DNA of 64,000 nt from Zoogloea sp. Lineage in GTDB: Bacteria; Pseudomonadota; Gammaproteobacteria; Burkholderiales; Rhodocyclaceae. Position numbers and translations under genes: made by a program. The notes beneath the pieces are model-generated. The model saw only the letters and a program-made list of their open reading frames with translations. It ran no database searches and was not told the origin of the DNA. The stretch covers positions 558,001 through 622,000 of the forward strand of contig JADJBR010000007.1 of assembly GCA_016703645.1 (NCBI GenBank), in the 5' to 3' direction. Below are positions 1 to 64,000 of this stretch, one piece after another (within the stretch, counting starts at the first letter, position 1; each line of letters opens with the position of its first letter).

Positions 1-2
1 AG

Positions 3-2387
3 TCGCGCTTGTTGCAATCCACCCTCGACACCATCGACCACGGCATTGCCGTGTTCGATGCGGACCACCTGCTGGTGGCCTGGAACCTTCGCTATTTCGA
101 GCTGCTGGCCTTGCCCCTCGATCTGGCCCAGGCGGGGACCCCACTGGATGCCCTGCTCAAGGTGAGCCCGACCATGGCCCGCCTGTGCCCCCCGCAGTTA
201 GGCCCCCTGACCCGCATCAGTCGCTTCGAGGAAGCCCAGCCTGCAGGGCTGGTCCTGGAGCTGGCGCGCTTCCCGATGCCCGATGGCGGTTTTGTGATCA
301 GCGCCAGTGACATCACCTCCCTCAAGGCAGGCGAAGAGCGTATCCGCCACCTGCTGGGTCAGCAAAGGGCGATCTTTGACAACGCCCACGTGGGCATCAT
401 CCTGGCGGATGACCGCAAGATGGTCGACGTGAACACGCGCATGGCAGAGATCTTTGGCTACGACTCGCCTGCGGAGATGATCGGCGAGCTCACCGAAATC
501 CTCTACCCCAGCCGGGAGGAGTACCTCAGCGTGGGTGGCCGGATCTACGGCGAACTGGCCCGCTGCGGCTATAGCGAAGGCGACACCCGCATGGTGCGCA
601 AGGATGGCAGCCCTCTGTGGATTCGCCTGTCGGGCCGCCCCCTGGACGCGAGCAAACCGCTTGCCGGATCGATCTGGGTGTTCACCGACATCACCCCCCA
701 GAGGGAACAGCAGGCCCAGCTCGAACTTGCCCAACTCGTTTTCAACCATAGCAATGAAGCCCTGATGGTCACCGATAGCAGCAATCATATCGAGAGCATC
801 AATACGGCCTTTACCACCATCACCGGCTACTCTGCCGCCGAGGCCGTCGGCCAGACACCTGCCATGCTCAAGTCTGGCCAGCACGAAGCGGCGTTCTACC
901 GGGCAATGTGGGAAACCCTTGAGCAGGAGGACCGCTGGGAAGGCGAGATCATCGACCGCCACAAGAGTGGCCGCCTCTACCCCAAGTGGCTCACCATCCG
1001 TGTGGTGCGCCAGCCGGACCGGCAGGTGGCCCACTACGTGGCCGCCTTCAGCGACATCAGCGTGCGCAAGGCCGCCGAGGAGAAGATCCAGTATCTGGCC
1101 CATCACGATGCCCTGACCGGACTTCCCAACCGGATTCTGCTGCGCGATCGGTTCGAACAGATGTATCAAAGGGTCAGCCGCAGCCAACGTACCCTGGCCA
1201 TGTATTTCCTCGATCTCGACCACTTCAAGCGCATCAACGATACCCTTGGCCACGGAATCGGTGACGAGCTGCTGATCGCCGCGACCCGCCGCCTTGCCAA
1301 TTGCCTGCGCAAGAGCGACACCATCAGCCGCCTGGGGGGTGACGAATTCATCATCCTGGTCGAAGGCAACGAGTCCATCCGCTTCTTCGCCGACGTCGCC
1401 GAAAAGATCTGCCGTGCACTCGAGGCCCCCTTCGAACTCAATGGTCAGGCGCTCACGTCGACGGGCACCGTGGGGATTGCCGTGGCCCCGGTGGACGGAA
1501 CCGATTTCGACACACTGATGAAGAAGGCCGATATGGCGATGTATCACGCCAAGGGTCTGGGAAGAGGCTCCTTCAGCTTCTTTGACGCACGCATGAACAA
1601 GGACTCGGCAGATCGCCTGGCCCTCACCACACACTTGCGCCATGCCTTGTCGGCCGGCGAACTGCGCCTGGTATACCAACCCCAGTTCGCCCTCAACGAT
1701 GGCCGCATGATCGGGGTGGAGTCCCTGATGCGCTGGCGTTCGCGCCATGCGGGCGAGATCAGTCCGGGGCAGTTCATCCCCCTTGCGGAAGAAACCGGCC
1801 TGATCGTGCCGATGGGCGAGTGGGCACTGTACGAATCCTGTCGGATGGCGCGGGCACTCAGTGACGCGGGGCGCCCACTGCGCATTGCCGTCAATGTGTC
1901 GGCCGTGCAGATCCACAAGGACGATTTTGGAAGCACCCTGGCAGCGGTGCTGCGCGACACCGGCGCCATGCCCTCATGCATTGAGCTGGAACTGACCGAG
2001 TCCACCCTGATGACCGACGCCGCGCGCTTCATCGACCTGATCGCCAGCGTGCGGGCCCTGGGCATCTCGGTGGCCATCGATGATTTTGGCACGGGCTATT
2101 CGAGCCTGGCCTATCTGAAGCGATTCCAGGTCAGCAAGCTCAAGGTCGATCGCTCTTTCGTGCAGGACATCACCGACGATGAGGAAGACCGGGCGATTGC
2201 CGATGCCATCGTGAGGATGGGCCAGTCGCTGAAACTCCGGGTCATCGCCGAAGGGGTGGAAACCCAGGCCCAGCTCGACTACCTCACGGGCATCGGCTGC
2301 CACGAAGCGCAAGGCTTCCTGCTCAGCCGGCCCGTCGAGGCGGCTGCCCTGCTGGACATGCTGACGGACCGGACGCCAACGCACTGA
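3..2387 (+). CDS. PAS-GGDEF-EAL sensory protein (5' end outside window)
   Basis: Cyclic-di-GMP turnover protein. The reading frame is open to the left edge, and the first visible residues already lie inside a PAS fold (DHGIAVFDADHLLVAWN), so the start lies upstream of the window. Three PAS-like domains fill about residues 1-350. A GGDEF domain follows, with an intact GGDEF motif near residue 443 and an RKSD I-site just before it. A C-terminal EAL domain begins near residue 540. The EAL signature reads ESL (VESLMRW), while the DDFGTGYSS loop near 690 is intact, so phosphodiesterase activity is plausible but not certain. It ends about 30 bases before the convergent dmpB and shows no functional link to the phenol genes. 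Confidence 0.93.
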   Translation, partial: SRLLQSTLDTIDHGIAVFDADHLLVAWNLRYFELLALPLDLAQAGTPLDALLKVSPTMARLCPPQLGPLTRISRFEEAQPAGLVLELARFPMPDGGFVISASDITSLKAGEERIRHLLGQQRAIFDNAHVGIILADDRKMVDVNTRMAEIFGYDSPAEMIGELTEILYPSREEYLSVGGRIYGELARCGYSEGDTRMVRKDGSPLWIRLSGRPLDASKPLAGSIWVFTDITPQREQQAQLELAQLVFNHSNEALMVTDSSNHIESINTAFTTITGYSAAEAVGQTPAMLKSGQHEAAFYRAMWETLEQEDRWEGEIIDRHKSGRLYPKWLTIRVVRQPDRQVAHYVAAFSDISVRKAAEEKIQYLAHHDALTGLPNRILLRDRFEQMYQRVSRSQRTLAMYFLDLDHFKRINDTLGHGIGDELLIAATRRLANCLRKSDTISRLGGDEFIILVEGNESIRFFADVAEKICRALEAPFELNGQALTSTGTVGIAVAPVDGTDFDTLMKKADMAMYHAKGLGRGSFSFFDARMNKDSADRLALTTHLRHALSAGELRLVYQPQFALNDGRMIGVESLMRWRSRHAGEISPGQFIPLAEETGLIVPMGEWALYESCRMARALSDAGRPLRIAVNVSAVQIHKDDFGSTLAAVLRDTGAMPSCIELELTESTLMTDAARFIDLIASVRALGISVAIDDFGTGYSSLAYLKRFQVSKLKVDRSFVQDITDDEEDRAIADAIVRMGQSLKLRVIAEGVETQAQLDYLTGIGCHEAQGFLLSRPVEAAALLDMLTDRTPTH

Positions 2388-2417
2388 CTGCGCCGGGCGA
2401 CCGGCCCGCACAGCCCA

Positions 2418-3347
2418 TCAGGACACCACGGTCAGGAAACGCTCGTTGAGCTTGCGGTCGTGGTAGAACACGCCGGTCCCCACCTCTTCCCACGTCCACG
2501 TGACCGCCGCGTAGTCCGGGTAGGGCTGGTAGCCGCCGCAGAAGGTCTCGAAGCGGTTGCCCGACGGATCGAAGGCGTAGATGGTCGTACCGCGGGTCAC
2601 GCCATGGCGGGTCGGGCCGATATCGATGGACACCTTGTTCATGGACATGATGTCGGCGGCACGCAACACCTTCTCCCAGGTGTCCAGCAGGAAGGACACG
2701 TGGTGCAGCTTGCCCGGCTCCGGGTGACGCACCAGGGCAATGTCGTGGGCCTTGTGGGAACAGGACAGCCAGATGGCCAGATCGGTCTTGCCGTCTTCCA
2801 TCAGCACCCGCTCCACCAGGTAGAAGCCCAGCACGTCCTCGAACAGCTTCTGCACCTTCTCGATGTCCGGACCGTACAGCAGGGCATGGTCCAGGCGTAC
2901 CGGGGCAATGCCACGCTCGGCATCGGGCGTCCACGGATCGGGATTGACGTACTCCATGCCGTTGCCCACGTCAGTCTTCTCGGCATAGAGCTCGATGGCA
3001 TGGCCGGAGGGGATCATGAAGCGCACGCGCTCGCCGGTCTCGAGCAGCTCGCCGGCAGGAATGCGCTCCGTCGTCATGCCGTAGGCCTTCAGGTCGGCAT
3101 CAAGCTTTTCGAGGGTGGCTTTGTCGGCAACCTTGAAAGCGAAGAAGTCCATACCGGCCGAATCGGCCTCGCGCAGGATGAGACTGTTGTGATCCCGCTC
3201 GTCCCAGGCCTTGAAGTACACCCGGCCCTGGGCATCCCGACCGGTCTCCACCAGACCGAGGACGTTCTTGTAGTGATTGACACCTTCTTCCAGGTCCAGC
3301 ACACGCAGCTGCATGTGGCCGGGACGCATTACACCAGTAACTGCCAT
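2418..3347 (-). CDS. dmpB: catechol 2,3-dioxygenase (extradiol, meta cleavage)
   Basis: Opens catechol next to the hydroxyl groups to give 2-hydroxymuconic semialdehyde, using Fe(II) and O2. The 309 residues match the usual 307-residue XylE/DmpB size. It is a two-module vicinal-oxygen-chelate protein with candidate iron ligands in LDHALLYG (His near 154), LHHVSF (His near 215) and NRFETFCGGY (Glu near 267). It lies downstream of dmpP in the same orientation, but a 188-base gap with a hairpin and its own sigma-70-like promoter separates them, so it may be transcribed both from the dmpK promoter and independently. In the classical dmp operon dmpQ sits between dmpP and dmpB. Here dmpQ is 44 kb away. 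Confidence 0.96.
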   Translation of the reverse strand: MAVTGVMRPGHMQLRVLDLEEGVNHYKNVLGLVETGRDAQGRVYFKAWDERDHNSLILREADSAGMDFFAFKVADKATLEKLDADLKAYGMTTERIPAGELLETGERVRFMIPSGHAIELYAEKTDVGNGMEYVNPDPWTPDAERGIAPVRLDHALLYGPDIEKVQKLFEDVLGFYLVERVLMEDGKTDLAIWLSCSHKAHDIALVRHPEPGKLHHVSFLLDTWEKVLRAADIMSMNKVSIDIGPTRHGVTRGTTIYAFDPSGNRFETFCGGYQPYPDYAAVTWTWEEVGTGVFYHDRKLNERFLTVVS

Positions 3348-3419
3348 GTTCTTGTCTCCTCTTTGTCTTCGGATGTCCGCCTCGCCCGGGCGTACCCCTG
3401 GCGGCGAGTGCTAGTACCT

Positions 3420-3447
3420 ATGTTAAACAGCCTTCTCGATAAGTCAA
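3420..3447 (-). promoter_or_regulatory. candidate sigma-70 promoter of dmpB
   Basis: On the minus strand TTGACT (3442-3447), a 16-base spacer, then TAACAT (3420-3425), about 70 bases before the dmpB start. The spacer contains TTATCGAGAAGG, a variant half of the CTCGAG motif that sits directly upstream of the -35 box. Confidence 0.45.
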
Positions 3448-3448
3448 A

Positions 3449-3465
3449 CTTTTCTCGAGATTTTA
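3449..3465 (-). promoter_or_regulatory. CTCGAG palindrome upstream of dmpB
   Basis: Minus strand AAAATCTCGAGAAAAG, directly abutting the candidate -35 box of dmpB. The same core recurs at 8283-8298 (dmpK) and 48003-48018 (dmpQ), with a weaker form at 60296-60310 (dmpC). It is a candidate operator for an unidentified regulator. Confidence 0.5.
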
Positions 3466-3491
3466 ATATTCTATTTCTGAAGCCAATTCAT

Positions 3492-3525
3492 CATCGAAGC
3501 GTGCCGCAGGGGCACGCCCCCGATG
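3492..3525 (-). terminator. hairpin between dmpP and dmpB
   Basis: CATCG plus GCGTGCC pairs with GGCACGC plus CGATG around a five-base loop, directly after the dmpP stop. No clear T tract follows on the minus strand, so it may attenuate transcription or stabilise the mRNA rather than terminate fully. Confidence 0.4.
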
Positions 3526-3535
3526 ACGGGCCTGC

Positions 3536-4591
3536 CTATACCCGCTTGAACAGCGGGCTCCGCACCTGCTGGGCATCGGCGGCCGAAAAGAACTTTTCCG
3601 TATAGATGTCGTTCTCGAACAAACGCCCCTGCATCAGCGTGGAAATGCAGGCATCGATCATCATGGGGGGGCCGCACAGGTAGGCCTTGTGACCACGGAA
3701 ATCGTTGTCAAAATGGGCCTTTGCCGCATCGTGCACATAGCCACGGAAGCCTTGCCAGTCCGAGTCCGCCGCTTCGTCCGACAGGGCCGGCACGTAGCGG
3801 AAGTTGGGGTGGCGTTCGGCCAGGGCCAGAAACTCGTCGTGATAATAGAGTTCAGCCCGGCTCCGCTGCCCGTACACCAGGGTGATGGGCAGATCAAAGC
3901 CCTCCCCGAGCAGATCCAGGATCATGCTGCGCGGGCTGGACAGGCCGGAGCCACCCGCCATGAAGATCAGCGGCACCTTTGCCGATTTCCGCACGAAAAA
4001 GCGTCCATAGGGGCCGGAAAAGCTCAGCCGGTCGCCAATGGAGAGCATTTCATGAAGGTAGCCCGTCCCGACGCCACCCGGCACGATGCGCACGTTGAGC
4101 TCCACCTCGCGTCCGCCCCCTGGCGCATTGGCCAGGGAGAAGGCGCGGCTGATGCCCAGACCGGGAATATCCAGGTTGATGTACTGGCCGGCCTGAAAGT
4201 GGATCGCCTCGTCCAGGGTGATGAAAATGCCCTTGATGGTCGGGGTGAGCGTCTCGATGCGGGTGACGGTGCCGGGGAAGTCCTTCACCGGGATCGACTC
4301 GGCATCGGGCTCCTCATCGATCTCCGCTTCAATGGTCACGTCCGACTCAAGCCGCGCACAGCAGGCCAGGGTTTTGCCCTCGGTGCGCTCGAAGTCCATC
4401 AGCGCAAAACTGGAAGCCTCGCCATGGTCCACATCCCCGTCCACCACCTGCACCTTGCAGGTGGCGCACAGGCCGTGGCAGCAGGCGTGGGGCAGCCAGA
4501 TGCCGGCACGCAGCGAGGCGTCGAGGATGGTCTGGCCCTCCTCGACCTCAATGGTCTGGCCAAGGGGTTCGATGGTCAGTTCGTAGGACAT
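3536..4591 (-). CDS. dmpP: phenol hydroxylase reductase component P5
   Basis: NADH-dependent reductase that feeds electrons to the diiron oxygenase. The ATG at 4591 gives 351 residues (family about 353) beginning MSYELTIEPLG. An open frame extends further upstream but overlaps dmpO and is not family-like. The N-terminal plant-type [2Fe-2S] domain has the C-x4-C-x2-C pattern (residues 37, 42, 45) and a fourth Cys near 78. An FAD domain with RAFSLANAPG and an NAD domain with GGSGLSSPRSM follow. It is separated from dmpO by only two bases, so translation is probably coupled. Confidence 0.95.
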   Translation of the reverse strand: MSYELTIEPLGQTIEVEEGQTILDASLRAGIWLPHACCHGLCATCKVQVVDGDVDHGEASSFALMDFERTEGKTLACCARLESDVTIEAEIDEEPDAESIPVKDFPGTVTRIETLTPTIKGIFITLDEAIHFQAGQYINLDIPGLGISRAFSLANAPGGGREVELNVRIVPGGVGTGYLHEMLSIGDRLSFSGPYGRFFVRKSAKVPLIFMAGGSGLSSPRSMILDLLGEGFDLPITLVYGQRSRAELYYHDEFLALAERHPNFRYVPALSDEAADSDWQGFRGYVHDAAKAHFDNDFRGHKAYLCGPPMMIDACISTLMQGRLFENDIYTEKFFSAADAQQVRSPLFKRV

Positions 4592-4593
4592 GC

Positions 4594-4953
4594 TCAGCTC
4601 GCCGAACCCTTGATGCCATTCAGACCTGGCGTGCGGAAGCGCAGCGCGTCCTTGTGCTTGAGGCCCAGCTCGGCCAGGGTCTTGTCGAAATCCGCCTGCC
4701 AGGGCTGCCCGGACTTGAGCCATTCAACCTTGCTCCAGTCGATCTGGGCGAAGTCCGGGTGGTAGCCGTAAATGCCCGGCAGCACCTTCTCGACGATGTC
4801 ACCGAAACGCATGGCCGGCGGCATCGGCAGGCAGAAGGGTGCCGCAAACAACAGATGCTGGTCCCAGCCGATGTACAGCAACTGATTGCCGTGAAAGTTC
4901 TCAAGCCGGTCGGCAGGCTCGAAGGTGTATTCCTTGATGGCAGCAACGCCCAT
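4594..4953 (-). CDS. dmpO: phenol hydroxylase subunit P4
   Basis: Small (119 aa) gamma-like subunit of the (alpha-beta-gamma)2 phenol hydroxylase oxygenase, required together with DmpL and DmpN. It begins MGVAAIKEYTFEPADRLENF and contains the family stretch NQLLYIGWDQHLLFAAPFCL. An AAGGAGA-like ribosome site precedes the ATG. It sits between dmpN and dmpP in the canonical order. Confidence 0.95.
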   Translation of the reverse strand: MGVAAIKEYTFEPADRLENFHGNQLLYIGWDQHLLFAAPFCLPMPPAMRFGDIVEKVLPGIYGYHPDFAQIDWSKVEWLKSGQPWQADFDKTLAELGLKHKDALRFRTPGLNGIKGSAS

Positions 4954-5012
4954 GTTCGTCTCCTTTTTCTTGTGTGTTGGGGAAGCCGGAGAGCCGGCTT
5001 CCCACGTCCGCG

Positions 5013-6566
5013 TCAGGTGTTCTTGGTGGCCATGCCACGCCAGGCATCGAAGTTCTTCTGATCTTCCGAGCCTTCAAAGTCCAGGTTGTCGCGGCCGAAG
5101 TTGAGGTGGTAGTAGTCGAGCACGGCAGCCAGCGGGTCAAAACCCTCGGCCGTGGGGTCGACGCCCTCGTTGAAGCAATTGCCCTGATAGATCTGGTGTA
5201 CCGGCAGCCAGGACTGGATGTACTTCTCGGGCTCGTGCTCAAAGATCTCTTTGCAACCGTCGGAACAGAAGTGGTACTTGTTGTCCTTGTAGTCCACCTC
5301 CCGGTAGCAGATCTGGGTCGGGTCGCCCGGCTCGGTGAACAGCATGGGGATCTGGCAGGTCTGGCACAGCATGGGCAGCGTCTTGTTGTAGAAGCGGTTG
5401 CCCTTCTTGGCCTCCTCACGCCAGAACTCCAGGCGCGGCCGGTAGTACTTGTCAAAGCTGTTGGGATACTTCTGGGACAGCCAGTCCATCTCGTCGTCGG
5501 TGGGAATCCAGGTGTGGAAGTTGCACGCGGCGGCGTAGTTGTAGAAGACCGCCCAGGCCTGGTGGGAGATGTGGTCCTTGTCCTTCTCGATCTGGTCGAG
5601 CCACTTGGGCGGGCGGATGCCGTAGCGGGCCAGATCCTTGAACAGGGCGCCGCCGTTCTCCTCGAAGTAGACCTCCCAGGCCTCCTTCCAGCTCATGATG
5701 CGCTTGGGCAGCATGTAGTCCATCATCATGCCGACCAGGGTCAGCACGCGGTAGCCACGCCAGGTCCACTTGTCGATCCACTGCTGCACGATGGGCAGGT
5801 TGTCCGGATCCTGCTCGAGGATGAACTTGATCACCTCCAGGCCCAGGGTCATGTGGCGGGCTTCGTCGGACTGGGCCGAGAAGCCGAAGGTCATGGTGCC
5901 CATGTCGCCGTTGTAGGCCGCACCCGACACAAAGGGCACGAACAGCAGGTTGGTCAGCACATACTCGAAGCTGAAACCGATGGCCACCATGAATTCGAAG
6001 GGGCCGGCGGTGATGGCGTCGTCGAAGAAGGAGCGCGGCACCGACAGGTACCAGACCCGCTCCAGCATGTGGCGGTATTCGTGGAAACCGTTGTAGTACT
6101 TGTTGTAGTTGGACAGGGAGTGGATCTGCGTCTGGGCGTGGCGGATCTCGTCCAGGGACTGCATCAGGCAGGCCACCCGCGGGCCGACGCCCGGGAACTG
6201 CCGGCCAGCGTGGGCAAAGCCCCGGTGGGCCATGTACTCCAGCGGGCTGATGCCGTTGAGGAAGAGCTTGACCGCGTTGATGTAGCGGGCGTCCGTCACC
6301 GACAGGTGGCCGTTGTTCTGGGCATGGGCGTCGATGATCGCGTAGAACTTGCGCTCCTTCTCGGCCTGGTATTTCCAGTAGGAATCCATGGTCAGGCGGA
6401 AGGGGTCTTCCCACTTGTCCCAGTCGTGGATCTTGATGCCTTCGTACTTGGCGTAGGGGAAGACCTCGTCCATCGACTGGTAGGTGGTCTCCCAACCCAG
6501 GCCGCGGGTCATGTGCTGGTACTTTTCCTTGAGGCCCAGCTTCTTCTTGCTGACTTTCATGTCCAT
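5013..6566 (-). CDS. dmpN: phenol hydroxylase large (alpha) subunit P3, diiron
   Basis: Catalytic subunit that hydroxylates phenol to catechol. 517 residues, as in DmpN. The diiron ligands expected for bacterial multicomponent monooxygenases are visible: Glu110 (SPLEYMAHR), Glu140/His143 (DEIRHAQ), Glu201 (FSFEYV) and Glu235/His238 (DEARHMT). The C-terminal part has a Cys-rich segment (CQTCQIPM, CSDGCKEIF), as in soluble phenol hydroxylases. The ATG at 6566 sits about nine bases after an AAGGAG. It lies in the dmpKLMNOP order with short gaps. The long open frame on the opposite strand here is a GC-driven shadow. Confidence 0.97.
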   Translation of the reverse strand: MDMKVSKKKLGLKEKYQHMTRGLGWETTYQSMDEVFPYAKYEGIKIHDWDKWEDPFRLTMDSYWKYQAEKERKFYAIIDAHAQNNGHLSVTDARYINAVKLFLNGISPLEYMAHRGFAHAGRQFPGVGPRVACLMQSLDEIRHAQTQIHSLSNYNKYYNGFHEYRHMLERVWYLSVPRSFFDDAITAGPFEFMVAIGFSFEYVLTNLLFVPFVSGAAYNGDMGTMTFGFSAQSDEARHMTLGLEVIKFILEQDPDNLPIVQQWIDKWTWRGYRVLTLVGMMMDYMLPKRIMSWKEAWEVYFEENGGALFKDLARYGIRPPKWLDQIEKDKDHISHQAWAVFYNYAAACNFHTWIPTDDEMDWLSQKYPNSFDKYYRPRLEFWREEAKKGNRFYNKTLPMLCQTCQIPMLFTEPGDPTQICYREVDYKDNKYHFCSDGCKEIFEHEPEKYIQSWLPVHQIYQGNCFNEGVDPTAEGFDPLAAVLDYYHLNFGRDNLDFEGSEDQKNFDAWRGMATKNT

Positions 6567-6587
6567 TTTGCATGTCTCCTTGCGCGA

Positions 6588-6857
6588 TCAGGTGTTCCAG
6601 CTCAGGGTCAGTTCGTCGTCGGTCTCATCCACGTGACCGGTGAGGGAAATGAGGTTGATGTGCAGCTCCTGCAGGTCGAAATCACGGCCGATCAGCTCTT
6701 CGATGCTCGAGCGGCGCACCACCAGGGAACCCTCCGCATCAATCTTCACCATGGCAGGCTGCTCGTTGGCGATGGCGTGGGGGTTGTCGGCGAGAATGGC
6801 CTGAATGATCGAGCGGGTGTCGTCGTTGGTTTGCAGGGCGATGAATACCTTGGACAT
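6588..6857 (-). CDS. dmpM: phenol hydroxylase activator protein P2
   Basis: Cofactor-free effector/coupling protein of 89 residues, the equivalent of MmoB. It stimulates turnover by the oxygenase complex. The sequence MSKVFIALQTNDDTRSIIQAI is characteristic of the MmoB/DmpM family. It lies 12 bases after dmpL and 21 before dmpN, in one transcription unit. Confidence 0.95.
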   Translation of the reverse strand: MSKVFIALQTNDDTRSIIQAILADNPHAIANEQPAMVKIDAEGSLVVRRSSIEELIGRDFDLQELHINLISLTGHVDETDDELTLSWNT

Positions 6858-6869
6858 CGGGTTTCCTTC

Positions 6870-7868
6870 TCAGAGGGTGACGCCGGCCTTGGCCAGGCGG
6901 GCGTTGAACTGGCTCACCACTTCACTGGTGAGGGCGTCGGTCTGGGCGCCGAGGGCGATCTGGGCCACGGGCATCAGCGCCGAGGCGGCACGGTCGCGCC
7001 AGTGGGTGATCCACTTTTCGAGCAATGCCTTGTTCTCCGGCGACTCGGCGGCGGCCGTCTTGACCGTGGCATCCACCCACTTGCGGGTCTCGCTGTACCA
7101 GTCGGTCATGAACTGGGTGAGCATGGCGATGGGGGTGCCGCCCTGGGAGGCGAGCACGTCATCGACAATGGTTTCGTACACCAGCGGGTAGAGCAGGCCG
7201 TCGAGGGCCACCATCTGGGCCACGAAGAGCTCCAGCGGATCCTTCAACACGAAGCTGTCTTCCACGTAGCGACGCAGGCCCTGCCAGGCCTCTCCTTCCA
7301 TCCAGCTCTTCTTCGCCTCATCGAGCACGGACGGATCGTCCCCCAGCAGCAGGCCTACCCGGGTGAGGTACTGGGCAATGCCCAGCTGGTCCATGGAGTG
7401 ATAGAGGCAGGGCTGGGTCAGCGCCGTGCCATAGCCGTAAGCGGTGATGAAGGCGCCGTTCATGTTGCCGCCCCAGGCCACGTGGCGCAGGGGCAGCAGG
7501 AGCTTCAGCACGGTGTCCTTCAACGCGTCCGGCAGGCTGTCGGCCAGACCCCGGCCTTCAACGAAGTCGAAGTTGGATTCGGCCGTCTCCTGCTGCTTGG
7601 CGCGGGCCAGGGTGTAAGCGCCGTAGTAGAACTGACGCGGATCCTTGAAGGCGTACCAGTCCGCCATGCGGATGGCACTCCGCGAGGCATCGAAAATCTC
7701 GTGATCCGGATCCCAGGTGGGGCGGTAGTGGAAGTTGTGGGTGGCCTGGACATCCAGCGTGCCCTCCTGGTAACGCGTCGCCGCCTTGTCCGGACCGATA
7801 CGCCGGGCAATGTGGTCGAAGGTCTGCCGCAGGGGCTTGATGGATACCGTGCGCAGGTCGATCTGCAT
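6870..7868 (-). CDS. dmpL: phenol hydroxylase beta subunit P1
   Basis: Structural beta subunit of the oxygenase, 332 residues (DmpL is similar in length). It has the ferritin-like helical fold but lacks a diiron ligand set. MQIDLRTVSIKPLRQTFDHIARR opens the protein, and family blocks such as WYAFKDPRQFYYGAYTLARA follow. It is positioned directly after dmpK. Confidence 0.95.
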   Translation of the reverse strand: MQIDLRTVSIKPLRQTFDHIARRIGPDKAATRYQEGTLDVQATHNFHYRPTWDPDHEIFDASRSAIRMADWYAFKDPRQFYYGAYTLARAKQQETAESNFDFVEGRGLADSLPDALKDTVLKLLLPLRHVAWGGNMNGAFITAYGYGTALTQPCLYHSMDQLGIAQYLTRVGLLLGDDPSVLDEAKKSWMEGEAWQGLRRYVEDSFVLKDPLELFVAQMVALDGLLYPLVYETIVDDVLASQGGTPIAMLTQFMTDWYSETRKWVDATVKTAAAESPENKALLEKWITHWRDRAASALMPVAQIALGAQTDALTSEVVSQFNARLAKAGVTL

Positions 7869-7926
7869 GTGTCTCTCCTCCTGTGTTGTTGTGCTGTGCT
7901 GCGGGTGCCGGGCGCGGTGCGCCCGC

Positions 7927-8190
7927 TCACCTGAAACGTTGATGAGTGGCCTCGCGGAGGCTCCAGTTGAAATCGTCTTCGCCCTCGGCAGGGCGCTCCC
8001 CTTCCAGCAGGATCACCCGGTTGGTCAGGCAGAATTCCTCGTAAGCGGCCGCCGGGAGCAGCATCTCGACGAACAGGGCCGGGTCGGAGATCGAGAACTC
8101 GAACTCCACCAGTCCGTCGGCGCGTCGCTCCACCAGACGCACGTACTTGCGACTCACATCCACGGGCGGCGGGCTTGTCGGATCGATCAT
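7927..8190 (-). CDS. dmpK: phenol hydroxylase assembly protein P0
   Basis: First gene of the phenol hydroxylase operon. In the characterised system it helps assemble active oxygenase, probably at the iron-loading step, and is not needed for catalysis. The ATG at 8190 gives 87 residues starting MIDPTSPPPVDVSRKYVRL. A longer frame opens with a TTG at 8232, but that codon lies inside the sigma-54 promoter, so the ATG is chosen. A GCGAGAAAAAG stretch precedes it. Confidence 0.92.
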   Translation of the reverse strand: MIDPTSPPPVDVSRKYVRLVERRADGLVEFEFSISDPALFVEMLLPAAAYEEFCLTNRVILLEGERPAEGEDDFNWSLREATHQRFR

Positions 8191-8227
8191 CTTTTTCTCG
8201 CTGGGCTGTGGAAGTGTCCAACTCCTA

Positions 8228-8243
8228 TACAAGGGCCGTGCCC
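8228..8243 (-). promoter_or_regulatory. sigma-54 (-24/-12) promoter of the dmpK operon
   Basis: The minus strand reads GGGCACG-GCCC-TTGTA, matching the sigma-54 consensus TGGCACG-N4-TTGCW with correct spacing (-24 element at 8237-8242, -12 at 8229-8232). The -12 dinucleotide is GT rather than the usual GC. Transcription would start near 8217, giving a leader of about 27 bases before the dmpK ATG. Confidence 0.85.
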
Positions 8244-8282
8244 GTATTCACAAACCGCTGATTCGTAAGAAAGAAATCGAAA

Positions 8283-8298
8283 TTTTCTCGAGATTTTT
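8283..8298 (-). promoter_or_regulatory. CTCGAG palindrome between the sigma-54 promoter and its upstream sites
   Basis: TTTTCTCGAGATTTTT (plus strand) lies about 65-80 bases upstream of the predicted start, in an A/T-rich stretch where DNA bending (IHF) is normally needed. The core is identical to those before dmpB and dmpQ. Confidence 0.5.
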
Positions 8299-8319
8299 AA
8301 AAGCAGTTGATTTTATGAG

Positions 8320-8366
8320 TTCATCAATTGATCAAATGCTGCAACGCAGCTTGATGATCTGGTCAA
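8320..8366 (-). promoter_or_regulatory. tandem DmpR/XylR upstream activating sequences
   Basis: Two 16-bp inverted repeats lie at 8320-8335 (TTCATCAATTGATCAA) and 8351-8366 (TTGATGATCTGGTCAA). Both match the XylR/DmpR family site TTGATCAATTGATCAA. Their centres are 31 bp apart, about three helical turns, at roughly -111 and -142 from the predicted start. This is the normal arrangement for this activator family, whose member is encoded at 48198-49868. Confidence 0.85.
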
Positions 8367-8471
8367 GCCCTCCCGTGACCGCCCCGGATTCCACCGCGCC
8401 CGCGAGCGGGTAGGCCCCTGCAGTGGTGCGGGAGTACACTTGCAGGCCCGTGCCCGCCCGAAGACAAGCGC

Positions 8472-9935
8472 ATGAACGAAACCGCCGCCCGCCATGTCAC
8501 CCTGGTCCGTGCCCTCGAGACCGCCGCACCATCCGACGCCACCTGGACTGCCGCCGATGCCGCCTGGGCCAGCCGGGCAGCGGCTGAAGTGGTGGGCGAA
8601 GGCGCCGACGCCGACCGCTTCCTTGCCCGCCGCGGCCAGCTGGCAGTGGAAAGGCTGGGTGATCGGGCCAAGGCCTTCAAACGTCTGGCCAGCGGGCGCA
8701 ACTGGCGGCCCTGGGTGGGCAGCGTGCTGGTGGCCCTGTCCTTCGCCCTGGGCGTCCTGATGGATGCGGTGGGCCCGACCCGCTACGTGAATCTGCTGGC
8801 CTTCCCCCTGCTCGGGCTGATCGTCTGGAACCTGCTGGTGTATCTGGGCATCCTCGTGCATGGGATCACCGACCCCTTCCGCAGCAAGAGACCGGGAAAG
8901 GGCCTGCTGCGGCGGGCGGTGGCACGCCTGGGTGGCGCGCTCCACGAGGGCATCCCCGATGCCGGCCAGGGCACGCCCGGCACCCGCTTCCGCGCCGAGT
9001 GGGCGCGGGTTTCCGCCCCGCTCACGGCCCGCCGGGTGGGGCGGGTACTGCACCTGGGTGCCATGGCCTTTGCCCTGGGCGCCATCGCCGCCCTTTACAC
9101 CCGCGGGCTGGTGCTGCATTTCCAGGCCGGCTGGGAAAGCACCTTCCTCGACGCCAGCCAGGTGCACCAGGCCCTCAGCCTGCTCCTCGGTCCGGCCTCG
9201 TCCCTCACGGGCCTGCCCATCCCCGACGCTGCCCACCTGGAAACCCTGCGCCTCCCCGAGAACCAGGGCGAGAACGCCGCACCGTGGATCCACCTTTTCG
9301 CCACCACCCTGGTCCTGACGGTGGTGCTGCCCCGGGCCATACTGGCCCTGCTCAGTGGCTTTGCCGCCCGGCACCTGGAACGGCACTTTCCCCTGCCCCT
9401 GACGGACAGCTACTTCCAGGGCCTGCAACGCAGCTACACCGGCCAGGGCGCCCAACTGCACCTGGTGCCCTACAGCTACGAACTCTCCCCGGCCACCGCC
9501 CTGCAGCTCAAGGAGGCCATCGTCAGCGCCTTCGGCCCCCGGGCCACCCTGCACCTGAGCCCACCCATCGCCTTCGGCGAGGAAGACACCCTGCCGGCCA
9601 GCGCCGCGCCCGGCGTGGGCACCACCCTCGCCGTGGCCCTGTTCAGCCTGGCCGCCACCCCCGAGGACGAGAACCACGGCAGCTTCCTCACTGCCCTCGC
9701 CGCCACCCTGCCCCCGGGCACGCCCCTGGCCGCCCTGGTGGACGAAGGCAGCTTCCTTGCCCGCTTCGCCGGCCAGCCCGAACGCCTGGAAGAACGCCGC
9801 CGCACGTGGACCCGCCTGTTCGAGAAGCACGGCATCGAACCGGCCTTCGTCAATCTCGACGCCGCCCCCGCCAGCGTGGCCGACAGCCTCACCCGACTCA
9901 TCGACCTCTCTGCCCGCAAGGAAGCCGCCCGGTGA
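8472..9935 (+). CDS. DUF2868 integral membrane protein
   Basis: Protein of 487 residues, resembling the DUF2868 family of unknown function. Hydrophobic segments occur near residues 80-125 (WVGSVLVALSFALGVLMDAV and LLAFPLLGLIVWNLLVYLGIL), 195-215 and 280-300. The C-terminal half looks soluble. The stop overlaps the GTG start of the next gene (GTGA), so the two proteins are translationally coupled and probably interact. This pair is commonly found together. It lies downstream of, and divergent from, the dmpK promoter region, with no evident link to phenol. Confidence 0.8.
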   Translation: MNETAARHVTLVRALETAAPSDATWTAADAAWASRAAAEVVGEGADADRFLARRGQLAVERLGDRAKAFKRLASGRNWRPWVGSVLVALSFALGVLMDAVGPTRYVNLLAFPLLGLIVWNLLVYLGILVHGITDPFRSKRPGKGLLRRAVARLGGALHEGIPDAGQGTPGTRFRAEWARVSAPLTARRVGRVLHLGAMAFALGAIAALYTRGLVLHFQAGWESTFLDASQVHQALSLLLGPASSLTGLPIPDAAHLETLRLPENQGENAAPWIHLFATTLVLTVVLPRAILALLSGFAARHLERHFPLPLTDSYFQGLQRSYTGQGAQLHLVPYSYELSPATALQLKEAIVSAFGPRATLHLSPPIAFGEEDTLPASAAPGVGTTLAVALFSLAATPEDENHGSFLTALAATLPPGTPLAALVDEGSFLARFAGQPERLEERRRTWTRLFEKHGIEPAFVNLDAAPASVADSLTRLIDLSARKEAAR

Positions 9936-11404
9936 CCCTTCAGCCCACCACGATCCAGCTCAGCCTCGTCTCCCACACCAACACCGGCAAGACCACCCTG
10001 GCCCGCAGCCTCATCGGCCGCGATGTGGGCGAGATCCGCGACGAAGCCCACGTCACCGCCCTGGCCGAATGCCACCGCATGATCGAAAGCGCCGACGGCC
10101 AGGTGCTCAATCTGTGGGATACGCCGGGCTTCGGCGACAGCGCCCGCCTCATCAAGCGCCTGCGCCTGCAGGGCAACCCGGTGGGCTGGCTGCTGTCCGA
10201 GGTGTGGGACCGCTGGCGCGACCGCCCCTTCTGGTCCAGCCAGCAGGCCATCCGCAACGTGCGCGAGCAGGCCGACGTGGTGCTCTACCTGGTCAATGCG
10301 TCCGAGAAGCCCGGCGAGGCCGGCTACGTGGCCCCCGAGATGGAAATCCTGGCCTGGATCGGCAAACCGGTGCTGGTCCTGCTCAACCAGCTCGGCGAAC
10401 CGCGCCCCGGCAACCAGGACGCCGCCGACGAGGCCCTGTGGCGCCGCCACCTGACGCCCTACCCCTTCGTGCGCCAGATCCTGCCCCTGGATGCCTTCGC
10501 CCGCTGCTGGGTGCAGGAGTTCGCCCTCTTCGACGCCGTCGCCCCCTGCCTGCCCGAGGCCAGCCAGCCGGCCTTCGCTCAGCTCGCCGCCGCCTGGCGT
10601 CAACGCCGCCTGGACACCTTTCACGCCGCCATGGCCAGCCTGGCCGACTTCCTCGCGCGCGCCGCCACCGACAGCGAAGCCCTGCCCGAGGCCGGCCTCG
10701 GTGGCACCCTGCGCCGACTCGGCGCCGCCATCGGCATCGGCTCAGCCGCCTCGCCCCAGGAACAGGCCATGGAAAACCTTGCCGGCCGCCTCGAAGCCGA
10801 GATCCGCCGCAGCACCGACCAGCTCATCGAGCTCCACGGCCTCGGCGGCCGCGCCGCCCAGGAGGTGCTTGACCGACTCGCCGGCGACTTTGCCGCCCGG
10901 GAGAAGATCGGCGAATCCAGTGCTGCCCTCCTCGGTGGCGTCATGTCCGGCGCCCTCTCCGGCCTCGCCGCCGACCTGGCCGCCGGCGGCCTGACCCTCG
11001 GCGCCGGTGCAGTCATCGGCGCCATTGCTGGCGCCGTCGGCAGCGCCGGTGCCGCCCACGCCGCCAACCGCCTGCGCGGCATCGACGACAACAGCCTGCA
11101 CTGGAGCGGCGACAGCCTCGAACGCCTGTTCACCGCCAGCCTGCTGCGCTATCTCGCCATCGCCCACTATGGCCGCGGCCGCGGCGAATGGCGCCAGACG
11201 CCCTTGCCCGAACACTGGCAGCGGCAGGTTGAAGAAGCACTTGCCGAGGTACGTGAAGAACTCGTAAAGGCCTGGCCGAACGGGAAAGATGAAGCGGCCA
11301 TGGCCGGGAGCCGGGAGCGGCTTGAGGCGCTGCTTACCCGCACCGGTACAGTGGTACTGCAGCGGCTCTATCCGCAGGCAGGCGAAGCCTTGAAACCTCA
11401 TTGA
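9932..11404 (+). CDS. GTPase with C-terminal DUF3482 domain
   Basis: 490 residues from the GTG at 9932, which overlaps the preceding stop. The P-loop reads SHTNTGKTTL (Ser in place of the usual first Gly). The switch motif DTPGFGD is intact, and the NKxD position is degenerate (LLNQLGE). The C-terminal part holds a long Gly/Ala-rich hydrophobic stretch (GGVMSGALSGLAADLAAGG onward, about residues 330-375), suggesting membrane association with its DUF2868 partner. The physiological role is unknown. The assignment rests on the motifs and the gene pair. A frame open far upstream is a shadow within the previous gene. Confidence 0.82.
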   Translation: MTLQPTTIQLSLVSHTNTGKTTLARSLIGRDVGEIRDEAHVTALAECHRMIESADGQVLNLWDTPGFGDSARLIKRLRLQGNPVGWLLSEVWDRWRDRPFWSSQQAIRNVREQADVVLYLVNASEKPGEAGYVAPEMEILAWIGKPVLVLLNQLGEPRPGNQDAADEALWRRHLTPYPFVRQILPLDAFARCWVQEFALFDAVAPCLPEASQPAFAQLAAAWRQRRLDTFHAAMASLADFLARAATDSEALPEAGLGGTLRRLGAAIGIGSAASPQEQAMENLAGRLEAEIRRSTDQLIELHGLGGRAAQEVLDRLAGDFAAREKIGESSAALLGGVMSGALSGLAADLAAGGLTLGAGAVIGAIAGAVGSAGAAHAANRLRGIDDNSLHWSGDSLERLFTASLLRYLAIAHYGRGRGEWRQTPLPEHWQRQVEEALAEVREELVKAWPNGKDEAAMAGSRERLEALLTRTGTVVLQRLYPQAGEALKPH

Positions 11405-11429
11405 CAAAGCCATTTTCGGTAGCTACATT
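11401..11429 (+). promoter_or_regulatory. sigma-70 promoter of brnTA
   Basis: TTGACA (11401-11406), 17-base spacer, TACATT (11424-11429): a near-consensus promoter overlapping the end of the GTPase gene. Transcription would begin about 11436, i.e. at or just inside the brnT ATG at 11432. Confidence 0.65.
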
Positions 11430-11431
11430 AA

Positions 11432-11701
11432 ATGGAAGTCGAGTTCGATCCGATCAAGAACATCGCCAATCAAGCGAAACATGGCGTATCCCTTGCTTTC
11501 AACTCCGAACTCGACTGGGATGCCGCGCTTGTGTGGATTGACGAACGATACGGATATGACGAAGTTCGCTTGATCGCCCTCGCACCCAAGACCAATACCC
11601 TGTACTACGTGGCGTTTGTGGATCGTGGTGAAACGCGCAGGATTATCAGCCTCCGCCACGCCACTCGCAGTGAGGTGACGCACTATGTCGAAAATCTCTG
11701 A
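11432..11701 (+). CDS. brnT: BrnT-family ribonuclease toxin
   Basis: Toxin of a type II toxin-antitoxin module, an RNase of the RelE-like fold that halts translation. The 89 residues open MEVEFDPIKNIANQAKHGVSL, which matches the family pattern of an acidic start followed by N-x-x-KHGVSF. R-R-I-I-S-L-R-H-A near residue 70 is the conserved catalytic segment. There is no ribosome-binding site before the ATG, and the promoter lies almost on top of it. It overlaps brnA by 17 bases in the normal toxin-first order. Confidence 0.92.
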   Translation: MEVEFDPIKNIANQAKHGVSLAFNSELDWDAALVWIDERYGYDEVRLIALAPKTNTLYYVAFVDRGETRRIISLRHATRSEVTHYVENL

Positions 11702-12077
11702 ACGTCCGGCCATCCACATGCCCAGCCTCGAAGAAGACGAGGCCATCAGGGCCGCGGCGATGAGCGACCCGGATGCCCTGCCGCTTACAACCGAACAACT
11801 GAAGGCCATGGTTCCGCTCAACTCCCTGCGCGGCCGCCCCAGATCGGCGTACAAGAAGGTTCTACTGTCCGTCCGCTACAGCCCGGAGGTCGTGGCTTAT
11901 TTCAAGGCCACCGGCGATGGCTGGCAGTCGCGGATGGACAGCGTTCTCCGTGAGTACGTCGAGCATCACTCCAAGGCAGGGTCCACATCCCTGCACGAGG
12001 AACACCGCGCATATGGATCGAACGACCCGGTAAGCGCCGGAATTTCCGGAGGGGTGGAACAAATGGAAGACGAATAA
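11685..12077 (+). CDS. brnA: BrnA-family antitoxin
   Basis: Antitoxin of 130 residues that neutralises BrnT and normally represses the operon. The C-terminal half carries the family signature [44 protein letters not shown], a ribbon-helix-helix-like DNA-binding and dimerisation region. The tail after residue 110 ([17 protein letters not shown]...) is longer than usual. Its stop codon touches the phosphoketolase remnant directly. Confidence 0.9.
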
Positions 12078-12718
12078 TTGAACCGAACATCGCGGGCAAG
12101 CAATCGGAATGGCAGTGGCTCGATATCGATTCGGCGATCCGGCATTGCACGGCCGGGGTCGGCATCTGGGACTGGGCCAGCAACGACGACGGCAACCCCG
12201 ATGTCGTGATGGCGTGCGCCGGCGACGTTCCCACCCTGGAAACCCTGGCCGCCGTCACCCTCCTTCACGACTATGTGCCGGATATCCGAATCCGCCTGGT
12301 GAACGTCGTGGATCTGATGACCCTGCAGCCCGCCGCCGAACACCCTCACGGCCTCGACGACGAGGCCTTCGACGCCTTATTCACCCGCGACAGGCCCATT
12401 GTCTTCGCTTTCCACGGCTACCCCTGGCTGATCCATCGCCTCACCTACCGCCGCCACAACCACGCCAACCTCCACGTGCGCGGCTACAAGGAAGAAGGCT
12501 CGACCACGACGCCGTTTGACATGGTGGTTCTCAACAACATGGACCGTTACCAGCTCGCCCTCGATGCCATCCGCCGGATCCCGCGCCTGCGCGAGCTTGG
12601 GGCTGAAGCCGACGAGCGCTACCGCCAGACCATTGCCCGCCACAAAGCCTACGTGATCGAGCATGGCGAGGACATGCCCGAAGTGCGCAACTGGCGCTGG
12701 ATCACGGCAAAGTCGTGA
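12078..12718 (+). pseudogene. 3' remnant of a phosphoketolase gene
   Basis: The frame reads [20 protein letters not shown], then [49 protein letters not shown] and [19 protein letters not shown]. This is the C-terminal domain of xylulose-5-P/fructose-6-P phosphoketolase. Only about 213 residues of an enzyme that is normally about 790 remain. The N-terminal thiamine-diphosphate part is absent, and the frame merges into the end of brnA with no start or ribosome site. It is probably a decayed gene truncated by arrival of the brnTA segment, and not functional. An internal GTG at 12206 could start a 170-residue fragment, but nothing suggests it is used. Confidence 0.85.
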
Positions 12719-12850
12719 ACACGCCTTGGAGCAATGGCGGGCCGAACCGTCGGATACCCGGACGCCACTTTCCGCTTCAAGTGCAGAGGTCGACCGGGGC
12801 CCCACCCCGGCACTGACACGGACGGAATCGTCCGCCTGCCCCATCCCGTA

Positions 12851-12872
12851 TCTGTTTGCTGGCGCACAGACG
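12851..12872 (+). promoter_or_regulatory. stress-block palindrome upstream of the DUF3309 gene
   Basis: TCTGTTTGC-TGG-CGCACAGACG, an imperfect inverted repeat about 57 bases before the start at 12929. Similar sites lie at 22212-22231, 26517-26537, 26562-26583 and 27025-27043. Confidence 0.45.
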
Positions 12873-12928
12873 CGGGATGGGGCTCAAGTACGATCAAAGC
12901 AGCAATCCGCCCCCCTCAAGGAGACACC

Positions 12929-13087
12929 ATGTCCATCGGAACCATTCTGCTCATCGTACTGATACTGCTGCTCATCGGAGCAATCCCGAGCTGGCCCCAT
13001 AGCCGGAGTTGGGGTTATGGCCCCAGCGGCGGGCTCGGGCTGGTGTTGGTGATCGTGATCGTGCTGGTCCTGCTGGGCAGGATCTAA
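12929..13087 (+). CDS. DUF3309 small membrane protein
   Basis: 52 residues, almost entirely one or two membrane segments: IGTILLIVLILLLIGAIP, then WPHSRSWGYGPSGG and LGLVLVIVIVLVLLGRI. The WPHSRSWGYGPSGG loop is the DUF3309 hallmark. An AAGGAG ends five bases before the ATG. The function is unknown. Genes of this type are often stress-induced, and the palindrome upstream agrees with that. Confidence 0.88.
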   Translation: MSIGTILLIVLILLLIGAIPSWPHSRSWGYGPSGGLGLVLVIVIVLVLLGRI

Positions 13088-13094
13088 GCGCAAC

Positions 13095-13126
13095 CCGCCC
13101 CGGCCCCCTCAGGGCGGCCGGGGCGG
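13095..13126. terminator. shared hairpin between convergent genes
   Basis: CGCCCCGGCC and GGCCGGGGCG flank a short loop in the 45-base gap between the DUF3309 gene and the convergent NdvB-like gene. It is a strong GC stem without a T tract, possibly acting in both directions. Confidence 0.5.
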
Positions 13127-13132
13127 AGGCTT

Positions 13133-16100
13133 CTACAGCCATACGGCAACCTGGTGGGGCTGGCGGTCGTCCACCAGCGGAATGACACCATCACTCCGCC
13201 CCAGGCCATCCACGCTGAGGCCGGGCATCTGCCCCCCGGTGGCCCGGGATACGACGATGTGGAACATCGTTTCCCCGAAGCGGTAGCGGATCGTATAGCC
13301 TGGCCACGCCGCGGGCAGGCGCGGCCTGATGCGCAACACCGTGCCCTCACGCTGCAGGCCCAGCAAGGATTCGACAATCAGCCGATACATCCAGCCCGCG
13401 GCCCCCGTATGCCAGGTCCAGCCGCCACGACCGACATGGGGATGGCAGGCGTATACATCCCCCGCCATGACGTAGGGCTCCACCTTGTAGCGGGCCACCT
13501 CATCGGCCGTGCGGGCATGATTCTGCGGGTTGATCAGTGTCAGCAGTGCCCAGGCCCGTTCCGCATCACCCAACTCGGCGAAGGCCATCGCAGCCCACAC
13601 CGCCGCGTGGGTGTATTGCCCACCGTTCTCCCGCACACCCGGCACATAACCCCGGATGTAGCCGGGAGCCAGGTTTGACGTATCAAAGGGCGGGGCAAGG
13701 AGCTGGATCAGCCCGTCGGTCTCGCGAACAAGATGGGTATCGACCGCCTCCATCGCGGCCCGTGCCCGCAAGGCATCGGCGGCACCCGACAGCACCGCCC
13801 AGCTCTGGGACACCGAGTCGATCCGGCACTCCGGGTTTTCTCCGGCGCCCAGCGGCGTACCGTCATCAAAATACGCGCGGCGGTACCAGGCGCCCAGCGC
13901 ACTGCCGGCAGTCCCATCGCCGCCGTCCCAACCATGGGTCTCCAGATCGATGCGCAAGCGCGCCCCGTGATCGCGGCATTCGGTGGCGAAGTCCCCATCG
14001 CCCCGGGCTTCCGCAAGCCGGGCAAACTGGTCGAGCACCGCGTAGAGAAAGAAGCCCAGCCACACGCTCTCACCCTGGCCACCGATGCCAACCCGGCTCA
14101 TGCCGTCATTCCAGTCGCCGGACCCCATCAGAGGCAGGCCATGCTCACCGAAGCGCAGGCCATGGCGGATGGCCCGCACACAATGCACGTAGAGCACCGC
14201 CACCTCGCCGGACACCCCGGGCAGATCGTAGTAGGAGTCGTCGCCCGGACTCACCGGACGGCCTTCGAGAAAGCGCACCGGTTCATCCAGCACACCGGTG
14301 TCGCCGCTTGCGGTGACGTAGCGGCACACGGCCAGAGGCAGCCACAGAAAGTCATCCGAACAGCGGGTGCGCACCCCACGGCCCGTTGGGGGGTGCCACC
14401 AATGCTGCACATCGCCTTCCACGAACTGCCGGCTCGCCGCAAGCAACAGATGGGCGCGCACCTTCTCCGGCTCCGCATGAACCAGTGCCATCACGTCCTG
14501 CAGTTGATCGCGAAAGCCGAAGGCACCCCCCGACTGATAGTAGCCGCCCCGCGCCCACAGCCGGCAGGCCAGGGTCTGGTAGATCAGCCAGCCGTTGGCA
14601 AGCACATCCACCGACGGATCGGGGGTTTCGATCTGCACCGCGCCGAGGGTATGGCGCCAGTATGCCTGCACCGTGCCAAGTGCCTTGCGGGCCTCACCGA
14701 TGCCCCGGAAGCGCTCGGCCAGGCGCCCCGCCTCCTCGCTACCGGGCGCGACGCCGAGCCGAAAGACGACCTCCCGGGTCTGCCCCGTCGCCAACTCGAA
14801 GGTGGCCAGGATTGCGGCGCAGGGGTCCAGCCCACCGCCGACCCGCCCTGACAGGCGCTCGCGCCGCAGGGCGGCCGGGCTGCGCAGGGAGCCATTGCGG
14901 CCGATGAACTCGCAGCGGTCGCCCGTGAGGCTGCGCACGGGCTCGTCACTGTCGAAAAAGGCCACCTGCCCGGGAAAGTCGATGCTGTAAGCGTTGCGCG
15001 CGCACAAGACGCCGCTCTGCGGGTCGATCTCGGTCACCACGTGCATGGCCGACTTGTCCCGCAGATCGCCCAGCACCCATTCCACATAGCCGGTGGCCGA
15101 CAGGCGCCGGGGCGTTCCCGACTCGTTCCTCAGCCGGAGTATCGAGAACTTGACCGCTGCATCCAGGGCCACGAAGACCGTGAGTTCCGAGTAAATGCCA
15201 TCCACCCGCATCTCGAATACGCTGTAGCCGAAGCCGTGGCGAACGACACATGCCGCGCCAAGCCCCGCGGGCAAGGCCGTGGGCGACCAGAAATGGCCGG
15301 TCTCTTCATCACGCAGATAGATCGCCTCGCCGCCGGGGTCACCGAGGGGGTCGTTGTGCCAGGGGGTCAGGCGGAACTCATGGGCATTTTCACCCCAGGT
15401 GTAGGCGCTGCCGCTCTCGGAGACCAGGGTGCCGAAGTGGGGGTTGGCCAGCACGTTGCACCACGGCGCAGGCGTTGGCCGGCCGGGGAGCAGCTTGATG
15501 TGGTACTCGCGCCCATCCGCCGTGAAACCACCGAGTCCGTTGGGATGCCCCGAATCCTGGCCCGCCACCCCATTTGCGCCGTAGACATCGGGCCTGGGTG
15601 CGGGTCGGAACCGTGTCGGCACCAACATGGGCGTGCGAAGCTCCGCCAGCACCCGGTGGTTGAGCTGCTCGGCCAGCGTACCCCGACAATCGGAGATGAC
15701 AGCGCGGGCAATGGCCTGGAAAAGCAGCCTGTCCTCGGCGGAGATGTGCTCCACCGGCCGCACGAAGATGTTCCCGGCCTGCCCACCCGGACCGGGGCTG
15801 CTGCCCGATGCGACCAGGTCGATGATCTGCTCCTGCAGGCGTTGCCGGTAGCCGGCGTGATCCTCGTTCCAGATCACCAGGTCCACCGCCAGACCCTTCA
15901 TGCGCCAGTAGGCATGCGCCTGGACGAGCTGACGCACCAGCTCGATGTTGGCCACATCGCCGATCTGTAGCAGCACCACCGGCAGATCGCCGGAAATGCT
16001 GTAACCCCACAGGCCGGACTGGCCGCGGCGGTTGCGGACGAGGAGCGAGGCTTCGGCGCGCAAGGCCGGGCTGGCGTAAAGCACGGCGCCGGCAAGCCGG

Positions 16101-19100
16101 GCGTAGAGCTGGGCATCCGCCTCTACGGCGTTGATCTGTTGCAGCTCCACCTGACAGTGCGTCCACGCCAGATCGAAGACCCGATCGGCGAGATGGCGAT
16201 CGCGATACTTGCCCACCAGGCACCGGGCGAGGTCGCGGCTATCGGCCATTCCGGTAACGATATCGACGACGGCGGACTGCTCGGGCTCCAGGAAGAAGCA
16301 CTGGCGGATCGCAACGATCGGATCGAGTACCGGCCCATCACTGCCCGAAAGCGCACCGGAGGGATCCATGGCCCGGGGTGCGGCAGTACTTCGGGTGCGG
16401 CCGATGAAACGATCCCGGTCCGTCTCCCAGGACACCGCATCCACATCGACCCCATGCACGGTCATCAAGTGCAGCATCCACGGTATCGGCTCCTCCGGGG
16501 TACGCGGCCGGCGCATGCACAGGATGGCCTGTTGCTCCGGCAGGATCTCCGATTGCACGAACAGCTTGCTGAAAGCCGGGTGCAGCGCATCCGCGGCCTG
16601 TGGCGCAATCACCACCTCGGCATAGCTGGTCACCTCGATCTGACGACGCCTGGAGGATCGGTTGGTCAAGCGGACGCGGCGCAACTCGATATCGTCCTCC
16701 GGTGACACCACGATCTCCGTGCAGGTCTCTATCTCTCCCCCCTCCTCCAGCGCATCACGGCGACGGAATTCGGCCCGGCCTTCGGAGAGGATGGCCTCGT
16801 AGACCGTGGGCCGGCGACGCGTCGGCTGGAAGGCGGTGCTCCAGAAAGCGCCGCTGTCCACATCACGGACATAGCAGAAGGCGCCCTGCTCGTCGCAGGT
16901 GGCATCCTCCTGCCAACGGGTGACGGCCAGATCCCGCCAGCGGCTGTAGCCGCCACCGGCATGGGTCAGCATCACGTGGTAACGACCGTTGGACAGTAGC
17001 TGTACTTCGGGTACCGGCGTATCCGGCGTGTCGAAGATCCGCTGCGGCGTCGCCAGGGGCGTGGCCCGGGAATGCAGCTCGGACAGCTCCGCCGCGTGGG
17101 AGAAATAGCCCGAGGCGCGGGGAATGCGCTCCTGGAGCAGGGGCATCACGGCCTGGAACAGGCGCTCCGATTCAAAGCGGCGCTGCATCGGGCGATCCAG
17201 CACCAGCCAGGCCAGGGCCAGCAGGCTCATGCCCTGGTGGTGGGCCATGAAGGCGCGCACGATGACCCTTTGCTGCCCCCGGCGTTGACGCGTCGGGGTG
17301 TAGTCAATGGCCTCGAAGAAGCCGAAACCGCCGATGAAGCCTTCGGCCGCCAGGCGCTGCAGGTTGGCACAGGCGGCCAGCGGCTCCACCATCAAGGCCA
17401 TCACCGAGGCGTAGGGGGCCACCACCAGGTCTTCACCGAGCCCCCGCTTGAGCCCCAGCCCCGGCACACCGAAGGCACGATACTGGTAGTTGAGCTGGGT
17501 ATCGACCATGTTGTAGGCCGATTCGGACATGCCCCACGGCACGCCGCGCTGGCGGCCGTATTCGATCTGGCGCGCAACCGCCGCCTTGGCGGTCTGGTCG
17601 AGCAGGGTGCGCTCGTAGGTGGGCATCACCAGTTGCGGCATCAGGTACTCGAACATCGACCCGCTCCACGACAACAGTACCGGCTCGCCCCCCGCGCGGG
17701 TAAGCAGGCGGCCCAGTGCAAACCAGCTCTCCTTGGGCAGCGCCCCCTGGGCAATGCCGACAAAGCTGGCCAGCCGTGCCTCCGAGGCCAGAAGGTCGTA
17801 GCAGCTCGCATCCACGCGCCGATCCTGCACGTTGTAGCCGATGGCGAGGAGGTGACGGGAGGTGTCGAACAGGAAGTCATAGTCCATGACCGTCAGTTCG
17901 CCGGACCGGAATGCCAGGGCCTCGATGGTGGCCAGACGCTCGCGGGCTCGGGTGCTACCCTCCACCAGCGCTTCAATGACTCCCTCAAGCCAGCCTCGCC
18001 GCTCCGCACCGGGCTCGTCGTCAAGGCGACTGCGGATCAGAGGGCACAGTCGGGTATCAAGGGTGGCGAGTCCGCGCAGACTCGGCAGCCCCGCCTCCGC
18101 TGCGATCAGGGCTGGCAGCGTGTCGAGACCACGGGGTGGCTCGGCCAGCAGAAGCCATGGCGCAAGCCAGGTGATTTCGTCCTGTGCCAAACGAAGTTGC
18201 CGATGCAGCGCCAGCGACCAGCGTCGGGCTTCCGATGCGCTGTCGGTGGCAGCCTCCGGCACAGGCTCAATGCCTGCCAGCATGTCGGCAGCGCAAGCCG
18301 CCACACCACAAAGCACGGAATGCTGCGATGCCAGGGTCGTCGGCGGTGCCACAAGCGCCGCCGCGAGGGCCGCCCGGCAGGCCGACAGCTGCCTATCCCC
18401 GTCACGCCCCAGGACGCCATCCAGAATGCCCAGGACGTCGCCCAGGCCTTCAAAGGTACACGATGGGGCAACCGGTGCATCCGCCAGGGCAAGCAGACCC
18501 GCCCGCAGCGTCAGCAGATGGCCGGCGAGATTGCCGCTATCCACGGTGGAGACGTAAAGCGGTGGCAGGGGCTGCAGCGTCCGGGTGTCGTACCAGTTGT
18601 AGAAATGACCCCGATAGCGGGCCAGTCCGCCCATGCTCTGCAAGGTGTTCGCCGTGCGCTCCAGCAGCGAGCCACACGGGATGTAGCCGAAATCATAGGC
18701 TGCCAGATTGGCCAGCAAGGCCAGGCCCATGTTGGTCGGTGACGTGCGGTGGGCGATCGCCGCAACCCGATATTCCTGGAAGTTGTCGGGCGGAAGCCAG
18801 TTGTCGGGCGGGCCGACGAAGGCATCGAAATACGACCAGGTCTGCCGCGCCACCCTGCGCAGGAAGCGCGTCTGCTCCGTGCTCAGAACCGCCTTGCGGC
18901 CTGCCAGCGGCAGGCTGACCCACCAGGCGAGCGCCGGGGAGAGACACCACAGCAACAGTACCGGCGCCGCTGCGGGCAGCCCGGCCGGAACGTACACGGC
19001 AAGGCCCAGCGCGATGGTCACGGCCAAACCCGGCCCGGCCCTCATCTGCATGTAGGCGGCAGGGAGCCCGCCCCGGGCGCCGGCTGCGAACTTTCGCTCC

Positions 19101-21952
19101 ACCTCGCTCGAGGGACACCATTCGAGCAATCCCCGGTGGCTGACCCCCATCCGCCACCAGGTACGGACGATGGCATCCAGGCTGAAAGCGGCCTCATGGG
19201 GCAGGCAGGCAAACTCGAAGCCGAGTTGCGCCACACGGCGAACCGCCGAGTCCAGAACCACTGCCAGATGCTGCCCGAAGAGAACCTCCTCGGGCTTGCG
19301 CAGCAGATCAAGGGCCGCCGCGCAGACGGCGGGTACAAGGAGCATGCCGATCAGCATGGCGGTCCAGGGCCACGAGGGCGCCAGGATGGCCCAGCCCAGC
19401 ACCAGCAGCAGGACCAGCGCCGCCGGCACGAGGCTGCGCCGCAGGTTGTCCGCGAGCTTCCACTGGGACAGGGCGGACAGCGGATTGCCCTGTCGATGCC
19501 CTACCCCGCCGGGGGATCCGGCAACGCAGGCGCATGGCACCTTGCGCAGCAGCCAGCCGGCAAGCTGCCAGTCGCCGCGGATCCAGCGATAGCGTCTGCT
19601 CACGTCGACGCTGTAACGGGATGGCGGATCTTCGTACAGCAAGCCATCGCTAAGCAGGCCCGCACGGGCGTAGCAACCTTCCAGCAGGTCGTGGCTGAGC
19701 ACCCGGTTGTCGGGCAGACGGCCCCCGAGCGCGTGCTCAAAGGCATCCAGGTCGTAGATGCCCTTGCCGATGAAGGAGCCTTCACCGAAAACATCCTGAT
19801 AAACATCCGAGACGGCGCGGGTGTACGGATCGATGCCCGGCTCGCCGCCGTAGAGCTGCGCATAGCGTGATCGGTTCGCGCCCGGCAGGCTGACGCCGAC
19901 CCGCGGTTGCAGGATGCCGTACCCGGCCACGATCCGCCCCGCCTGATTGTCGTAGACCGGCCGATTGAGCGGATGGGCCATGGTGCCCACAAACTGCCGT
20001 GCCGCATCCCGCGGCAGTTGTGTATCGGTGTCGAGGGTGATGACGTACTTCACATCCGCCAGAAGGGCAATGTCGCCCACGATGGTGACAAAACCCTCCC
20101 CCAGGCCGCCGCGCAACAACAGGTTCAGGTCGGCGAGCTTGCCACGCTTTCGCTCGGCCCCCATCCAGCAGCGCTCCCGGGGGTTCCAGCTACGCGGGCG
20201 ATGGAAGAGGAAGAAGATGTCGCCGCCCTTGACGGCGTAAGTCCTGTTGAGCGCCTCGATACCGTGCCGTGCCAGGTCCACGAGGGCGCCATCGGTGGGC
20301 AATGACGCCTGCGGCGCGTCGAGAAAATCGGTGAGCAAGCCGAAACGTACCCGCTCGTCCCGATTGGCCAGAAAACGCACCTCCAGGGCCTCAAGCAGGC
20401 TGTCGACGCCCGACTGACTGCTGAGCATGCTGGGCACCACCACCAGGGTGCTTGACCCCGCCGGGATACCCTCCGAAAAGTCCATCCGGGGCAAGGGCCG
20501 CGGCGTCACCAGCAGCGTCGCCAGCCAGTTCGTCAGGGCCACCGCAAGCTGGCTCGCCACCGGGATCAGCACCACCACCAGGGGCAACAAGGCCCAGCGG
20601 GGCCATGCGCTCTCCAGCGCCTCCAGCATCAGCAGCCACACAACCAGAACCGTGGCAAGGACAATGGCGCCCAGATAGAGCAACAGGGGCACGCGTCGCG
20701 CCGCCCGGCGCAAGCCGTCCCGGAAACCGGTGCGCACGCCGGCCTCGCGCTCCAGCACCACGCGCCCTGCATCGATCAGGTAGTAACCGACGTGGCTCTC
20801 CCGCGCGCCCGTGCCCGGTGGCGCTGCCCTGGCCAGGTCCACGGCCTTGCGGGCAACCTCCCGCTCACTCAAGGAACCCTTCCGGGCAATCTCCTCGGTG
20901 GCATGGCGATAACGGTCACGGGTCGCAAAATCCATCCGTACGTAGATGCCGCCCGGGTCGCCGCGCAGGGTCTGCTCCACCAGGCTCAGGCTCTCCACGA
21001 AATCCTGCCAGTCCATCGCGCCGAGCACGCGCAGACTGCCAATGCTGTTGCTGATGGACATCTGATCGGCGGCCTGCTGTTGGTTCTCCGCCTGGACCAG
21101 ATGGGTTATGGTCAGGCCCGACTGGGCCAGGCGCTGCTCGACCCAGGTCAGCGGCAAGGCCAGCGCCGGGCCGCGGCCCTGCAGGCGGCGGGCCAGTTCG
21201 GCAACAAAGCCGCCCCCCAAAGGGGGCCCCGAGCGCACCATGTCGGCGACCACCAGGATCAGGCTCTCCGGATCAGTCTCCACCGCAATGGTCATGCGGT
21301 CGGCCCACGAATCGGCAAGCCCCCGCTCAGCCCATCCCGCAGCAACCCCCACCCCCACCCGCCGCAGGTTCTCGATGACCGCCAGCCGCAGCATGATCGG
21401 AATGGCCCACAGCTCGCCAAGCTTGAGGGGGGCAACCGTCTGGTAGGCGGCCACGAAACGGCCCAGGCTGTCCGCATCGACCCGACCATCTCCGTGGGCC
21501 ACAGCCTCCAGGGCAATGTCATACACCCGTGGCCGGCCGGAGGCCGACACGTCGCCCCCCAGGCGCGGTAGCTCGCGGCTATAGCCTTCCGGCAGCAGCC
21601 GTCGGGCCATGCGGATCTGTTCCTCGATCAAATAGAAGTTGTCGAGCAGCCACTCGCCCGCCGGGGCAATGCGGCGATTTCCCGCCACTGCTCCGGTCAG
21701 CAGCTTGCAGACCTCGATGAGGGTGCGTTCGTTGTCATCCAGCCGGGCCAGCAGACCATCGGGCACGGCGCGACCCGGGGCCGGGGAGTGCGCCTCGGCA
21801 AGCACCTTGCCGTGCCCGGCCATCTGATCGGCACCGAACAACTCGGCGCGCAAGGGAGGCTCCGGCGCCGCGGCTTCCCGCCGCCATACACCCTGCAGCC
21901 TGCCAAGGAAGCGGGATCTGAACTCGCGAAAGCCCTCCGCAACGGCCCTCAC
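13133..21952 (-). CDS. ndvB: cyclic beta-1,2-glucan synthase-like protein (GT84-GH94, NdvB/ChvB type)
   Basis: Giant inner-membrane protein of 2939 residues from a GTG start, slightly longer than classical ChvB/NdvB (about 2830-2870). Membrane segments near residues 415-470 bracket the N-terminal region. The glycosyltransferase domain shows TLDTDTQLP (near 640) and YRWIRGDWQ (near 788). More membrane spans occur near 830-1000. A glucoamylase-like module follows ([17 protein letters not shown]), and then the GH94 phosphorylase region with GSGDWNDGM near residue 2612, the catalytic-Asp motif. Such enzymes initiate, elongate and cyclise periplasmic beta-1,2-glucans and trim their length. No transport partner (NdvA) is visible. 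It lies alone, divergent from the lipoprotein genes. Confidence 0.93.
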
Positions 21953-22415
21953 GAAAGCGCCCCCCCAAGCGCGCTTTGCTCCGGGGGAAGAGGCACGCGA
22001 TCAATGACAGGGAGCTGAACTTCGGGGGAACGAACGACCATGGGGCACTTTCCGCAGTATCGCCATGCAACGGCTGGCGACGGACCGGGGCCTCTGCCGA
22101 CAGCACTCCCCGGTGGACTTGCAGCCATCCTCGGCGGACGCGCGGCCCACCGGAAAGCGTGGCTCCGGCAAACAAACCTCGCGCTCAGCGTAGTGGGCGG
22201 GTGGCAACAGGGTCGGTACGCTGACGCACATAGGGCCGGGGCAACGCGGATTCGAGGCCCCATGTGCGCCAACGCACCGACCGCCCGGCCGACTCCGCCC
22301 ACCCTCATGCCATCAGCTTTGATGCGGCGCTCCAACTGCGCCGAGGGCGCCGGCGCCCCGACACCTCGGGAACGACCTGACCGGCATCCACAAAGCCAAA
22401 ACCGAGGAGAACACC
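21953..22415. other. 463-base divergent intergenic region with one stress-type palindrome
   Basis: Region between ndvB and the DUF4398 lipoprotein gene. Apart from a GGTACGCTGACGCACA element at 22215-22230 that resembles the palindromes before the other stress genes, no convincing gene, promoter box or terminator was seen. The open frames here are GC-driven. Confidence 0.4.
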
Positions 22416-22847
22416 ATGACCCATCCGCTCACGCCGGCCGCCACGCGCCGGTTCAAGGCCGTACCGGGCAGCCCGAAGTCCTTTCCCGCCAGCCTGCTCC
22501 TCCTTCCGGCGGTGGCCCTGCTGAGCATCCTCAGCGGCTGCGCCGGAACACCCGCACCCACCGAACAGATGGCCGTGTCGTCTGCGGCCGTCGGGCGGGC
22601 CAGCGGCGCCGGCGCCACCGAAATGGCCCCTGCCGAAATGCAGATGGCCCGGGAGAAGCTCGACAAGGCAAAGCAGGCCATGACCCGGGAAGACTTCGAC
22701 GAAGCCCGTCAGCTCGCCCAGCAGGCCCAGGTCGATGCCCAGCTCGCCGAGGCCAAGTCCCGCTCGGGCACGGCCCGCAAGGCGGCCGGCGAACTCCGGG
22801 AGGGCGTTCGCGTATTGAGCGAAGAGCTCGAACGCAAGAACAAGTGA
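22416..22847 (+). CDS. DUF4398 outer-membrane lipoprotein
   Basis: 143 residues with a signal sequence ending in a lipobox (LLSILSGC, Cys near 42), then an Ala/Gln/Glu-rich helical domain (EMAPAEMQMAREKLDKAKQAM..EDFDEARQLAQQAQVDAQLAEAKS) typical of DUF4398. The ribosome site GAGGAG precedes the ATG. It is 35 bases from the OmpA-like gene, which contains a similar helical region, so the two probably work together in the envelope. Its role is inferred as envelope anchoring or stress. Confidence 0.85.
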   Translation: MTHPLTPAATRRFKAVPGSPKSFPASLLLLPAVALLSILSGCAGTPAPTEQMAVSSAAVGRASGAGATEMAPAEMQMAREKLDKAKQAMTREDFDEARQLAQQAQVDAQLAEAKSRSGTARKAAGELREGVRVLSEELERKNK

Positions 22848-22882
22848 CCGCCCCGACACCACTTACCGAAAAAGGAATGACC

Positions 22883-23731
22883 ATGACCAGAAACCGGATC
22901 TTCGCGATGAGCATCATCGCGCTCGCCACCCTAGCCGGCTGCAGTTCGCAGCCCGAAAAGAACGCCTTGCTGGACGAGGCACGCAGCAACTATCGGGTCG
23001 CCCAGAACGACCCCCAGGCCCGCGATCTTGCAGGTGCCGAGATGAGGCAGGCCGATGAGGCCATGAAGCTGGCCAACGCCGCATCGGAACGCGGCGACAA
23101 GGCCGCCGACGTGGACCATCTGGCCTATCTGGCCAAGCAGCGGGTTGCCATCGCCCAGGAAACCGGGCGCCAGAAGGCCGCCGAGAAGTCCGTCGACAGC
23201 GCCGAGGCCGGCCGCGACAAGGTACGCCTCGCCGCCCGCACAACCGAGGCAGACATGGCCCACCGCAGCGCCGACAGCGCCCGCCGGACCAGCGACGACG
23301 CCCAGGCCCGGAACCGTGACCTGGAAGCCCAGTTGAAGGCCCTCAACGCACGGCAGACACCCCGCGGCATGGTGATCACCATCGGCGATGTCCTCTTCGA
23401 TGTGGACCGGGCCGAGATCAAGCCCGGCGGCACCCGCAACCTGGAGCAGTTGGTCGCCTTCCTCAAGACCTACCCCCAGCGCAGAGCCGCCATTGAGGGA
23501 TTCACCGACAGCACCGGTAGCGACAGTCACAACCAGGCGCTTTCGGGCCGACGTGCCGAGGCGGTGCTCGCAGCCCTTGCGGGCATGGGCATCTCCAGTG
23601 ATCGCCTCACCGCCCATGGCTACGGCGAGGCCTATCCGGTGGCCGGCAACGGCAACGCCGCGGGTCGTCAGATGAATCGCCGGGTGGAAATACTTCTGTC
23701 CGACGAGAGCGGGAAGATCTCCAGCCGCTGA
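22883..23731 (+). CDS. OmpA-family lipoprotein with N-terminal DUF4398 region
   Basis: 282 residues from the ATG at 22883, six bases after AAAGGA. An ATG six bases earlier touches the ribosome site and is less likely. A lipobox IIALATLAGC puts a lipidated Cys near residue 17. Residues 25-140 form a coiled, Ala-rich DUF4398-like region. The C-terminal OmpA domain (peptidoglycan-binding) shows LFDVDRAEIKPGG, IEGFTDSTGSDSHNQALSGRRA and AAGRQMNRRVEI. It likely tethers the outer membrane to peptidoglycan. Confidence 0.92.
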   Translation: MTRNRIFAMSIIALATLAGCSSQPEKNALLDEARSNYRVAQNDPQARDLAGAEMRQADEAMKLANAASERGDKAADVDHLAYLAKQRVAIAQETGRQKAAEKSVDSAEAGRDKVRLAARTTEADMAHRSADSARRTSDDAQARNRDLEAQLKALNARQTPRGMVITIGDVLFDVDRAEIKPGGTRNLEQLVAFLKTYPQRRAAIEGFTDSTGSDSHNQALSGRRAEAVLAALAGMGISSDRLTAHGYGEAYPVAGNGNAAGRQMNRRVEILLSDESGKISSR

Positions 23732-23750
23732 GCGCGGGAGAGCAAATCCG

Positions 23751-23785
23751 GGGCCGGGTCGGCGGTAGCTGACCCGGCCCTTTGT
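23751..23785 (+). terminator. rho-independent terminator after the OmpA-like gene
   Basis: GGCCGGGTC, ten-base loop, GACCCGGCC, then CTTTGTT, 20 bases after the stop. It ends the two-gene lipoprotein operon. The following 200 bases up to the convergent cyclase gene hold nothing recognisable. Confidence 0.75.
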
Positions 23786-23986
23786 TGCGTTCCGTGTCGC
23801 TCAATGGGCCACCCGCAGGTGCACGAAGGCCTCCGGAGACATCGGACGGTTCAAGTATGTGCGCAGACCTGGGTCGCATTGCGCGTGATGCAGAACATCA
23901 GCCTGGATTCCCGTCTCGATGCCCGCGGCGCCGGTCCGCACACCAGCGACCCCTTCAATCAGCAGCGGGCACTGGAGCCCCGGAAC

Positions 23987-25405
23987 TCACCCTGCGCCGA
24001 CGCTCGGCGGCTTACTGCTTTCGACGGGCAGCGACCGGACGGCGCCGGTACTCATCTCGGCCCGGAAGAACTGATAGTTGTTGCGACCGCGGGCCTTGGC
24101 ACAGTACATGGCCGTATCGGCATTCCGCAGCACTGTTTCGGCGCAATCTCCGTCATCGGGATAGACGCTGATGCCGATGCTGAGCGTAACGTGCAGCGCG
24201 TGCCCTCCGATACACTGGGGCCGCGAGAAAACCTGCAGCAGCTTGTCGGCGACACGGGCGGCATCCTCGATCCGCTCGATCTCGGACAACAGGATGACGA
24301 ACTCATCGCCCCCCCTCCGGCACACCGTATCGGTCGTCCGCACACAGGCCGCGAGCCGCTCAGCCACGACCTGCAACACAAGGTCACCGATGGCATGCCC
24401 AAGCGAATCATTGATGTACTTGAAGTAGTCCAGGTCGAGAAAGAGCAATGCCACCTGCTTGCCGCGACGACGGGCCATGCCGATGGCCTGGGTAAGACGC
24501 TCGTTGAGCAAGGCCCGGTTGGGCAAACCGGTCAGAAAATCATGGTGGGCCAAGCGCTCCATGCGCGCAGCCATCGCCCGGGATTCACTCACGTCGTGAA
24601 AGACGATCACCGCGCCCGTCACCCGCCCTTCCCGGTTGTGGATTGGCGCTGCGGAATCCTCAATCGAGGTCTCGACGCCATCGCGGCGCAGCAACACGCA
24701 ACCCGCGGCCAGGCCAACGATCCGGTCCTCGCTCATGGCGAGCAGGGCGGGATTTCGGGCCGTCTCACGGCTGATGCCGTCGAGAATATGAAAGACCTCC
24801 GCAAGGGGCTGGCCCAAAGCTTCGTCCCGGGCCCAGCCCGTCATGGTCTCGGCAACCAGATTCAGGTAGGTGACCGTTCCGTCCACATCCGTGGTCAGCA
24901 CCGCATCACCGATCGAATTGAGTGTGACCTGGGCGCGCTCCTTCTCGGCGAACAGCGCCTCTTCGGCCATGCACGCCGTGAGGTCGGCGGCCTTGCGCGC
25001 GGTGATGTCCTCAACCGTCAGCACACGCCCGCCGCCCCCCTGCGCGTCGGCCATCGCTGCCGCGTGCAGGCGCGCCCAGAGGATGCGCCCTTCCGCCAGC
25101 ACCAGGCGCACCTCCAGCGGGTCCGGCGCGGCCCCCTCCGCCGCCTTTGTCCAGGCAGCCATCGCTCTCGGGCGATCATCCGGGTGCACGGCGTTCAGCC
25201 AGTCCGAGCCTTGCGCGCCCCCGAAATCCTGCCCCACGATCCCTCGATACACAGCGTTGGTGTAAACACAGTCATCGTGCCGATCAGTGACGAAGATACC
25301 CAGCGGCAGCGCCTCGCCCATGGCCCTGAATAGCGCTTCGCGACCCGTCTGGGCACCTTGCGCACCATTGGGGCCGATCAGCAGGTTCGCAGGCGACTCG
25401 ATCAT
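23987..25405 (-). CDS. PAS-PAS-GGDEF diguanylate cyclase
   Basis: Makes cyclic-di-GMP from two GTP. The ATG at 25405 follows GAAGGGGGG and gives 472 residues starting MIESPANLL. A longer frame upstream has no ribosome site. Two PAS domains (about residues 45-150 and 170-290, e.g. DAVLTTDVDGTVTYLNLVAETMTGW) precede the GGDEF domain. The active site is CRRGGDEFVILL, and the RTTD I-site sits just before it, so product inhibition is expected. No EAL domain is present, and no transmembrane segment was seen, so it is a cytoplasmic sensor. It heads a minus-strand stress block. Confidence 0.92.
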   Translation of the reverse strand: MIESPANLLIGPNGAQGAQTGREALFRAMGEALPLGIFVTDRHDDCVYTNAVYRGIVGQDFGGAQGSDWLNAVHPDDRPRAMAAWTKAAEGAAPDPLEVRLVLAEGRILWARLHAAAMADAQGGGGRVLTVEDITARKAADLTACMAEEALFAEKERAQVTLNSIGDAVLTTDVDGTVTYLNLVAETMTGWARDEALGQPLAEVFHILDGISRETARNPALLAMSEDRIVGLAAGCVLLRRDGVETSIEDSAAPIHNREGRVTGAVIVFHDVSESRAMAARMERLAHHDFLTGLPNRALLNERLTQAIGMARRRGKQVALLFLDLDYFKYINDSLGHAIGDLVLQVVAERLAACVRTTDTVCRRGGDEFVILLSEIERIEDAARVADKLLQVFSRPQCIGGHALHVTLSIGISVYPDDGDCAETVLRNADTAMYCAKARGRNNYQFFRAEMSTGAVRSLPVESSKPPSVGAG

Positions 25406-25415
25406 GACCCCCCCT

Positions 25416-25625
25416 TCAGGCGCGCAGACTGGCCTTGGCCGGTGCGCCCCCGACACGCAGATTCCCTTCCCAGCCACATCCCATCGCGCGACAGCGATAG
25501 CGACGCACGGCAATGAACAGGCTCAACAGGCGCTCGGCAAGACGCACTGGCCCGCGACAGATCTCACCATGGCAGCGGGGGCAGCAACGAGCCTTGGTAC
25601 CGGGCTCCCGCTCGCCCGGGGTCAC
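25416..25625 (-). CDS. small zinc-ribbon-like protein
   Basis: 69 residues. Two Cys pairs, CPRC (near residue 15) and RCRAMGC near the C-terminus, flank a hydrophobic helix (RLAERLLSLFIAVRRYRC), suggesting a metal-binding ribbon of unknown role. Its start overlaps the stop of the upstream 61-residue frame by four bases (ATGA), and it ends 11 bases before the cyclase start, consistent with one operon. The Cys pattern supports a real gene. No function is claimed. Confidence 0.55.
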   Translation of the reverse strand: MTPGEREPGTKARCCPRCHGEICRGPVRLAERLLSLFIAVRRYRCRAMGCGWEGNLRVGGAPAKASLRA

Positions 25626-25807
25626 GGCCGGAGCGGAGGCGGTGGAGAGGCGACAGGGGCGGCCTCCTCTTCCCGAACATTGAGCAAGCCCCTTGATCGC
25701 CGCGTGCGACTCCCCTGGTTTTCGATCATTTGCAGGGCGAAGCGCGACTGCCCGGCATCGGCCTCCTTAGGCACGACGGGCGGCGTGAACCGCATGAATC
25801 TGCTCAT
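25622..25807 (-). CDS. hypothetical 61-residue protein
   Basis: Unrecognised. MSRFMRFTPPVVPKEADAGQSR opens a mixed-charge protein with a Pro-rich tail (PPPPLRP). Support comes from its coupling to the zinc-ribbon gene and its position between CsbD and the cyclase, not from homology. Confidence 0.4.
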   Translation of the reverse strand: MSRFMRFTPPVVPKEADAGQSRFALQMIENQGSRTRRSRGLLNVREEEAAPVASPPPPLRP

Positions 25808-25871
25808 GACTTGAATCCTTCAGTGTGTGCGCCGGCCCCGCCGATCCACCGGCAGGGCACGGTGTGCGGGG

Positions 25872-26096
25872 TCAGGAGGGGTCCTTGGGCGAGGCCTTTT
25901 TGCTCAGTGCTTCAAAACGCTTGATCTCCTCCTCAGCCTGATCCTTGGTGATGCCATAGCTCTCCTGGATCTGGCCAGCCAGGGAGTCACGCTTGCCCGC
26001 AATGACGTCCAGGTGGTCGTCGGTGAGCTTGCCCCACTGCGCCTTGACCTCACCCTTGAATTGCTTCCAGTTTCCTTCAACGATGTCCCAGTTCAT
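25872..26096 (-). CDS. CsbD-family stress protein
   Basis: 74 residues from the ATG at 26096. MNWDIVEGNWKQFKGEVKAQWGKLTDDHLDVIAGKRDSL is the diagnostic CsbD block, and AEEEIKRFEAL ends the domain. It is a small, hydrophilic, general-stress-induced protein of unknown mechanism. It is 56 bases downstream of the DUF883 gene on the same strand, a pairing commonly seen in proteobacterial stress clusters. Confidence 0.9.
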   Translation of the reverse strand: MNWDIVEGNWKQFKGEVKAQWGKLTDDHLDVIAGKRDSLAGQIQESYGITKDQAEEEIKRFEALSKKASPKDPS

Positions 26097-26152
26097 GTGA
26101 TGCTCCTCAAGTGGATAGACCTGCCGGCAGGATTGCCGGCAAGGTGTGCGGC

Positions 26153-26407
26153 TCAACGGCGGTTGAGCATGAAACCGGTGACGAATCCGAGCACCGCGGC
26201 GCCAGCCAGCACCTGCCAGGGGTGCTCCCGGACGAAATGGTCGGTGGCATCGGCCGAATGGCGGGCCTGGCGGGTGACGCTGTCGCGGGCATCGCACAGG
26301 GCGCTCCCGGCAGCGGAACGGGCGTCGGCCAACCCTTCCGTGGTCGCCTTGCCCATATCCGTAAGCAAGGCATCGGCACTGCCGACAATTCCTTTGAAAT
26401 CGTTCAT
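26153..26407 (-). CDS. DUF883 (YqjD/ElaB-like) membrane-anchored protein
   Basis: 84 residues from the ATG at 26407, directly behind GGAGGAGAG. An amphipathic N-terminal helical region ends in HFVREHPWQVLAGAAVLGFVTGFMLNRR, the C-tail anchor of the YqjD/ElaB/YgaM family. In E. coli these inner-membrane proteins bind ribosomes in stationary phase; the same role here is inference. It is transcribed away from DUF1840 across a short region with two palindromes. Confidence 0.88.
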   Translation of the reverse strand: MNDFKGIVGSADALLTDMGKATTEGLADARSAAGSALCDARDSVTRQARHSADATDHFVREHPWQVLAGAAVLGFVTGFMLNRR

Positions 26408-26516
26408 GAAACTCTCCTCCCGGCAATGGCCGGCAGCGTGAAATAGGGGCCGGACGGCCAACGGCGGCTGTCACCCGTCCGTCGAGACACAGCCTGCCCC
26501 TCTGCACTCCCACCGT

Positions 26517-26583
26517 CCGTACGCCAGCGAACACAGCCGGCCCTGCGTCGCTGCCGGGCGGGTATGTACGGTGGCGTACATAC
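26517..26583. promoter_or_regulatory. paired palindromes between divergent stress genes
   Basis: Site one (26517-26537, minus strand) contains TGTTCGCTGGCGTACG, about 110 bases before the DUF883 start. Site two (26562-26583) is a perfect repeat, GTATGTACG and its inverse complement separated by GTGG, 54 bases before the DUF1840 start. Both share the TGTnCG-nTGG-CGTAC core with sites elsewhere in the stress block. Confidence 0.5.
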
Positions 26584-26636
26584 GCGACCCGCTCCCCCGC
26601 CGACAATGAATCGGTTACCAGGAAAGGAAGTTCGCC

Positions 26637-26948
26637 ATGCTGATCGTTTTCAAATCCGCCGCCAGCGGTGACCTCATCACCTTCGAGAAGAACGCCAAGG
26701 AAATGCTCGATGTGCTGGGCAAGGACAGGAACGAGGGAAAGGGCATCATCACGCTGGCTCAACTCCCTGCCGCCATCACCCGCCTCAGGCAAGCCATCGA
26801 CGAAGACGCGGCACGGCATGCCGCCGTGCCCGGCGAGGACGTGCCGGTGGCCGATGGAAGCGTGAGCTTTCACCAGCGGGCAGTGCCACTGCTCGACATG
26901 CTGGAGCGCGCCCTCAAGGATGCGGTGCCGGTCACCTGGGGAGTGTGA
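26637..26948 (+). CDS. DUF1840 protein
   Basis: 103 residues. MLIVFKSAASGDLITFEKNAKEML and the C-terminal FHQRAVPLLDMLERALKD are typical of DUF1840, a small soluble betaproteobacterial family of unknown function. AGGAAAGGAAG precedes the ATG. It faces away from DUF883, with the two palindromes between them. Confidence 0.88.
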   Translation: MLIVFKSAASGDLITFEKNAKEMLDVLGKDRNEGKGIITLAQLPAAITRLRQAIDEDAARHAAVPGEDVPVADGSVSFHQRAVPLLDMLERALKDAVPVTWGV

Positions 26949-27024
26949 TATCCGCATGCAGGGCACACCTGGCGGCAGACACGGCGAGGCGGTCCGCGAA
27001 GTCGCGCGTGTCTCTCATGCAGCG

Positions 27025-27043
27025 TGTCACGCCAGCGTTCGCC
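27025..27043 (-). promoter_or_regulatory. stress-type palindrome upstream of the Crp/Fnr gene
   Basis: The minus strand reads GCGAACGCTGGCGTGACAC, a degenerate member of the same motif, about 145 bases before the regulator's start. A weaker TGTGCGCTAGCGCC lies near 27085. This could indicate autoregulation. Confidence 0.3.
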
Positions 27044-27186
27044 GCCGTGCTCCGGGAAAGGCGCCAAATCCGCATTCCGGCATGTGTGCGCTAGCGCCCC
27101 GACGCACCTCCCGTTCTGCCTCACCCTGCCGGAGATCAATCCTGGGAGCGCCCCTTGCCAGGAGCACCCGCCCTCAGGAGAGCCCC

Positions 27187-27912
27187 GTGTCGATGCTGCC
27201 CCTTGCCGCCACCAATAACCGCCTTCTCGCCGCGCTCCCCCGCGGCGAACGGCTGCACGTGCTCGAAGGCTGCGAACGGGTGGACCTGAAGTTCGGCGAA
27301 GTCCTCGCGGAGAGTGGCGAACCCATCCGTCACGTCTATTTTCCGACCCGCTGCGCCATCGTGCTGATCACCCTGCTGGATGAGCGGGCCAGCGTGGAGG
27401 TGGGGCTGGTGGGCAATGAGGGCGTGCTCGGCACGGCGCTCGCCCTCGACATGGGGGTGTCACCCCAGCGCGCCCTCGTTCAAGGGCCGGGTGGCGCACT
27501 GCGCATGACGGCAGACCTCTTCTGCCGCGCGCTCGAAGACAACCCGGAGTTCCAGCACGTGCTGAGACGTTACGTGCACGCGGTGATGGCCCAGTTGGCA
27601 CAGACCGCGGGCTGCACCCGTTTCCATGTGGTGGAGGCGCGTCTGGCCCGCTGGCTGCTCATGACCCAGGATCGGGCCGACTCGAACGGATTTCATGTCA
27701 CCCACGAGTTCCTGGCCCGGGTACTGGGCGTGCGGCGCGTCGGCATCACCCGGGCTGCCAAACGCCTGCAGGACCAGGGGCTGATCCGCTACGCCCGCGG
27801 AAACATCGTCGTGGTAGATCGCGCCGGACTCGAAACATCCGCCTGCGGCTGCTACGCCGCCGACAAGGCCAGTTACGCACGCAGCCTGTCGGGCAGAGGT
27901 ATCGAAGCATGA
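27187..27912 (+). CDS. Crp/Fnr-family transcriptional regulator
   Basis: 241 residues from the GTG at 27187, six bases after AGGAG. An ATG two codons later is the alternative. The N-terminal effector domain has the pattern EVLAESGEPIRHVYFPTRCAIVLITLL, lacking the cAMP-contact residues of Crp and an Fnr cysteine cluster. The C-terminal winged helix includes FHVTHEFLARVLGVRRVGITRAAKRL. The last 25 residues carry three Cys (SACGCYAADKASY), a tail also seen in the paralogue at 33416-34732. It overlaps the next gene by four bases and is a candidate regulator of the palindromes in this block. Confidence 0.9.
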   Translation: MSMLPLAATNNRLLAALPRGERLHVLEGCERVDLKFGEVLAESGEPIRHVYFPTRCAIVLITLLDERASVEVGLVGNEGVLGTALALDMGVSPQRALVQGPGGALRMTADLFCRALEDNPEFQHVLRRYVHAVMAQLAQTAGCTRFHVVEARLARWLLMTQDRADSNGFHVTHEFLARVLGVRRVGITRAAKRLQDQGLIRYARGNIVVVDRAGLETSACGCYAADKASYARSLSGRGIEA

Positions 27913-28649
27913 ACCGCCCCGGCCTGGTGATCACCTGCGAGCACGGCGGAAACCACATCCCCGCCGCCTACCGCCAGTACTTCCAGGGGCAGGACGCCGT
28001 GCTCCAGTCCCACCGGGGATTCGATGCTGGCGCGCTGATCATGGCGGAAGATCTGGCCAAGTCCTTCGGTGCCCCACTGGTATCGGCAACCGTGAGCCGC
28101 CTGCTCGTGGACCTGAACCGATCCGAACACAATCGAACACTCCACGCCATTGCGATCCGGCACCTGCCCTTCGCCGAGCGGCAGCACATCCTCGCGCGCT
28201 ACTACCAGCCCTACCGCAGCCAGGCCGAGGATACGATTCGCCGGACCCTGGCAGTCCATGGCAGCGTTGTGCATCTGTCGTCCCACAGCTTCACGCCAGT
28301 GCTGGATGGACAGGTGCGTCACGCCGACATCGGCCTGCTCTACGATCCCCGCCGACCCGGCGAGCGCGCCCTGTGCTCCCATTGGAAAGCGGTGCTCTCC
28401 CGCATGGCGCCCCAACTCATCGTGCGTCGCAACTACCCCTACGCCGGCAGGGGCGACGGATTGACGTCCCACCTGCGCCGACACCTGGGGCCGGAGGCCT
28501 ATCTGGGCATCGAGCTGGAAATCAATCAAAAGCACGTCGTCGCTACGGGTATCGATTGGCCCGCATTGCGCCGGCTCATCATCACCTCCCTGGGTGAGGC
28601 TCTGCTTGAAAGCACGGCGCCCGACTCCCCCCTTCCCCCCGCGCCATAG
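27909..28649 (+). CDS. N-formylglutamate amidohydrolase family protein
   Basis: 246 residues. VITCEHGGNHIP (metal/substrate motif), HRGFDAGALIMAEDLA and VHLSSHSFTPVLDG are the hallmarks of the zinc-dependent N-formylglutamate amidohydrolase family. No histidine-degradation genes are nearby, so the substrate may differ from formylglutamate. Its ATGA overlap with the Crp-like gene and closeness to the transglutaminase gene indicate an operon. Confidence 0.88.
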   Translation: MNRPGLVITCEHGGNHIPAAYRQYFQGQDAVLQSHRGFDAGALIMAEDLAKSFGAPLVSATVSRLLVDLNRSEHNRTLHAIAIRHLPFAERQHILARYYQPYRSQAEDTIRRTLAVHGSVVHLSSHSFTPVLDGQVRHADIGLLYDPRRPGERALCSHWKAVLSRMAPQLIVRRNYPYAGRGDGLTSHLRRHLGPEAYLGIELEINQKHVVATGIDWPALRRLIITSLGEALLESTAPDSPLPPAP

Positions 28650-28659
28650 GTAGCCCGCC

Positions 28660-29499
28660 ATGAAGATCCGCATTGGTTTCAGCCTGACCTACGAATGCCC
28701 CAACCCCACCCCGATGATCCTGAACCTGAACGTGCACTTCTCGCGCGCCGGCGACATGATCAGCGCCGACCACCTTCATGCCGACCCCCCTGTACCGCTG
28801 ACCGGCTTCCGCGACAACTTTGGCAACTGGAGCACCCGCCTGGTTGCACCCCGGGGGCTGTTCACCCTCTCGAACGATGCGCTGATCCTCGACAGTGGCG
28901 CGCCCGACCCAGTTGTGCCCTACGCCAGGCAGACACCGGTGAATGAACTTCCCGACGACACCCTGATGTATCTGCTCGGCAGCCGCTACTGCGAGACCGA
29001 CCGCCTGTCCGAAGTGGCCTGGCAGCTCTTCCACCACACCCCCCCGGGCTGGGCGCGGGTGCAGGCAATCTGCGACCTCGTGCATGGACACATCCGGTTC
29101 GACTATGCCCATGCCCGCCCCACCAAGACTGCCTGGGATGCCTGGCACGAAAGAGTGGGCGTGTGCCGGGACTTCGCCCACCTGGCCATCACCTTCTGCC
29201 GCTGCATGAACATTCCCGCCCGCTATTGCACCGGCTACCTGGGCGACATGGGCACGCCCCCGCCCTATGGCCCCATGGACTTCGCCGGCTGGTTCGAGGC
29301 CTGGCTGGACGGCCACTGGTACACCTTCGATGCCCGCAACAACATACCCCGCATCGGGCGCGTGCTCATCGCCCGCGGCCGCGATGCCACCGACGTGGCC
29401 ATCAGCAATACCTTCGGCCCCAACATCCTGAAGAACTTTGTTGTCCGCACCGACGCAGTGGCCGAAAGCCCCGATGCCAAGGGGCCGACCGGGCTCTGA
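28660..29499 (+). CDS. transglutaminase-like cysteine protease-fold protein
   Basis: 279 residues. The C-terminal transglutaminase core has a plausible triad: Cys169 in RVGVCRDFAHLAITFC, His219 in DGHWYTFDARNN and Asp224. The N-terminal half is the beta-rich domain common to bacterial members (MKIRIGFSLTYECPNPTPMIL). No signal peptide is evident, so it is likely cytoplasmic. The natural substrate is unknown. It is the third gene of the regulator-amidohydrolase-transglutaminase run. Confidence 0.88.
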   Translation: MKIRIGFSLTYECPNPTPMILNLNVHFSRAGDMISADHLHADPPVPLTGFRDNFGNWSTRLVAPRGLFTLSNDALILDSGAPDPVVPYARQTPVNELPDDTLMYLLGSRYCETDRLSEVAWQLFHHTPPGWARVQAICDLVHGHIRFDYAHARPTKTAWDAWHERVGVCRDFAHLAITFCRCMNIPARYCTGYLGDMGTPPPYGPMDFAGWFEAWLDGHWYTFDARNNIPRIGRVLIARGRDATDVAISNTFGPNILKNFVVRTDAVAESPDAKGPTGL

Positions 29500-29565
29500 G
29501 CCAGGCCCGGAAATCCGCGCCGACGGCCGGAATGGGCCGATTCCGTGTTACCAAAGGAGGATTCC

Positions 29566-29709
29566 ATGCTATACACCATCGCCATAGTTCTGCTTGTCCT
29601 GTGGGTGCTTGGCCTCGTCACGTCTAGCTCCATCGGCGGCTTTGTCCACATACTGCTGGTCATCGCCATCATCGTTGTGGTCGTCCAGCTCGTCAGCGGA
29701 CGCCGCTGA
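29566..29709 (+). CDS. Lmo0937-family small membrane protein
   Basis: 47 residues, two predicted membrane spans: MLYTIAIVLLVLWVLGLVTS and IGGFVHILLVIAIIVVVVQLVSGRR. The AAAGGAGG six bases before the ATG is the strongest ribosome site in this block. Family members are of unknown function and often stress-associated. Confidence 0.85.
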   Translation: MLYTIAIVLLVLWVLGLVTSSSIGGFVHILLVIAIIVVVVQLVSGRR

Positions 29710-29765
29710 ACCCACTGCGCCGCACCGCGCTCCGGATCAAAGTTCCACCCAGCATGGACTGAAGC

Positions 29766-32339
29766 ATGACCAAAGGCAGCGCACCCCCTCCGCCATCCGC
29801 CGACGAGCTGCACGGAACGGCCCCGGTCGAGATCGGCTCGGTCGACATCAGCCAGGAAATGGCCCGATCCGACTTTCCGATTCTCGGCATCGGCTGCTCC
29901 GCCGGCGGGCTTGAAGCCCTGGATGCCCTGCTGGGAGGCGCACCCGCGGACAGCGGCATGGCCTTTGTCATCGTCCAGCACCTCGATCCGGAGCACGTCA
30001 GCACCTTGCCCGAGCTGCTGCAGCGCTCAACCGGAATGCAGGTGATCGAAGCCGGAGAGGGCGTACGGATCGAGCCGAACCACGTATACGTCATTCCGCC
30101 CAACAAGGATCTGTCTTTGCTCCATGGCGTCCTGCACCTGCTCGACCCCCTGGAAAAACGCGGCCTGCGCCTGCCCATCGACTTCTTCCTGCGCACACTG
30201 GCCGACGACTGTCGCGAGAGGGCCATCGGCGCGATCCTCTCCGGCATGGGCTCCGACGGCATGCTGGGCTTGGGCGCCATCAAGGAAAAAGGGGGCCTGA
30301 CCCTGGCCCAGACCCCCGCAGATGCCCGCGCCAGCAGCATGCCCGACAGCGCCATCCAATCCGGTGTGGTCGATATCATCGCGCCAGCCGATGAAATGGT
30401 ATCCCGCATCCTGGCTTACCTTCACCGCAGGCCGCTGCCGGCCGACCGGACACCCGAATCGGCCGAGCAAAGTGCCCTGGACCAGATCATCGTGCTGCTC
30501 CGCAACCGCAGCGGCAACGATCTCTCGCTCTACAAGCCGAGTACGCTGCACAGACGCATCGAGCGCCGCCTGGCCCTCATCCAGATGGACGGCATTGCCG
30601 CCTACGTGACTTACCTGCGCAACAACCCGCAGGAGCTTGACCTGCTCTTCAAGGAGGTCTTGATCGGCGTCACCAGCTTCTTCCGCGATCCGGCGGTCTG
30701 GGCGTTTCTGAGCGACATTGCGCTCCCCGCCCTGCTCGCCCGACTGCCGGACCACTACACCCTGCGCGCCTGGGTTCCGGCCTGCTCGACGGGGGAGGAA
30801 GCCTATTCGCTGGCCATCGTCTTCAAGGAAGTCATTGAGCGCTTGAAGCCCGACAGGCACATCACGCTGCAGATCTACGCCACCGACCTGGATGGGGATG
30901 CCATCGACAAGGCTCGCAAGGCCTGCTACCCGGTCAATATCGCCGCCGATCTGTCGCCGGAACGCCTGGCCCGCCGCTTCATCGCCGAGGACGGCGGATA
31001 CCAGGTGGACCGGAATGTCCGGGAGATGGTGATCTTCGCACCGCAGAACGTCATTTCCGACCCACCCTTCACCCGCATCGACATCCTTTGCTGCCGCAAC
31101 CTCCTTATCTATTTTGGTCAGGCCCTGCAAAAAAAGGTGCTGCCGCTCTTTCACTACGCGCTCAAGCCCGGCGGCATACTCGTGCTCGGCAGCGCGGAAA
31201 CCACCGGTGAGTTCACCAATCTGTTCGCACCGCTGGACAAGAAGACCCACGTCTTCAAGCGCATCGATCAGGACACACGCTCACCGTGGCTGAGCTTTCC
31301 CACACGAAGCACCGCCAACCACCCGGAAGCCGCCAGCGGGCGACCCGACTACCGGGACAGCATCGAATACCTCACCGACCAGCTGATCCAGCAACGTTTC
31401 TCCCCGGCCGCCGTACTGGTCAACGGCGACGGCGACATCCTTTACATCAGCGGCAAGACGGGCAAGTACCTCGAACCCGCCGCCGGCAAGGTCAACATCA
31501 ACATCCACGCGATGGCCCGCGACGGCCTGCGTGACGCACTGTGCAGTGCAATCCGCAAAGCCCGGCACAATGCCGGCCCCATTTATCTTGAAGGCCTGCA
31601 AGTGGAGAATGACGGGCGCACCCTGATGGTGGACGTCACCGTGCAGGGCGTCGACGAGCCCGAACCGCTGCGCGGCCGCGTACTCGTGGTGTTCACCGAC
31701 GTGAAGAAACCCGCAGGAGGTCGCAGAAAGCGCCTGCCGCCCCTGTCCGACCGGGAAGCCGAGCTGCTGCTGGAGCTGAACCAGTTGCGCGAACAACTGC
31801 GGATCAACCAGGAAGAAATGCAGGCTTCCGTGGAAGAAGCCAGATCGGCCAACGAAGAACTCCAGGTCACCAACGAGGAACTCACCACCTCCAAGGAGGA
31901 GCTACAGTCCATGAACGAGGAGTTGCAGACCATCAACGCCGAATTGCAGTCCAAGGTGGACGACCTGACCTGGGCGCGCAACGACATGACCAACCTGCTC
32001 AACAGCACCGAGATCGCCACGGTCTTCCTCGACAACGAGATGAAGCTGCGACGCTTCACCACCCACGCCACCCACCTCTTCAAACTGATCCCGAAGGACG
32101 TGGGGCGCCCGCTCTCGGACATCGTCACCGATCTGGACTACCCGCACTTGCAGGATGACGCCATGGCCGTGCTGACCACCCTTGTCTTCAGCGAAAAGGA
32201 AGTGGGAACCCGGGATGGCCGCTGGTATCGGGTACGCATCATGCCCTACCGCACCCAGGACAACGTGATCGACGGCGTGGTGGTGACCTTCATCGACATC
32301 ACGGCGATCAAGCAGTTCGAAGCCCGGCTCCATAGCTGA
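29766..32339 (+). CDS. CheB-CheR-PAS fusion protein
   Basis: 857 residues. An N-terminal CheB-type methylesterase domain (about 38-225: [30 protein letters not shown] supply the Ser-His-Asp triad) lacks a receiver. A CheR methyltransferase domain follows (about 235-500: [37 protein letters not shown]). A long coiled coil ([29 protein letters not shown], about 670-745) and a C-terminal PAS domain end the protein. Such fusions act in signalling systems separate from flagellar chemotaxis, here probably with the histidine kinase ten bases downstream. No chemoreceptor gene is in the window. Confidence 0.92.
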
Positions 32340-32349
32340 GGGGAATTCC

Positions 32350-33366
32350 ATGGTGAAGGATCAGCGCCCCGGCAGCCCAATGCACGCATCGGACCTGCGC
32401 CATCGGGCCGAAGCCCGGGCCCGGCAGGGGGCACCCTCATGCCCTGACGAAACCGACGTGATGCGCCTGCTGCATGAGTTGCAGGTCCATCAAATTGAGC
32501 TGGAGATACAGAACGAAGAGTTGCGGGAAGCGTACGCCCAGGTGGAGACCAACCTGAAAGAGCTTGCCCGGCTCAACGCACACCTGGAAGCGCGCGTGAT
32601 CGAGCGCACTGGCGAGCTGCTCGTCGCCCTTGAAACGGCCAAGGCGGCCGATCAGGCCAAGGGGCGGTTTCTCGCCACCATGAGCCACGAACTCAGGACG
32701 CCCATGAACGGAATCCTGGGCATGGTGCACCTGCTGCGGCGCAGCGGCCTCGACAGCCGGCAACAGGAACGGCTTGAAACCATCGATATCTCGGGCCGCC
32801 ACCTGCTCGGCATCATCGATGACATTCTGGACTACGCCCGCATCGACGCGGGAAAACTCACGCTCGATCACAGCAACTACGATCTGGCGACAGTGGTCGG
32901 GAACACCGTCGCCATGGTGGCAGGCCTGGCCAAGGGCAAGGGGCTGCTGCTGAGCACGCACCTTTCCGGCATGCCCGGGCAGCTATGCGGTGACGCCCGG
33001 CGTCTGGCCCAGGCGCTCCTCAACTATCTGGGCAATGCGGTCAAGTTCACCCACCGGGGCACGGTCATCCTGACGGGCAGCGTCCTGGAGGAAACAAACA
33101 ACGACTATCTGCTGCGTTTCGAGGTGGCCGATACCGGTATCGGCCTGACGCCCGAGCAGATCGCCCCGCTCTTTGAAGCCTTCATCCAGGCGGACGACTC
33201 GACGACGCGCCGGTACGGCGGTACCGGGCTGGGACTGGCCATCACCCGGCGCATTGCCCGGCAGATGGGGGGAGACACGGGCGTCACGAGTATGCCGGGT
33301 GAAGGCAGCCGCTTCTGGCTGACCGTTCGGCAGGGCAAGGTCTCCTCCACAAGCCCCATCCCCTGA
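32350..33366 (+). CDS. cytoplasmic histidine kinase
   Basis: 338 residues. A short N-terminal block [21 protein letters not shown] leads through a coiled coil to HisKA ([19 protein letters not shown], phospho-His near residue 117) and HATPase_c (N box [14 protein letters not shown]1 DTGIGL, G2 GGTGLGL). It has no membrane span, no PAS sensor of its own and no receiver, so it probably takes input from the CheB-CheR-PAS protein encoded upstream. The first residues resemble the linker in the adjacent convergent Crp-PAS protein. Confidence 0.9.
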
Positions 33367-33380
33367 ATGAAACGACACGT

Positions 33381-33416
33381 CAGCACCCGTCGGACGGCCA
33401 TCCGCCCCGGTGCTGT
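33381..33416. terminator. hairpin between convergent signalling genes
   Basis: CAGCACC and GGTGCTG separated by about 20 bases in the 49-base gap between the kinase and the convergent regulator. No T tract is present. The assignment is tentative. Confidence 0.3.
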
Positions 33417-34732
33417 CATGTCCCGGCAGCCTTGTCCTCCTCGCGGGTGATGTCGATCACCACCATGCGGCACTCCCGGCCGTCGGCGTCCGCGATCGCC
33501 TCGATCTTCACCCGCGCCGCGGGACGCTGACTCGTGGCGATGAGCGGGATCTCACAGGTTTGCCGCATCTGAGTGGTCAGAACCGTAGCAATCATGGCAG
33601 AGAACACGGGCAAGGACGCGGGCTCCACCGAAGCCGCGAAGCGGAAGCGCCCCATCTGCGAGCGCTTGATGCCGAGCAGGATGGCCCCCGCCAGATTGAC
33701 CTGCAGAATCACGCCCTGCGCATCGAGCGTGAAGTAGGCGACGGGCGCGAAATCGTAGATATCCGCGTACTTCTCCCGCAGGGCATCGGCCTCCTGGTAG
33801 GCGTGCTGCAACGCTTCGTTATGCATCTCCAGCTCGATCTGATGAACCTGCAGCTCGTGTACCAGATTCGAGGTATCCCATCGGGACGCCGGCACAGGCC
33901 CGGTCGCGGCCCCTTGGGTCTGACGCAGACGGGCCTCGGCACGCTGGCGCAGGGTGGCCGGGTTGGGCCGGACCCGGTGCCGGGCAAGACCCGCAGCACT
34001 CATCGCGAAGAGTCTTCGATACTCGGCCTTGACCGCCCCGTAGCATTCGCACACCCGGGCCTCCAGGCCCTCACGATCGGTGACGGTAATACGGCCCCGC
34101 CGATAGTGGATCAAACCGGCCGCCTGGAGTTTTCCGGCGGCCTCGGTCACTCCCTCCCGACGCACCCCCAGCAGATTCGAGATCAGCTCCTGGGTCACAT
34201 CCAGTTGATGGCCCACTATCAGGTCGAGGCTGAAGAGCAGCCAGCGGCACAACTGCTGATCCACCGAGTGGTGCCGGTTGCAGAGAACGTTCTGGGCAAT
34301 CTGGGTGAACAAGGCCTGGGTATAGCCCAGGGCCAGCCGATGCAGGCCCACGCCCTGGTCGAGCTCCCAGCACAGCACTTCGGCCCGCAGGCGATAGGCC
34401 TCCCCCGCACACTGCACCACCACCTTGTGATTGGTTGTCTCTCCCCCCAGAACCAGGGTGATGCCAACCATGCCGTCGTTGCCGGTCATCGCCACCTCGG
34501 CGGTCGAGCCGTCTTCGGCGGTGGAGATCAAGGAGAAGACACAGGTGGTGGGAAAGTACGCAAACGGAAGGGTGTCACCCGCCTCATACAGCACGCAGCC
34601 TGCCGGCAGCGTGATGAGTTCCAGGTCGTCCGCCAGCCGGGACAGCTCATCGGCGGGCAATGACGCAAGGATCCGGTTCAGTTGTGGCGTCGGGGAATCG
34701 GCGGGAACGGGAATAGGGGGCGGTCTGGGCAT
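33416..34732 (-). CDS. Crp/Fnr-type regulator fused to a PAS domain
   Basis: 438 residues from the ATG at 34732, eight bases after AGGAG. The frame is open 300 bases further upstream but without family sequence. The N-terminal cNMP-like domain (VLYEAGDTLPFAYFPTTCVFSLISTAEDG) and winged helix (LDVTQELISNLLGVRREGVTEAAGKLQAAGLIHY) resemble the regulator at 27187-27912. Residues 230-300 hold a linker ([22 protein letters not shown]) like that of the kinase next door, and a PAS domain ends the protein (DIYDFAPVAYFTLDAQGVILQVNLAGAILLG). DNA binding placed before rather than after the PAS sensor is an unusual order for this family. Confidence 0.88.
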   Translation of the reverse strand: MPRPPPIPVPADSPTPQLNRILASLPADELSRLADDLELITLPAGCVLYEAGDTLPFAYFPTTCVFSLISTAEDGSTAEVAMTGNDGMVGITLVLGGETTNHKVVVQCAGEAYRLRAEVLCWELDQGVGLHRLALGYTQALFTQIAQNVLCNRHHSVDQQLCRWLLFSLDLIVGHQLDVTQELISNLLGVRREGVTEAAGKLQAAGLIHYRRGRITVTDREGLEARVCECYGAVKAEYRRLFAMSAAGLARHRVRPNPATLRQRAEARLRQTQGAATGPVPASRWDTSNLVHELQVHQIELEMHNEALQHAYQEADALREKYADIYDFAPVAYFTLDAQGVILQVNLAGAILLGIKRSQMGRFRFAASVEPASLPVFSAMIATVLTTQMRQTCEIPLIATSQRPAARVKIEAIADADGRECRMVVIDITREEDKAAGT

Positions 34733-35051
34733 ACCCGATGACTCCTGTTTCTGGACTATTTCATCCCGAGTGCTACAGCATAGCCCATAAAGTCCATTGT
34801 CCCCTGCCATTTCGGCGCTCATTGAGCCCCCGCCACACACCCCCTGCGCACCGATCCAATGCGGCACTTCGTGCCCATGCACCGGCGGAGTGCCCTGCCT
34901 GGCTCCCACACACGGCGGTTGCGCCAGGGTCCGTCCCCTCCGGACCCTTGCCCCGCCCGGAGATCCCGGTGCGGGAAGCACCCTGGCATGCCACGTGCTT
35001 TTATAACTCCCGAGAGGGGCGAATCGAATCACATCGCTTTCGCTTCTTCGA
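34733..35051. other. 319-base intergenic region upstream of the riboswitch
   Basis: Lies between the divergent Crp-PAS gene and the guanidine riboswitch and must contain the riboswitch operon's promoter. No consensus -35/-10 pair could be fixed with confidence, and no gene was seen. Confidence 0.35.
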
Positions 35052-35190
35052 AGGGCGGCTAGGTTCCGGTCCCGGGTTCGGCGTGATGAGCGTCACCGGG
35101 GATGTCTGGTCCGAGAGCCGCCGGCCAGGAAGTGCCGCTTGACCACCATCGGCATGACCGGCTCCACGGAGGGATAAAAGCCCGGGAGGT
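35052..35190 (+). promoter_or_regulatory. guanidine-I (ykkC) riboswitch
   Basis: The conserved ykkC blocks appear in order: GGCGGCTAGGTTCCGG (35055-35070), GTCTGGTCCGAGAGCCGCC (35103-35121) and ACGGAGGGATAAAAGCCCG followed by GGAGG (about 35167-35189). GGCGGCT pairs with AGCCGCC to close P1. This class binds guanidinium. The downstream genes are exactly the guanidine transport and degradation set, which confirms the call. A possible downstream hairpin (CGCTT..AAGCG, 35192-35207) partly overlaps the final GGGAGG and could be the expression platform. No T-run terminator follows. Confidence 0.93.
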
Positions 35191-35247
35191 TCGCTTTGAA
35201 TGAAGCGCCCTCTCGCCCATTTATCCGACTCGCAAGGGAGCCCTGTC

Positions 35248-36318
35248 ATGCACCACGCTGAAAGCCGTCCTGCCCGCTGTCCCCGCCTCCTCGGCAATCC
35301 CGTCCGTACCTCCCCGTCCCGCAGCCCCTTCGGTGCAGCCTTCTCCCGTTTCCGCAAAGGTCTGGGTGCCCTCGGGCTCGGCCTGGCGCTGGTGGGTGCC
35401 AGCACGCCGGCCCTGGCCGAACTGAAGGTCGGCGTCTCCGACTGGCCGGGCTGGGTGGCCTGGTATGTGGCCGAGCAGAAGGGCTTCTTCAAGAAGCACA
35501 AGGCCGACGTGAAGCTGGTGTGGTTTGCCAACTACACGGATTCGATCTCCGCCCTGTCCTCCGGCCAGCTCGACGCCAATTCCCAGACCTGGTCCGACAC
35601 CATGGGCCCGCTGGCCAAGGGCCTGCCCCTCAAGGCCGTGCTGGTCAATGACAACTCCGCCGGCAACGATGCGCTGATGGTCAGCGGCAAGATCAAGGGC
35701 TTTGCCGACCTGAAGGGCAAGAGCATCGCACTGGAAGAGTTCAGCATCTCCCACTTCGTGCTGGCCACCGCGCTGGCCAAGAACGGCATGAGCCAGAAGG
35801 ACGTGAAGGTCGTGAACCTGTCCGCCGGCGATGCGGCGGCGGCCTTCCTGTCCGGCCGGGTAGATGCGGCCGTGGTGTGGAACCCGTGGGTGGCGCAGAT
35901 CGAAAAGAGCGGCAAGGGCAAGGCCTTGTTCACCTCCAAGGACATGCCGGGCCTGATCCCTGATCTGCTGGTGGCCCAGGACAAGGCCATCAAGGCCAAG
36001 CGCAAGGATCTGGTCGGGATGATCCGGGCCTGGTTCGACACCGAGAAGTTCATCCGCGACAACCCGGATGAGGCCGCGAAGATCATGGCCAAGGTGGTGG
36101 GCATGAAACCGGAGGAATACAAGGTCTTCCTGCCCGGCACCCGCTTCTTCGATGCCGCCGCCAACCAGACGGCCTTCAACGCGGCCGATCCCAAGTCCCT
36201 GCTCGGCGTGGCCCCGACCATCGCCAGCTTCCTCCTCGACAAGAAACTGATCGACGGCAAGCCCGACGCGGGCAAGGGCATCGACGCCTCGCTGCTGACC
36301 GAAGCCCTGGGCAAGTGA
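35248..36318 (+). CDS. ABC transporter substrate-binding protein (guanidine/urea-carboxylase-linked)
   Basis: Periplasmic binding protein of the NitT/TauT (SsuA/NMT1-like) fold, 356 residues. The ATG at 35248 follows GGGAG by seven bases. An ATG at 35200 in frame lies closer to the riboswitch and is less likely. A long basic N-region precedes the hydrophobic core GLGALGLGLALVGASTPALA, with probable cleavage before ELKVGVSDWPGW. The mature protein begins with the family's VGVSDWPGWVAWYVAEQKGFF. The ligand is inferred to be guanidine from the riboswitch and operon. Confidence 0.88.
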   Translation: MHHAESRPARCPRLLGNPVRTSPSRSPFGAAFSRFRKGLGALGLGLALVGASTPALAELKVGVSDWPGWVAWYVAEQKGFFKKHKADVKLVWFANYTDSISALSSGQLDANSQTWSDTMGPLAKGLPLKAVLVNDNSAGNDALMVSGKIKGFADLKGKSIALEEFSISHFVLATALAKNGMSQKDVKVVNLSAGDAAAAFLSGRVDAAVVWNPWVAQIEKSGKGKALFTSKDMPGLIPDLLVAQDKAIKAKRKDLVGMIRAWFDTEKFIRDNPDEAAKIMAKVVGMKPEEYKVFLPGTRFFDAAANQTAFNAADPKSLLGVAPTIASFLLDKKLIDGKPDAGKGIDASLLTEALGK

Positions 36319-36325
36319 GACGGGC

Positions 36326-37147
36326 ATGAGCGCACGCAAGGGAGCCGAAGGAGGGCGCAGCCCCCTTTGGCAGATCCGCACTGCCATTGATCCACGGCAA
36401 TACTGGCTGCTGGCCCTGGGCGGGCTGCTGGCACCGCTGCTGGCATGGGGCCTGGCGAGCAGCCTGGACGGGGTGGACAAGGTCTTCCTGCCCGGGCCGG
36501 CCGATGTGTTGTCGCGCATGTGGAGCTGGGCCGTGGAGGACGAGCTGGCCGGCGACGTGGCCATCAGCACCTGGCGGGTGGTGGCGGGCTGGGCCTTGTC
36601 GGCGGTGATCGCCCTGCCCCTGGGCCTGTTCATCGGCAGCTACCGCGCGGTGCAGGCCCTGCTTGAACCCCTCACCGACTTCATCCGTTACATGCCGGCG
36701 GTGGCTTTCATTCCGTTGGTGATGCTGTGGGTGGGCATCGAGGAGGGTTCCAAGGTGGCCATCATCTTCATCGGCACCTTCTTCCAGATGGTGCTGATGG
36801 TGGCCGAGGACGTGCGCCGGGTGCCCCTGGCCCAGATCGAGGCAGCCCAGACCATGGGCGCCAGCCGCGGCGAGATCATCGAGAAGGTCATCGTGCCCTC
36901 CGCCAAGCCGGCGCTGCTGGATACCCTGCGGGTCACCATGGGCTGGGCATGGACCTACCTGGTGGTGGCCGAGCTGGTGGCTGCCAACTCGGGCCTGGGT
37001 TATGCCGTGCTCAAGGCTCAGCGCTTCCTGCAGACCGACAAGATCTTTGCCGGCATCCTGATGATCGGCCTGATCGGGCTGATCATCGACCAGGGCTTCC
37101 GCCTGTTGCATCGCAAGGCCTTCCCCTACCTGGCCGGGAGACACTGA
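36326..37147 (+). CDS. ABC transporter permease (guanidine uptake)
   Basis: 273 residues, BinPD_transp_1/SsuC type with about six membrane spans. The EAA-like loop reads EAAQTMGASRGEIIEKVIVPSAKP. It begins seven bases after the binding protein stop, and its last base is shared with the ATPase start (TGATG). It would form the membrane channel for the substrate captured by the preceding gene product. Confidence 0.9.
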   Translation: MSARKGAEGGRSPLWQIRTAIDPRQYWLLALGGLLAPLLAWGLASSLDGVDKVFLPGPADVLSRMWSWAVEDELAGDVAISTWRVVAGWALSAVIALPLGLFIGSYRAVQALLEPLTDFIRYMPAVAFIPLVMLWVGIEEGSKVAIIFIGTFFQMVLMVAEDVRRVPLAQIEAAQTMGASRGEIIEKVIVPSAKPALLDTLRVTMGWAWTYLVVAELVAANSGLGYAVLKAQRFLQTDKIFAGILMIGLIGLIIDQGFRLLHRKAFPYLAGRH

Positions 37148-37992
37148 TGGGTGCCAACATCGAGATCCGTGACGCCTTCAAGACCTTCGGTCACGGTCCC
37201 CGCGCCATCCAGGCCCTGGAGAAGGCCAGTCTGGACATCCGCCCCAACGAGTTCGTCACCTTCGTGGGCGCCTCGGGCTGCGGCAAGTCCACCCTGCTGC
37301 GCATGATCGGCGGGCTGGAGAGCCTGAGCAGCGGCAGCATCGCCGTCAATGGCCAGCCCATCACCGGCCCCGGGGTGGACCGGGCCATGGTGTTCCAGCA
37401 CTACAGCCTTTACCCCTGGCTCACGGTGCTCGACAACATCCGCTTCTGCCGCCAGCTCAAGGCCCACACCCGCGACCGTACCTCGGCCGACGTGGAGAAG
37501 GCCTCCGGCCGGGCCGATGCGCTGATCCGCCTGATGGGCCTGAGCCACGTGGCCCACGCCTACCCCAACCAGCTATCGGGGGGCATGCAGCAGCGGGTGG
37601 CCATTGCTCGGGCCCTGATGAGCCGGCCGCCCATCCTGCTGATGGACGAGCCCTTTGGCGCCCTCGATGCCCAGACCCGGGAGGTCATGCACGACCTGAT
37701 CCGCCACGTCCATCGCATCGAGGGCAGCACCATCGTCTTCGTCACCCACGACGTGGAAGAGGCCATCTATCTGGGCCAGCGCATCGTGCTGATGGCCCCC
37801 CGCCCCGGCCGCATCGACACCCTCTACGACGTGCCCCTGCCCGCCGAGCGCCACCAGGACATGAAGCTCGCCCCCGAGTTTCTCGCCCTCAAGCGCGGGA
37901 TCCTGGAGCGCATCCGCGAGACCTCCGGCATGAAGACCGACCTGGAGCAACTGGCGCGCCTCTCCGCCGCCGCTGCCGACCTGGAGACCTGA
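37147..37992 (+). CDS. ABC transporter ATP-binding protein (guanidine uptake)
   Basis: 281 residues. Walker A GASGCGKST (near residue 43), signature LSGGMQQR, Walker B ILLMDEPFGALD and H-loop VTHDVEEA are all intact, matching nitrate/sulfonate/taurine importers. The ATG overlaps the permease stop. It drives import through the permease, and its place in the riboswitch operon points to guanidine. Confidence 0.92.
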   Translation: MGANIEIRDAFKTFGHGPRAIQALEKASLDIRPNEFVTFVGASGCGKSTLLRMIGGLESLSSGSIAVNGQPITGPGVDRAMVFQHYSLYPWLTVLDNIRFCRQLKAHTRDRTSADVEKASGRADALIRLMGLSHVAHAYPNQLSGGMQQRVAIARALMSRPPILLMDEPFGALDAQTREVMHDLIRHVHRIEGSTIVFVTHDVEEAIYLGQRIVLMAPRPGRIDTLYDVPLPAERHQDMKLAPEFLALKRGILERIRETSGMKTDLEQLARLSAAAADLET

Positions 37993-37995
37993 ACC

Positions 37996-38784
37996 ATGAA
38001 TCCCCTGCTCACCCCCACCGCCGCGGTGGACATCGACACCCGCTGGCAGCAGATCGCCCCCGACCTGCCCGCCGAAAAAGTGCTGTTCTCGGACGTGATC
38101 CCCGGTGGCTGCCACTGGTCGTGGATGCTGCCCCGGGGCACCACCCTGCGCCTGGTGGCCCAGGATGCCGGCGCCAACCTGTCGGTGGTGCTCTACAACG
38201 CCCGCCAGAAGCTCGAACGCTACAACATGCCCGACTCCCTCAAGGCCCAGCACACCGCCCACTACAGCCGTGGCCATGTGCTGATGAGCGACATGGGCTG
38301 CGCCATGGCCTCCATCACCGCCGACAGCCTGGGCTGGCACGACCCCCTGGGCCTGCTCCTCGACGCCCCGCGCATGCGCGCCAAGTACGGCGAGCACGGC
38401 TACCAGCAGTACCGCAACGGCATGTACCGCTCGGGCCGCGACGGGCTGCTCATCGAGATCGGCAAGTACGGCCTGACCCGCCGCGACCTGGTGGCACCGG
38501 TGAACTTCTTCAGCAAGGTCAGCGTGGATGCGGAAGGCCGCTTCGCCTATCACCCCCACCACGCCCGGGCTGGCGACCACGTGGACCTGCGCCTGGACAT
38601 GGACGTCATCGTCGCCGTGTCAGCCGCGCCCCACCCCCTTGACCCCCGCCAGGACTACGCCCCCGCCGCCGTCGGCCTCACCGCCTGGCGCTCCGGCCCG
38701 GCCCGGCAGGACGACTTCTGCCGCGGCTTCCGCCCGGAATGCGCCCGCGCCCTGCACAACACCGACATGCAATACCTGGCCTGA
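37996..38784 (+). CDS. carboxyguanidine deiminase subunit (urea-amidolyase-associated protein family 1)
   Basis: 262 residues of the DUF1989-type family historically called urea carboxylase-associated. In Pseudomonas, two such proteins (CgdA/CgdB) form a deiminase that converts carboxyguanidine to allophanate and ammonia. Visible family blocks: FSDVIPGGCHWSWMLPRGTTLRL, YNMPDSLKAQHTAHYSRGHVLMSDMG. Three bases separate it from the ATPase gene. Which of CgdA or CgdB it corresponds to was not settled, so no symbol is given. Confidence 0.88.
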   Translation: MNPLLTPTAAVDIDTRWQQIAPDLPAEKVLFSDVIPGGCHWSWMLPRGTTLRLVAQDAGANLSVVLYNARQKLERYNMPDSLKAQHTAHYSRGHVLMSDMGCAMASITADSLGWHDPLGLLLDAPRMRAKYGEHGYQQYRNGMYRSGRDGLLIEIGKYGLTRRDLVAPVNFFSKVSVDAEGRFAYHPHHARAGDHVDLRLDMDVIVAVSAAPHPLDPRQDYAPAAVGLTAWRSGPARQDDFCRGFRPECARALHNTDMQYLA

Positions 38785-38794
38785 GGAGACGCCC

Positions 38795-39448
38795 ATGACC
38801 GCCACCGCCATCCGCATCCGGGAAAGCGCCCTCGACCCGGCCAAGGCCATGTACAGCGCCACCCTGCCCGCCGGCGAACCCTGGCTGCACGAAGTGAAGC
38901 AGGGCCAGACCCTGCGCATCGTGGACCTGGAAGGCAACCAGGCCGCCGACATCCTCTTCTACAACCGCCACGACACCGACGAGCACTACAGCGTCACCGA
39001 CACCATCCTGCACCAGGGGGGCATCTACCTGACCACCGGCTCGGTGCTGATGAGCAGCGAAGGCCGACCGATGCTGACCATCGTCGCCGACACCTGCGGC
39101 CGCCACGACACCCTGGGGGGTGCCTGCGCCGCCGAGAGCAACACCGTGCGCTACGCCCTGCACAAGAAGTACATGCATAGCTGCCGCGACAACTACCTGC
39201 TGGCCATCCAGCACTCGGACTCGGGGCTCACCAAGGCCGATCTGGTGCCCAACATCAATTTCTTCATGAACGTCCCCGTCACCGCCGACGGACAGCTCAA
39301 GTTCGACGACGGCGTCTCCGGCCCCGGCAAGTACGTGGAGCTGCGTGCCGAGATGGACCTCTGGGTACTGGTCTCCAACTGCCCGCAACTCAACAACCCC
39401 TGCAACGCCTACAACCCGACGCCGGTGCAGTTCCTCATCTGGGGCTGA
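38795..39448 (+). CDS. carboxyguanidine deiminase subunit (urea-amidolyase-associated protein family 2)
   Basis: Second DUF1989-type subunit, 217 residues from the ATG at 38795, behind GAGGAG. Blocks include LRIVDLEGNQAADILFYNR, SVTDTILHQGGIYLTTGSVLMS, the Cys-containing TCGRHDTLGGACAAESNTVRY and NINFFMNVPV. Together with the preceding protein it would deiminate carboxyguanidine to allophanate. It is paralogous to its neighbour, which suggests duplication. Confidence 0.88.
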   Translation: MTATAIRIRESALDPAKAMYSATLPAGEPWLHEVKQGQTLRIVDLEGNQAADILFYNRHDTDEHYSVTDTILHQGGIYLTTGSVLMSSEGRPMLTIVADTCGRHDTLGGACAAESNTVRYALHKKYMHSCRDNYLLAIQHSDSGLTKADLVPNINFFMNVPVTADGQLKFDDGVSGPGKYVELRAEMDLWVLVSNCPQLNNPCNAYNPTPVQFLIWG

Positions 39449-39550
39449 TCCCACACCGCACACTTCCGCACGCGCCGGCCCCCCGGGACGACCCGGGCGG
39501 ACAGGAAAGACCAGGCGGGACGACCCGCCGCCCTTTTCGCGAGACACACC

Positions 39551-42500
39551 ATGTTCAGCAAAGTCCTCATCGCCAACCGGGGCGCCATCGCCTGCCGGGT
39601 GATCCGCACGCTGAAGAAGCTCGGCATCGCCTCCGTCGCGGTGTACTCGGAGGCCGACGCCAACTCCCTGCATGTGAGCCTGGCGGACGAGGCCGTGTGC
39701 ATCGGCCCGGCCCCCGCCGCGGAGAGCTACCTGAAGGCCGACACCATCCTCGAAGCCGCCCGCGCCACCGGCGCCCAGGGCATCCACCCCGGCTACGGCT
39801 TCCTCTCCGAAAATCCCGACTTCGCCGACGCCTGCGCGGCCGCCGGCATCGCCTTCATCGGCCCCACCCGCGCCCAGATGCTGGCCTTCGGCCTCAAGCA
39901 CACCGCCCGCGAGCTGGCCGAGCAGGCCGGTGTGCCGCTCCTGCCCGGCAGCGGCCTGCTTGATGACGTGGCCCACGCCCGCCTTGAGGCCGCCCGCATC
40001 GGCTACCCGGTGATGCTCAAGAGCACCGCCGGCGGCGGCGGCATCGGCATGCGCCTGATCTGCGCCGAGGCCGAACTGGACGAGGCCTACGCCTCGGTGG
40101 ACCGCCTGGCCCGGGCCAACTTCAAGGAAGCGGGCATCTACCTGGAAAAGTACGTCACCGCCGCCCGCCACATCGAGGTACAGGTGTTCGGCGACGGCCG
40201 GGGCCGCGTGCTGGCCCTGGGCGAGCGGGACTGCTCGGTGCAGCGCCGCAACCAGAAGGTCATCGAGGAAACCCCGGCGCCGGGCCTCACGGCCGAACAG
40301 CGCGCCAGTCTGGCGGCCACCGCCGTGCGCCTGATGGAATCCATCGCCTACCGCTCCGCCGGCACGGTGGAGTTCGTGATGGATGCCGACAGTGGCGCCT
40401 TCTACTTTCTGGAAGTGAACACCCGCCTGCAGGTGGAGCACGGCGTCACTGAAGAAGTCACCGGCACCGACCTGGTGGAATGGATGGTGCTGCTCGCCTC
40501 CGGCGATCTGCGCCTGCCCGCCACCGCGCCGCAGCCCCGGGGGGCCTCCATCCAGGTGCGCCTCTACGCCGAAGACCCGGCCAAGAACTTCCAGCCCTCG
40601 TCCGGCCTGCTCACCGAAGTGCGTTTTCCCGAGGGCGTGCGGGTCGAGACCGCCGTCACCACCGGCTCTGAGGTGCCCCCCTACTACGACCCCATGGTGG
40701 CCAAGATCATCGTGCACGCGGAAACCCGCGAAGCCGCCACCGACAAACTCATCGCCGCCCTCGACGCCACCCGCGTACGGCATCGAGACCAACCGGGCCT
40801 ACCTGCGCCAGATCCTCGACGGCGAGGTGTTCCGCGCCGGGCGCCAGACCACCCGCTACCTCAACAGCTTCGACTACCGCCCCAGCACCTTTGATGTGCT
40901 GGAAGCCGGCGTGCAGACCTCGGTGCAGGACTGGCCGGGCCGTACCGGCTATTGGGACGTGGGCGTGCCCCCCTCCGGCCCCATGGACGACCTGGCCCTG
41001 CGCGCCGCCAACCGCCTGGTGGGCAACCCCGAAGGCGCCGCCGGCCTGGAATGCACCATGACCGGCCCGACCCTGCGCTTCAACTGCGACGCGGTGATCG
41101 CCCTCACCGGCGCCCCCACCGCCGCCACCCTGGACGGCGAGCCCCTGGCCTTCTGGCAGGCCCATGCGGTCAAGGCCGGCGCCGTACTGAAGATCGGCGC
41201 GGTGAAGGACGCCGGCTGTCGCAGCTACCTGGCCGTGGCCGGTGGCATCGACGTGCCCGACTACCTGGGCAGCAAATCCACCTTCACCCTCGGCCAGTTC
41301 GGCGGCCACGCCGGCCGCTGCCTGCGCCTGGGCGACGTGCTGGCGATCCAGCCCACCACCGCCCTGCCCGCCCCCCTGGCACTGCAGGCCCCCACCTACG
41401 GCCACCACTGGGAAGTGGCCGTGCTCTACGGCCCCCACGGCGCGCCGGATTTCTTCACTGATCCGGACATCGCCCGCCTCTTCGCCACCGACTGGGAGAT
41501 CCACTACAACTCCAGCCGCACCGGCGTACGCCTGATCGGACCCAAGCCCGAGTGGGCCCGGACCGACGGCGGCGAGGCCGGCCTGCACCCCTCCAACATC
41601 CACGACAACGCCTACGCCATCGGCGCCATCGACTTCACCGGCGACATGCCGGTGATCCTCGGCCCGGACGGCCCCAGCCTGGGCGGCTTCGTCTGCCCGG
41701 CGGCGGTCATCCAGGCCGACCTGTGGAAGCTCGGCCAGCTCCGCCCGGGCGACACCCTGCGCTTCGTGCCGGTGAGCGCTGCCACCGCCGCCCGACGCCT
41801 GGCCGAGACCGACTCCGCCCTGGGCCACGCCGATACCCCCCTGGCCACGCCGGTCGTCGCCGAACCCGAGACGGTCACCACCCCGGTGCTGGCCGAGCTC
41901 CCCGCCGCCGGCGAGCGCCCCCGGGTGGTCTATCGCCAGGCGGGCGACGCCTACCTGCTGGTGGAATACGGCCCGCTGGTGCTGGACCTGGAGCTGCGCT
42001 TCCGCGTGCATGCCCTGATGGACTGGCTCAAGGCCCACCCCCAGCCCGGCATCATCGACCTGACCCCGGGCATCCGCTCCCTGCAGCTGCACTTCGACGC
42101 CCGCCGCACCGAGCGCAGCGCCCTGCTCGCCGCGCTGATCGCCGCCGAGGACGCCCTGCCCGCCATCGACGACATGGCGGTGCCCAGCCGCACGGTGTAC
42201 CTGCCCCTGTCCTGGGATGACCCGGCGACCAAGCTCGCCATCGAGAAGTACATGCAGTCGGTGCGCAAGGACGCCCCCTGGTGCCCGTCCAACATCGAGT
42301 TCATCCGCCGTATCAACGGCCTGGACAGCATCGACGAGGTGTACCGCACTGTCTTCGAGGCCAGCTACCTGGTGCTGGGCCTGGGCGACGTGTACCTGGG
42401 CGCCCCGGTGGCCACCCCGCTGGACCCGCGCCACCGCCTGGTCACCACCAAGTACAACCCGGCCCGCACCTGGACGCCCGAGAACGCCGTGGGCATCGGC

Positions 42501-43151
42501 GGCGCCTACATGTGCGTGTATGGCATGGAAGGCCCCGGCGGCTACCAGTTCGTCGGCCGCACGGTACAGATGTGGAACCGCTGGCACCACGGCGCCCGGG
42601 GCACCGAGCAGTTCGACACGCCCTGGCTGCTGCGCTTTTTCGACCAGGTGCGTTTCGTCCCGGTGAGCGAGGCGGAGCTGCTGCAGCTACGCAAGGATTT
42701 CGCCACCGGGCGCGCCCGGGTGCGGATCGAGGAAGGCGTCTTCCGCCTGGCCGACTACCGCCGCTTCCTGGCCGACGAGGCCGCCCCCATCGCCGCCTTC
42801 AAGGCCCGCCAGCAGGCCGCCTTCGAAGCCGAACGGGAACGCTGGAAGGCCGCCGGCCAGGCCGAGTACATCAGCGAGGCCGACATCGCCGCTGCTGCCG
42901 CCGACTCCGAGCTGGACCTGCCCGAAGGCGCCCGCCTGGTCGCCAGCTACGTACCCGGCAACATCTGGAAGGTGCTGGTCGAGGCCGGCCAGCAGGTGAA
43001 GGCCGGTGACCCGCTGGTGATCGTCGAGTCCATGAAGATGGAGTTCACCGTCACCGCCCCCGAAGACGGCGAGGTGCTGAAGCTCCTCTGCCGCGAAGCC
43101 ACCCCCGTCGCCGCCGGCCAGGATCTGCTGATCCTGCACACCACGCACTGA
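39551..43151 (+). pseudogene. guanidine/urea carboxylase, biotin-dependent (frameshifted)
   Basis: About 1200 residues in two frames. The first part (39551 to about 40775) is the biotin carboxylase: [54 protein letters not shown]. At 40771-40778 the frame shifts after LIAALDATR, and the second frame resumes with [19 protein letters not shown], the KipI/KipA-like carboxyltransferase and a biotinyl domain ending in [10 protein letters not shown] (biotin-Lys). One extra base, or two missing, explains it. All other features are intact and the total length is normal. In this riboswitch operon the substrate is probably guanidine rather than urea. Whether the shift is real, an assembly error or recoded cannot be told here. 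Confidence 0.88.
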
Positions 43152-43167
43152 GATGAGAGACACCGCC

Positions 43168-44970
43168 ATGCTCCCCACCCGCCTCGACCTCGCCACCCTG
43201 GCCGCCGCCTACCGCAACGGCCTCAAGCCCTCCGAGCTGTTCGCCCACCTGCACGCCCTGGCCGCCGCCGACACGCACCACGCCTGGATCAGCCTGCTGC
43301 CCGAGGCCGAGCTGCTGGCCCGCGCCCGCGCCCTCGACAACCAGGACCCGGCCAGCCTGCCCCTTTATGGCGTGCCCTTCGCGGTGAAGGACAACATCGA
43401 CCTGGCCGGCCTCCCCACCACCGCCGGCTGCCCCGATTACGCCTACGCCCCCGCCGACAGCGCCACCGTGGTGGCGCGCCTCCTTGCCGCCGGCGCCATT
43501 CCCCTCGGCAAGGCCAACCTGGACCAGTTCGCCACCGGCCTCAACGGCACCCGCTCGCCCTACGGCGCCTGCCGCAACGCCCTCCAGCCCGACTACATCT
43601 CCGGCGGTTCCAGCTCCGGCTCGGCGGTGGCGGTGGCGGCGGGACAGGTCAGCTTCTCCCTCGGCACCGACACCGCCGGCTCCGGCCGGGTGCCGGCAGC
43701 CTTCAACAACCTGGTCGGCCTCAAACCCACCTGCGGCCTGCTGTCCACCCGTGGCGTGGTGCCGGCCTGCCGCTCCCTGGACGCGGTCTCCATCTTTGCC
43801 CTGACCGCTGCCGACGCCGCCGCAGTGTTCGGCGTAGCCCGCGGCTTCGACCCGGACGACGCCTACAGCCGCGAAGCCCAGCCCCACGGCCGGCGCTTCA
43901 ACGCGGGTCAGCCCTTCCGCTTCGGCGTCCCCCGCGACACCCAGCGTGCCTTCTTCGGCGACACCCACAACCCCGCCCTCTTCGAGGCTGCCATCGGCCG
44001 CCTGGAGAGCCTGGGCGGCACCCGCGTCGAGCTCGACTTCGGCCCCTTCCTGGAAACCGCCAGCCTGCTCTACGGCGGCCCCTGGGTGGCCGAGCGCTAC
44101 CACGCCATCCGCGACTTCATCGAACAGAAGCCCGGCTCGGTCTTCCCCGTCACCCGGGAGATCACCCTGGGCGGCGGCAAGGCCAGCGCCGTGGAAGCCT
44201 TCGACGCCTTCTACAAGCTCAAGGCCTACAAGCGCCGCTGCGACGCCGCCTGGAACGAGGTGGACCTGATCCTCACCCCCACCGCCGGCCGCCACCCCAC
44301 CATTGCCGCCATGCAGGCCGACCCGATCCGCCTGAACACTGAGCTGGGCTATTACACCAACTTCATGAACCTGCTGGACTACGCCGCCGTGGCCGTACCG
44401 GCCGCCTTCCGCCCCGACGGTCTGCCCTTCGGCGTCACCCTGCTTGCCCCGGCCCATCAGGACGGCCCCCTGCTGGAGCTGGCCGCCCGCTGGCAGCACA
44501 GCACCGCCCTGCCCCTGGGCGCCACCGGCCAGCCCCTGCCGGAGGCCGCCCCGCCCGCCAGCGGCGTGCCCGATGGCATGCTGCGTGTCGCCGTGTGTGG
44601 TGCCCACCTGTCGGGCCTGCCCCTCAACGGGCAGCTCACCCAGCGCAAGGCCCGCCTGATCGGCGCCGTGCGCTCGGCGCCGGAGTACCGCTTCTATGCC
44701 CTGGCCGGCGGCCCGCCCCTGCGCCCCGGCATGGTGCGGGTGGCAGAGGGCGGCGCCAGCATCGAGATGGAAGTGTGGGAACTGCCCGCCAGCGAGTTCG
44801 GTAGCTTCGTCGGCGGCATCCCGGCCCCCCTGGGCATCGGCAAGGTGCGCCTGGAGGACGGCAGCCTGGTCTGCGGCTTCATCTGCGAAGGTGCCGGCCT
44901 GGAGGGCGCCGAGGACATCACCCACCTGGGTAGCTGGCGCAGGTGGCTGGCGAGCCGGGGCGGGAACTGA
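43168..44970 (+). CDS. atzF: allophanate hydrolase
   Basis: Amidase-signature enzyme that splits allophanate to two ammonia and two CO2, the last step of the guanidine pathway. 600 residues from the ATG at 43168, seven bases after GAGAGA. An in-frame ATG at 43153 has no ribosome site. Catalytic Ser-cisSer-Lys: Lys74 (FAVKDNIDLAG), the SGGSSSGSA loop near 145-152 and nucleophile Ser172 (DTAGSGRVPA). The C-terminal 130 residues are the extra allophanate-hydrolase domain (VAVCGAHLSGLPLNGQLTQR). It closes the operon. Confidence 0.94.
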   Translation: MLPTRLDLATLAAAYRNGLKPSELFAHLHALAAADTHHAWISLLPEAELLARARALDNQDPASLPLYGVPFAVKDNIDLAGLPTTAGCPDYAYAPADSATVVARLLAAGAIPLGKANLDQFATGLNGTRSPYGACRNALQPDYISGGSSSGSAVAVAAGQVSFSLGTDTAGSGRVPAAFNNLVGLKPTCGLLSTRGVVPACRSLDAVSIFALTAADAAAVFGVARGFDPDDAYSREAQPHGRRFNAGQPFRFGVPRDTQRAFFGDTHNPALFEAAIGRLESLGGTRVELDFGPFLETASLLYGGPWVAERYHAIRDFIEQKPGSVFPVTREITLGGGKASAVEAFDAFYKLKAYKRRCDAAWNEVDLILTPTAGRHPTIAAMQADPIRLNTELGYYTNFMNLLDYAAVAVPAAFRPDGLPFGVTLLAPAHQDGPLLELAARWQHSTALPLGATGQPLPEAAPPASGVPDGMLRVAVCGAHLSGLPLNGQLTQRKARLIGAVRSAPEYRFYALAGGPPLRPGMVRVAEGGASIEMEVWELPASEFGSFVGGIPAPLGIGKVRLEDGSLVCGFICEGAGLEGAEDITHLGSWRRWLASRGGN

Positions 44971-45147
44971 CATGAAAAAAAGGCTCTGTTCGCCTTAGTT
45001 ATGTAAACACTGCCCCGGACAGGCACGCCAGGCTTGGTGAGCCTTGCCGTCCGGGGTGGAAGCGCTTTCCAGACGTTCCCCCGAACGTTGTTGTCTCGTT
45101 TCGTTCGACCTCGAATTGGTGCTTACGGACGGATTTCCCTTGTATTC

Positions 45148-45585
45148 CGTTACATTGGCCGGGTCTCGGCCCGGCGGCCGACCGACTTCTTTGTTGTACG
45201 ACAAAGAAGTCGGCAAGAAAGCGTACCCCGCTGTCGCGCCCCCTTCGGGGGTGCCCTCTTTCCGGGTCCGTCAGGCGGGGTCTGCGCAAACTCGCCCTGC
45301 GGGCTCAAACATGCGCAGCCCTTTTTCCGCCTGCCGAACCCTCCAGTCGGCGCGCCAGAGGGGAAAGGAAATGCAGGTTACCAACGGTCAGTGCCAACAG
45401 TTCCCTGCGGAGAGGCTCGGTGCATCGGAAAAGCCCGTTCCGCGCCGCCGTAGCCGGCCGGGTGTGCAAACCCGACCGTGGAAAAATCCCGGCCAAGGTT
45501 ACGCCAAACACCGGAAAGCCCATAAGCAAGGGCTCAAGACTTCCCTGTCGAAGCGAAAGCGCTTTCCACACTTAACGCGAACATC
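45148..45585 (-). repeat. interspersed repeat, copy 1
   Basis: Near-identical over about 430 bases to copies 2 (49955-50535) and 3 (51691-52135), but in the opposite orientation. It contains a strong palindrome, CCGACTTCTTTGT and its inverse around TGTACG (45180-45212). Open frames run through several phases of all copies and conserve DNA rather than protein, so it is treated as non-coding. Its 3' edge lies about eight bases from the end of the group II intron. Confidence 0.88.
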
Positions 45586-45592
45586 GATCGGC

Positions 45593-47441
45593 ATAGGGGG
45601 CGGCCCTGAGGGCCGCTCCCCTGCCACACCACCCGGCATGCGGGTCCGCACCGGGCGGTTCGAGTAGTTGAGGTCAAGACAGGCGCGGTACGCCCATTCG
45701 GTCGAAGTAGCCGATAGTCATCACTGTTTTCAGCAACCTATCGCTGTTGCGCCACCAGCGGCGGCTGTTTGCCGCCACCTGCTTTGCCGTCGACGGCCAA
45801 GCCCCAATCCTGAGCAATTCCCGATACATGGTGGTTCCACGTTTCCAGTGCTTGAGCTGGATAGCCCGCAGCCTGTGACGCATCCATTCATCGAGCCGTC
45901 GCCATACCTTCGGGGTTTGCGCCAGCTGGAAATACCCTTTCCAACCCAGCATATAGGAACGAAGTCCCTGCACCACATCGGCCATACTGCGCCCGCCGGA
46001 TCGGCAGGTCAGTTCCCGGATGCGTTGCTTAAACGCCTGCAGCGGCTTCTCCGCCACCCTGCGCTTGACTTCGCCCCCACGCCCCATCCACAGGCTGTAA
46101 CCGAGGAACTTGCGGCCGAAGACACTGGCCACGGCGCTCTTGCCCTCGTTGACCACGAGGTGCAACCTGGCATAGCAGCGCCGTAGCAGCCCCATCACCC
46201 GCTGGCCCGCCCGCACGCTACGAACGTAGACGTTCGCATCGTCGGCGTAGCGTGCGAAGCGATGGCCGCGCCGTTCCAGCTCCTTGTCCACTTCATCTAG
46301 CATCACGTTGGCGAGTAACGGGCTCAACGGACCGCCCTGGGGCGTTCCGTCGCTCCGCTTCTGCACCACGCCATGGTCCATGATGCCGCTGTTCAGATAG
46401 GCACGGACCAGCCGGATCACCCCGGCATCGTCGATGCGTTTCCTCAGGCGGTCGATCAGGATGTCATGGCTGACCCGGTCGAAGAATTTCGACAGATCCA
46501 CGTCCACCACGATTCGCAAACCGGACTGGGCATATGCCTGAGCGGCTAATACCGCGTCCTGCGCACGCCTGCCGGGCCGAAAGCCGTAGCTGTGCTCGCT
46601 AAAAGTGGGGTCAAGGATCGGTTGCAGCACCTGTAATAGTGCTTGCTGGATCAGGCGATCCGTCACCGTCGGGATGCCGAGCTCACGCTCGCCACCGTCG
46701 GGTTTCGGGATCGTCACCCGACGTACCGGACTGGGCCGGTACGTCCCTGTCAGCAGTCGTGCCCGTATGTGCGGCCACTCGGTTGCCAGCAAACGCGAGG
46801 TCTGGTCGATATCCAGTCCATCCACGCCAGCCGCTCCCTTGTTGGCACGTACACGCTTGAACGCCCGCCGCAGGCTCTCTGTCGTCAGCGCCGCTTGCAG
46901 CAGCGCCGACCCTGTGCTTCCGGTTGCATGCCGCGGGCAGAACGCTTCGTCGCTGAAAGCATCAGGCATGGCTTCACCTTGCCCTACGGCTTCCCGCCCC
47001 GCGTTAGCGGGCATCTGACGCTGTGCCTTCTGCATCGGCATATCGGATTCACTCCTACTCGTTCGGTCCTTCGTCGGCGGGGTCGAGCCTTCCCGGCGCT
47101 ACCTCCGACTACTATGACCTCTGCTGAGACCCCGCTCCGACCTTCGTCGTCGCCCTTTCAAGCACGAGGCGGGGCGTCCCCAGGTAAGGGCCGCACTCCT
47201 TCATCACACAACCGCCGCATCTACGTCGCTTCGCTTTGACCACAAGAGCTTCGCGGTCTTGGGCCCGCTCGCCCTGCTCGGCAACGCCTTCTATGCGATT
47301 CTTGTCCATCGGCTCATGATTTACGTTCCACGCTTCCTTCCCACGGTTGGTTACCCTTCCGCAGTTGCGCTTCACTTCGCTCACTGTGGTCAGCTCGCGG
47401 CGGGACTTGCACCCGCAGGAGTGCGCCCATGCTGGGCGCAC
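45593..47441 (-). mobile_element. group II intron (IIC-like), about 1.85 kb
   Basis: The 5' boundary on the minus strand is GTGCGCCCAGC at 47441, the group II GUGYG start. Domain V lies at 45626-45660: CCGCCCGGTGCGG, four-base loop, then the complementary strand with the usual bulge. Domain VI (45594-45622) follows and the intron ends CCCTAT at 45593. The maturase sits in domain IV. The element lies directly behind a rho-independent terminator (47444-47479) in the same orientation, the classic target preference of bacterial class C introns. It appears complete. Confidence 0.85.
45674..47041 (-). CDS. ltrA: group II intron reverse transcriptase/maturase
   Basis: 455 residues. Reverse-transcriptase domain: PKPDGGERELGIPTVTDRLIQQAL, FSEHSYGFRPGRRAQDAV, VVDVDLSKFFDRVSHD, TPQGGPLSPLLANVMLDEVD and the catalytic ARYADDANVYV (near residue 263). 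The thumb/maturase X domain follows (ELTCRSGGRSMADVVQGLRSYMLGWKGYF). It stops at YFDRMGVPRLS with no HNH endonuclease, as in class C introns. It splices its own intron RNA and reverse-transcribes it into new sites. Confidence 0.95.
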   Translation of the reverse strand: MPMQKAQRQMPANAGREAVGQGEAMPDAFSDEAFCPRHATGSTGSALLQAALTTESLRRAFKRVRANKGAAGVDGLDIDQTSRLLATEWPHIRARLLTGTYRPSPVRRVTIPKPDGGERELGIPTVTDRLIQQALLQVLQPILDPTFSEHSYGFRPGRRAQDAVLAAQAYAQSGLRIVVDVDLSKFFDRVSHDILIDRLRKRIDDAGVIRLVRAYLNSGIMDHGVVQKRSDGTPQGGPLSPLLANVMLDEVDKELERRGHRFARYADDANVYVRSVRAGQRVMGLLRRCYARLHLVVNEGKSAVASVFGRKFLGYSLWMGRGGEVKRRVAEKPLQAFKQRIRELTCRSGGRSMADVVQGLRSYMLGWKGYFQLAQTPKVWRRLDEWMRHRLRAIQLKHWKRGTTMYRELLRIGAWPSTAKQVAANSRRWWRNSDRLLKTVMTIGYFDRMGVPRLS

Positions 47442-47443
47442 AC

Positions 47444-47479
47444 AAAAAAAACGGCCATCACTTGACAGTGACGGCCGTT
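47444..47479 (-). terminator. rho-independent terminator downstream of dmpQ, target of the intron
   Basis: Minus strand: AACGGCCGTCACT, GTCA-type loop, AGTGATGGCCGTT, followed by a run of eight T. It lies about 95 bases after the dmpQ stop. The intron begins three bases beyond the T tract. Confidence 0.9.
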
Positions 47480-47575
47480 GAAAACCAGGCAGCCCGCCGG
47501 GAGAGGGAGGTGAAGAAGACGGGCAGTGATCCTGGTTGAAGGAACGGGCTAACGCGCCACCGTGGGCGCCGGTGA

Positions 47576-47932
47576 TCAGCCTGATTTGCCGCTTGCGGCA
47601 GTTTCTGCGCCAGCACCCGCCTGGCCCGGACCGAGGGCTTTGCACATCTTGCCGACCACGGTCACCGACATTTCGCCGCGGGGGTAGACACGACAGGCCA
47701 GCACCACGCCGCCGGCTTCTTCTTCTTCGCTGATGCAGGCGCGGCTCATCTTGCGGGCCTCGTAGCTGCCGGTATCAACGTGCACCTTGCACACGCCACA
47801 GCCACCGCCCCGGCAACCCACGGGAATGCCTCGCCGGCCCAGCACTTCCATGCCGCGCAGCAGGCTCAGGTCGGACGCACAGGCGAAATCCTCCCCGCTG
47901 TTTTCAATATGAATACGGTACTTCTCGGCCAT
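47576..47932 (-). CDS. dmpQ: plant-type [2Fe-2S] ferredoxin for catechol dioxygenase reactivation
   Basis: 118 residues from the ATG at 47932, just after CAGGAGGAG. A longer frame upstream is not family-like. Cluster cysteines are at 40, 45, 48 and 80 ([10 protein letters not shown] ... LACRV). DmpQ/XylT ferredoxins re-reduce the iron of catechol 2,3-dioxygenase after oxidation by substituted catechols. The C-terminal tail ([18 protein letters not shown]) is longer and more flexible than usual. It is displaced from its normal place between dmpP and dmpB and is divergent from dmpR. Confidence 0.9.
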
Positions 47933-48002
47933 CGTCTCCTCCTGGTGGGCGGACCGGGCACGATCACGCTGCGGTGATCTTGGGTTAAACGCCCGGCTCG
48001 CC

Positions 48003-48018
48003 ATTTTCTCGAGATTTT
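48003..48018 (-). promoter_or_regulatory. CTCGAG palindrome in the dmpQ-dmpR divergent region
   Basis: ATTTTCTCGAGATTTT on the plus strand. On the minus strand it lies just downstream of an A/T-rich TAATAA (48022-48027) that could be the dmpQ -10 box, with TTGCGT (48045-48050) 17 bases upstream. A protein bound here would block dmpQ. It is a third near-identical copy of the motif found before dmpB and dmpK. Confidence 0.5.
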
Positions 48019-48197
48019 GTATTATTATCGCTAATCAGCCGATAACGCAAGTTGATAAGTGCGTGACAGCCGACGTGAAGGCATGCCACGAATACACTCT
48101 CCCTGCGTGGTATAAGGCGATGCCTTCCGCTGCCGCGGCCTCCGGGCCGGACACCACAATTCCTATCGAGCAGCGAAGGACTTCCGGAGGAGAAGAA

Positions 48198-49868
<1,671 letters not shown>

Positions 49869-49954
49869 GGCAGGCCGGGCGATGGCACTCGCAGGAAGTC
49901 GAAGGAATGAACTCAACAACAACCCGGCATGATCCCGGGCCTGTGTTGGGTCGA

Positions 49955-50535
49955 GTTAAGTGTGGAAAGCGTTTTCGCTTCGATAGGTAGGGCTTGAGCC
50001 CTTGCTTACGGGCTTTCCGGTGTTTGGCGTGACCTTGGCCGGGATTTTTCCACGGCCCGGTTTGCACACCCGGCCGGCTACGGCGGTGCGGAGCATGCTC
50101 CGCGAAACCCCGCCTCCGCCCCCGGCGGGCGACTGGCTTTCTTGCGTCGCCAAGAAAGCCAGCAAAGAAGGCGACCCGGCCACCCCGGTTTTTCGCTACG
50201 CGAATGACTCCCCTGCGCTGCTCCCAGCAGGCGGCCGGCGCGGAACGGGTTTTTCCGATGCACCGAGCCTCTCCGCGCGGAACTGTTGACACTGACCGTT
50301 GGTAACCTGCATTTCCTTTCCCCTCTGGCGCGCCGACTGGAGGGTTCGGCAGGCGGAAAAAGGGCTGCGCATGTTTGAGCCCGCAGGGCGAGTTTGCGCA
50401 GACCCCGCCTGACGGACCCGGAAAGAGGGCACCCCCGTAGGGGGCGCGACAGCGGGGTACGCTTTCTTGCCGACTTCTTTGTCGTACAACAAAGAAGTCG
50501 GTCGGCCGCCGGGCCGAGACCCGGCCAATGTGACG
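49955..50535 (+). repeat. interspersed repeat, copy 2 (with internal insert)
   Basis: Same element as copies 1 and 3, here in the plus sense. It carries about 150 extra bases (about 50093-50243) that the other copies lack. The junctions share GCGG, and the insert contains its own hairpin (CTTTCTTG..CAAGAAAG). It is inverted relative to copy 1, and the pair brackets the intron, dmpQ and dmpR. Confidence 0.88.
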
Positions 50536-50596
50536 CAACATGCAGGAAAGCCGTCCAGTCAGGGCTCACCGGTTCAAGGTCGAACGGAATGACCTG

Positions 50597-50623
50597 ACGC
50601 GAACATAGCCAATTCACTCGACC
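50597..50623 (-). repeat. 27-bp inverted repeat, left of the RES-Xre locus
   Basis: Its reverse complement (GGTCGAGTGAATTG... to ...CTATGTTCGCGT) matches 51678-51704 at 25 of 27 positions. The two face each other across the toxin-antitoxin genes. The right copy runs straight into repeat copy 3, so this may be a terminal sequence of the repeat family. Confidence 0.75.
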
Positions 50624-50679
50624 ACGGACGTCCATCACCGCCCCCCCTGACCCAAGGCTCGGAGAATCAATACACCGGC

Positions 50680-51209
50680 TCACCGCCCCCAGCTCGCCTC
50701 ATCACGGGGCAGTCGTCCATCCGGGTCGTTGACCACAACGGAATTGCCATCGATGAGCCGATCGACATACACCACGACATTGGTGCCCCGATCATTCGCC
50801 TGGCTGGGAAAAAGGATCCCTGTACAACCACGGGCACGCACCAGATCGGCGAGCACCCAGGTGGGCGGCTCGATGTGCAGGTCAAACTTCAGATGGCGCC
50901 AGTCTTCGCGCCAGTCATGCCACAGCTCGTCCCAGGGCTCACCACGGCCGAGCTGCCGCAAATCGACCAGATTGCGCAGCGTAGCGGTGTATGAGCACAT
51001 CGTGCATGGCGGCAGGAAGGACGAGGTCTGCTGGTACTCGCGCAATGCGGTCAACGCATCGAGAGACAGCTACGGGGCCTCGACACCCTCGCAGTTGAAA
51101 CGCCCGCCCTTGGCCGCAGCCCCTCTGCCCCGCTGATTGGCCTGCTCGCCCACCGGGGCGTATGGGCACGAAACAGGATCGTGTCGGGTGGCAGGTCGCA
51201 GAGGATCAT
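50680..51209 (-). pseudogene. RES-domain toxin, inactivated
   Basis: RES toxins (MbcT/ParT type) degrade or modify NAD+ or transfer ADP-ribose. The ATG at 51209 overlaps the antitoxin stop (ATGA). The start MILCDLPPDTILFRAHTPRWAS is followed by a frame shift near 51121-51128 (about two extra bases) into GRGAAAKGGRFNCEGVEA, then a TAG at 51070-51072 where Tyr is expected. After that the original protein resumes (LSLDALTALREYQQTSSFLPPCTMCSYTATLRNLVDL ... GILFPSQANDRGTNVVVY). Two independent lesions make it a pseudogene. The 124-residue frame from 51054 is only the C-terminal part. Confidence 0.85.
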
Positions 51210-51577
51210 CCCGAGAACCCGGCGCTGATCGACTCCAGGTAGTCAATCGCATCTTCGGCGCGCCCTTCCTGCACGAGCTGCAGGAGGGTCTTGTGGCGGA
51301 AGGCGGGGATCGGCTCGTTCTTGAGCATGAAGAACGCGCGCTGGGTGTCCGGCTGCACCACCGCGGCGGCCGACAGCACCCGCATCAGATCGCGCAGGGC
51401 GGCCTGCAGCTTGGGCGACTCGGGGTGAGTCCGCAGGGTGTTGCGGTGCACGCCGGCAAGGGTGGCCAAGTCTTGGTACTGCATGTCTAGCGCATCGGCG
51501 ATGTTGGTGGCGGAGAAGCGCGACGTGCCGGCCTCACGCGCCGATTCGAGTACAGCGGAGAAAGCAATGGAACTCAT
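51206..51577 (-). CDS. Xre/MbcA/ParS-family antitoxin
   Basis: 123 residues. An N-terminal helix-turn-helix (LDMQYQDLATLAGVHRNTLRTHP) is followed by the DUF2384-type toxin-binding domain (RAFFMLKNEPIPAFRHKTLLQLVQEGRAEDAIDYLESISAGFSG). It is the normal upstream partner of a RES toxin and remains intact although the toxin is broken. It probably represses its own promoter through direct repeats at 51605-51623. A GGAGGTGAG sits in the leader. Confidence 0.88.
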   Translation of the reverse strand: MSSIAFSAVLESAREAGTSRFSATNIADALDMQYQDLATLAGVHRNTLRTHPESPKLQAALRDLMRVLSAAAVVQPDTQRAFFMLKNEPIPAFRHKTLLQLVQEGRAEDAIDYLESISAGFSG

Positions 51578-51604
51578 GGCTTGTCTTTCGGAGGTGAGAC
51601 TTCA

Positions 51605-51639
51605 ATGCACATTATATGCACATATTGCGCACCATTCAA
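51605..51639 (-). promoter_or_regulatory. promoter and operator of the Xre-RES locus
   Basis: Minus strand TTGAAT (51634-51639), 17-base spacer, TATAAT (51611-51616): close to consensus. Two direct copies of ATGTGCAT (51605-51612 and 51616-51623), 11 bp apart, overlap the -10 box, as expected for an antitoxin operator. Confidence 0.75.
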
Positions 51640-51677
51640 ACCGATCAACAGGCCATCACCGTGCATCTCCTCTGTGG

Positions 51678-51704
51678 GGTCGAGTTAATTGCCTATGTTC
51701 GCGT
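51678..51704 (+). repeat. 27-bp inverted repeat, right of the RES-Xre locus
   Basis: Partner of 50597-50623 (two mismatches). It forms the left edge of repeat copy 3. A shortened version, GGTCGAGTTAAG, starts copy 2 at 49950. Confidence 0.75.
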
Positions 51705-52135
51705 TAAGTGTGGAAAGCGCTTTCGCTTCCACAGGTAAGGTTTGAGCCCTTACTTGCGGGCGTTCCGGTGTTTGGCGTGACGTTGGCCGGGATTTTTCCA
51801 CTGCCGGGTTTGCACACCCGGCCGGCTACGGCGGCGCGGAACGGGCTTTCGCGCACACCGAGCCTTTACCGATACAGGGCTGGGCAACTGACCGTTGATC
51901 ACCTGCATTTCCTCTCCCCCTCTGGCGCGCCGACTGGAGGGTTCGGCAGGCGGAAAAAGGGCTGCGCATGTCTGAGCCCGCAGGGCGAGTTTGCGCAGAC
52001 CCCGCCTGACGGACCCGGAAAGAGGGCACCCCCGAAGGGGGCGCGACAGCGGGGTACGTTTTCTTGCCGACTTCTTTGTCGTACAACAAAGAAGTCGGTC
52101 GCCCGCCGGGGGCGAGTCCCCGGCCAATGTAACGA
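51691..52135 (+). repeat. interspersed repeat, copy 3
   Basis: Same sense as copy 2, without its internal insert. It ends about 60 bases before the benE stop. The dyad CCGACTTCTTTGT and its inverse complement are conserved (about 52068-52100). Confidence 0.88.
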
Positions 52136-52192
52136 AAGAGAACGGAAAGCCGTCCTCAAGAGCTCAACGGTATGAGGTCACCCCCACAAGCA

Positions 52193-53371
52193 TCAAGCTG
52201 ACTTCACCCGCCAATCCCGATGCAGCACCAGGTAGGCCACCAGGCCGATGACAACCCCCCAGAAGGCAGACCCCAGCCCCAGGAAGCTCATACCTGAGGC
52301 GGTGGCCAGGAAGGTGATGACGGATGCCTCCCGGTGGTCGGCCTCGTTGATGGCGCCCATGATGTTGGCGGTGATGGCACCGATCAGGGCCAAACCGGCC
52401 AGCACCGCCACGAAGGCCGACGGAAGCACGGCGAACAGGGACACGATGGTGGAACCGCAGGCGCCGCCGATCAGGTAGAACAAGCCATTGGACACCCCGG
52501 CCACATAACGCCGGGCCGGGTCTTCGTGGGCGTCGCGGCCGGTGCACAGGGCGGCGGTGATGGCGGCGATGACAATCGTGATGCCACCAAAGAAGGCCAC
52601 GGCCACCGAGGTAATGGCCGTCACTGTGATGATGGGCCGGGCGGGGGTTGAATAGCCGGAGCTGCGCAGGATCGCCATGCCCGGCAGGAACTGACCGGTG
52701 ATGCTCACCAGCACCAGGGGCAGCGCAAGACTCAGCGTCGCGCTCCAGCTCCACTCCGGGCGGATGAACACCGGCGTGGCCAGCCCCAGTTGCACATGCC
52801 CGAGATCGGCCTTGCCCAGCAGGCTGGCCAGGGCGACCCCGACGAGCAGCACCAGGATCATGCAGTAGCGGGGCGTGAGGCGCTTCAGGGTCACGTAGGC
52901 GGCAATCATGCCGAAGCCCAGCACCGGCATGGCGCCGGCCGCCTTGAAGGCCTGCACCCCGAACTGGAACAGGATGCCCGCCATCATGCCGGCGGCGATA
53001 CCCTTGGGCACATGCTTCAACAGACGGTCGAAGGACCCGGAGATACCGATTGCAAAGAGAATTGCCGCGCTGGTGATGTAGGCGCCCACCGCCTCGTTGA
53101 GGGACAGGCCGGGAAACAGGGTCACCAGCAGCGCCGTGCCGGGTGCCGACCAGGCGGTGACCACCGGCACCTTGAGGGCGACGCTGAGGAAGATCCCCGA
53201 CAGGGCAGCACCGATGGATACCGCCCACACCCAGGACGAGATCATGTCGGGGGCCACCCCGGCCGACTGGGCGGCCTGGAAGAAGATGATCAACGGCCCG
53301 GAATAGGAGATCAGGACGGCGAGAAAGCCCGCCGTGACGGCGGAGACGGACCAGTCCGTGCGCGAAATCAT
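52193..53371 (-). CDS. benE: benzoate/H+ symporter family transporter
   Basis: 392 residues from the ATG at 53371, the usual BenE size, with about 11-12 hydrophobic spans (ISYSGPLIIFFQAAQSAG, PGLSLNEAVGAYITSAAILFAIGISG, PRYCMILVLLVGVALASLLG, FFGGITIVIAAITAALCTGRDAHEDPARRYVAGV). BenE imports benzoate and related aromatic acids by proton symport. As the last gene of the dmpC operon it may import an aromatic acid or a pathway intermediate. Its substrate here is inference. It lies 67 bases after the oxidoreductase. Confidence 0.9.
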   Translation of the reverse strand: MISRTDWSVSAVTAGFLAVLISYSGPLIIFFQAAQSAGVAPDMISSWVWAVSIGAALSGIFLSVALKVPVVTAWSAPGTALLVTLFPGLSLNEAVGAYITSAAILFAIGISGSFDRLLKHVPKGIAAGMMAGILFQFGVQAFKAAGAMPVLGFGMIAAYVTLKRLTPRYCMILVLLVGVALASLLGKADLGHVQLGLATPVFIRPEWSWSATLSLALPLVLVSITGQFLPGMAILRSSGYSTPARPIITVTAITSVAVAFFGGITIVIAAITAALCTGRDAHEDPARRYVAGVSNGLFYLIGGACGSTIVSLFAVLPSAFVAVLAGLALIGAITANIMGAINEADHREASVITFLATASGMSFLGLGSAFWGVVIGLVAYLVLHRDWRVKSA

Positions 53372-53438
53372 GGGTGTCGTGGGGAATATCCGAGAATGGA
53401 CGCGCGGAGCCGGGCCAGGCCCGACCCCGCGCACGGCG

Positions 53439-56400
53439 TCACGCCCGCTTCATGAGCACCACGGGAGAATTGAAGGCCACCAGACGCTCGGCCCGCAGTT
53501 CTGCCGCACGCTGGAGGTTCTTCTCCTTCACATGCCCGTAGCCGCGGATCTCGTCCGGCACGCTGGCGAGCGCCACCGCAGCAGAGTGATTGGCGACACT
53601 CAGCCGACCGATGATGCCGTCAAGCTCCCGGATGTAGTCATCGATGAGCTTGCGCTCCGTGCTCCGCTCTTCGGTCTTACCGAACAAGTCCATGGCCCCG
53701 CCGCGCAGCTTCTTCCAGCCGGCCAGGCGCTGGAAGGCCTTGAACATCCACGGGCCATATTGCTTCTTCAGCAGGTGACCGGTCTGCGGGTCGGTGTCGG
53801 CCAGCAGCGGCGGCGCCAGGTTGTACTTGACGCTGTAGCCATGGGGAAACTGGGCGTCCAGCTCGGCCAGGAAGGCCGGGTCGGTGTGCAGGCGGGCCAC
53901 TTCGTACTCGTCCTTGTAGGCCATCAGCTTGTACAGGTAGCGGGCGGCGGCTTCCGACAGGGCCGTGGCGCCGGGCAGCACGCCCTGCTCGGCGGCCACC
54001 ACGCGCTTGAGCACGCCGGCGTAGCGCCGGGCATAGGCCTCGTCCTGGAAGGCGATCAGCTCGGGCACGCGCACTTCCGCCAGACGCTTCACTTCGCCCT
54101 GGGCGCCGATGGACTCCACGATGGCCCGGGCCGCTGCACTAAGCTGCGGCGCCTGCTTCAGGCTGATGACCCCGGCCCCCTTGCTGCGCGCCACCTCGGC
54201 CTCGACAAAGGCCAGATCGACCACGGCCATGCGCCCCCAGCGGAAGGCAGCGAGACTTTGCTCGACACCGACACCGGAGTTCCGGATGGCGGCTTCGATG
54301 GACTCGGCCTTGAGGGGGATGGTGCCGGCCTGGAAGGCCACCCCGACCATGAAATTGTTGGTGGCCATGGCATCGCCGAAGAGCCCCTCGGCCAGGGCCT
54401 GGCCGTCCAGGAAGATGTTGTCGTCCTTGCGGCTGACCCGGTCGATGCCGGCGGTGAGGCCCTGGGTGGCCGGGAACATCACGTGCCGGTCGGCGATCAT
54501 CTTGCCGGTGGGCGTGCGGGTGGTGGACACCACGGCGATGGTGCGCGAGGGGTGGCACTTGTCCAGGTTCTTCGGGTCGGTGGCGTTGAGGATGTCAAAA
54601 CCCAGGTAGAGGTCGGCCCGCCCGTCGGAGATCTTGTTGCTGCCATGGAAGGGCGCGTGGGAGATCTTGATGTCGGAGATCACGTTGCCGCCCTTCTGGG
54701 CCAGGCCGGTCTGGTCGAGGCCGATGACGTGCTTGCCCTCCAGCCGCGCGGCGTTGGCCAGGGTGGCCACCACCGTCACCGAGCCGGTGCCGCCGATGCC
54801 CATCACGTGGATGCCGAAGCCCAGGCTGTCGTCCACCTTCTTGGGTGGCGCGGGCAGCTCCCGCTCCAGGGCGGGGATGCGGCCCTTCCTGCGCTTCTTG
54901 CCGTCCCCCGCCGGTGCGGCATTGGGGGTGATGGTCAGGAAGGACGGGCAGAAGCCCTTCACGCAGGAGAAGTCCTTGTTGCAGGAGGACTGGTGGATGC
55001 GCGTCTTGCGGCCGAATTCGGTGTCCACGGGTTCGACGCTCATGCAGTTGGATTTCTCGCCGCAGTCGCCGCAGCCTTCGCAGACCCGTTCGTTGATGAC
55101 GGTGACCTCCGCCGGCTCCTCGGCCTTGCCGCGGCTGCGGGCACGACGCAGCTCGGCGGCGCACTCCTGGTCGTGGATCAGCACGGTGGTGCCGGGGGTG
55201 GCGGCGAGTTCCTTCTGGGCTTCGTCCAGGCGGTCCCGGTGCCAGACCTCGGTGTGGCCGTCCAGGCGCACGCCGGAATAGTTGCCCGGCTCATCGGTGG
55301 TGACGATGATGCGCCGCACGCCGTTGGCGAGCAGATCGGAGACCATGTTGGCCACCGGGTGGGCACCCTGGATGGCCTGGCCGCCGGTCATGGAGGTGTG
55401 GGCGTTGACCAGCAGCTTGAAGGTGATGTTGACGTTGGTGGAGGCGGCATAGCGGATGGCCAGGCTGCCCGAGTGGGCGTAGGTGCCGTCGCCCATGTTC
55501 TGGAAGATGTGGTCGGTGTCGGTGAAGGGCGCCATGCCGATCCACTGGGCGCCTTCGGCCCCCATGTGGGTGCCCATCACCACATTGCGGCCCATCCACA
55601 TGGCCATGGTGTGGCAGCCGATGCCGGCGGAGACGACGCTGCCCTCGGGGGCCACGGTGGAGCTGTTGTGGGGGCAGCCGGAGCAGTACCAGGCGGTGCG
55701 CACGGTGGTGGGCAGTTTGCTGCGGGCGGCAATCTCGTCCAGTCGGCGGATCCAGTTTTCGGCGGATTCGACGCGGGTCTTGCGCGACAGGCGCTTGGTC
55801 AGCGCGCGGCAGATCACGTCGGACTCGAACTCGCCATAGTGGGGCAGCAATTCCTTTTCTTCCTCGTCAAACTTGCCGACGATGCGCGGCGCGTTGGCGC
55901 GGCCGTACAGCACCTGTTTGGCGAACATCTCCAGGAAGGGGCGCTTCTCTTCAATGACGAAGATCTCCTCCAGCCCTTCGGCGAACTCGCGCACGATGGT
56001 CGGCTCCATGGGGAAGAGCATGCCCATCTTGAGGATGCGGATGCCGTAGCGGCGCAGGGCCTCGTCATCCAGCCCCATCTCGAGGAAGGCCTGCTTGAGG
56101 TCGTTGTAGGTCTTGCCGGCGGTCATGATGCCCAGCCAGGCATCGCGGTTCTCAAAGACCACGTTGTTGAGCTTGTTGGCGCGGGCGTAGCGCTTGGCCA
56201 CTTCCAGACGCCGGGTGTACAAGGACTGCTCCATCTCCAGGGCGTCGGCGCGCACGTTCATGCCCAGGTTCATGCGCGGGGTAAAGAGCTGGCCGTCGAA
56301 CTCCAGGTCGGGGGTGATGAAATCGAGCCGCTCGGGGGACACCAGCGCGCTGCCCGAGCCGTCGGCCACGTTGGTGACGATCTTCATGCCCATCCACACG

Positions 56401-56978
56401 CCGGCCAGGCGTGACATCTGGTAGCCGTGCAGGCCCAGGTCGAGGATCTCCTGGACGTTGCCCGGGTAGAGGGACGGAATGCCCAGGTGAAAGAGCATGG
56501 GCTCGGACTGGCTGCACAGGGACGAGCTCTTGCAACTCGGGTCATCGCCGGCGATGGCGAGCACCCCGCCGTTCTTACCGATGCCGGTGTAGTTGGCGTG
56601 CTTGAGGGCGTCGCCGGAGCGGTCCACCCCGGGCGCCTTGCCGTACCACAGGCCGTTGACGCCATCGAATTTCTGGCCCCCCACCGTGTGCAGCATCTGG
56701 GTGCCCCACACGGCGGTGGCAGCCAGATCTTCGTTGATGCCATCCACGAAATGGATATGCTTCTCGAGCAGCAGCTTCTGCTGCCGGATCAGCGCTGCGT
56801 CGAGCATGCCCACGGGCGAGCCCCGGTAGCCCGACACGAACATGCCGGTCTTGAGCCCCCGGCGCGCGTCGGTGCGCACCTGGTCCAGGGTCAGGCGCAC
56901 GATCGCGTCGATCCCCCCGAGGTGGATCACCCCTGTTTCCTGGGTGAAGGGATTGGTCTTTTCTTCCTTGGCTGCCAT
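53439..56978 (-). CDS. fused 2-oxoacid (indolepyruvate-type):ferredoxin oxidoreductase
   Basis: 1179 residues from the ATG at 56978. This is a single-chain enzyme of the indolepyruvate ferredoxin oxidoreductase family, which oxidatively decarboxylates a 2-oxo acid to an acyl-CoA and reduces ferredoxin. N-terminal domain with GYRGSPVGMLD (near 50). Thiamine-diphosphate site GDGTYAHSGSLAIRYAASTNVNITFKLLVN (near 500). A Cys cluster (CEGCGDCGEKSNC...SCVKGFCPSF, about 633-675) suits [4Fe-4S]. Gamma-type domain GIGGTGSVTVVATLANAARLEG (near 727). It sits inside the dmpCEH-benE run, where an aldolase and an acetaldehyde dehydrogenase would be expected. Annotation as indolepyruvate-specific is therefore doubtful in this context. 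Confidence 0.9.
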   Translation of the reverse strand: MAAKEEKTNPFTQETGVIHLGGIDAIVRLTLDQVRTDARRGLKTGMFVSGYRGSPVGMLDAALIRQQKLLLEKHIHFVDGINEDLAATAVWGTQMLHTVGGQKFDGVNGLWYGKAPGVDRSGDALKHANYTGIGKNGGVLAIAGDDPSCKSSSLCSQSEPMLFHLGIPSLYPGNVQEILDLGLHGYQMSRLAGVWMGMKIVTNVADGSGSALVSPERLDFITPDLEFDGQLFTPRMNLGMNVRADALEMEQSLYTRRLEVAKRYARANKLNNVVFENRDAWLGIMTAGKTYNDLKQAFLEMGLDDEALRRYGIRILKMGMLFPMEPTIVREFAEGLEEIFVIEEKRPFLEMFAKQVLYGRANAPRIVGKFDEEEKELLPHYGEFESDVICRALTKRLSRKTRVESAENWIRRLDEIAARSKLPTTVRTAWYCSGCPHNSSTVAPEGSVVSAGIGCHTMAMWMGRNVVMGTHMGAEGAQWIGMAPFTDTDHIFQNMGDGTYAHSGSLAIRYAASTNVNITFKLLVNAHTSMTGGQAIQGAHPVANMVSDLLANGVRRIIVTTDEPGNYSGVRLDGHTEVWHRDRLDEAQKELAATPGTTVLIHDQECAAELRRARSRGKAEEPAEVTVINERVCEGCGDCGEKSNCMSVEPVDTEFGRKTRIHQSSCNKDFSCVKGFCPSFLTITPNAAPAGDGKKRRKGRIPALERELPAPPKKVDDSLGFGIHVMGIGGTGSVTVVATLANAARLEGKHVIGLDQTGLAQKGGNVISDIKISHAPFHGSNKISDGRADLYLGFDILNATDPKNLDKCHPSRTIAVVSTTRTPTGKMIADRHVMFPATQGLTAGIDRVSRKDDNIFLDGQALAEGLFGDAMATNNFMVGVAFQAGTIPLKAESIEAAIRNSGVGVEQSLAAFRWGRMAVVDLAFVEAEVARSKGAGVISLKQAPQLSAAARAIVESIGAQGEVKRLAEVRVPELIAFQDEAYARRYAGVLKRVVAAEQGVLPGATALSEAAARYLYKLMAYKDEYEVARLHTDPAFLAELDAQFPHGYSVKYNLAPPLLADTDPQTGHLLKKQYGPWMFKAFQRLAGWKKLRGGAMDLFGKTEERSTERKLIDDYIRELDGIIGRLSVANHSAAVALASVPDEIRGYGHVKEKNLQRAAELRAERLVAFNSPVVLMKRA

Positions 56979-57046
56979 GGGATGTCCTCTCTCAGTCTTC
57001 GGGCCGCTCCGGGGCGGCCTTCTCCGCGTGAATGGTGGGTGGTGAA

Positions 57047-57835
57047 TCAGACGAAGCGCATTGACACGGTGCCCAGATCCTGGAAGCGCACTGCCACGTT
57101 GTCGCCCGCCTGGACCGCGATGGCCTCGGTGACGCCACCAGTCATGATAAACGTACCGGCGGGGATCTCCTGGCCCCGGGCGCCCAGGTGGTTCGCAAGC
57201 ATCACCACGGCAGCCAGGGGGTGGCCAAGCACGGCAGCACCGGCGGCCATGGCAACGATCCCACCGTTCTTCTCCATGACCACACCGAGGGTGCGCAGGT
57301 CCAGTTCGTCCAGGTTGCGGGGGCGGCCACCGACGACAAAGCGCGAGGCCGAGGTGTTGTCGGCAATCACGCTCTTCAGGTCGAACTTGAAGTCCCGGTA
57401 GCGGGAATCGATGATCTCCACGGCCGGCACGACGAAGTCGATGGCTGCCATCACCGCACCCAGATGGCAGCCGGGGCCGGACAGGGGCGCCTTGGTGACG
57501 ACGCAGATCTCGGCCTCGACCTTGGGATGGATCAGCTCGGAAGTCTTGATGTCGGCGCCGTCCGGGCTGCTCATGTAGTCGCTGACGAAGCCGAAGACGG
57601 GCACTTCGACGCCCATCTGCTTCATCTTGGCAAAGGAGGTGAGGCCGGCCTTGAGGCCGACGGTCTTGTTGCCGCGGCCTTCCTTGCGGCGCCGGATCTC
57701 GTCCTGGATGGCGTAGGCGTCGTCCCAGTCCATGTCCGGGTGGTCGTCGGTGATCTTGGTGACGTCGTAGGCCTTCAGCTCGGCGGTTTCCAGGTGATCG
57801 GCGAGCTTGAAAATAATAGCGTTGTCGAGGTTCAT
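57047..57835 (-). CDS. dmpH: 4-oxalocrotonate decarboxylase
   Basis: 262 residues (DmpH is 264). Decarboxylates 2-oxo-3-hexenedioate (4-oxalocrotonate) to 2-hydroxypenta-2,4-dienoate, in complex with the hydratase DmpE. Family blocks: GLKAGLTSFAKMKQMGVEVPVFG, HPKVEAEICVVTKAPL (metal-site Glu residues), IIDSRYRDFKFDLKSVIADNTSA. It is homologous to the neighbouring hydratase. 20 bases separate it from dmpE. Confidence 0.93.
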   Translation of the reverse strand: MNLDNAIIFKLADHLETAELKAYDVTKITDDHPDMDWDDAYAIQDEIRRRKEGRGNKTVGLKAGLTSFAKMKQMGVEVPVFGFVSDYMSSPDGADIKTSELIHPKVEAEICVVTKAPLSGPGCHLGAVMAAIDFVVPAVEIIDSRYRDFKFDLKSVIADNTSASRFVVGGRPRNLDELDLRTLGVVMEKNGGIVAMAAGAAVLGHPLAAVVMLANHLGARGQEIPAGTFIMTGGVTEAIAVQAGDNVAVRFQDLGTVSMRFV

Positions 57836-57855
57836 GCTGTGTCTTCCGGTTGGGG

Positions 57856-58637
57856 TCAGATGAAGCGGACCGAGGTGCTGCCAAGGCCGCCCACTGCGCA
57901 GACGAGGGAGTCGCCGGCCTTGACCGGCACGAGGGGCGACTGGGAACCGGAGAGGATCACCTCCCCCGCCTTGAGCCCGATGCCCAGGCGGCCCAGGGTG
58001 TTGGCCAGCCAGGCCACGGCATTCACCGGAGAGCCCTGCACAGCGGCGCCGGTGGAGGTGCTGATGAGCTCACCGTTCTTTTCCAGGACCATCCCGGCGA
58101 GGGCCAGATCCAGGTCGCGGGGGCTGCGACGCACGCCGCCGAGGGTCAGCACGCCGCAGGAGGCGTTGTCCGCCACGGTGTCCTGGATCTTGATCTTCCA
58201 GTCCTTGATGCGGGAATCGACAATCTCGAAACAGGGCAGCACGCATTCGGTGGCCCGCAGCACGTCGGCCGCGGTGACGCCGGGGCCTTCCAGGTCGTGC
58301 TTGAGGATGAAGGCCACTTCGGCCTCGGCCCGGGGGCGATCATGCTGTCCACGCGGATCGCCTCGCCTTCGTTGAAGACCATGCCGGAGGTCATCTGACC
58401 AAAGTCAGGCTGGTTCACCTTGAGCATGTTCATCACCACTTTGCTGGTGACGCCAATCTTCTTGCCGACGATAGTCTCGCCAGCGTCCAGGCGGCGCTGG
58501 ATCATGCGCAACTGGATGCGGTAGGCGTCGTCCAGGGTGATGCCGGGCTCCCGGTCGGTCAGGGGGGCCACCGGCGTGCGGGTGATGAGGGCGTTGTAGA
58601 GCTCGTCACCGAAGTGTTCGATCTGGGTCTTGTCCAT
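57856..58637 (-). pseudogene. dmpE: 2-hydroxypenta-2,4-dienoate hydratase (frameshifted)
   Basis: Adds water to 2-hydroxypenta-2,4-dienoate to give 4-hydroxy-2-oxovalerate. The ATG at 58637 starts MDKTQIEHFGDELYNALITRTP. The frame is correct to EGEAIRVDSMIA and breaks at a run of five G (58332-58336). It resumes as RAEAEVAFILKHDLEGPGVTAADVL and runs to the stop. One missing base in the homopolymer restores a 260-residue protein, the normal size (261). Metal-site glutamates (AEAEVAF) and IVDSRIKDWKIKIQDTVADNAS are intact. Sequencing error in a homopolymer is as likely as true inactivation. Confidence 0.9.
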
Positions 58638-58743
58638 GGGTCTTGCGTCTCTCTTCATTCCGGTTTGAGGGTGCCGGCCCCGGAGGAGGGGTCGGGGCCG
58701 GCGGGCGCCCCGGGAGGGGGCGCCGGGAGGAACAGGGGCGTGA

Positions 58744-60204
58744 TCAGTACTTGATCATCACGTTGCGCAGCTCAGTGTAGAACTCCAGCGAATGCAGCCC
58801 TCCCTCGCGGCCGATGCCCGACTGCTTGGAGCCGCCGAAGGGCGTGCGCAGATCCCGCAGGAACCAGCTGTTGATCCAGCACAGACCCACTTCGATCTGG
58901 GTGGCCAGGCGGCTGGCGCGGCTGATGTCCTGGGTGTAGATGGAGGTGGCCAGGCCATACTTGGTGTCATTGGCCATGCGCACGGCTTCTTCTTCGGTGT
59001 CGAAGGGCTGGATGTGGCAGCACGGCCCGAAGATCTCCTCGCGCACCACCGCGGCGGTTTCGGGCAGGCCGGTCCAGATGGTGGGTTCGACCCAGCAGCC
59101 ATCCTTGAGACCGTCCGGCATGTCGGGCACGCCACCGCCGGTGACGATGGTGGCGCCCTCCTCCCGGGCCTTCTGGTAATAGGAGAGCACCTTCTTCTGG
59201 TGCACCTTGCTGACCAGGGGGCCGATCTTCGTGTCTTCGTCGAAGGGGCGGCCGGGCTTCATGCCTTCGGCCTTGGCTTTCAGGGCGTTGACGAACCTCT
59301 CGAAGATCGGGCGTTCCACATAGACACGTTCGGTGCCCAGGCAGACCTGGCCACAGTTCTCGAAGACCGAGCGGGTGACGGTGTTCACCGCGTTCTCGAA
59401 GTCACAGTCGGCAAACACCACCGCGGCGTTCTTGCCGCCCAGCTCCAGGGACACCGGGCGGATGCCATCGGCGCCCGCCTTCATGATGGCGGTGCCGGTC
59501 TTGGTCTCGCCGGTGAAGGTGATGCCGCTGACGTCCGGGTGGGCGGTCAGCAGGGCACCGGCGGAATCCACGCCGAAGCCGTTGATCACGTTGTACACGC
59601 CGGGGGGCACGCCGACCTTGTTCATCACCTCGCCCAGCAGGGTGGCGGTGGCCGGGGTGACTTCGGAGGGTTTGACCACCACGGTGTTGCCACAGGCCAG
59701 GGCCGGGCCGACCTTCCAGGTCATCAGCAACAGGGGCAGGTTCCACGGGCTGATCACGGCGATCACGCCGCGCGGCGTGCGCACGCCGTAGCTGCGGGCG
59801 GTCTTGCCGTCGGGGGTGCGCATCTCGAAGGATTCGGTGGAGACGTTCTTGATGGTGTCGGTGAAGATCTTGAAGTTGGCCGCGCCGCGCGGAATGTCGA
59901 TGTGCGAGGCCAGGTGGGCGGGCTTGCCCGTGTCGGCGATCTCGGCCTGCAGGAAGTCGTCGAAGCGGTGGTTGATCTCGGCGACGATGGCGTCGAGCAT
60001 GGCACAGCGTTCAACCACCGAGAGCTTGCCCCAGGGGCCGTGCAGGGCCGCCTTGGCGGCAGCCACGGCGGCATCCACTTCGGGCTTGCCAGCTTCGTAG
60101 ACCAGGCCGATCAGGGAGTTGTCCACCGGGTTGCGGTTCTCGTAGGTCTTGCCGCTGGCGTTGGCGACGTACTCGCCGTTGATGAAGTTCTTGAATTCTT
60201 TCAT
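58744..60204 (-). CDS. dmpC: 2-hydroxymuconic semialdehyde dehydrogenase
   Basis: NAD-dependent oxidation of the ring-cleavage product to 4-oxalocrotonate (enol form). 486 residues from the ATG at 60204, identical in length to DmpC. A frame extending 33 bases upstream is not family-like. Aldehyde dehydrogenase motifs: SPWNLPLLLMTWKVGPALACGN, catalytic Glu in VSLELGGKN (near 253), nucleophile Cys in FENCGQVCLGTERVYV (near 287). It is the first gene of the minus-strand lower-pathway operon. Confidence 0.95.
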   Translation of the reverse strand: MKEFKNFINGEYVANASGKTYENRNPVDNSLIGLVYEAGKPEVDAAVAAAKAALHGPWGKLSVVERCAMLDAIVAEINHRFDDFLQAEIADTGKPAHLASHIDIPRGAANFKIFTDTIKNVSTESFEMRTPDGKTARSYGVRTPRGVIAVISPWNLPLLLMTWKVGPALACGNTVVVKPSEVTPATATLLGEVMNKVGVPPGVYNVINGFGVDSAGALLTAHPDVSGITFTGETKTGTAIMKAGADGIRPVSLELGGKNAAVVFADCDFENAVNTVTRSVFENCGQVCLGTERVYVERPIFERFVNALKAKAEGMKPGRPFDEDTKIGPLVSKVHQKKVLSYYQKAREEGATIVTGGGVPDMPDGLKDGCWVEPTIWTGLPETAAVVREEIFGPCCHIQPFDTEEEAVRMANDTKYGLATSIYTQDISRASRLATQIEVGLCWINSWFLRDLRTPFGGSKQSGIGREGGLHSLEFYTELRNVMIKY

Positions 60205-60278
60205 GTCGTACTCGCTGAAATGGATTTCGAGGCCCACTTACCGATGGGTCGTGACGTGTTGCCGGGATGCGCATCTAT

Positions 60279-60329
60279 TTTAGCGAGATTATTTTAAATT
60301 CTCGATATTTTTTTCATTTACGTAAATCA
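60279..60329. promoter_or_regulatory. A/T-rich control region of dmpC with degenerate CTCGAG sites and a palindrome
   Basis: On the minus strand AAATATCGAGAATTT (60296-60310) and AATCTCGCTAAAA (60278-60290) resemble the CTCGAG motif of the other phenol loci. A perfect 12-mer palindrome ATTTACGTAAAT lies at 60316-60327. TAAAAT boxes are present, but no confident -35 could be paired with them. The region also serves the divergent CoA-transferase. Confidence 0.4.
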
Positions 60330-60424
60330 ACGGGGGAAACCCCCACTCACCGGCCAATGTCATGACGCCCCCGGGGTTTTCGGTATCGTTCGAAGCTCGC
60401 GCACGTCGTAAGAGGAGACACATC

Positions 60425-62428
60425 ATGACCCACAGCACCCCGAAGTTCGTGCGCCCCCAGGGCCGCAATACCGGAAAGATCGTCAGTGCAGCCGACGCCG
60501 TGCGGTTGATCCGCGCGGGCGACACCGTGGCGACCACCGGCTTCGTCGGCATCGGCTTCCCCGAGAACATCGCCATCGCCCTCGAGCAGCGCTTCCTCGA
60601 CACCCGGGAGCAGGACCCGAGCGGGAAGGGCCAACCCGCGGGGCTGACCCTCGTCTACGGTGCGGGTCAGGGCGACGGCAAGGATAGGGGGCTCAACCAC
60701 CTGGGCCACGAAGGTCTGGTCAAGCGCGTGATCGGCGGCCACTGGGGGCTGGTGCCGCGCCTGCAGGAGCTCGCGGTGTCGAACCGTATCGAGGGCTACA
60801 ACCTGCCCCAGGGGGTGATCACCCACCTGTACCGGGACATCGCCGCGGGCAAACCCGGCACCCTGACCCCGGTAGGCCTGGGCACCTTTGTCGATCCTCG
60901 CTTCGGCGGCGGCAAGGTAAACGGGCGGACCACCGAAGACCTGGTGAGGGTCATGGAGATCGACGGTGAGGAATACCTCTTCTACAAGGCCTTCCCGATC
61001 AGCGTGGGCATCATCCGCGGCACCACGGCGGACCCGGATGGCAACATCACCATGGAGAAGGAAGCCCTGACCCTCGAAGGCCAGGCCATCGCGATGGCCG
61101 CCCGCAACAGCGGCGGCATTGTCATCGCCCAGGTCGAGCGCATCGCCGAAGCCGGCTCCCTCAATCCACGCCAGGTGAAGATTCCCGGCATCCTGGTGGA
61201 CTGCATCGTGGTCGCCGAGAAGCCCGAATGGCACATGCAGACCTTCATGGAACAGTACAACCCGGCCTTCTCCGGGGAGATCCGCGTGCCGGTGAGCTCC
61301 CTCGAACCCATGGAGATGAGCGAGCGCAAGATCATCGCCCGCCGCGCGGCCATGGAGCTCACCCCCAACGCGGTGGTGAATCTGGGCATCGGCATGCCCG
61401 AAGGAATCGCCGCAGTGGCCGCCGAGGAGCGCGTCATCGACCTGATGACCCTCACCGCCGAGCCCGGCGTGATCGGTGGCATTCCCCAGGGCGGGCTGAA
61501 CTTCGGTGCCGCCATCAACACCGCCGCGATTGTGGACCAGCCCAGCCAGTTCGACTTCTACGACGGCGGCGGGCTCGACATCGCCTTCCTGGGGCTCGCC
61601 CAGGCGGATATGCAGGGCAACCTCAACGTCTCCAAGTTTGGCCCCAAGCTCACGGGCGCCGGCGGCTTCATCAACATCAGCCAGAACGCCAAGAAGGTCG
61701 TCTTCGTCGGCACCTTCACCGCCGGCGGGCTGGAGGTGGCCCTGGACGACGGCAAGCTGAAGATCCTCGTGGAGGGCAAGGCGGTGAAATTCGTCCAGGA
61801 GGTCGAGCACCGCACCTTCAGTGGCCCGGAGGCGCTACGCCGCCGTCAGCCCGTGCTGTATGTCACCGAGCGCTGTGTGTTCGAGCTGACCCCCGACGGT
61901 GTCGAGCTGATCGAGGTGGCGCCGGGGGTGGACATCGAAGGGGACATCCTTGCCCACATGCGCTTCGCCCCCCTCATTCGCGGCACGCCGCGCCAAATGG
62001 ATGCGCGCATCTTCCGGGATGAACCCATGGGCCTGCGCGGCACCATCGTGACGACGCCCCTCGCCTCGCGCTTCCATTTCGATGCAGTGCAAAACATCTT
62101 CTTCATCGACTTCGAAAACCTGCGCCTTCGCAAGGCGAGCGAGATTGAAGACATCCGCGCCCTCGTCGAGGACATCCTCGCGCCCCTTGGTCGCAAGGTG
62201 CCCGCGGTGGTGAACTACCACGGCTTCGACATCCAGGATGACCTGATCGAACCCTATGCCAACATGATCGAGGGGCTGATGGCACGCCGCTATACCCAGG
62301 TTACCCGCTACGCCACCAACACCTTCCTGCGGGCAAAACTCGGCGACGCCCTGACTGCCCGACAACTCGCCCCGGAGATTTTCGACTCGGCAGAAGAGGC
62401 CAAGGCGGGGATCTCGAACCCCCAATGA
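60425..62428 (+). CDS. fused acyl-CoA:carboxylate CoA-transferase with C-terminal extension
   Basis: 667 residues from the ATG at 60425, behind AGGAGA. Both halves of a type I (AtoD/AtoA-like) CoA-transferase are fused, as in propionate and acetoacetate CoA-transferases: [19 protein letters not shown] in the first half, and the catalytic Glu346 in [10 protein letters not shown] with [12 protein letters not shown] in the second. About 130 additional residues (from [21 protein letters not shown]) go beyond the usual fused length. It transfers CoA between short acyl groups. It is divergent from dmpC and upstream of a phasin gene, so a role in hydroxybutyrate/acetoacetate metabolism is plausible. 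Confidence 0.88.
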
Positions 62429-62449
62429 CGGGTATCGGAACAACATCTG

Positions 62450-62531
62450 TTGCTGCAGTGCAACATAATCTATTAAAAGCACCATTTTTTTGTGCAACGC
62501 CCATTGTCGGTGCATGAGCGTGTGATATTGT
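62450..62531 (+). promoter_or_regulatory. phasin promoter region with PhaR-like dyad
   Basis: TTGTCG (62504-62509), 16 bases, TATTGT (62526-62531) is a plausible sigma-70 promoter. TTGCTGCAGTGCAA (62450-62463) is a TGC-rich dyad of the kind bound by the polyhydroxybutyrate regulator PhaR, and TGTGCAA recurs at 62491-62497. Assignment to PhaR is inference. Confidence 0.4.
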
Positions 62532-62603
62532 TTTTGGCAAGAGGCTGCGGGAGGGAATTGATCTGCGTCTCTAACTGTTCAACAACAATGTGTGGAGAAA
62601 ACT

Positions 62604-63107
62604 ATGGCGACCAAGCAAGAACAGCAATTCAACGAGATCCAGAAAAAGAACCTCGAGGCCGCCATGCGCCTCGCTCAACTCTCAATCGAAAACTCCCAGC
62701 GCATCATGGAACTGCAGGTGGGCACCGCCAAGTCCCTGTTTGAAGAAGGCGTGGCCAATGCCAAGGCGCTCTCCGGCGTCAAGGATCCTGCCGAGGCCCT
62801 GAGCCTGCGCACCGCTTACGCCCAGGCCACCACCGAGAAGATGCTGTCCTGTGCCCGCGAAATCGCCGAGATCACCTCCAAGACCCAGGCCGAAGTCGGC
62901 AAGATGGTCACGGAGCAACTCACCGGCGGCGGCCAGGACGTGGTCGACTCCTTCCAGAAACTGTTCAAGGGCCTGCCCATTGGCGACCACAATGCGCTGG
63001 GTTCCATCCAGGCTGCCATGGACACCGCCCGTGCCGCCTACGAGCAGATGACCAAGGCTTCGGCTGACGCCTTCCAGGCCTTCACCAAGATCACCCCGAA
63101 GAAGTAA
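62604..63107 (+). CDS. phaP: phasin (polyhydroxyalkanoate granule protein)
   Basis: 167 residues from the ATG at 62604, preceded by GTGGAGAAA. Phasin_2-type sequence: QFNEIQKKNLEAAMRLAQLSIENSQRIMELQVGTAKSLFEEG, an amphipathic, Ala-rich, all-helical protein with no membrane span. Phasins coat storage granules and control their number and size. The gene is monocistronic, bounded by its own promoter and a strong terminator. Confidence 0.92.
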   Translation: MATKQEQQFNEIQKKNLEAAMRLAQLSIENSQRIMELQVGTAKSLFEEGVANAKALSGVKDPAEALSLRTAYAQATTEKMLSCAREIAEITSKTQAEVGKMVTEQLTGGGQDVVDSFQKLFKGLPIGDHNALGSIQAAMDTARAAYEQMTKASADAFQAFTKITPKK

Positions 63108-63130
63108 TCGGCACGATCCGGTAGCAACAA

Positions 63131-63164
63131 CAGACGGCGCCTTCGGGCGCCGTCTGCGTTTTTG
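63131..63164 (+). terminator. rho-independent terminator of phaP
   Basis: CAGACGGCGCC, TTCG loop, GGCGCCGTCTG, then CGTTTTT, 23 bases after the phaP stop. Confidence 0.93.
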
Positions 63165-63214
63165 GCCCCCCTATCCCCCGTCAGCGTCCTGCCCCACGCC
63201 CACGCACTAAATGG

Positions 63215-63251
63215 AAAAAGGGCATCGACCCGAATAACGGATCGATGCCCC
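63215..63251 (-). terminator. rho-independent terminator of pstB
   Basis: On the minus strand GGGCATCGATCCG, short loop, CGGGTCGATGCCC and a run of T. A second GC hairpin (CCGGAAGCC/GGCTTCCGG, 63273-63294) sits between it and the pstB stop. Confidence 0.85.
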
Positions 63252-63303
63252 CGAGGCATCCGCCGCCCGCTCCGGAAGCCCTGCGGCTTCCGGGTGGCGG
63301 GTG

Positions 63304-64000
63304 TCAGCCGAAACGGCCGGTGATGTAGTCTTCGGTTTCTTTCTTCTTGGGACGCAGGAACAGCTCGTCAGTCACGCCATACTCGATCAACTCGCCAAGG
63401 TACATGTAGGCGGTGTAATCCGAGATCCGGGCGGCCTGTTGCATGTTGTGAGTCACGATCACGATGGTGAAATCGTTCTTCAGTTCGATCACCAGCTCCT
63501 CGATACGCGACGTGGAGATCGGATCAAGCGCAGACGTCGGCTCGTCCAGCAGGACCACTTCCGGCTTGACCGCAATGCCGCGGGCAATGCACAGACGCTG
63601 CTGCTGACCACCCGAGAGACTCATCCCGCTCTGGTTGAGCTTGTCCTTGACCTCCGGCCAAAGGGCGGCCTTCACCAGGGCCCAGTGAACCCGCTCTTCC
63701 ATGTCGGCGCGACTCAACTTCTCGTGGAGTCCGACACCGAAGGCGATGTTGTCAAAAATGGACATCGGAAACGGCGTGGGCTTCTGAAACACCATACCGA
63801 CCCGCGCCCGAAGGCTTGTCACATCCACCTTGGGATCAAGCAGATTCTGATTGTTCAGGAGGATCTCACCCTCGGCGCGCTGATTCGGATAAAGATCGTA
63901 CATCCGGTTGATGGTACGCAGCAGCGTGGACTTCCCGCAGCCGGACGGCCCGATGAAGGCCGTCACCTTCTGCTTCTCCATCTCGAAGTTGATGTTCTTC
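63304..64000 (-). CDS. pstB: phosphate ABC transporter ATP-binding protein (5' end outside window)
   Basis: Drives high-affinity phosphate import with PstS, PstC and PstA. The frame continues past the right edge ([17 protein letters not shown]), so the start is missing. Walker [10 protein letters not shown], the PstB-specific [16 protein letters not shown] and [19 protein letters not shown], signature [14 protein letters not shown], Walker [14 protein letters not shown] and the H-loop [14 protein letters not shown] are all present. The stop is followed by two hairpins. A phoU gene does not follow directly. Confidence 0.96.

Follow-up and report, generated by a model that had tools for sequence, protein, structure and literature searches.

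A distinct clade of fused ferredoxin oxidoreductases in catechol meta-cleavage operons of Rhodocyclaceae, with a candidate role in the conversion of 4-hydroxy-2-oxovalerate

An oxidoreductase gene in a dmp gene run

We have found that the window, by which we mean the whole 64-kb stretch of DNA analysed, carries on its minus strand a run of genes (60237-52193), identified from the open reading frames and by profile searches, in which dmpC, dmpE and dmpH are followed by a gene for a fused 2-oxoacid:ferredoxin oxidoreductase of 1179 residues (referred to here as IOR) and by a benE-type gene (Table 1). A preliminary description of this DNA had reported dmpC, dmpE and dmpH running into the oxidoreductase, and the profiles confirm that run with the qualification that dmpE is frameshifted. 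Comparison with a sister genome shows a single uncompensated one-base gap in dmpE at about 58329 and no frameshift gap inside dmpC (from 60204), dmpH or the IOR gene. We note that the broken dmpE counts against a DmpE-dependent reading in this particular genome. A benE-type gene lies downstream of IOR in the sister locus, L125, too.

Table 1. Features of the window that bear on the oxidoreductase locus
Feature	Position	Strand	Evidence or remark
dmpC, 2-hydroxymuconic semialdehyde dehydrogenase	ORF 58744..60237, conserved start near 60204	-	TIGR03216 862 bits, cut-off 693
dmpE, 2-oxopent-4-enoate hydratase, frameshifted near 58330	57856..58658	-	TIGR03220 positions 1-98 in one frame, 104-255 in another
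dmpH, 2-oxo-3-hexenedioate decarboxylase	57047..57835	-	TIGR03218 476 bits, cut-off 351
Fused indolepyruvate-family 2-oxoacid:ferredoxin oxidoreductase (IOR), 1179 aa	53439..56978 (ATG 56978, stop 53439)	-	PRK13030 1572 bits, cut-off 816
benE-type benzoate/H+ symporter	52193..53434	-	TIGR00843 507 bits, cut-off 203
MobR/XylR-type sigma-54 activator	48198..49868	+	96% identity to activator adjoining sister operon
2Fe-2S ferredoxin	47576..48004	-	Similar gene adjoins sister operon
FadX-like CoA-transferase, divergent beyond dmpC	60362..62428	+	NF052271 415 bits, below cut-off 750
Phasin, divergent beyond dmpC	62592..63107	+	PF09361 101 bits

A separate clade with an altered active-site loop

The window IOR shares with the fused indolepyruvate ferredoxin oxidoreductase family (PRK13030 / NF009589) its length, its thiamine and Fe-S residues, a POR gamma domain and a DUF6537 C-terminus, but it belongs to a separate clade that is tied to catechol meta operons. 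Identity within the clade is 70-100% over 28 loci among the matches listed, the remaining listed matches being at 48% or below, and other fused IORs seen outside the clade list reach at best 52%. The members come from Zoogloea, Thauera and relatives, and in the samples searched they are confined to Rhodocyclaceae; since 369 genomes of the class held no copy at E 1e-300 (a threshold that would miss partial copies) and 159 plasmid records held none at 60% identity or more, we rejected spread by plasmids or beyond the family. The clade is present in at least 27 of 296 genomes, and further partial copies may fall below the matches listed. This count includes a 29th, partial locus in genome G275, where IOR is cut by the contig start (93% identity over 303 residues) and ends the gene order benABCD-benK-C23O-dmpC-dmpE-dmpH-IOR; G275 is left out of the 26-genome dmpF/dmpG counts and of the dmpE-linkage counts given below.

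Residue by residue, the thiamine GDG/N motif and the Fe-S cysteines of IOR, as we take these invariant columns in 47 sequences to be, are intact. The loop beside the thiamine-site Asn reads N525-A-H-T-S-M-T-G-G-Q, and its residues 527-529 (HTS) are the most diverged three-residue window by a score devised for this analysis. HTS is found in all 29 clade sequences of the tree set and in 0/43 others (57/57 clade rows and 0/80 others in a tally with some loci counted twice); other family members mostly have N-x-AVA-M-T-G-G-Q, or else TVA, HVA, AAA, VVA or ATA, a pattern that the window IOR does not fit. The position that follows HTS presumably corresponds, as matched by motif, to a position of StOFOR1 at which a change is reported to affect substrate choice (PMC5020499). 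Sequence search returned no solved structure at E 0.001, and a profile search of structures reached two gamma chains. With a sub-profile, unrelated Lon proteases ranked above OGOR beta chains; a shorter sub-profile had OGOR beta first (E 0.033) and places the TGGQ motif. The hits of a fold search were thiamine enzymes and PFORs, all with low TM-scores, and in the predicted model the loop (527-540) is of low confidence, so that no pocket was read from it.

Linkage to dmpE and the distribution of dmpF and dmpG

Among the matches listed, dmpE lies within 8 kb of IOR at 17 of the 28 clade loci, whereas dmpE, dmpH, dmpF, dmpG, C23O and benA were each absent near other fused IORs (0/79 loci, some with short flanks); at six of these loci a nearby aldehyde dehydrogenase shares 26-39% identity with dmpC. 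The other 11 clade loci have no dmpE within 15 kb. Seven of them are g64 loci (one on a 3.6-kb contig), each with a MaoC-type hydratase gene in the same orientation no more than about 300 bases beyond IOR; two have C23O adjoining, one is beside DUF1329/DUF1302/MMPL genes and one is at a contig end. Of the 17 dmpE-linked loci, 13 have ben genes (at least 52% identity), and L138 alone has a phenol-hydroxylase-sized gene set, judged by gene size and not by profile; the earlier link to phenol is weak, and phenol as the usual operon substrate is unsupported. One locus, L150, is a BphD-type operon with the order bphD-like-dmpE-IOR, has a crotonase gene nearby and lacks dmpF and dmpG throughout its 33 kb. 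The CoA-transferase and phasin that the preliminary description placed beyond dmpC are indeed there, but we regard neither as a supported member of the system: no phasin turned up at the other clade loci, and only three of these (L127, L129 and L157) have FadX-like genes (52-57%) nearby. In the L129 strain (L017 is the same locus) the FadX-like gene adjoins genes for an SDR, a thiolase, a crotonase and an acyl-CoA synthetase.

The lower meta-cleavage pathway (hydratase, aldolase and acylating dehydrogenase) is a textbook module. The IOR-linked loci share with the dmp/xyl version of this pathway dmpC, dmpE and dmpH, to which most relatives add catechol 2,3-dioxygenase and ben genes; they differ from it in the added oxidoreductase and, at 16 of 17, in having no dmpF or dmpG within 8 kb of dmpE. 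In the window itself neither dmpF nor dmpG has a match, in the run or elsewhere in the 64 kb. The absence first reported holds to that extent but fails genome-wide, for beyond the window the same genome has four matches each to PF07836 and PF09290, that is, four copies each of dmpF and dmpG. The closest pair belongs to a dmpC-D-E-SDR-F-G-H-tautomerase operon (C7:547,941-554,835), whose dmpG is 62 kb from IOR. Both genes are also present in 25 of the 26 clade genomes, the single miss being a genome that is 60% complete. Loss of dmpFG genome-wide is thus ruled out, which argues against replacement at the level of the genome. For the same genus, a report on Zoogloea oleivorans Buc (PMC7012976) describes a partial catechol meta cluster with dmpF/dmpG, whose gene list resembles that of the operon 62 kb from IOR and whose figure legend names no such oxidoreductase. 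Judged by title or abstract opening, no paper in the literature searched, which leaves out most subscription papers, describes an oxidoreductase of this kind within a meta operon.

The arrangement around dmpE was compared over 53 loci in clade genomes (those scoring 390 bits or more, together with the broken copy in the window). Either dmpF or dmpG lies within 8 kb of dmpE at 1/17 loci with IOR nearby as against 25/36 without it (Fisher p 1.5e-5, kinship between genomes uncorrected), and within 15 kb at 2/17 as against 26/36. One or both are on the same 20-kb stretch at 5/17 dmpE-IOR loci (L128, L132, L133, L134 and L138), and one or the other is within 15 kb at 6/28 clade loci overall; the exclusion of dmpF and dmpG from dmpE-IOR loci depends, therefore, on the distance chosen. 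We also note that 11 of the 36 dmpE loci without IOR are likewise without dmpF and dmpG, some being at contig ends and some plain dmpC-E-H triads (L164, L165). In four genomes (G133, G248, G036 and G263) the sole true dmpE is that of the IOR operon, and dmpF and dmpG belong to another operon, which has C23O but no true dmpC, dmpE or dmpH. The distribution could stem from the inheritance of two kinds of operon.

A candidate reaction and its alternatives

Because IOR usually sits where the genes for DmpG and DmpF are missing from the operon, it may bring the pathway to its end by a route not yet described. The best explanation, to which we give a probability of roughly 0.42 together with its proposed reaction, is that IOR represents a distinct branch of fused indolepyruvate-type ferredoxin oxidoreductases that became part of catechol meta-cleavage operons, for the most part those for benzoate, in Zoogloea, Thauera and genera related to them. 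There it would act on a meta-pathway C5 2-oxo acid, of which 4-hydroxy-2-oxovalerate is the likeliest. DmpE would make this acid, and IOR would use CoA to decarboxylate it oxidatively to 3-hydroxybutyryl-CoA, CO2 and reduced ferredoxin, such that the benzoate operon would reach central metabolism with no need of the aldolase or the acetaldehyde dehydrogenase, alongside a dmpFG route encoded elsewhere in the genome. What the analysis shows is the clade, the linkage, the scarcity of dmpF and dmpG near dmpE where IOR is present and the altered loop; we infer the substrate, product and direction of the reaction. Placement of IOR at the DmpG/DmpF step, as the preliminary description had it, gains comparative support from the linkage to dmpE, the scarcity of dmpF and dmpG within 8 kb, the L150 operon and the HTS loop, but its premise that dmpFG are missing fails genome-wide.

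It is unlikely, though it accounts for the retention of dmpFG in nearly all clade genomes, that IOR instead takes the C5 acid before hydration (2-oxopent-4-enoate, or 2-oxopent-3-enoate as its tautomer) and turns it into vinylacetyl-CoA or crotonyl-CoA. IOR would then salvage an unstable intermediate, or process it in parallel, while the DmpE-DmpG-DmpF route stays intact. This reading would fit the dmpH-IOR and bphD-like-dmpE-IOR orders, the MaoC-type hydratase of the g64 loci and the crotonase gene close to L150, but dmpE is kept nearby at most clade loci and the polar residues at 527-529 may suit a hydroxylated substrate somewhat better. XylT-like ferredoxin reactivates catechol 2,3-dioxygenase, and IOR might mainly supply electrons, for example to such a ferredoxin, or might oxidise another 2-oxo acid, such as pyruvate from the aldolase reaction or a methyl-substituted meta-pathway acid. 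The presence of dmpFG in the clade genomes agrees with this, as does the order IOR-Fer2-C23O in L128, L130, L131, L132 and L134 (in L133 Fer2 follows IOR); we nevertheless consider it distinctly unlikely, given that Fer2 precedes C23O away from IOR in L127, L129, L138, L146, L148 and L149, that none was detected at L126, L135, L136 and L137, and that the scarcity of dmpF and dmpG near dmpE is left unexplained.

That IOR is an ordinary arylpyruvate (indolepyruvate/phenylpyruvate) oxidoreductase present in these operons by chance would be in keeping with its family name and PRK13030 score and with cofactor residues common to the family. The clade copy is, moreover, the only fused IOR found in 8 of the 26 clade genomes (seven g64 and G144), where it could also serve arylpyruvates since no other was found there. 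We nonetheless judge this very unlikely in view of the linkage to dmpE, which other fused IORs lack, of the loop change common to every clade sequence, and of a second fused-IOR match besides the clade copy in 16 of the 26 genomes (the best two candidates per genome being scored, and both being clade copies in G234 and G024). Among the matches listed, this second match is an ordinary IOR, at 44-47%, in ten of the 16, and the other six fall below the matches listed. The neighbours of the ordinary IOR in the window genome gave no pointer to its substrate.

Lastly, a conversion of 4-hydroxy-2-oxovalerate to 3-hydroxybutyryl-CoA by IOR could amount to a new ending of meta-cleavage via a dedicated oxidoreductase clade, one that yields reduced ferredoxin, bypasses pyruvate and acetaldehyde and offers the benzoate operons of Rhodocyclaceae an alternative to DmpG and DmpF, a prospect that we hold tentatively and at less than even odds. 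If true, it would change both carbon routing, with no pyruvate or acetaldehyde and with direct entry as 3-hydroxybutyryl-CoA, perhaps into storage polymer, and, through reduced ferredoxin, the energy yield of degraders that are important in wastewater and aquifers. It would also provide a function for a clade now annotated as indolepyruvate oxidoreductase.

The dmp run and the rest of its genome

The preliminary description proposed that the fused 2-oxoacid:ferredoxin oxidoreductase of the window (IOR; 1179 aa) replaces an absent aldolase (dmpG) and acetaldehyde dehydrogenase (dmpF). That absence is false genome-wide, as each gene is matched four times in this genome, and one pair lies immediately left of the window in the operon dmpC-dmpD-dmpE-SDR-dmpF-dmpG-dmpH-tautomerase (dmpC and dmpD being named by similarity only). 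Another dmpG copy, on contig C10 (L012 10975-11996), is matched in two overlapping frames and looks frameshifted. The sole benA match of the genome, at C7:1034 kb, sits beside benBCD and a catechol 2,3-dioxygenase gene (C23O); the 20-kb stretch examined there contains no dmp gene. We infer that IOR would be dispensable for growth of this strain on phenol.

The ORFs of the run are 4 to 85 bases apart. A frameshift near 58330 breaks dmpE; it is the sole uncompensated indel relative to the sister locus L125 across dmpC (taken from the conserved start near 60204), dmpE, dmpH and IOR. It could be genuine, or it could stem from misreading of a C/G run. DNA similar to the window repeats also occurs at two other dmp loci of this genome (L010, L011) and at L125.

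Features of the window
Feature	Position	Strand	Remarks
Phenol-hydroxylase genes and C23O	2418-8163		
ORF of 2896 aa	13133-21823		GH94 and glucoamylase domains; resembles cyclic glucan synthase
Group II intron reverse transcriptase/maturase	45674-47041		TIGR04416, 389 bits
Repeat copies	45127-45584, 49951-50556, 51695-52110		about 150-320 bases, direct and inverted
dmpC, dmpE, dmpH, IOR, benE-type symporter, in that order	60237 down to 52193	-	

A Rhodocyclaceae clade and its neighbourhoods

Among 296 family genomes, IOR belongs to a clade of 28 listed loci in 26 genomes and seven genera (70-100% identity, E-value 0); non-clade matches are at most 48% identical among the matches listed, and the next-best enzymes in a genome-contig scan at most 52%. 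A further, partial copy was found in genome G275, so the matches listed may miss other copies of this kind. In a search of 369 class genomes at E 1e-300, the window's own copy was the only match to fall in the clade, and identity stays below 60% in all 159 plasmid records that have an IOR match. The 29 clade sequences fall into a single group in a tree of 72 sequences (support 0.99, stem 0.45).

A true dmpE lies within 8 kb at 17 of the 28 loci, and widening to 15 kb adds none. Because ben genes accompany 13 of these 17 (the exceptions being the run in the window and loci L133, L138 and L150), the proposed link of the run to phenol is unsupported. Curated profiles support the ben and C23O names at L016, which is the L125 locus; at the other loci these names are assigned by similarity. 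One order, in Zoogloea, is benABCD-benK-C23O-dmpC-(dmpD)-dmpE-dmpH-IOR; L128, L132 and L134 have IOR-Fer2-C23O-dmpC-dmpE-dmpH with benDCBA divergent, and L138 has C23O-MetA-IOR-dmpC-dmpE-dmpH behind genes of phenol-hydroxylase-set size. At L150, in a Thauera-type genome (G234), a branched-chain-type ABC transporter and a bphD-like hydrolase, scoring beneath the BphD cut-off, precede dmpE and IOR; the opposite strand carries a crotonase and an ADP-forming acyl-CoA ligase. Of the 11 clade loci without dmpE, L130 and L131 have C23O adjoining IOR. In all seven from genus g64 (L140-L145, L120) a MaoC-type hydratase gene comes after IOR on its strand, and no dmp gene lies in the stretches examined. 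The last two are in G024 and, at a contig end, G049.

IOR and dmpF/dmpG

At the genome level IOR and dmpFG go together, dmpG being present in 25/26 clade genomes versus 68/270 others (p about 4e-13, ignoring kinship). Near dmpE they tend to be mutually exclusive. The comparison covers 53 dmpE loci, all scoring 390 bits or more except the broken copy of the window, which was added: dmpF or dmpG lies within 8 kb at 1/17 loci with IOR and 25/36 without, and within 15 kb at 2/17 and 26/36. Five of the 17 (L128, L132, L133, L134, L138) carry dmpF and/or dmpG in the same 20-kb stretch. Eleven dmpE loci have neither IOR nor dmpF/dmpG within 8 kb; some are at contig ends, and L164 and L165 are plain dmpC-E-H triads. 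In the dmp cluster of genome G148, dmpC (L152 14864-16314) is matched in two pieces and may be broken.

Candidate substrates

We give a probability of about 0.42 to the conversion of 4-hydroxy-2-oxovalerate to 3-hydroxybutyryl-CoA; of the original proposal this chemistry is plausible and gained support, while the storage-polymer neighbourhood, like the missing-gene premise and the phenol link, did not. Action on unhydrated C5 acids is unlikely. Slightly less likely is another 2-oxo acid, or a role in electron supply.

An ordinary arylpyruvate enzyme seems less likely again, and what probability remains falls to some other function. The residues that bind thiamine, carboxylate and Fe-S are intact. 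At 79 non-clade fused-IOR loci (74 from the genome-contig scan, four from the family-genome search and the own-genome paralogue; some flanks short), dmpE, dmpH, dmpF, dmpG, C23O and benA were found at none (E 1e-15); an aldehyde dehydrogenase with 26-39% identity to dmpC is present at six. The top clade-specific three-residue change, at 527-529 shortly after Asn525, reads HTS in 29/29 members of the clade, whereas the 43 other sequences mostly have AVA; this stretch aligns to OGOR beta by a weak profile match (E 0.033). By motif position, the adjoining position 530 presumably corresponds to the StOFOR1 residue aligned with DaPFOR Asn996. That alignment is the StOFOR1 authors' own, and according to their paper changing the residue affects substrate choice (PMC5020499). 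The AlphaFold model (mean pLDDT 83, pTM 0.59) is poor at 527-540, and we therefore make no claim about pocket shape.

In three genomes (G133, G248, G036) the sole true dmpE is located in the benzoate/IOR operon and the sole dmpFG in a C23O-SDR-dmpF-dmpG operon that lacks a true dmpC, dmpE and dmpH. The latter operons include further genes of phenol-hydroxylase size and, at L159, a 36% aldehyde dehydrogenase; G263 is arranged similarly, plus a dmpD. In these four genomes the benzoate operon would be self-sufficient only if IOR ends the pathway; otherwise dmpFG would be borrowed.
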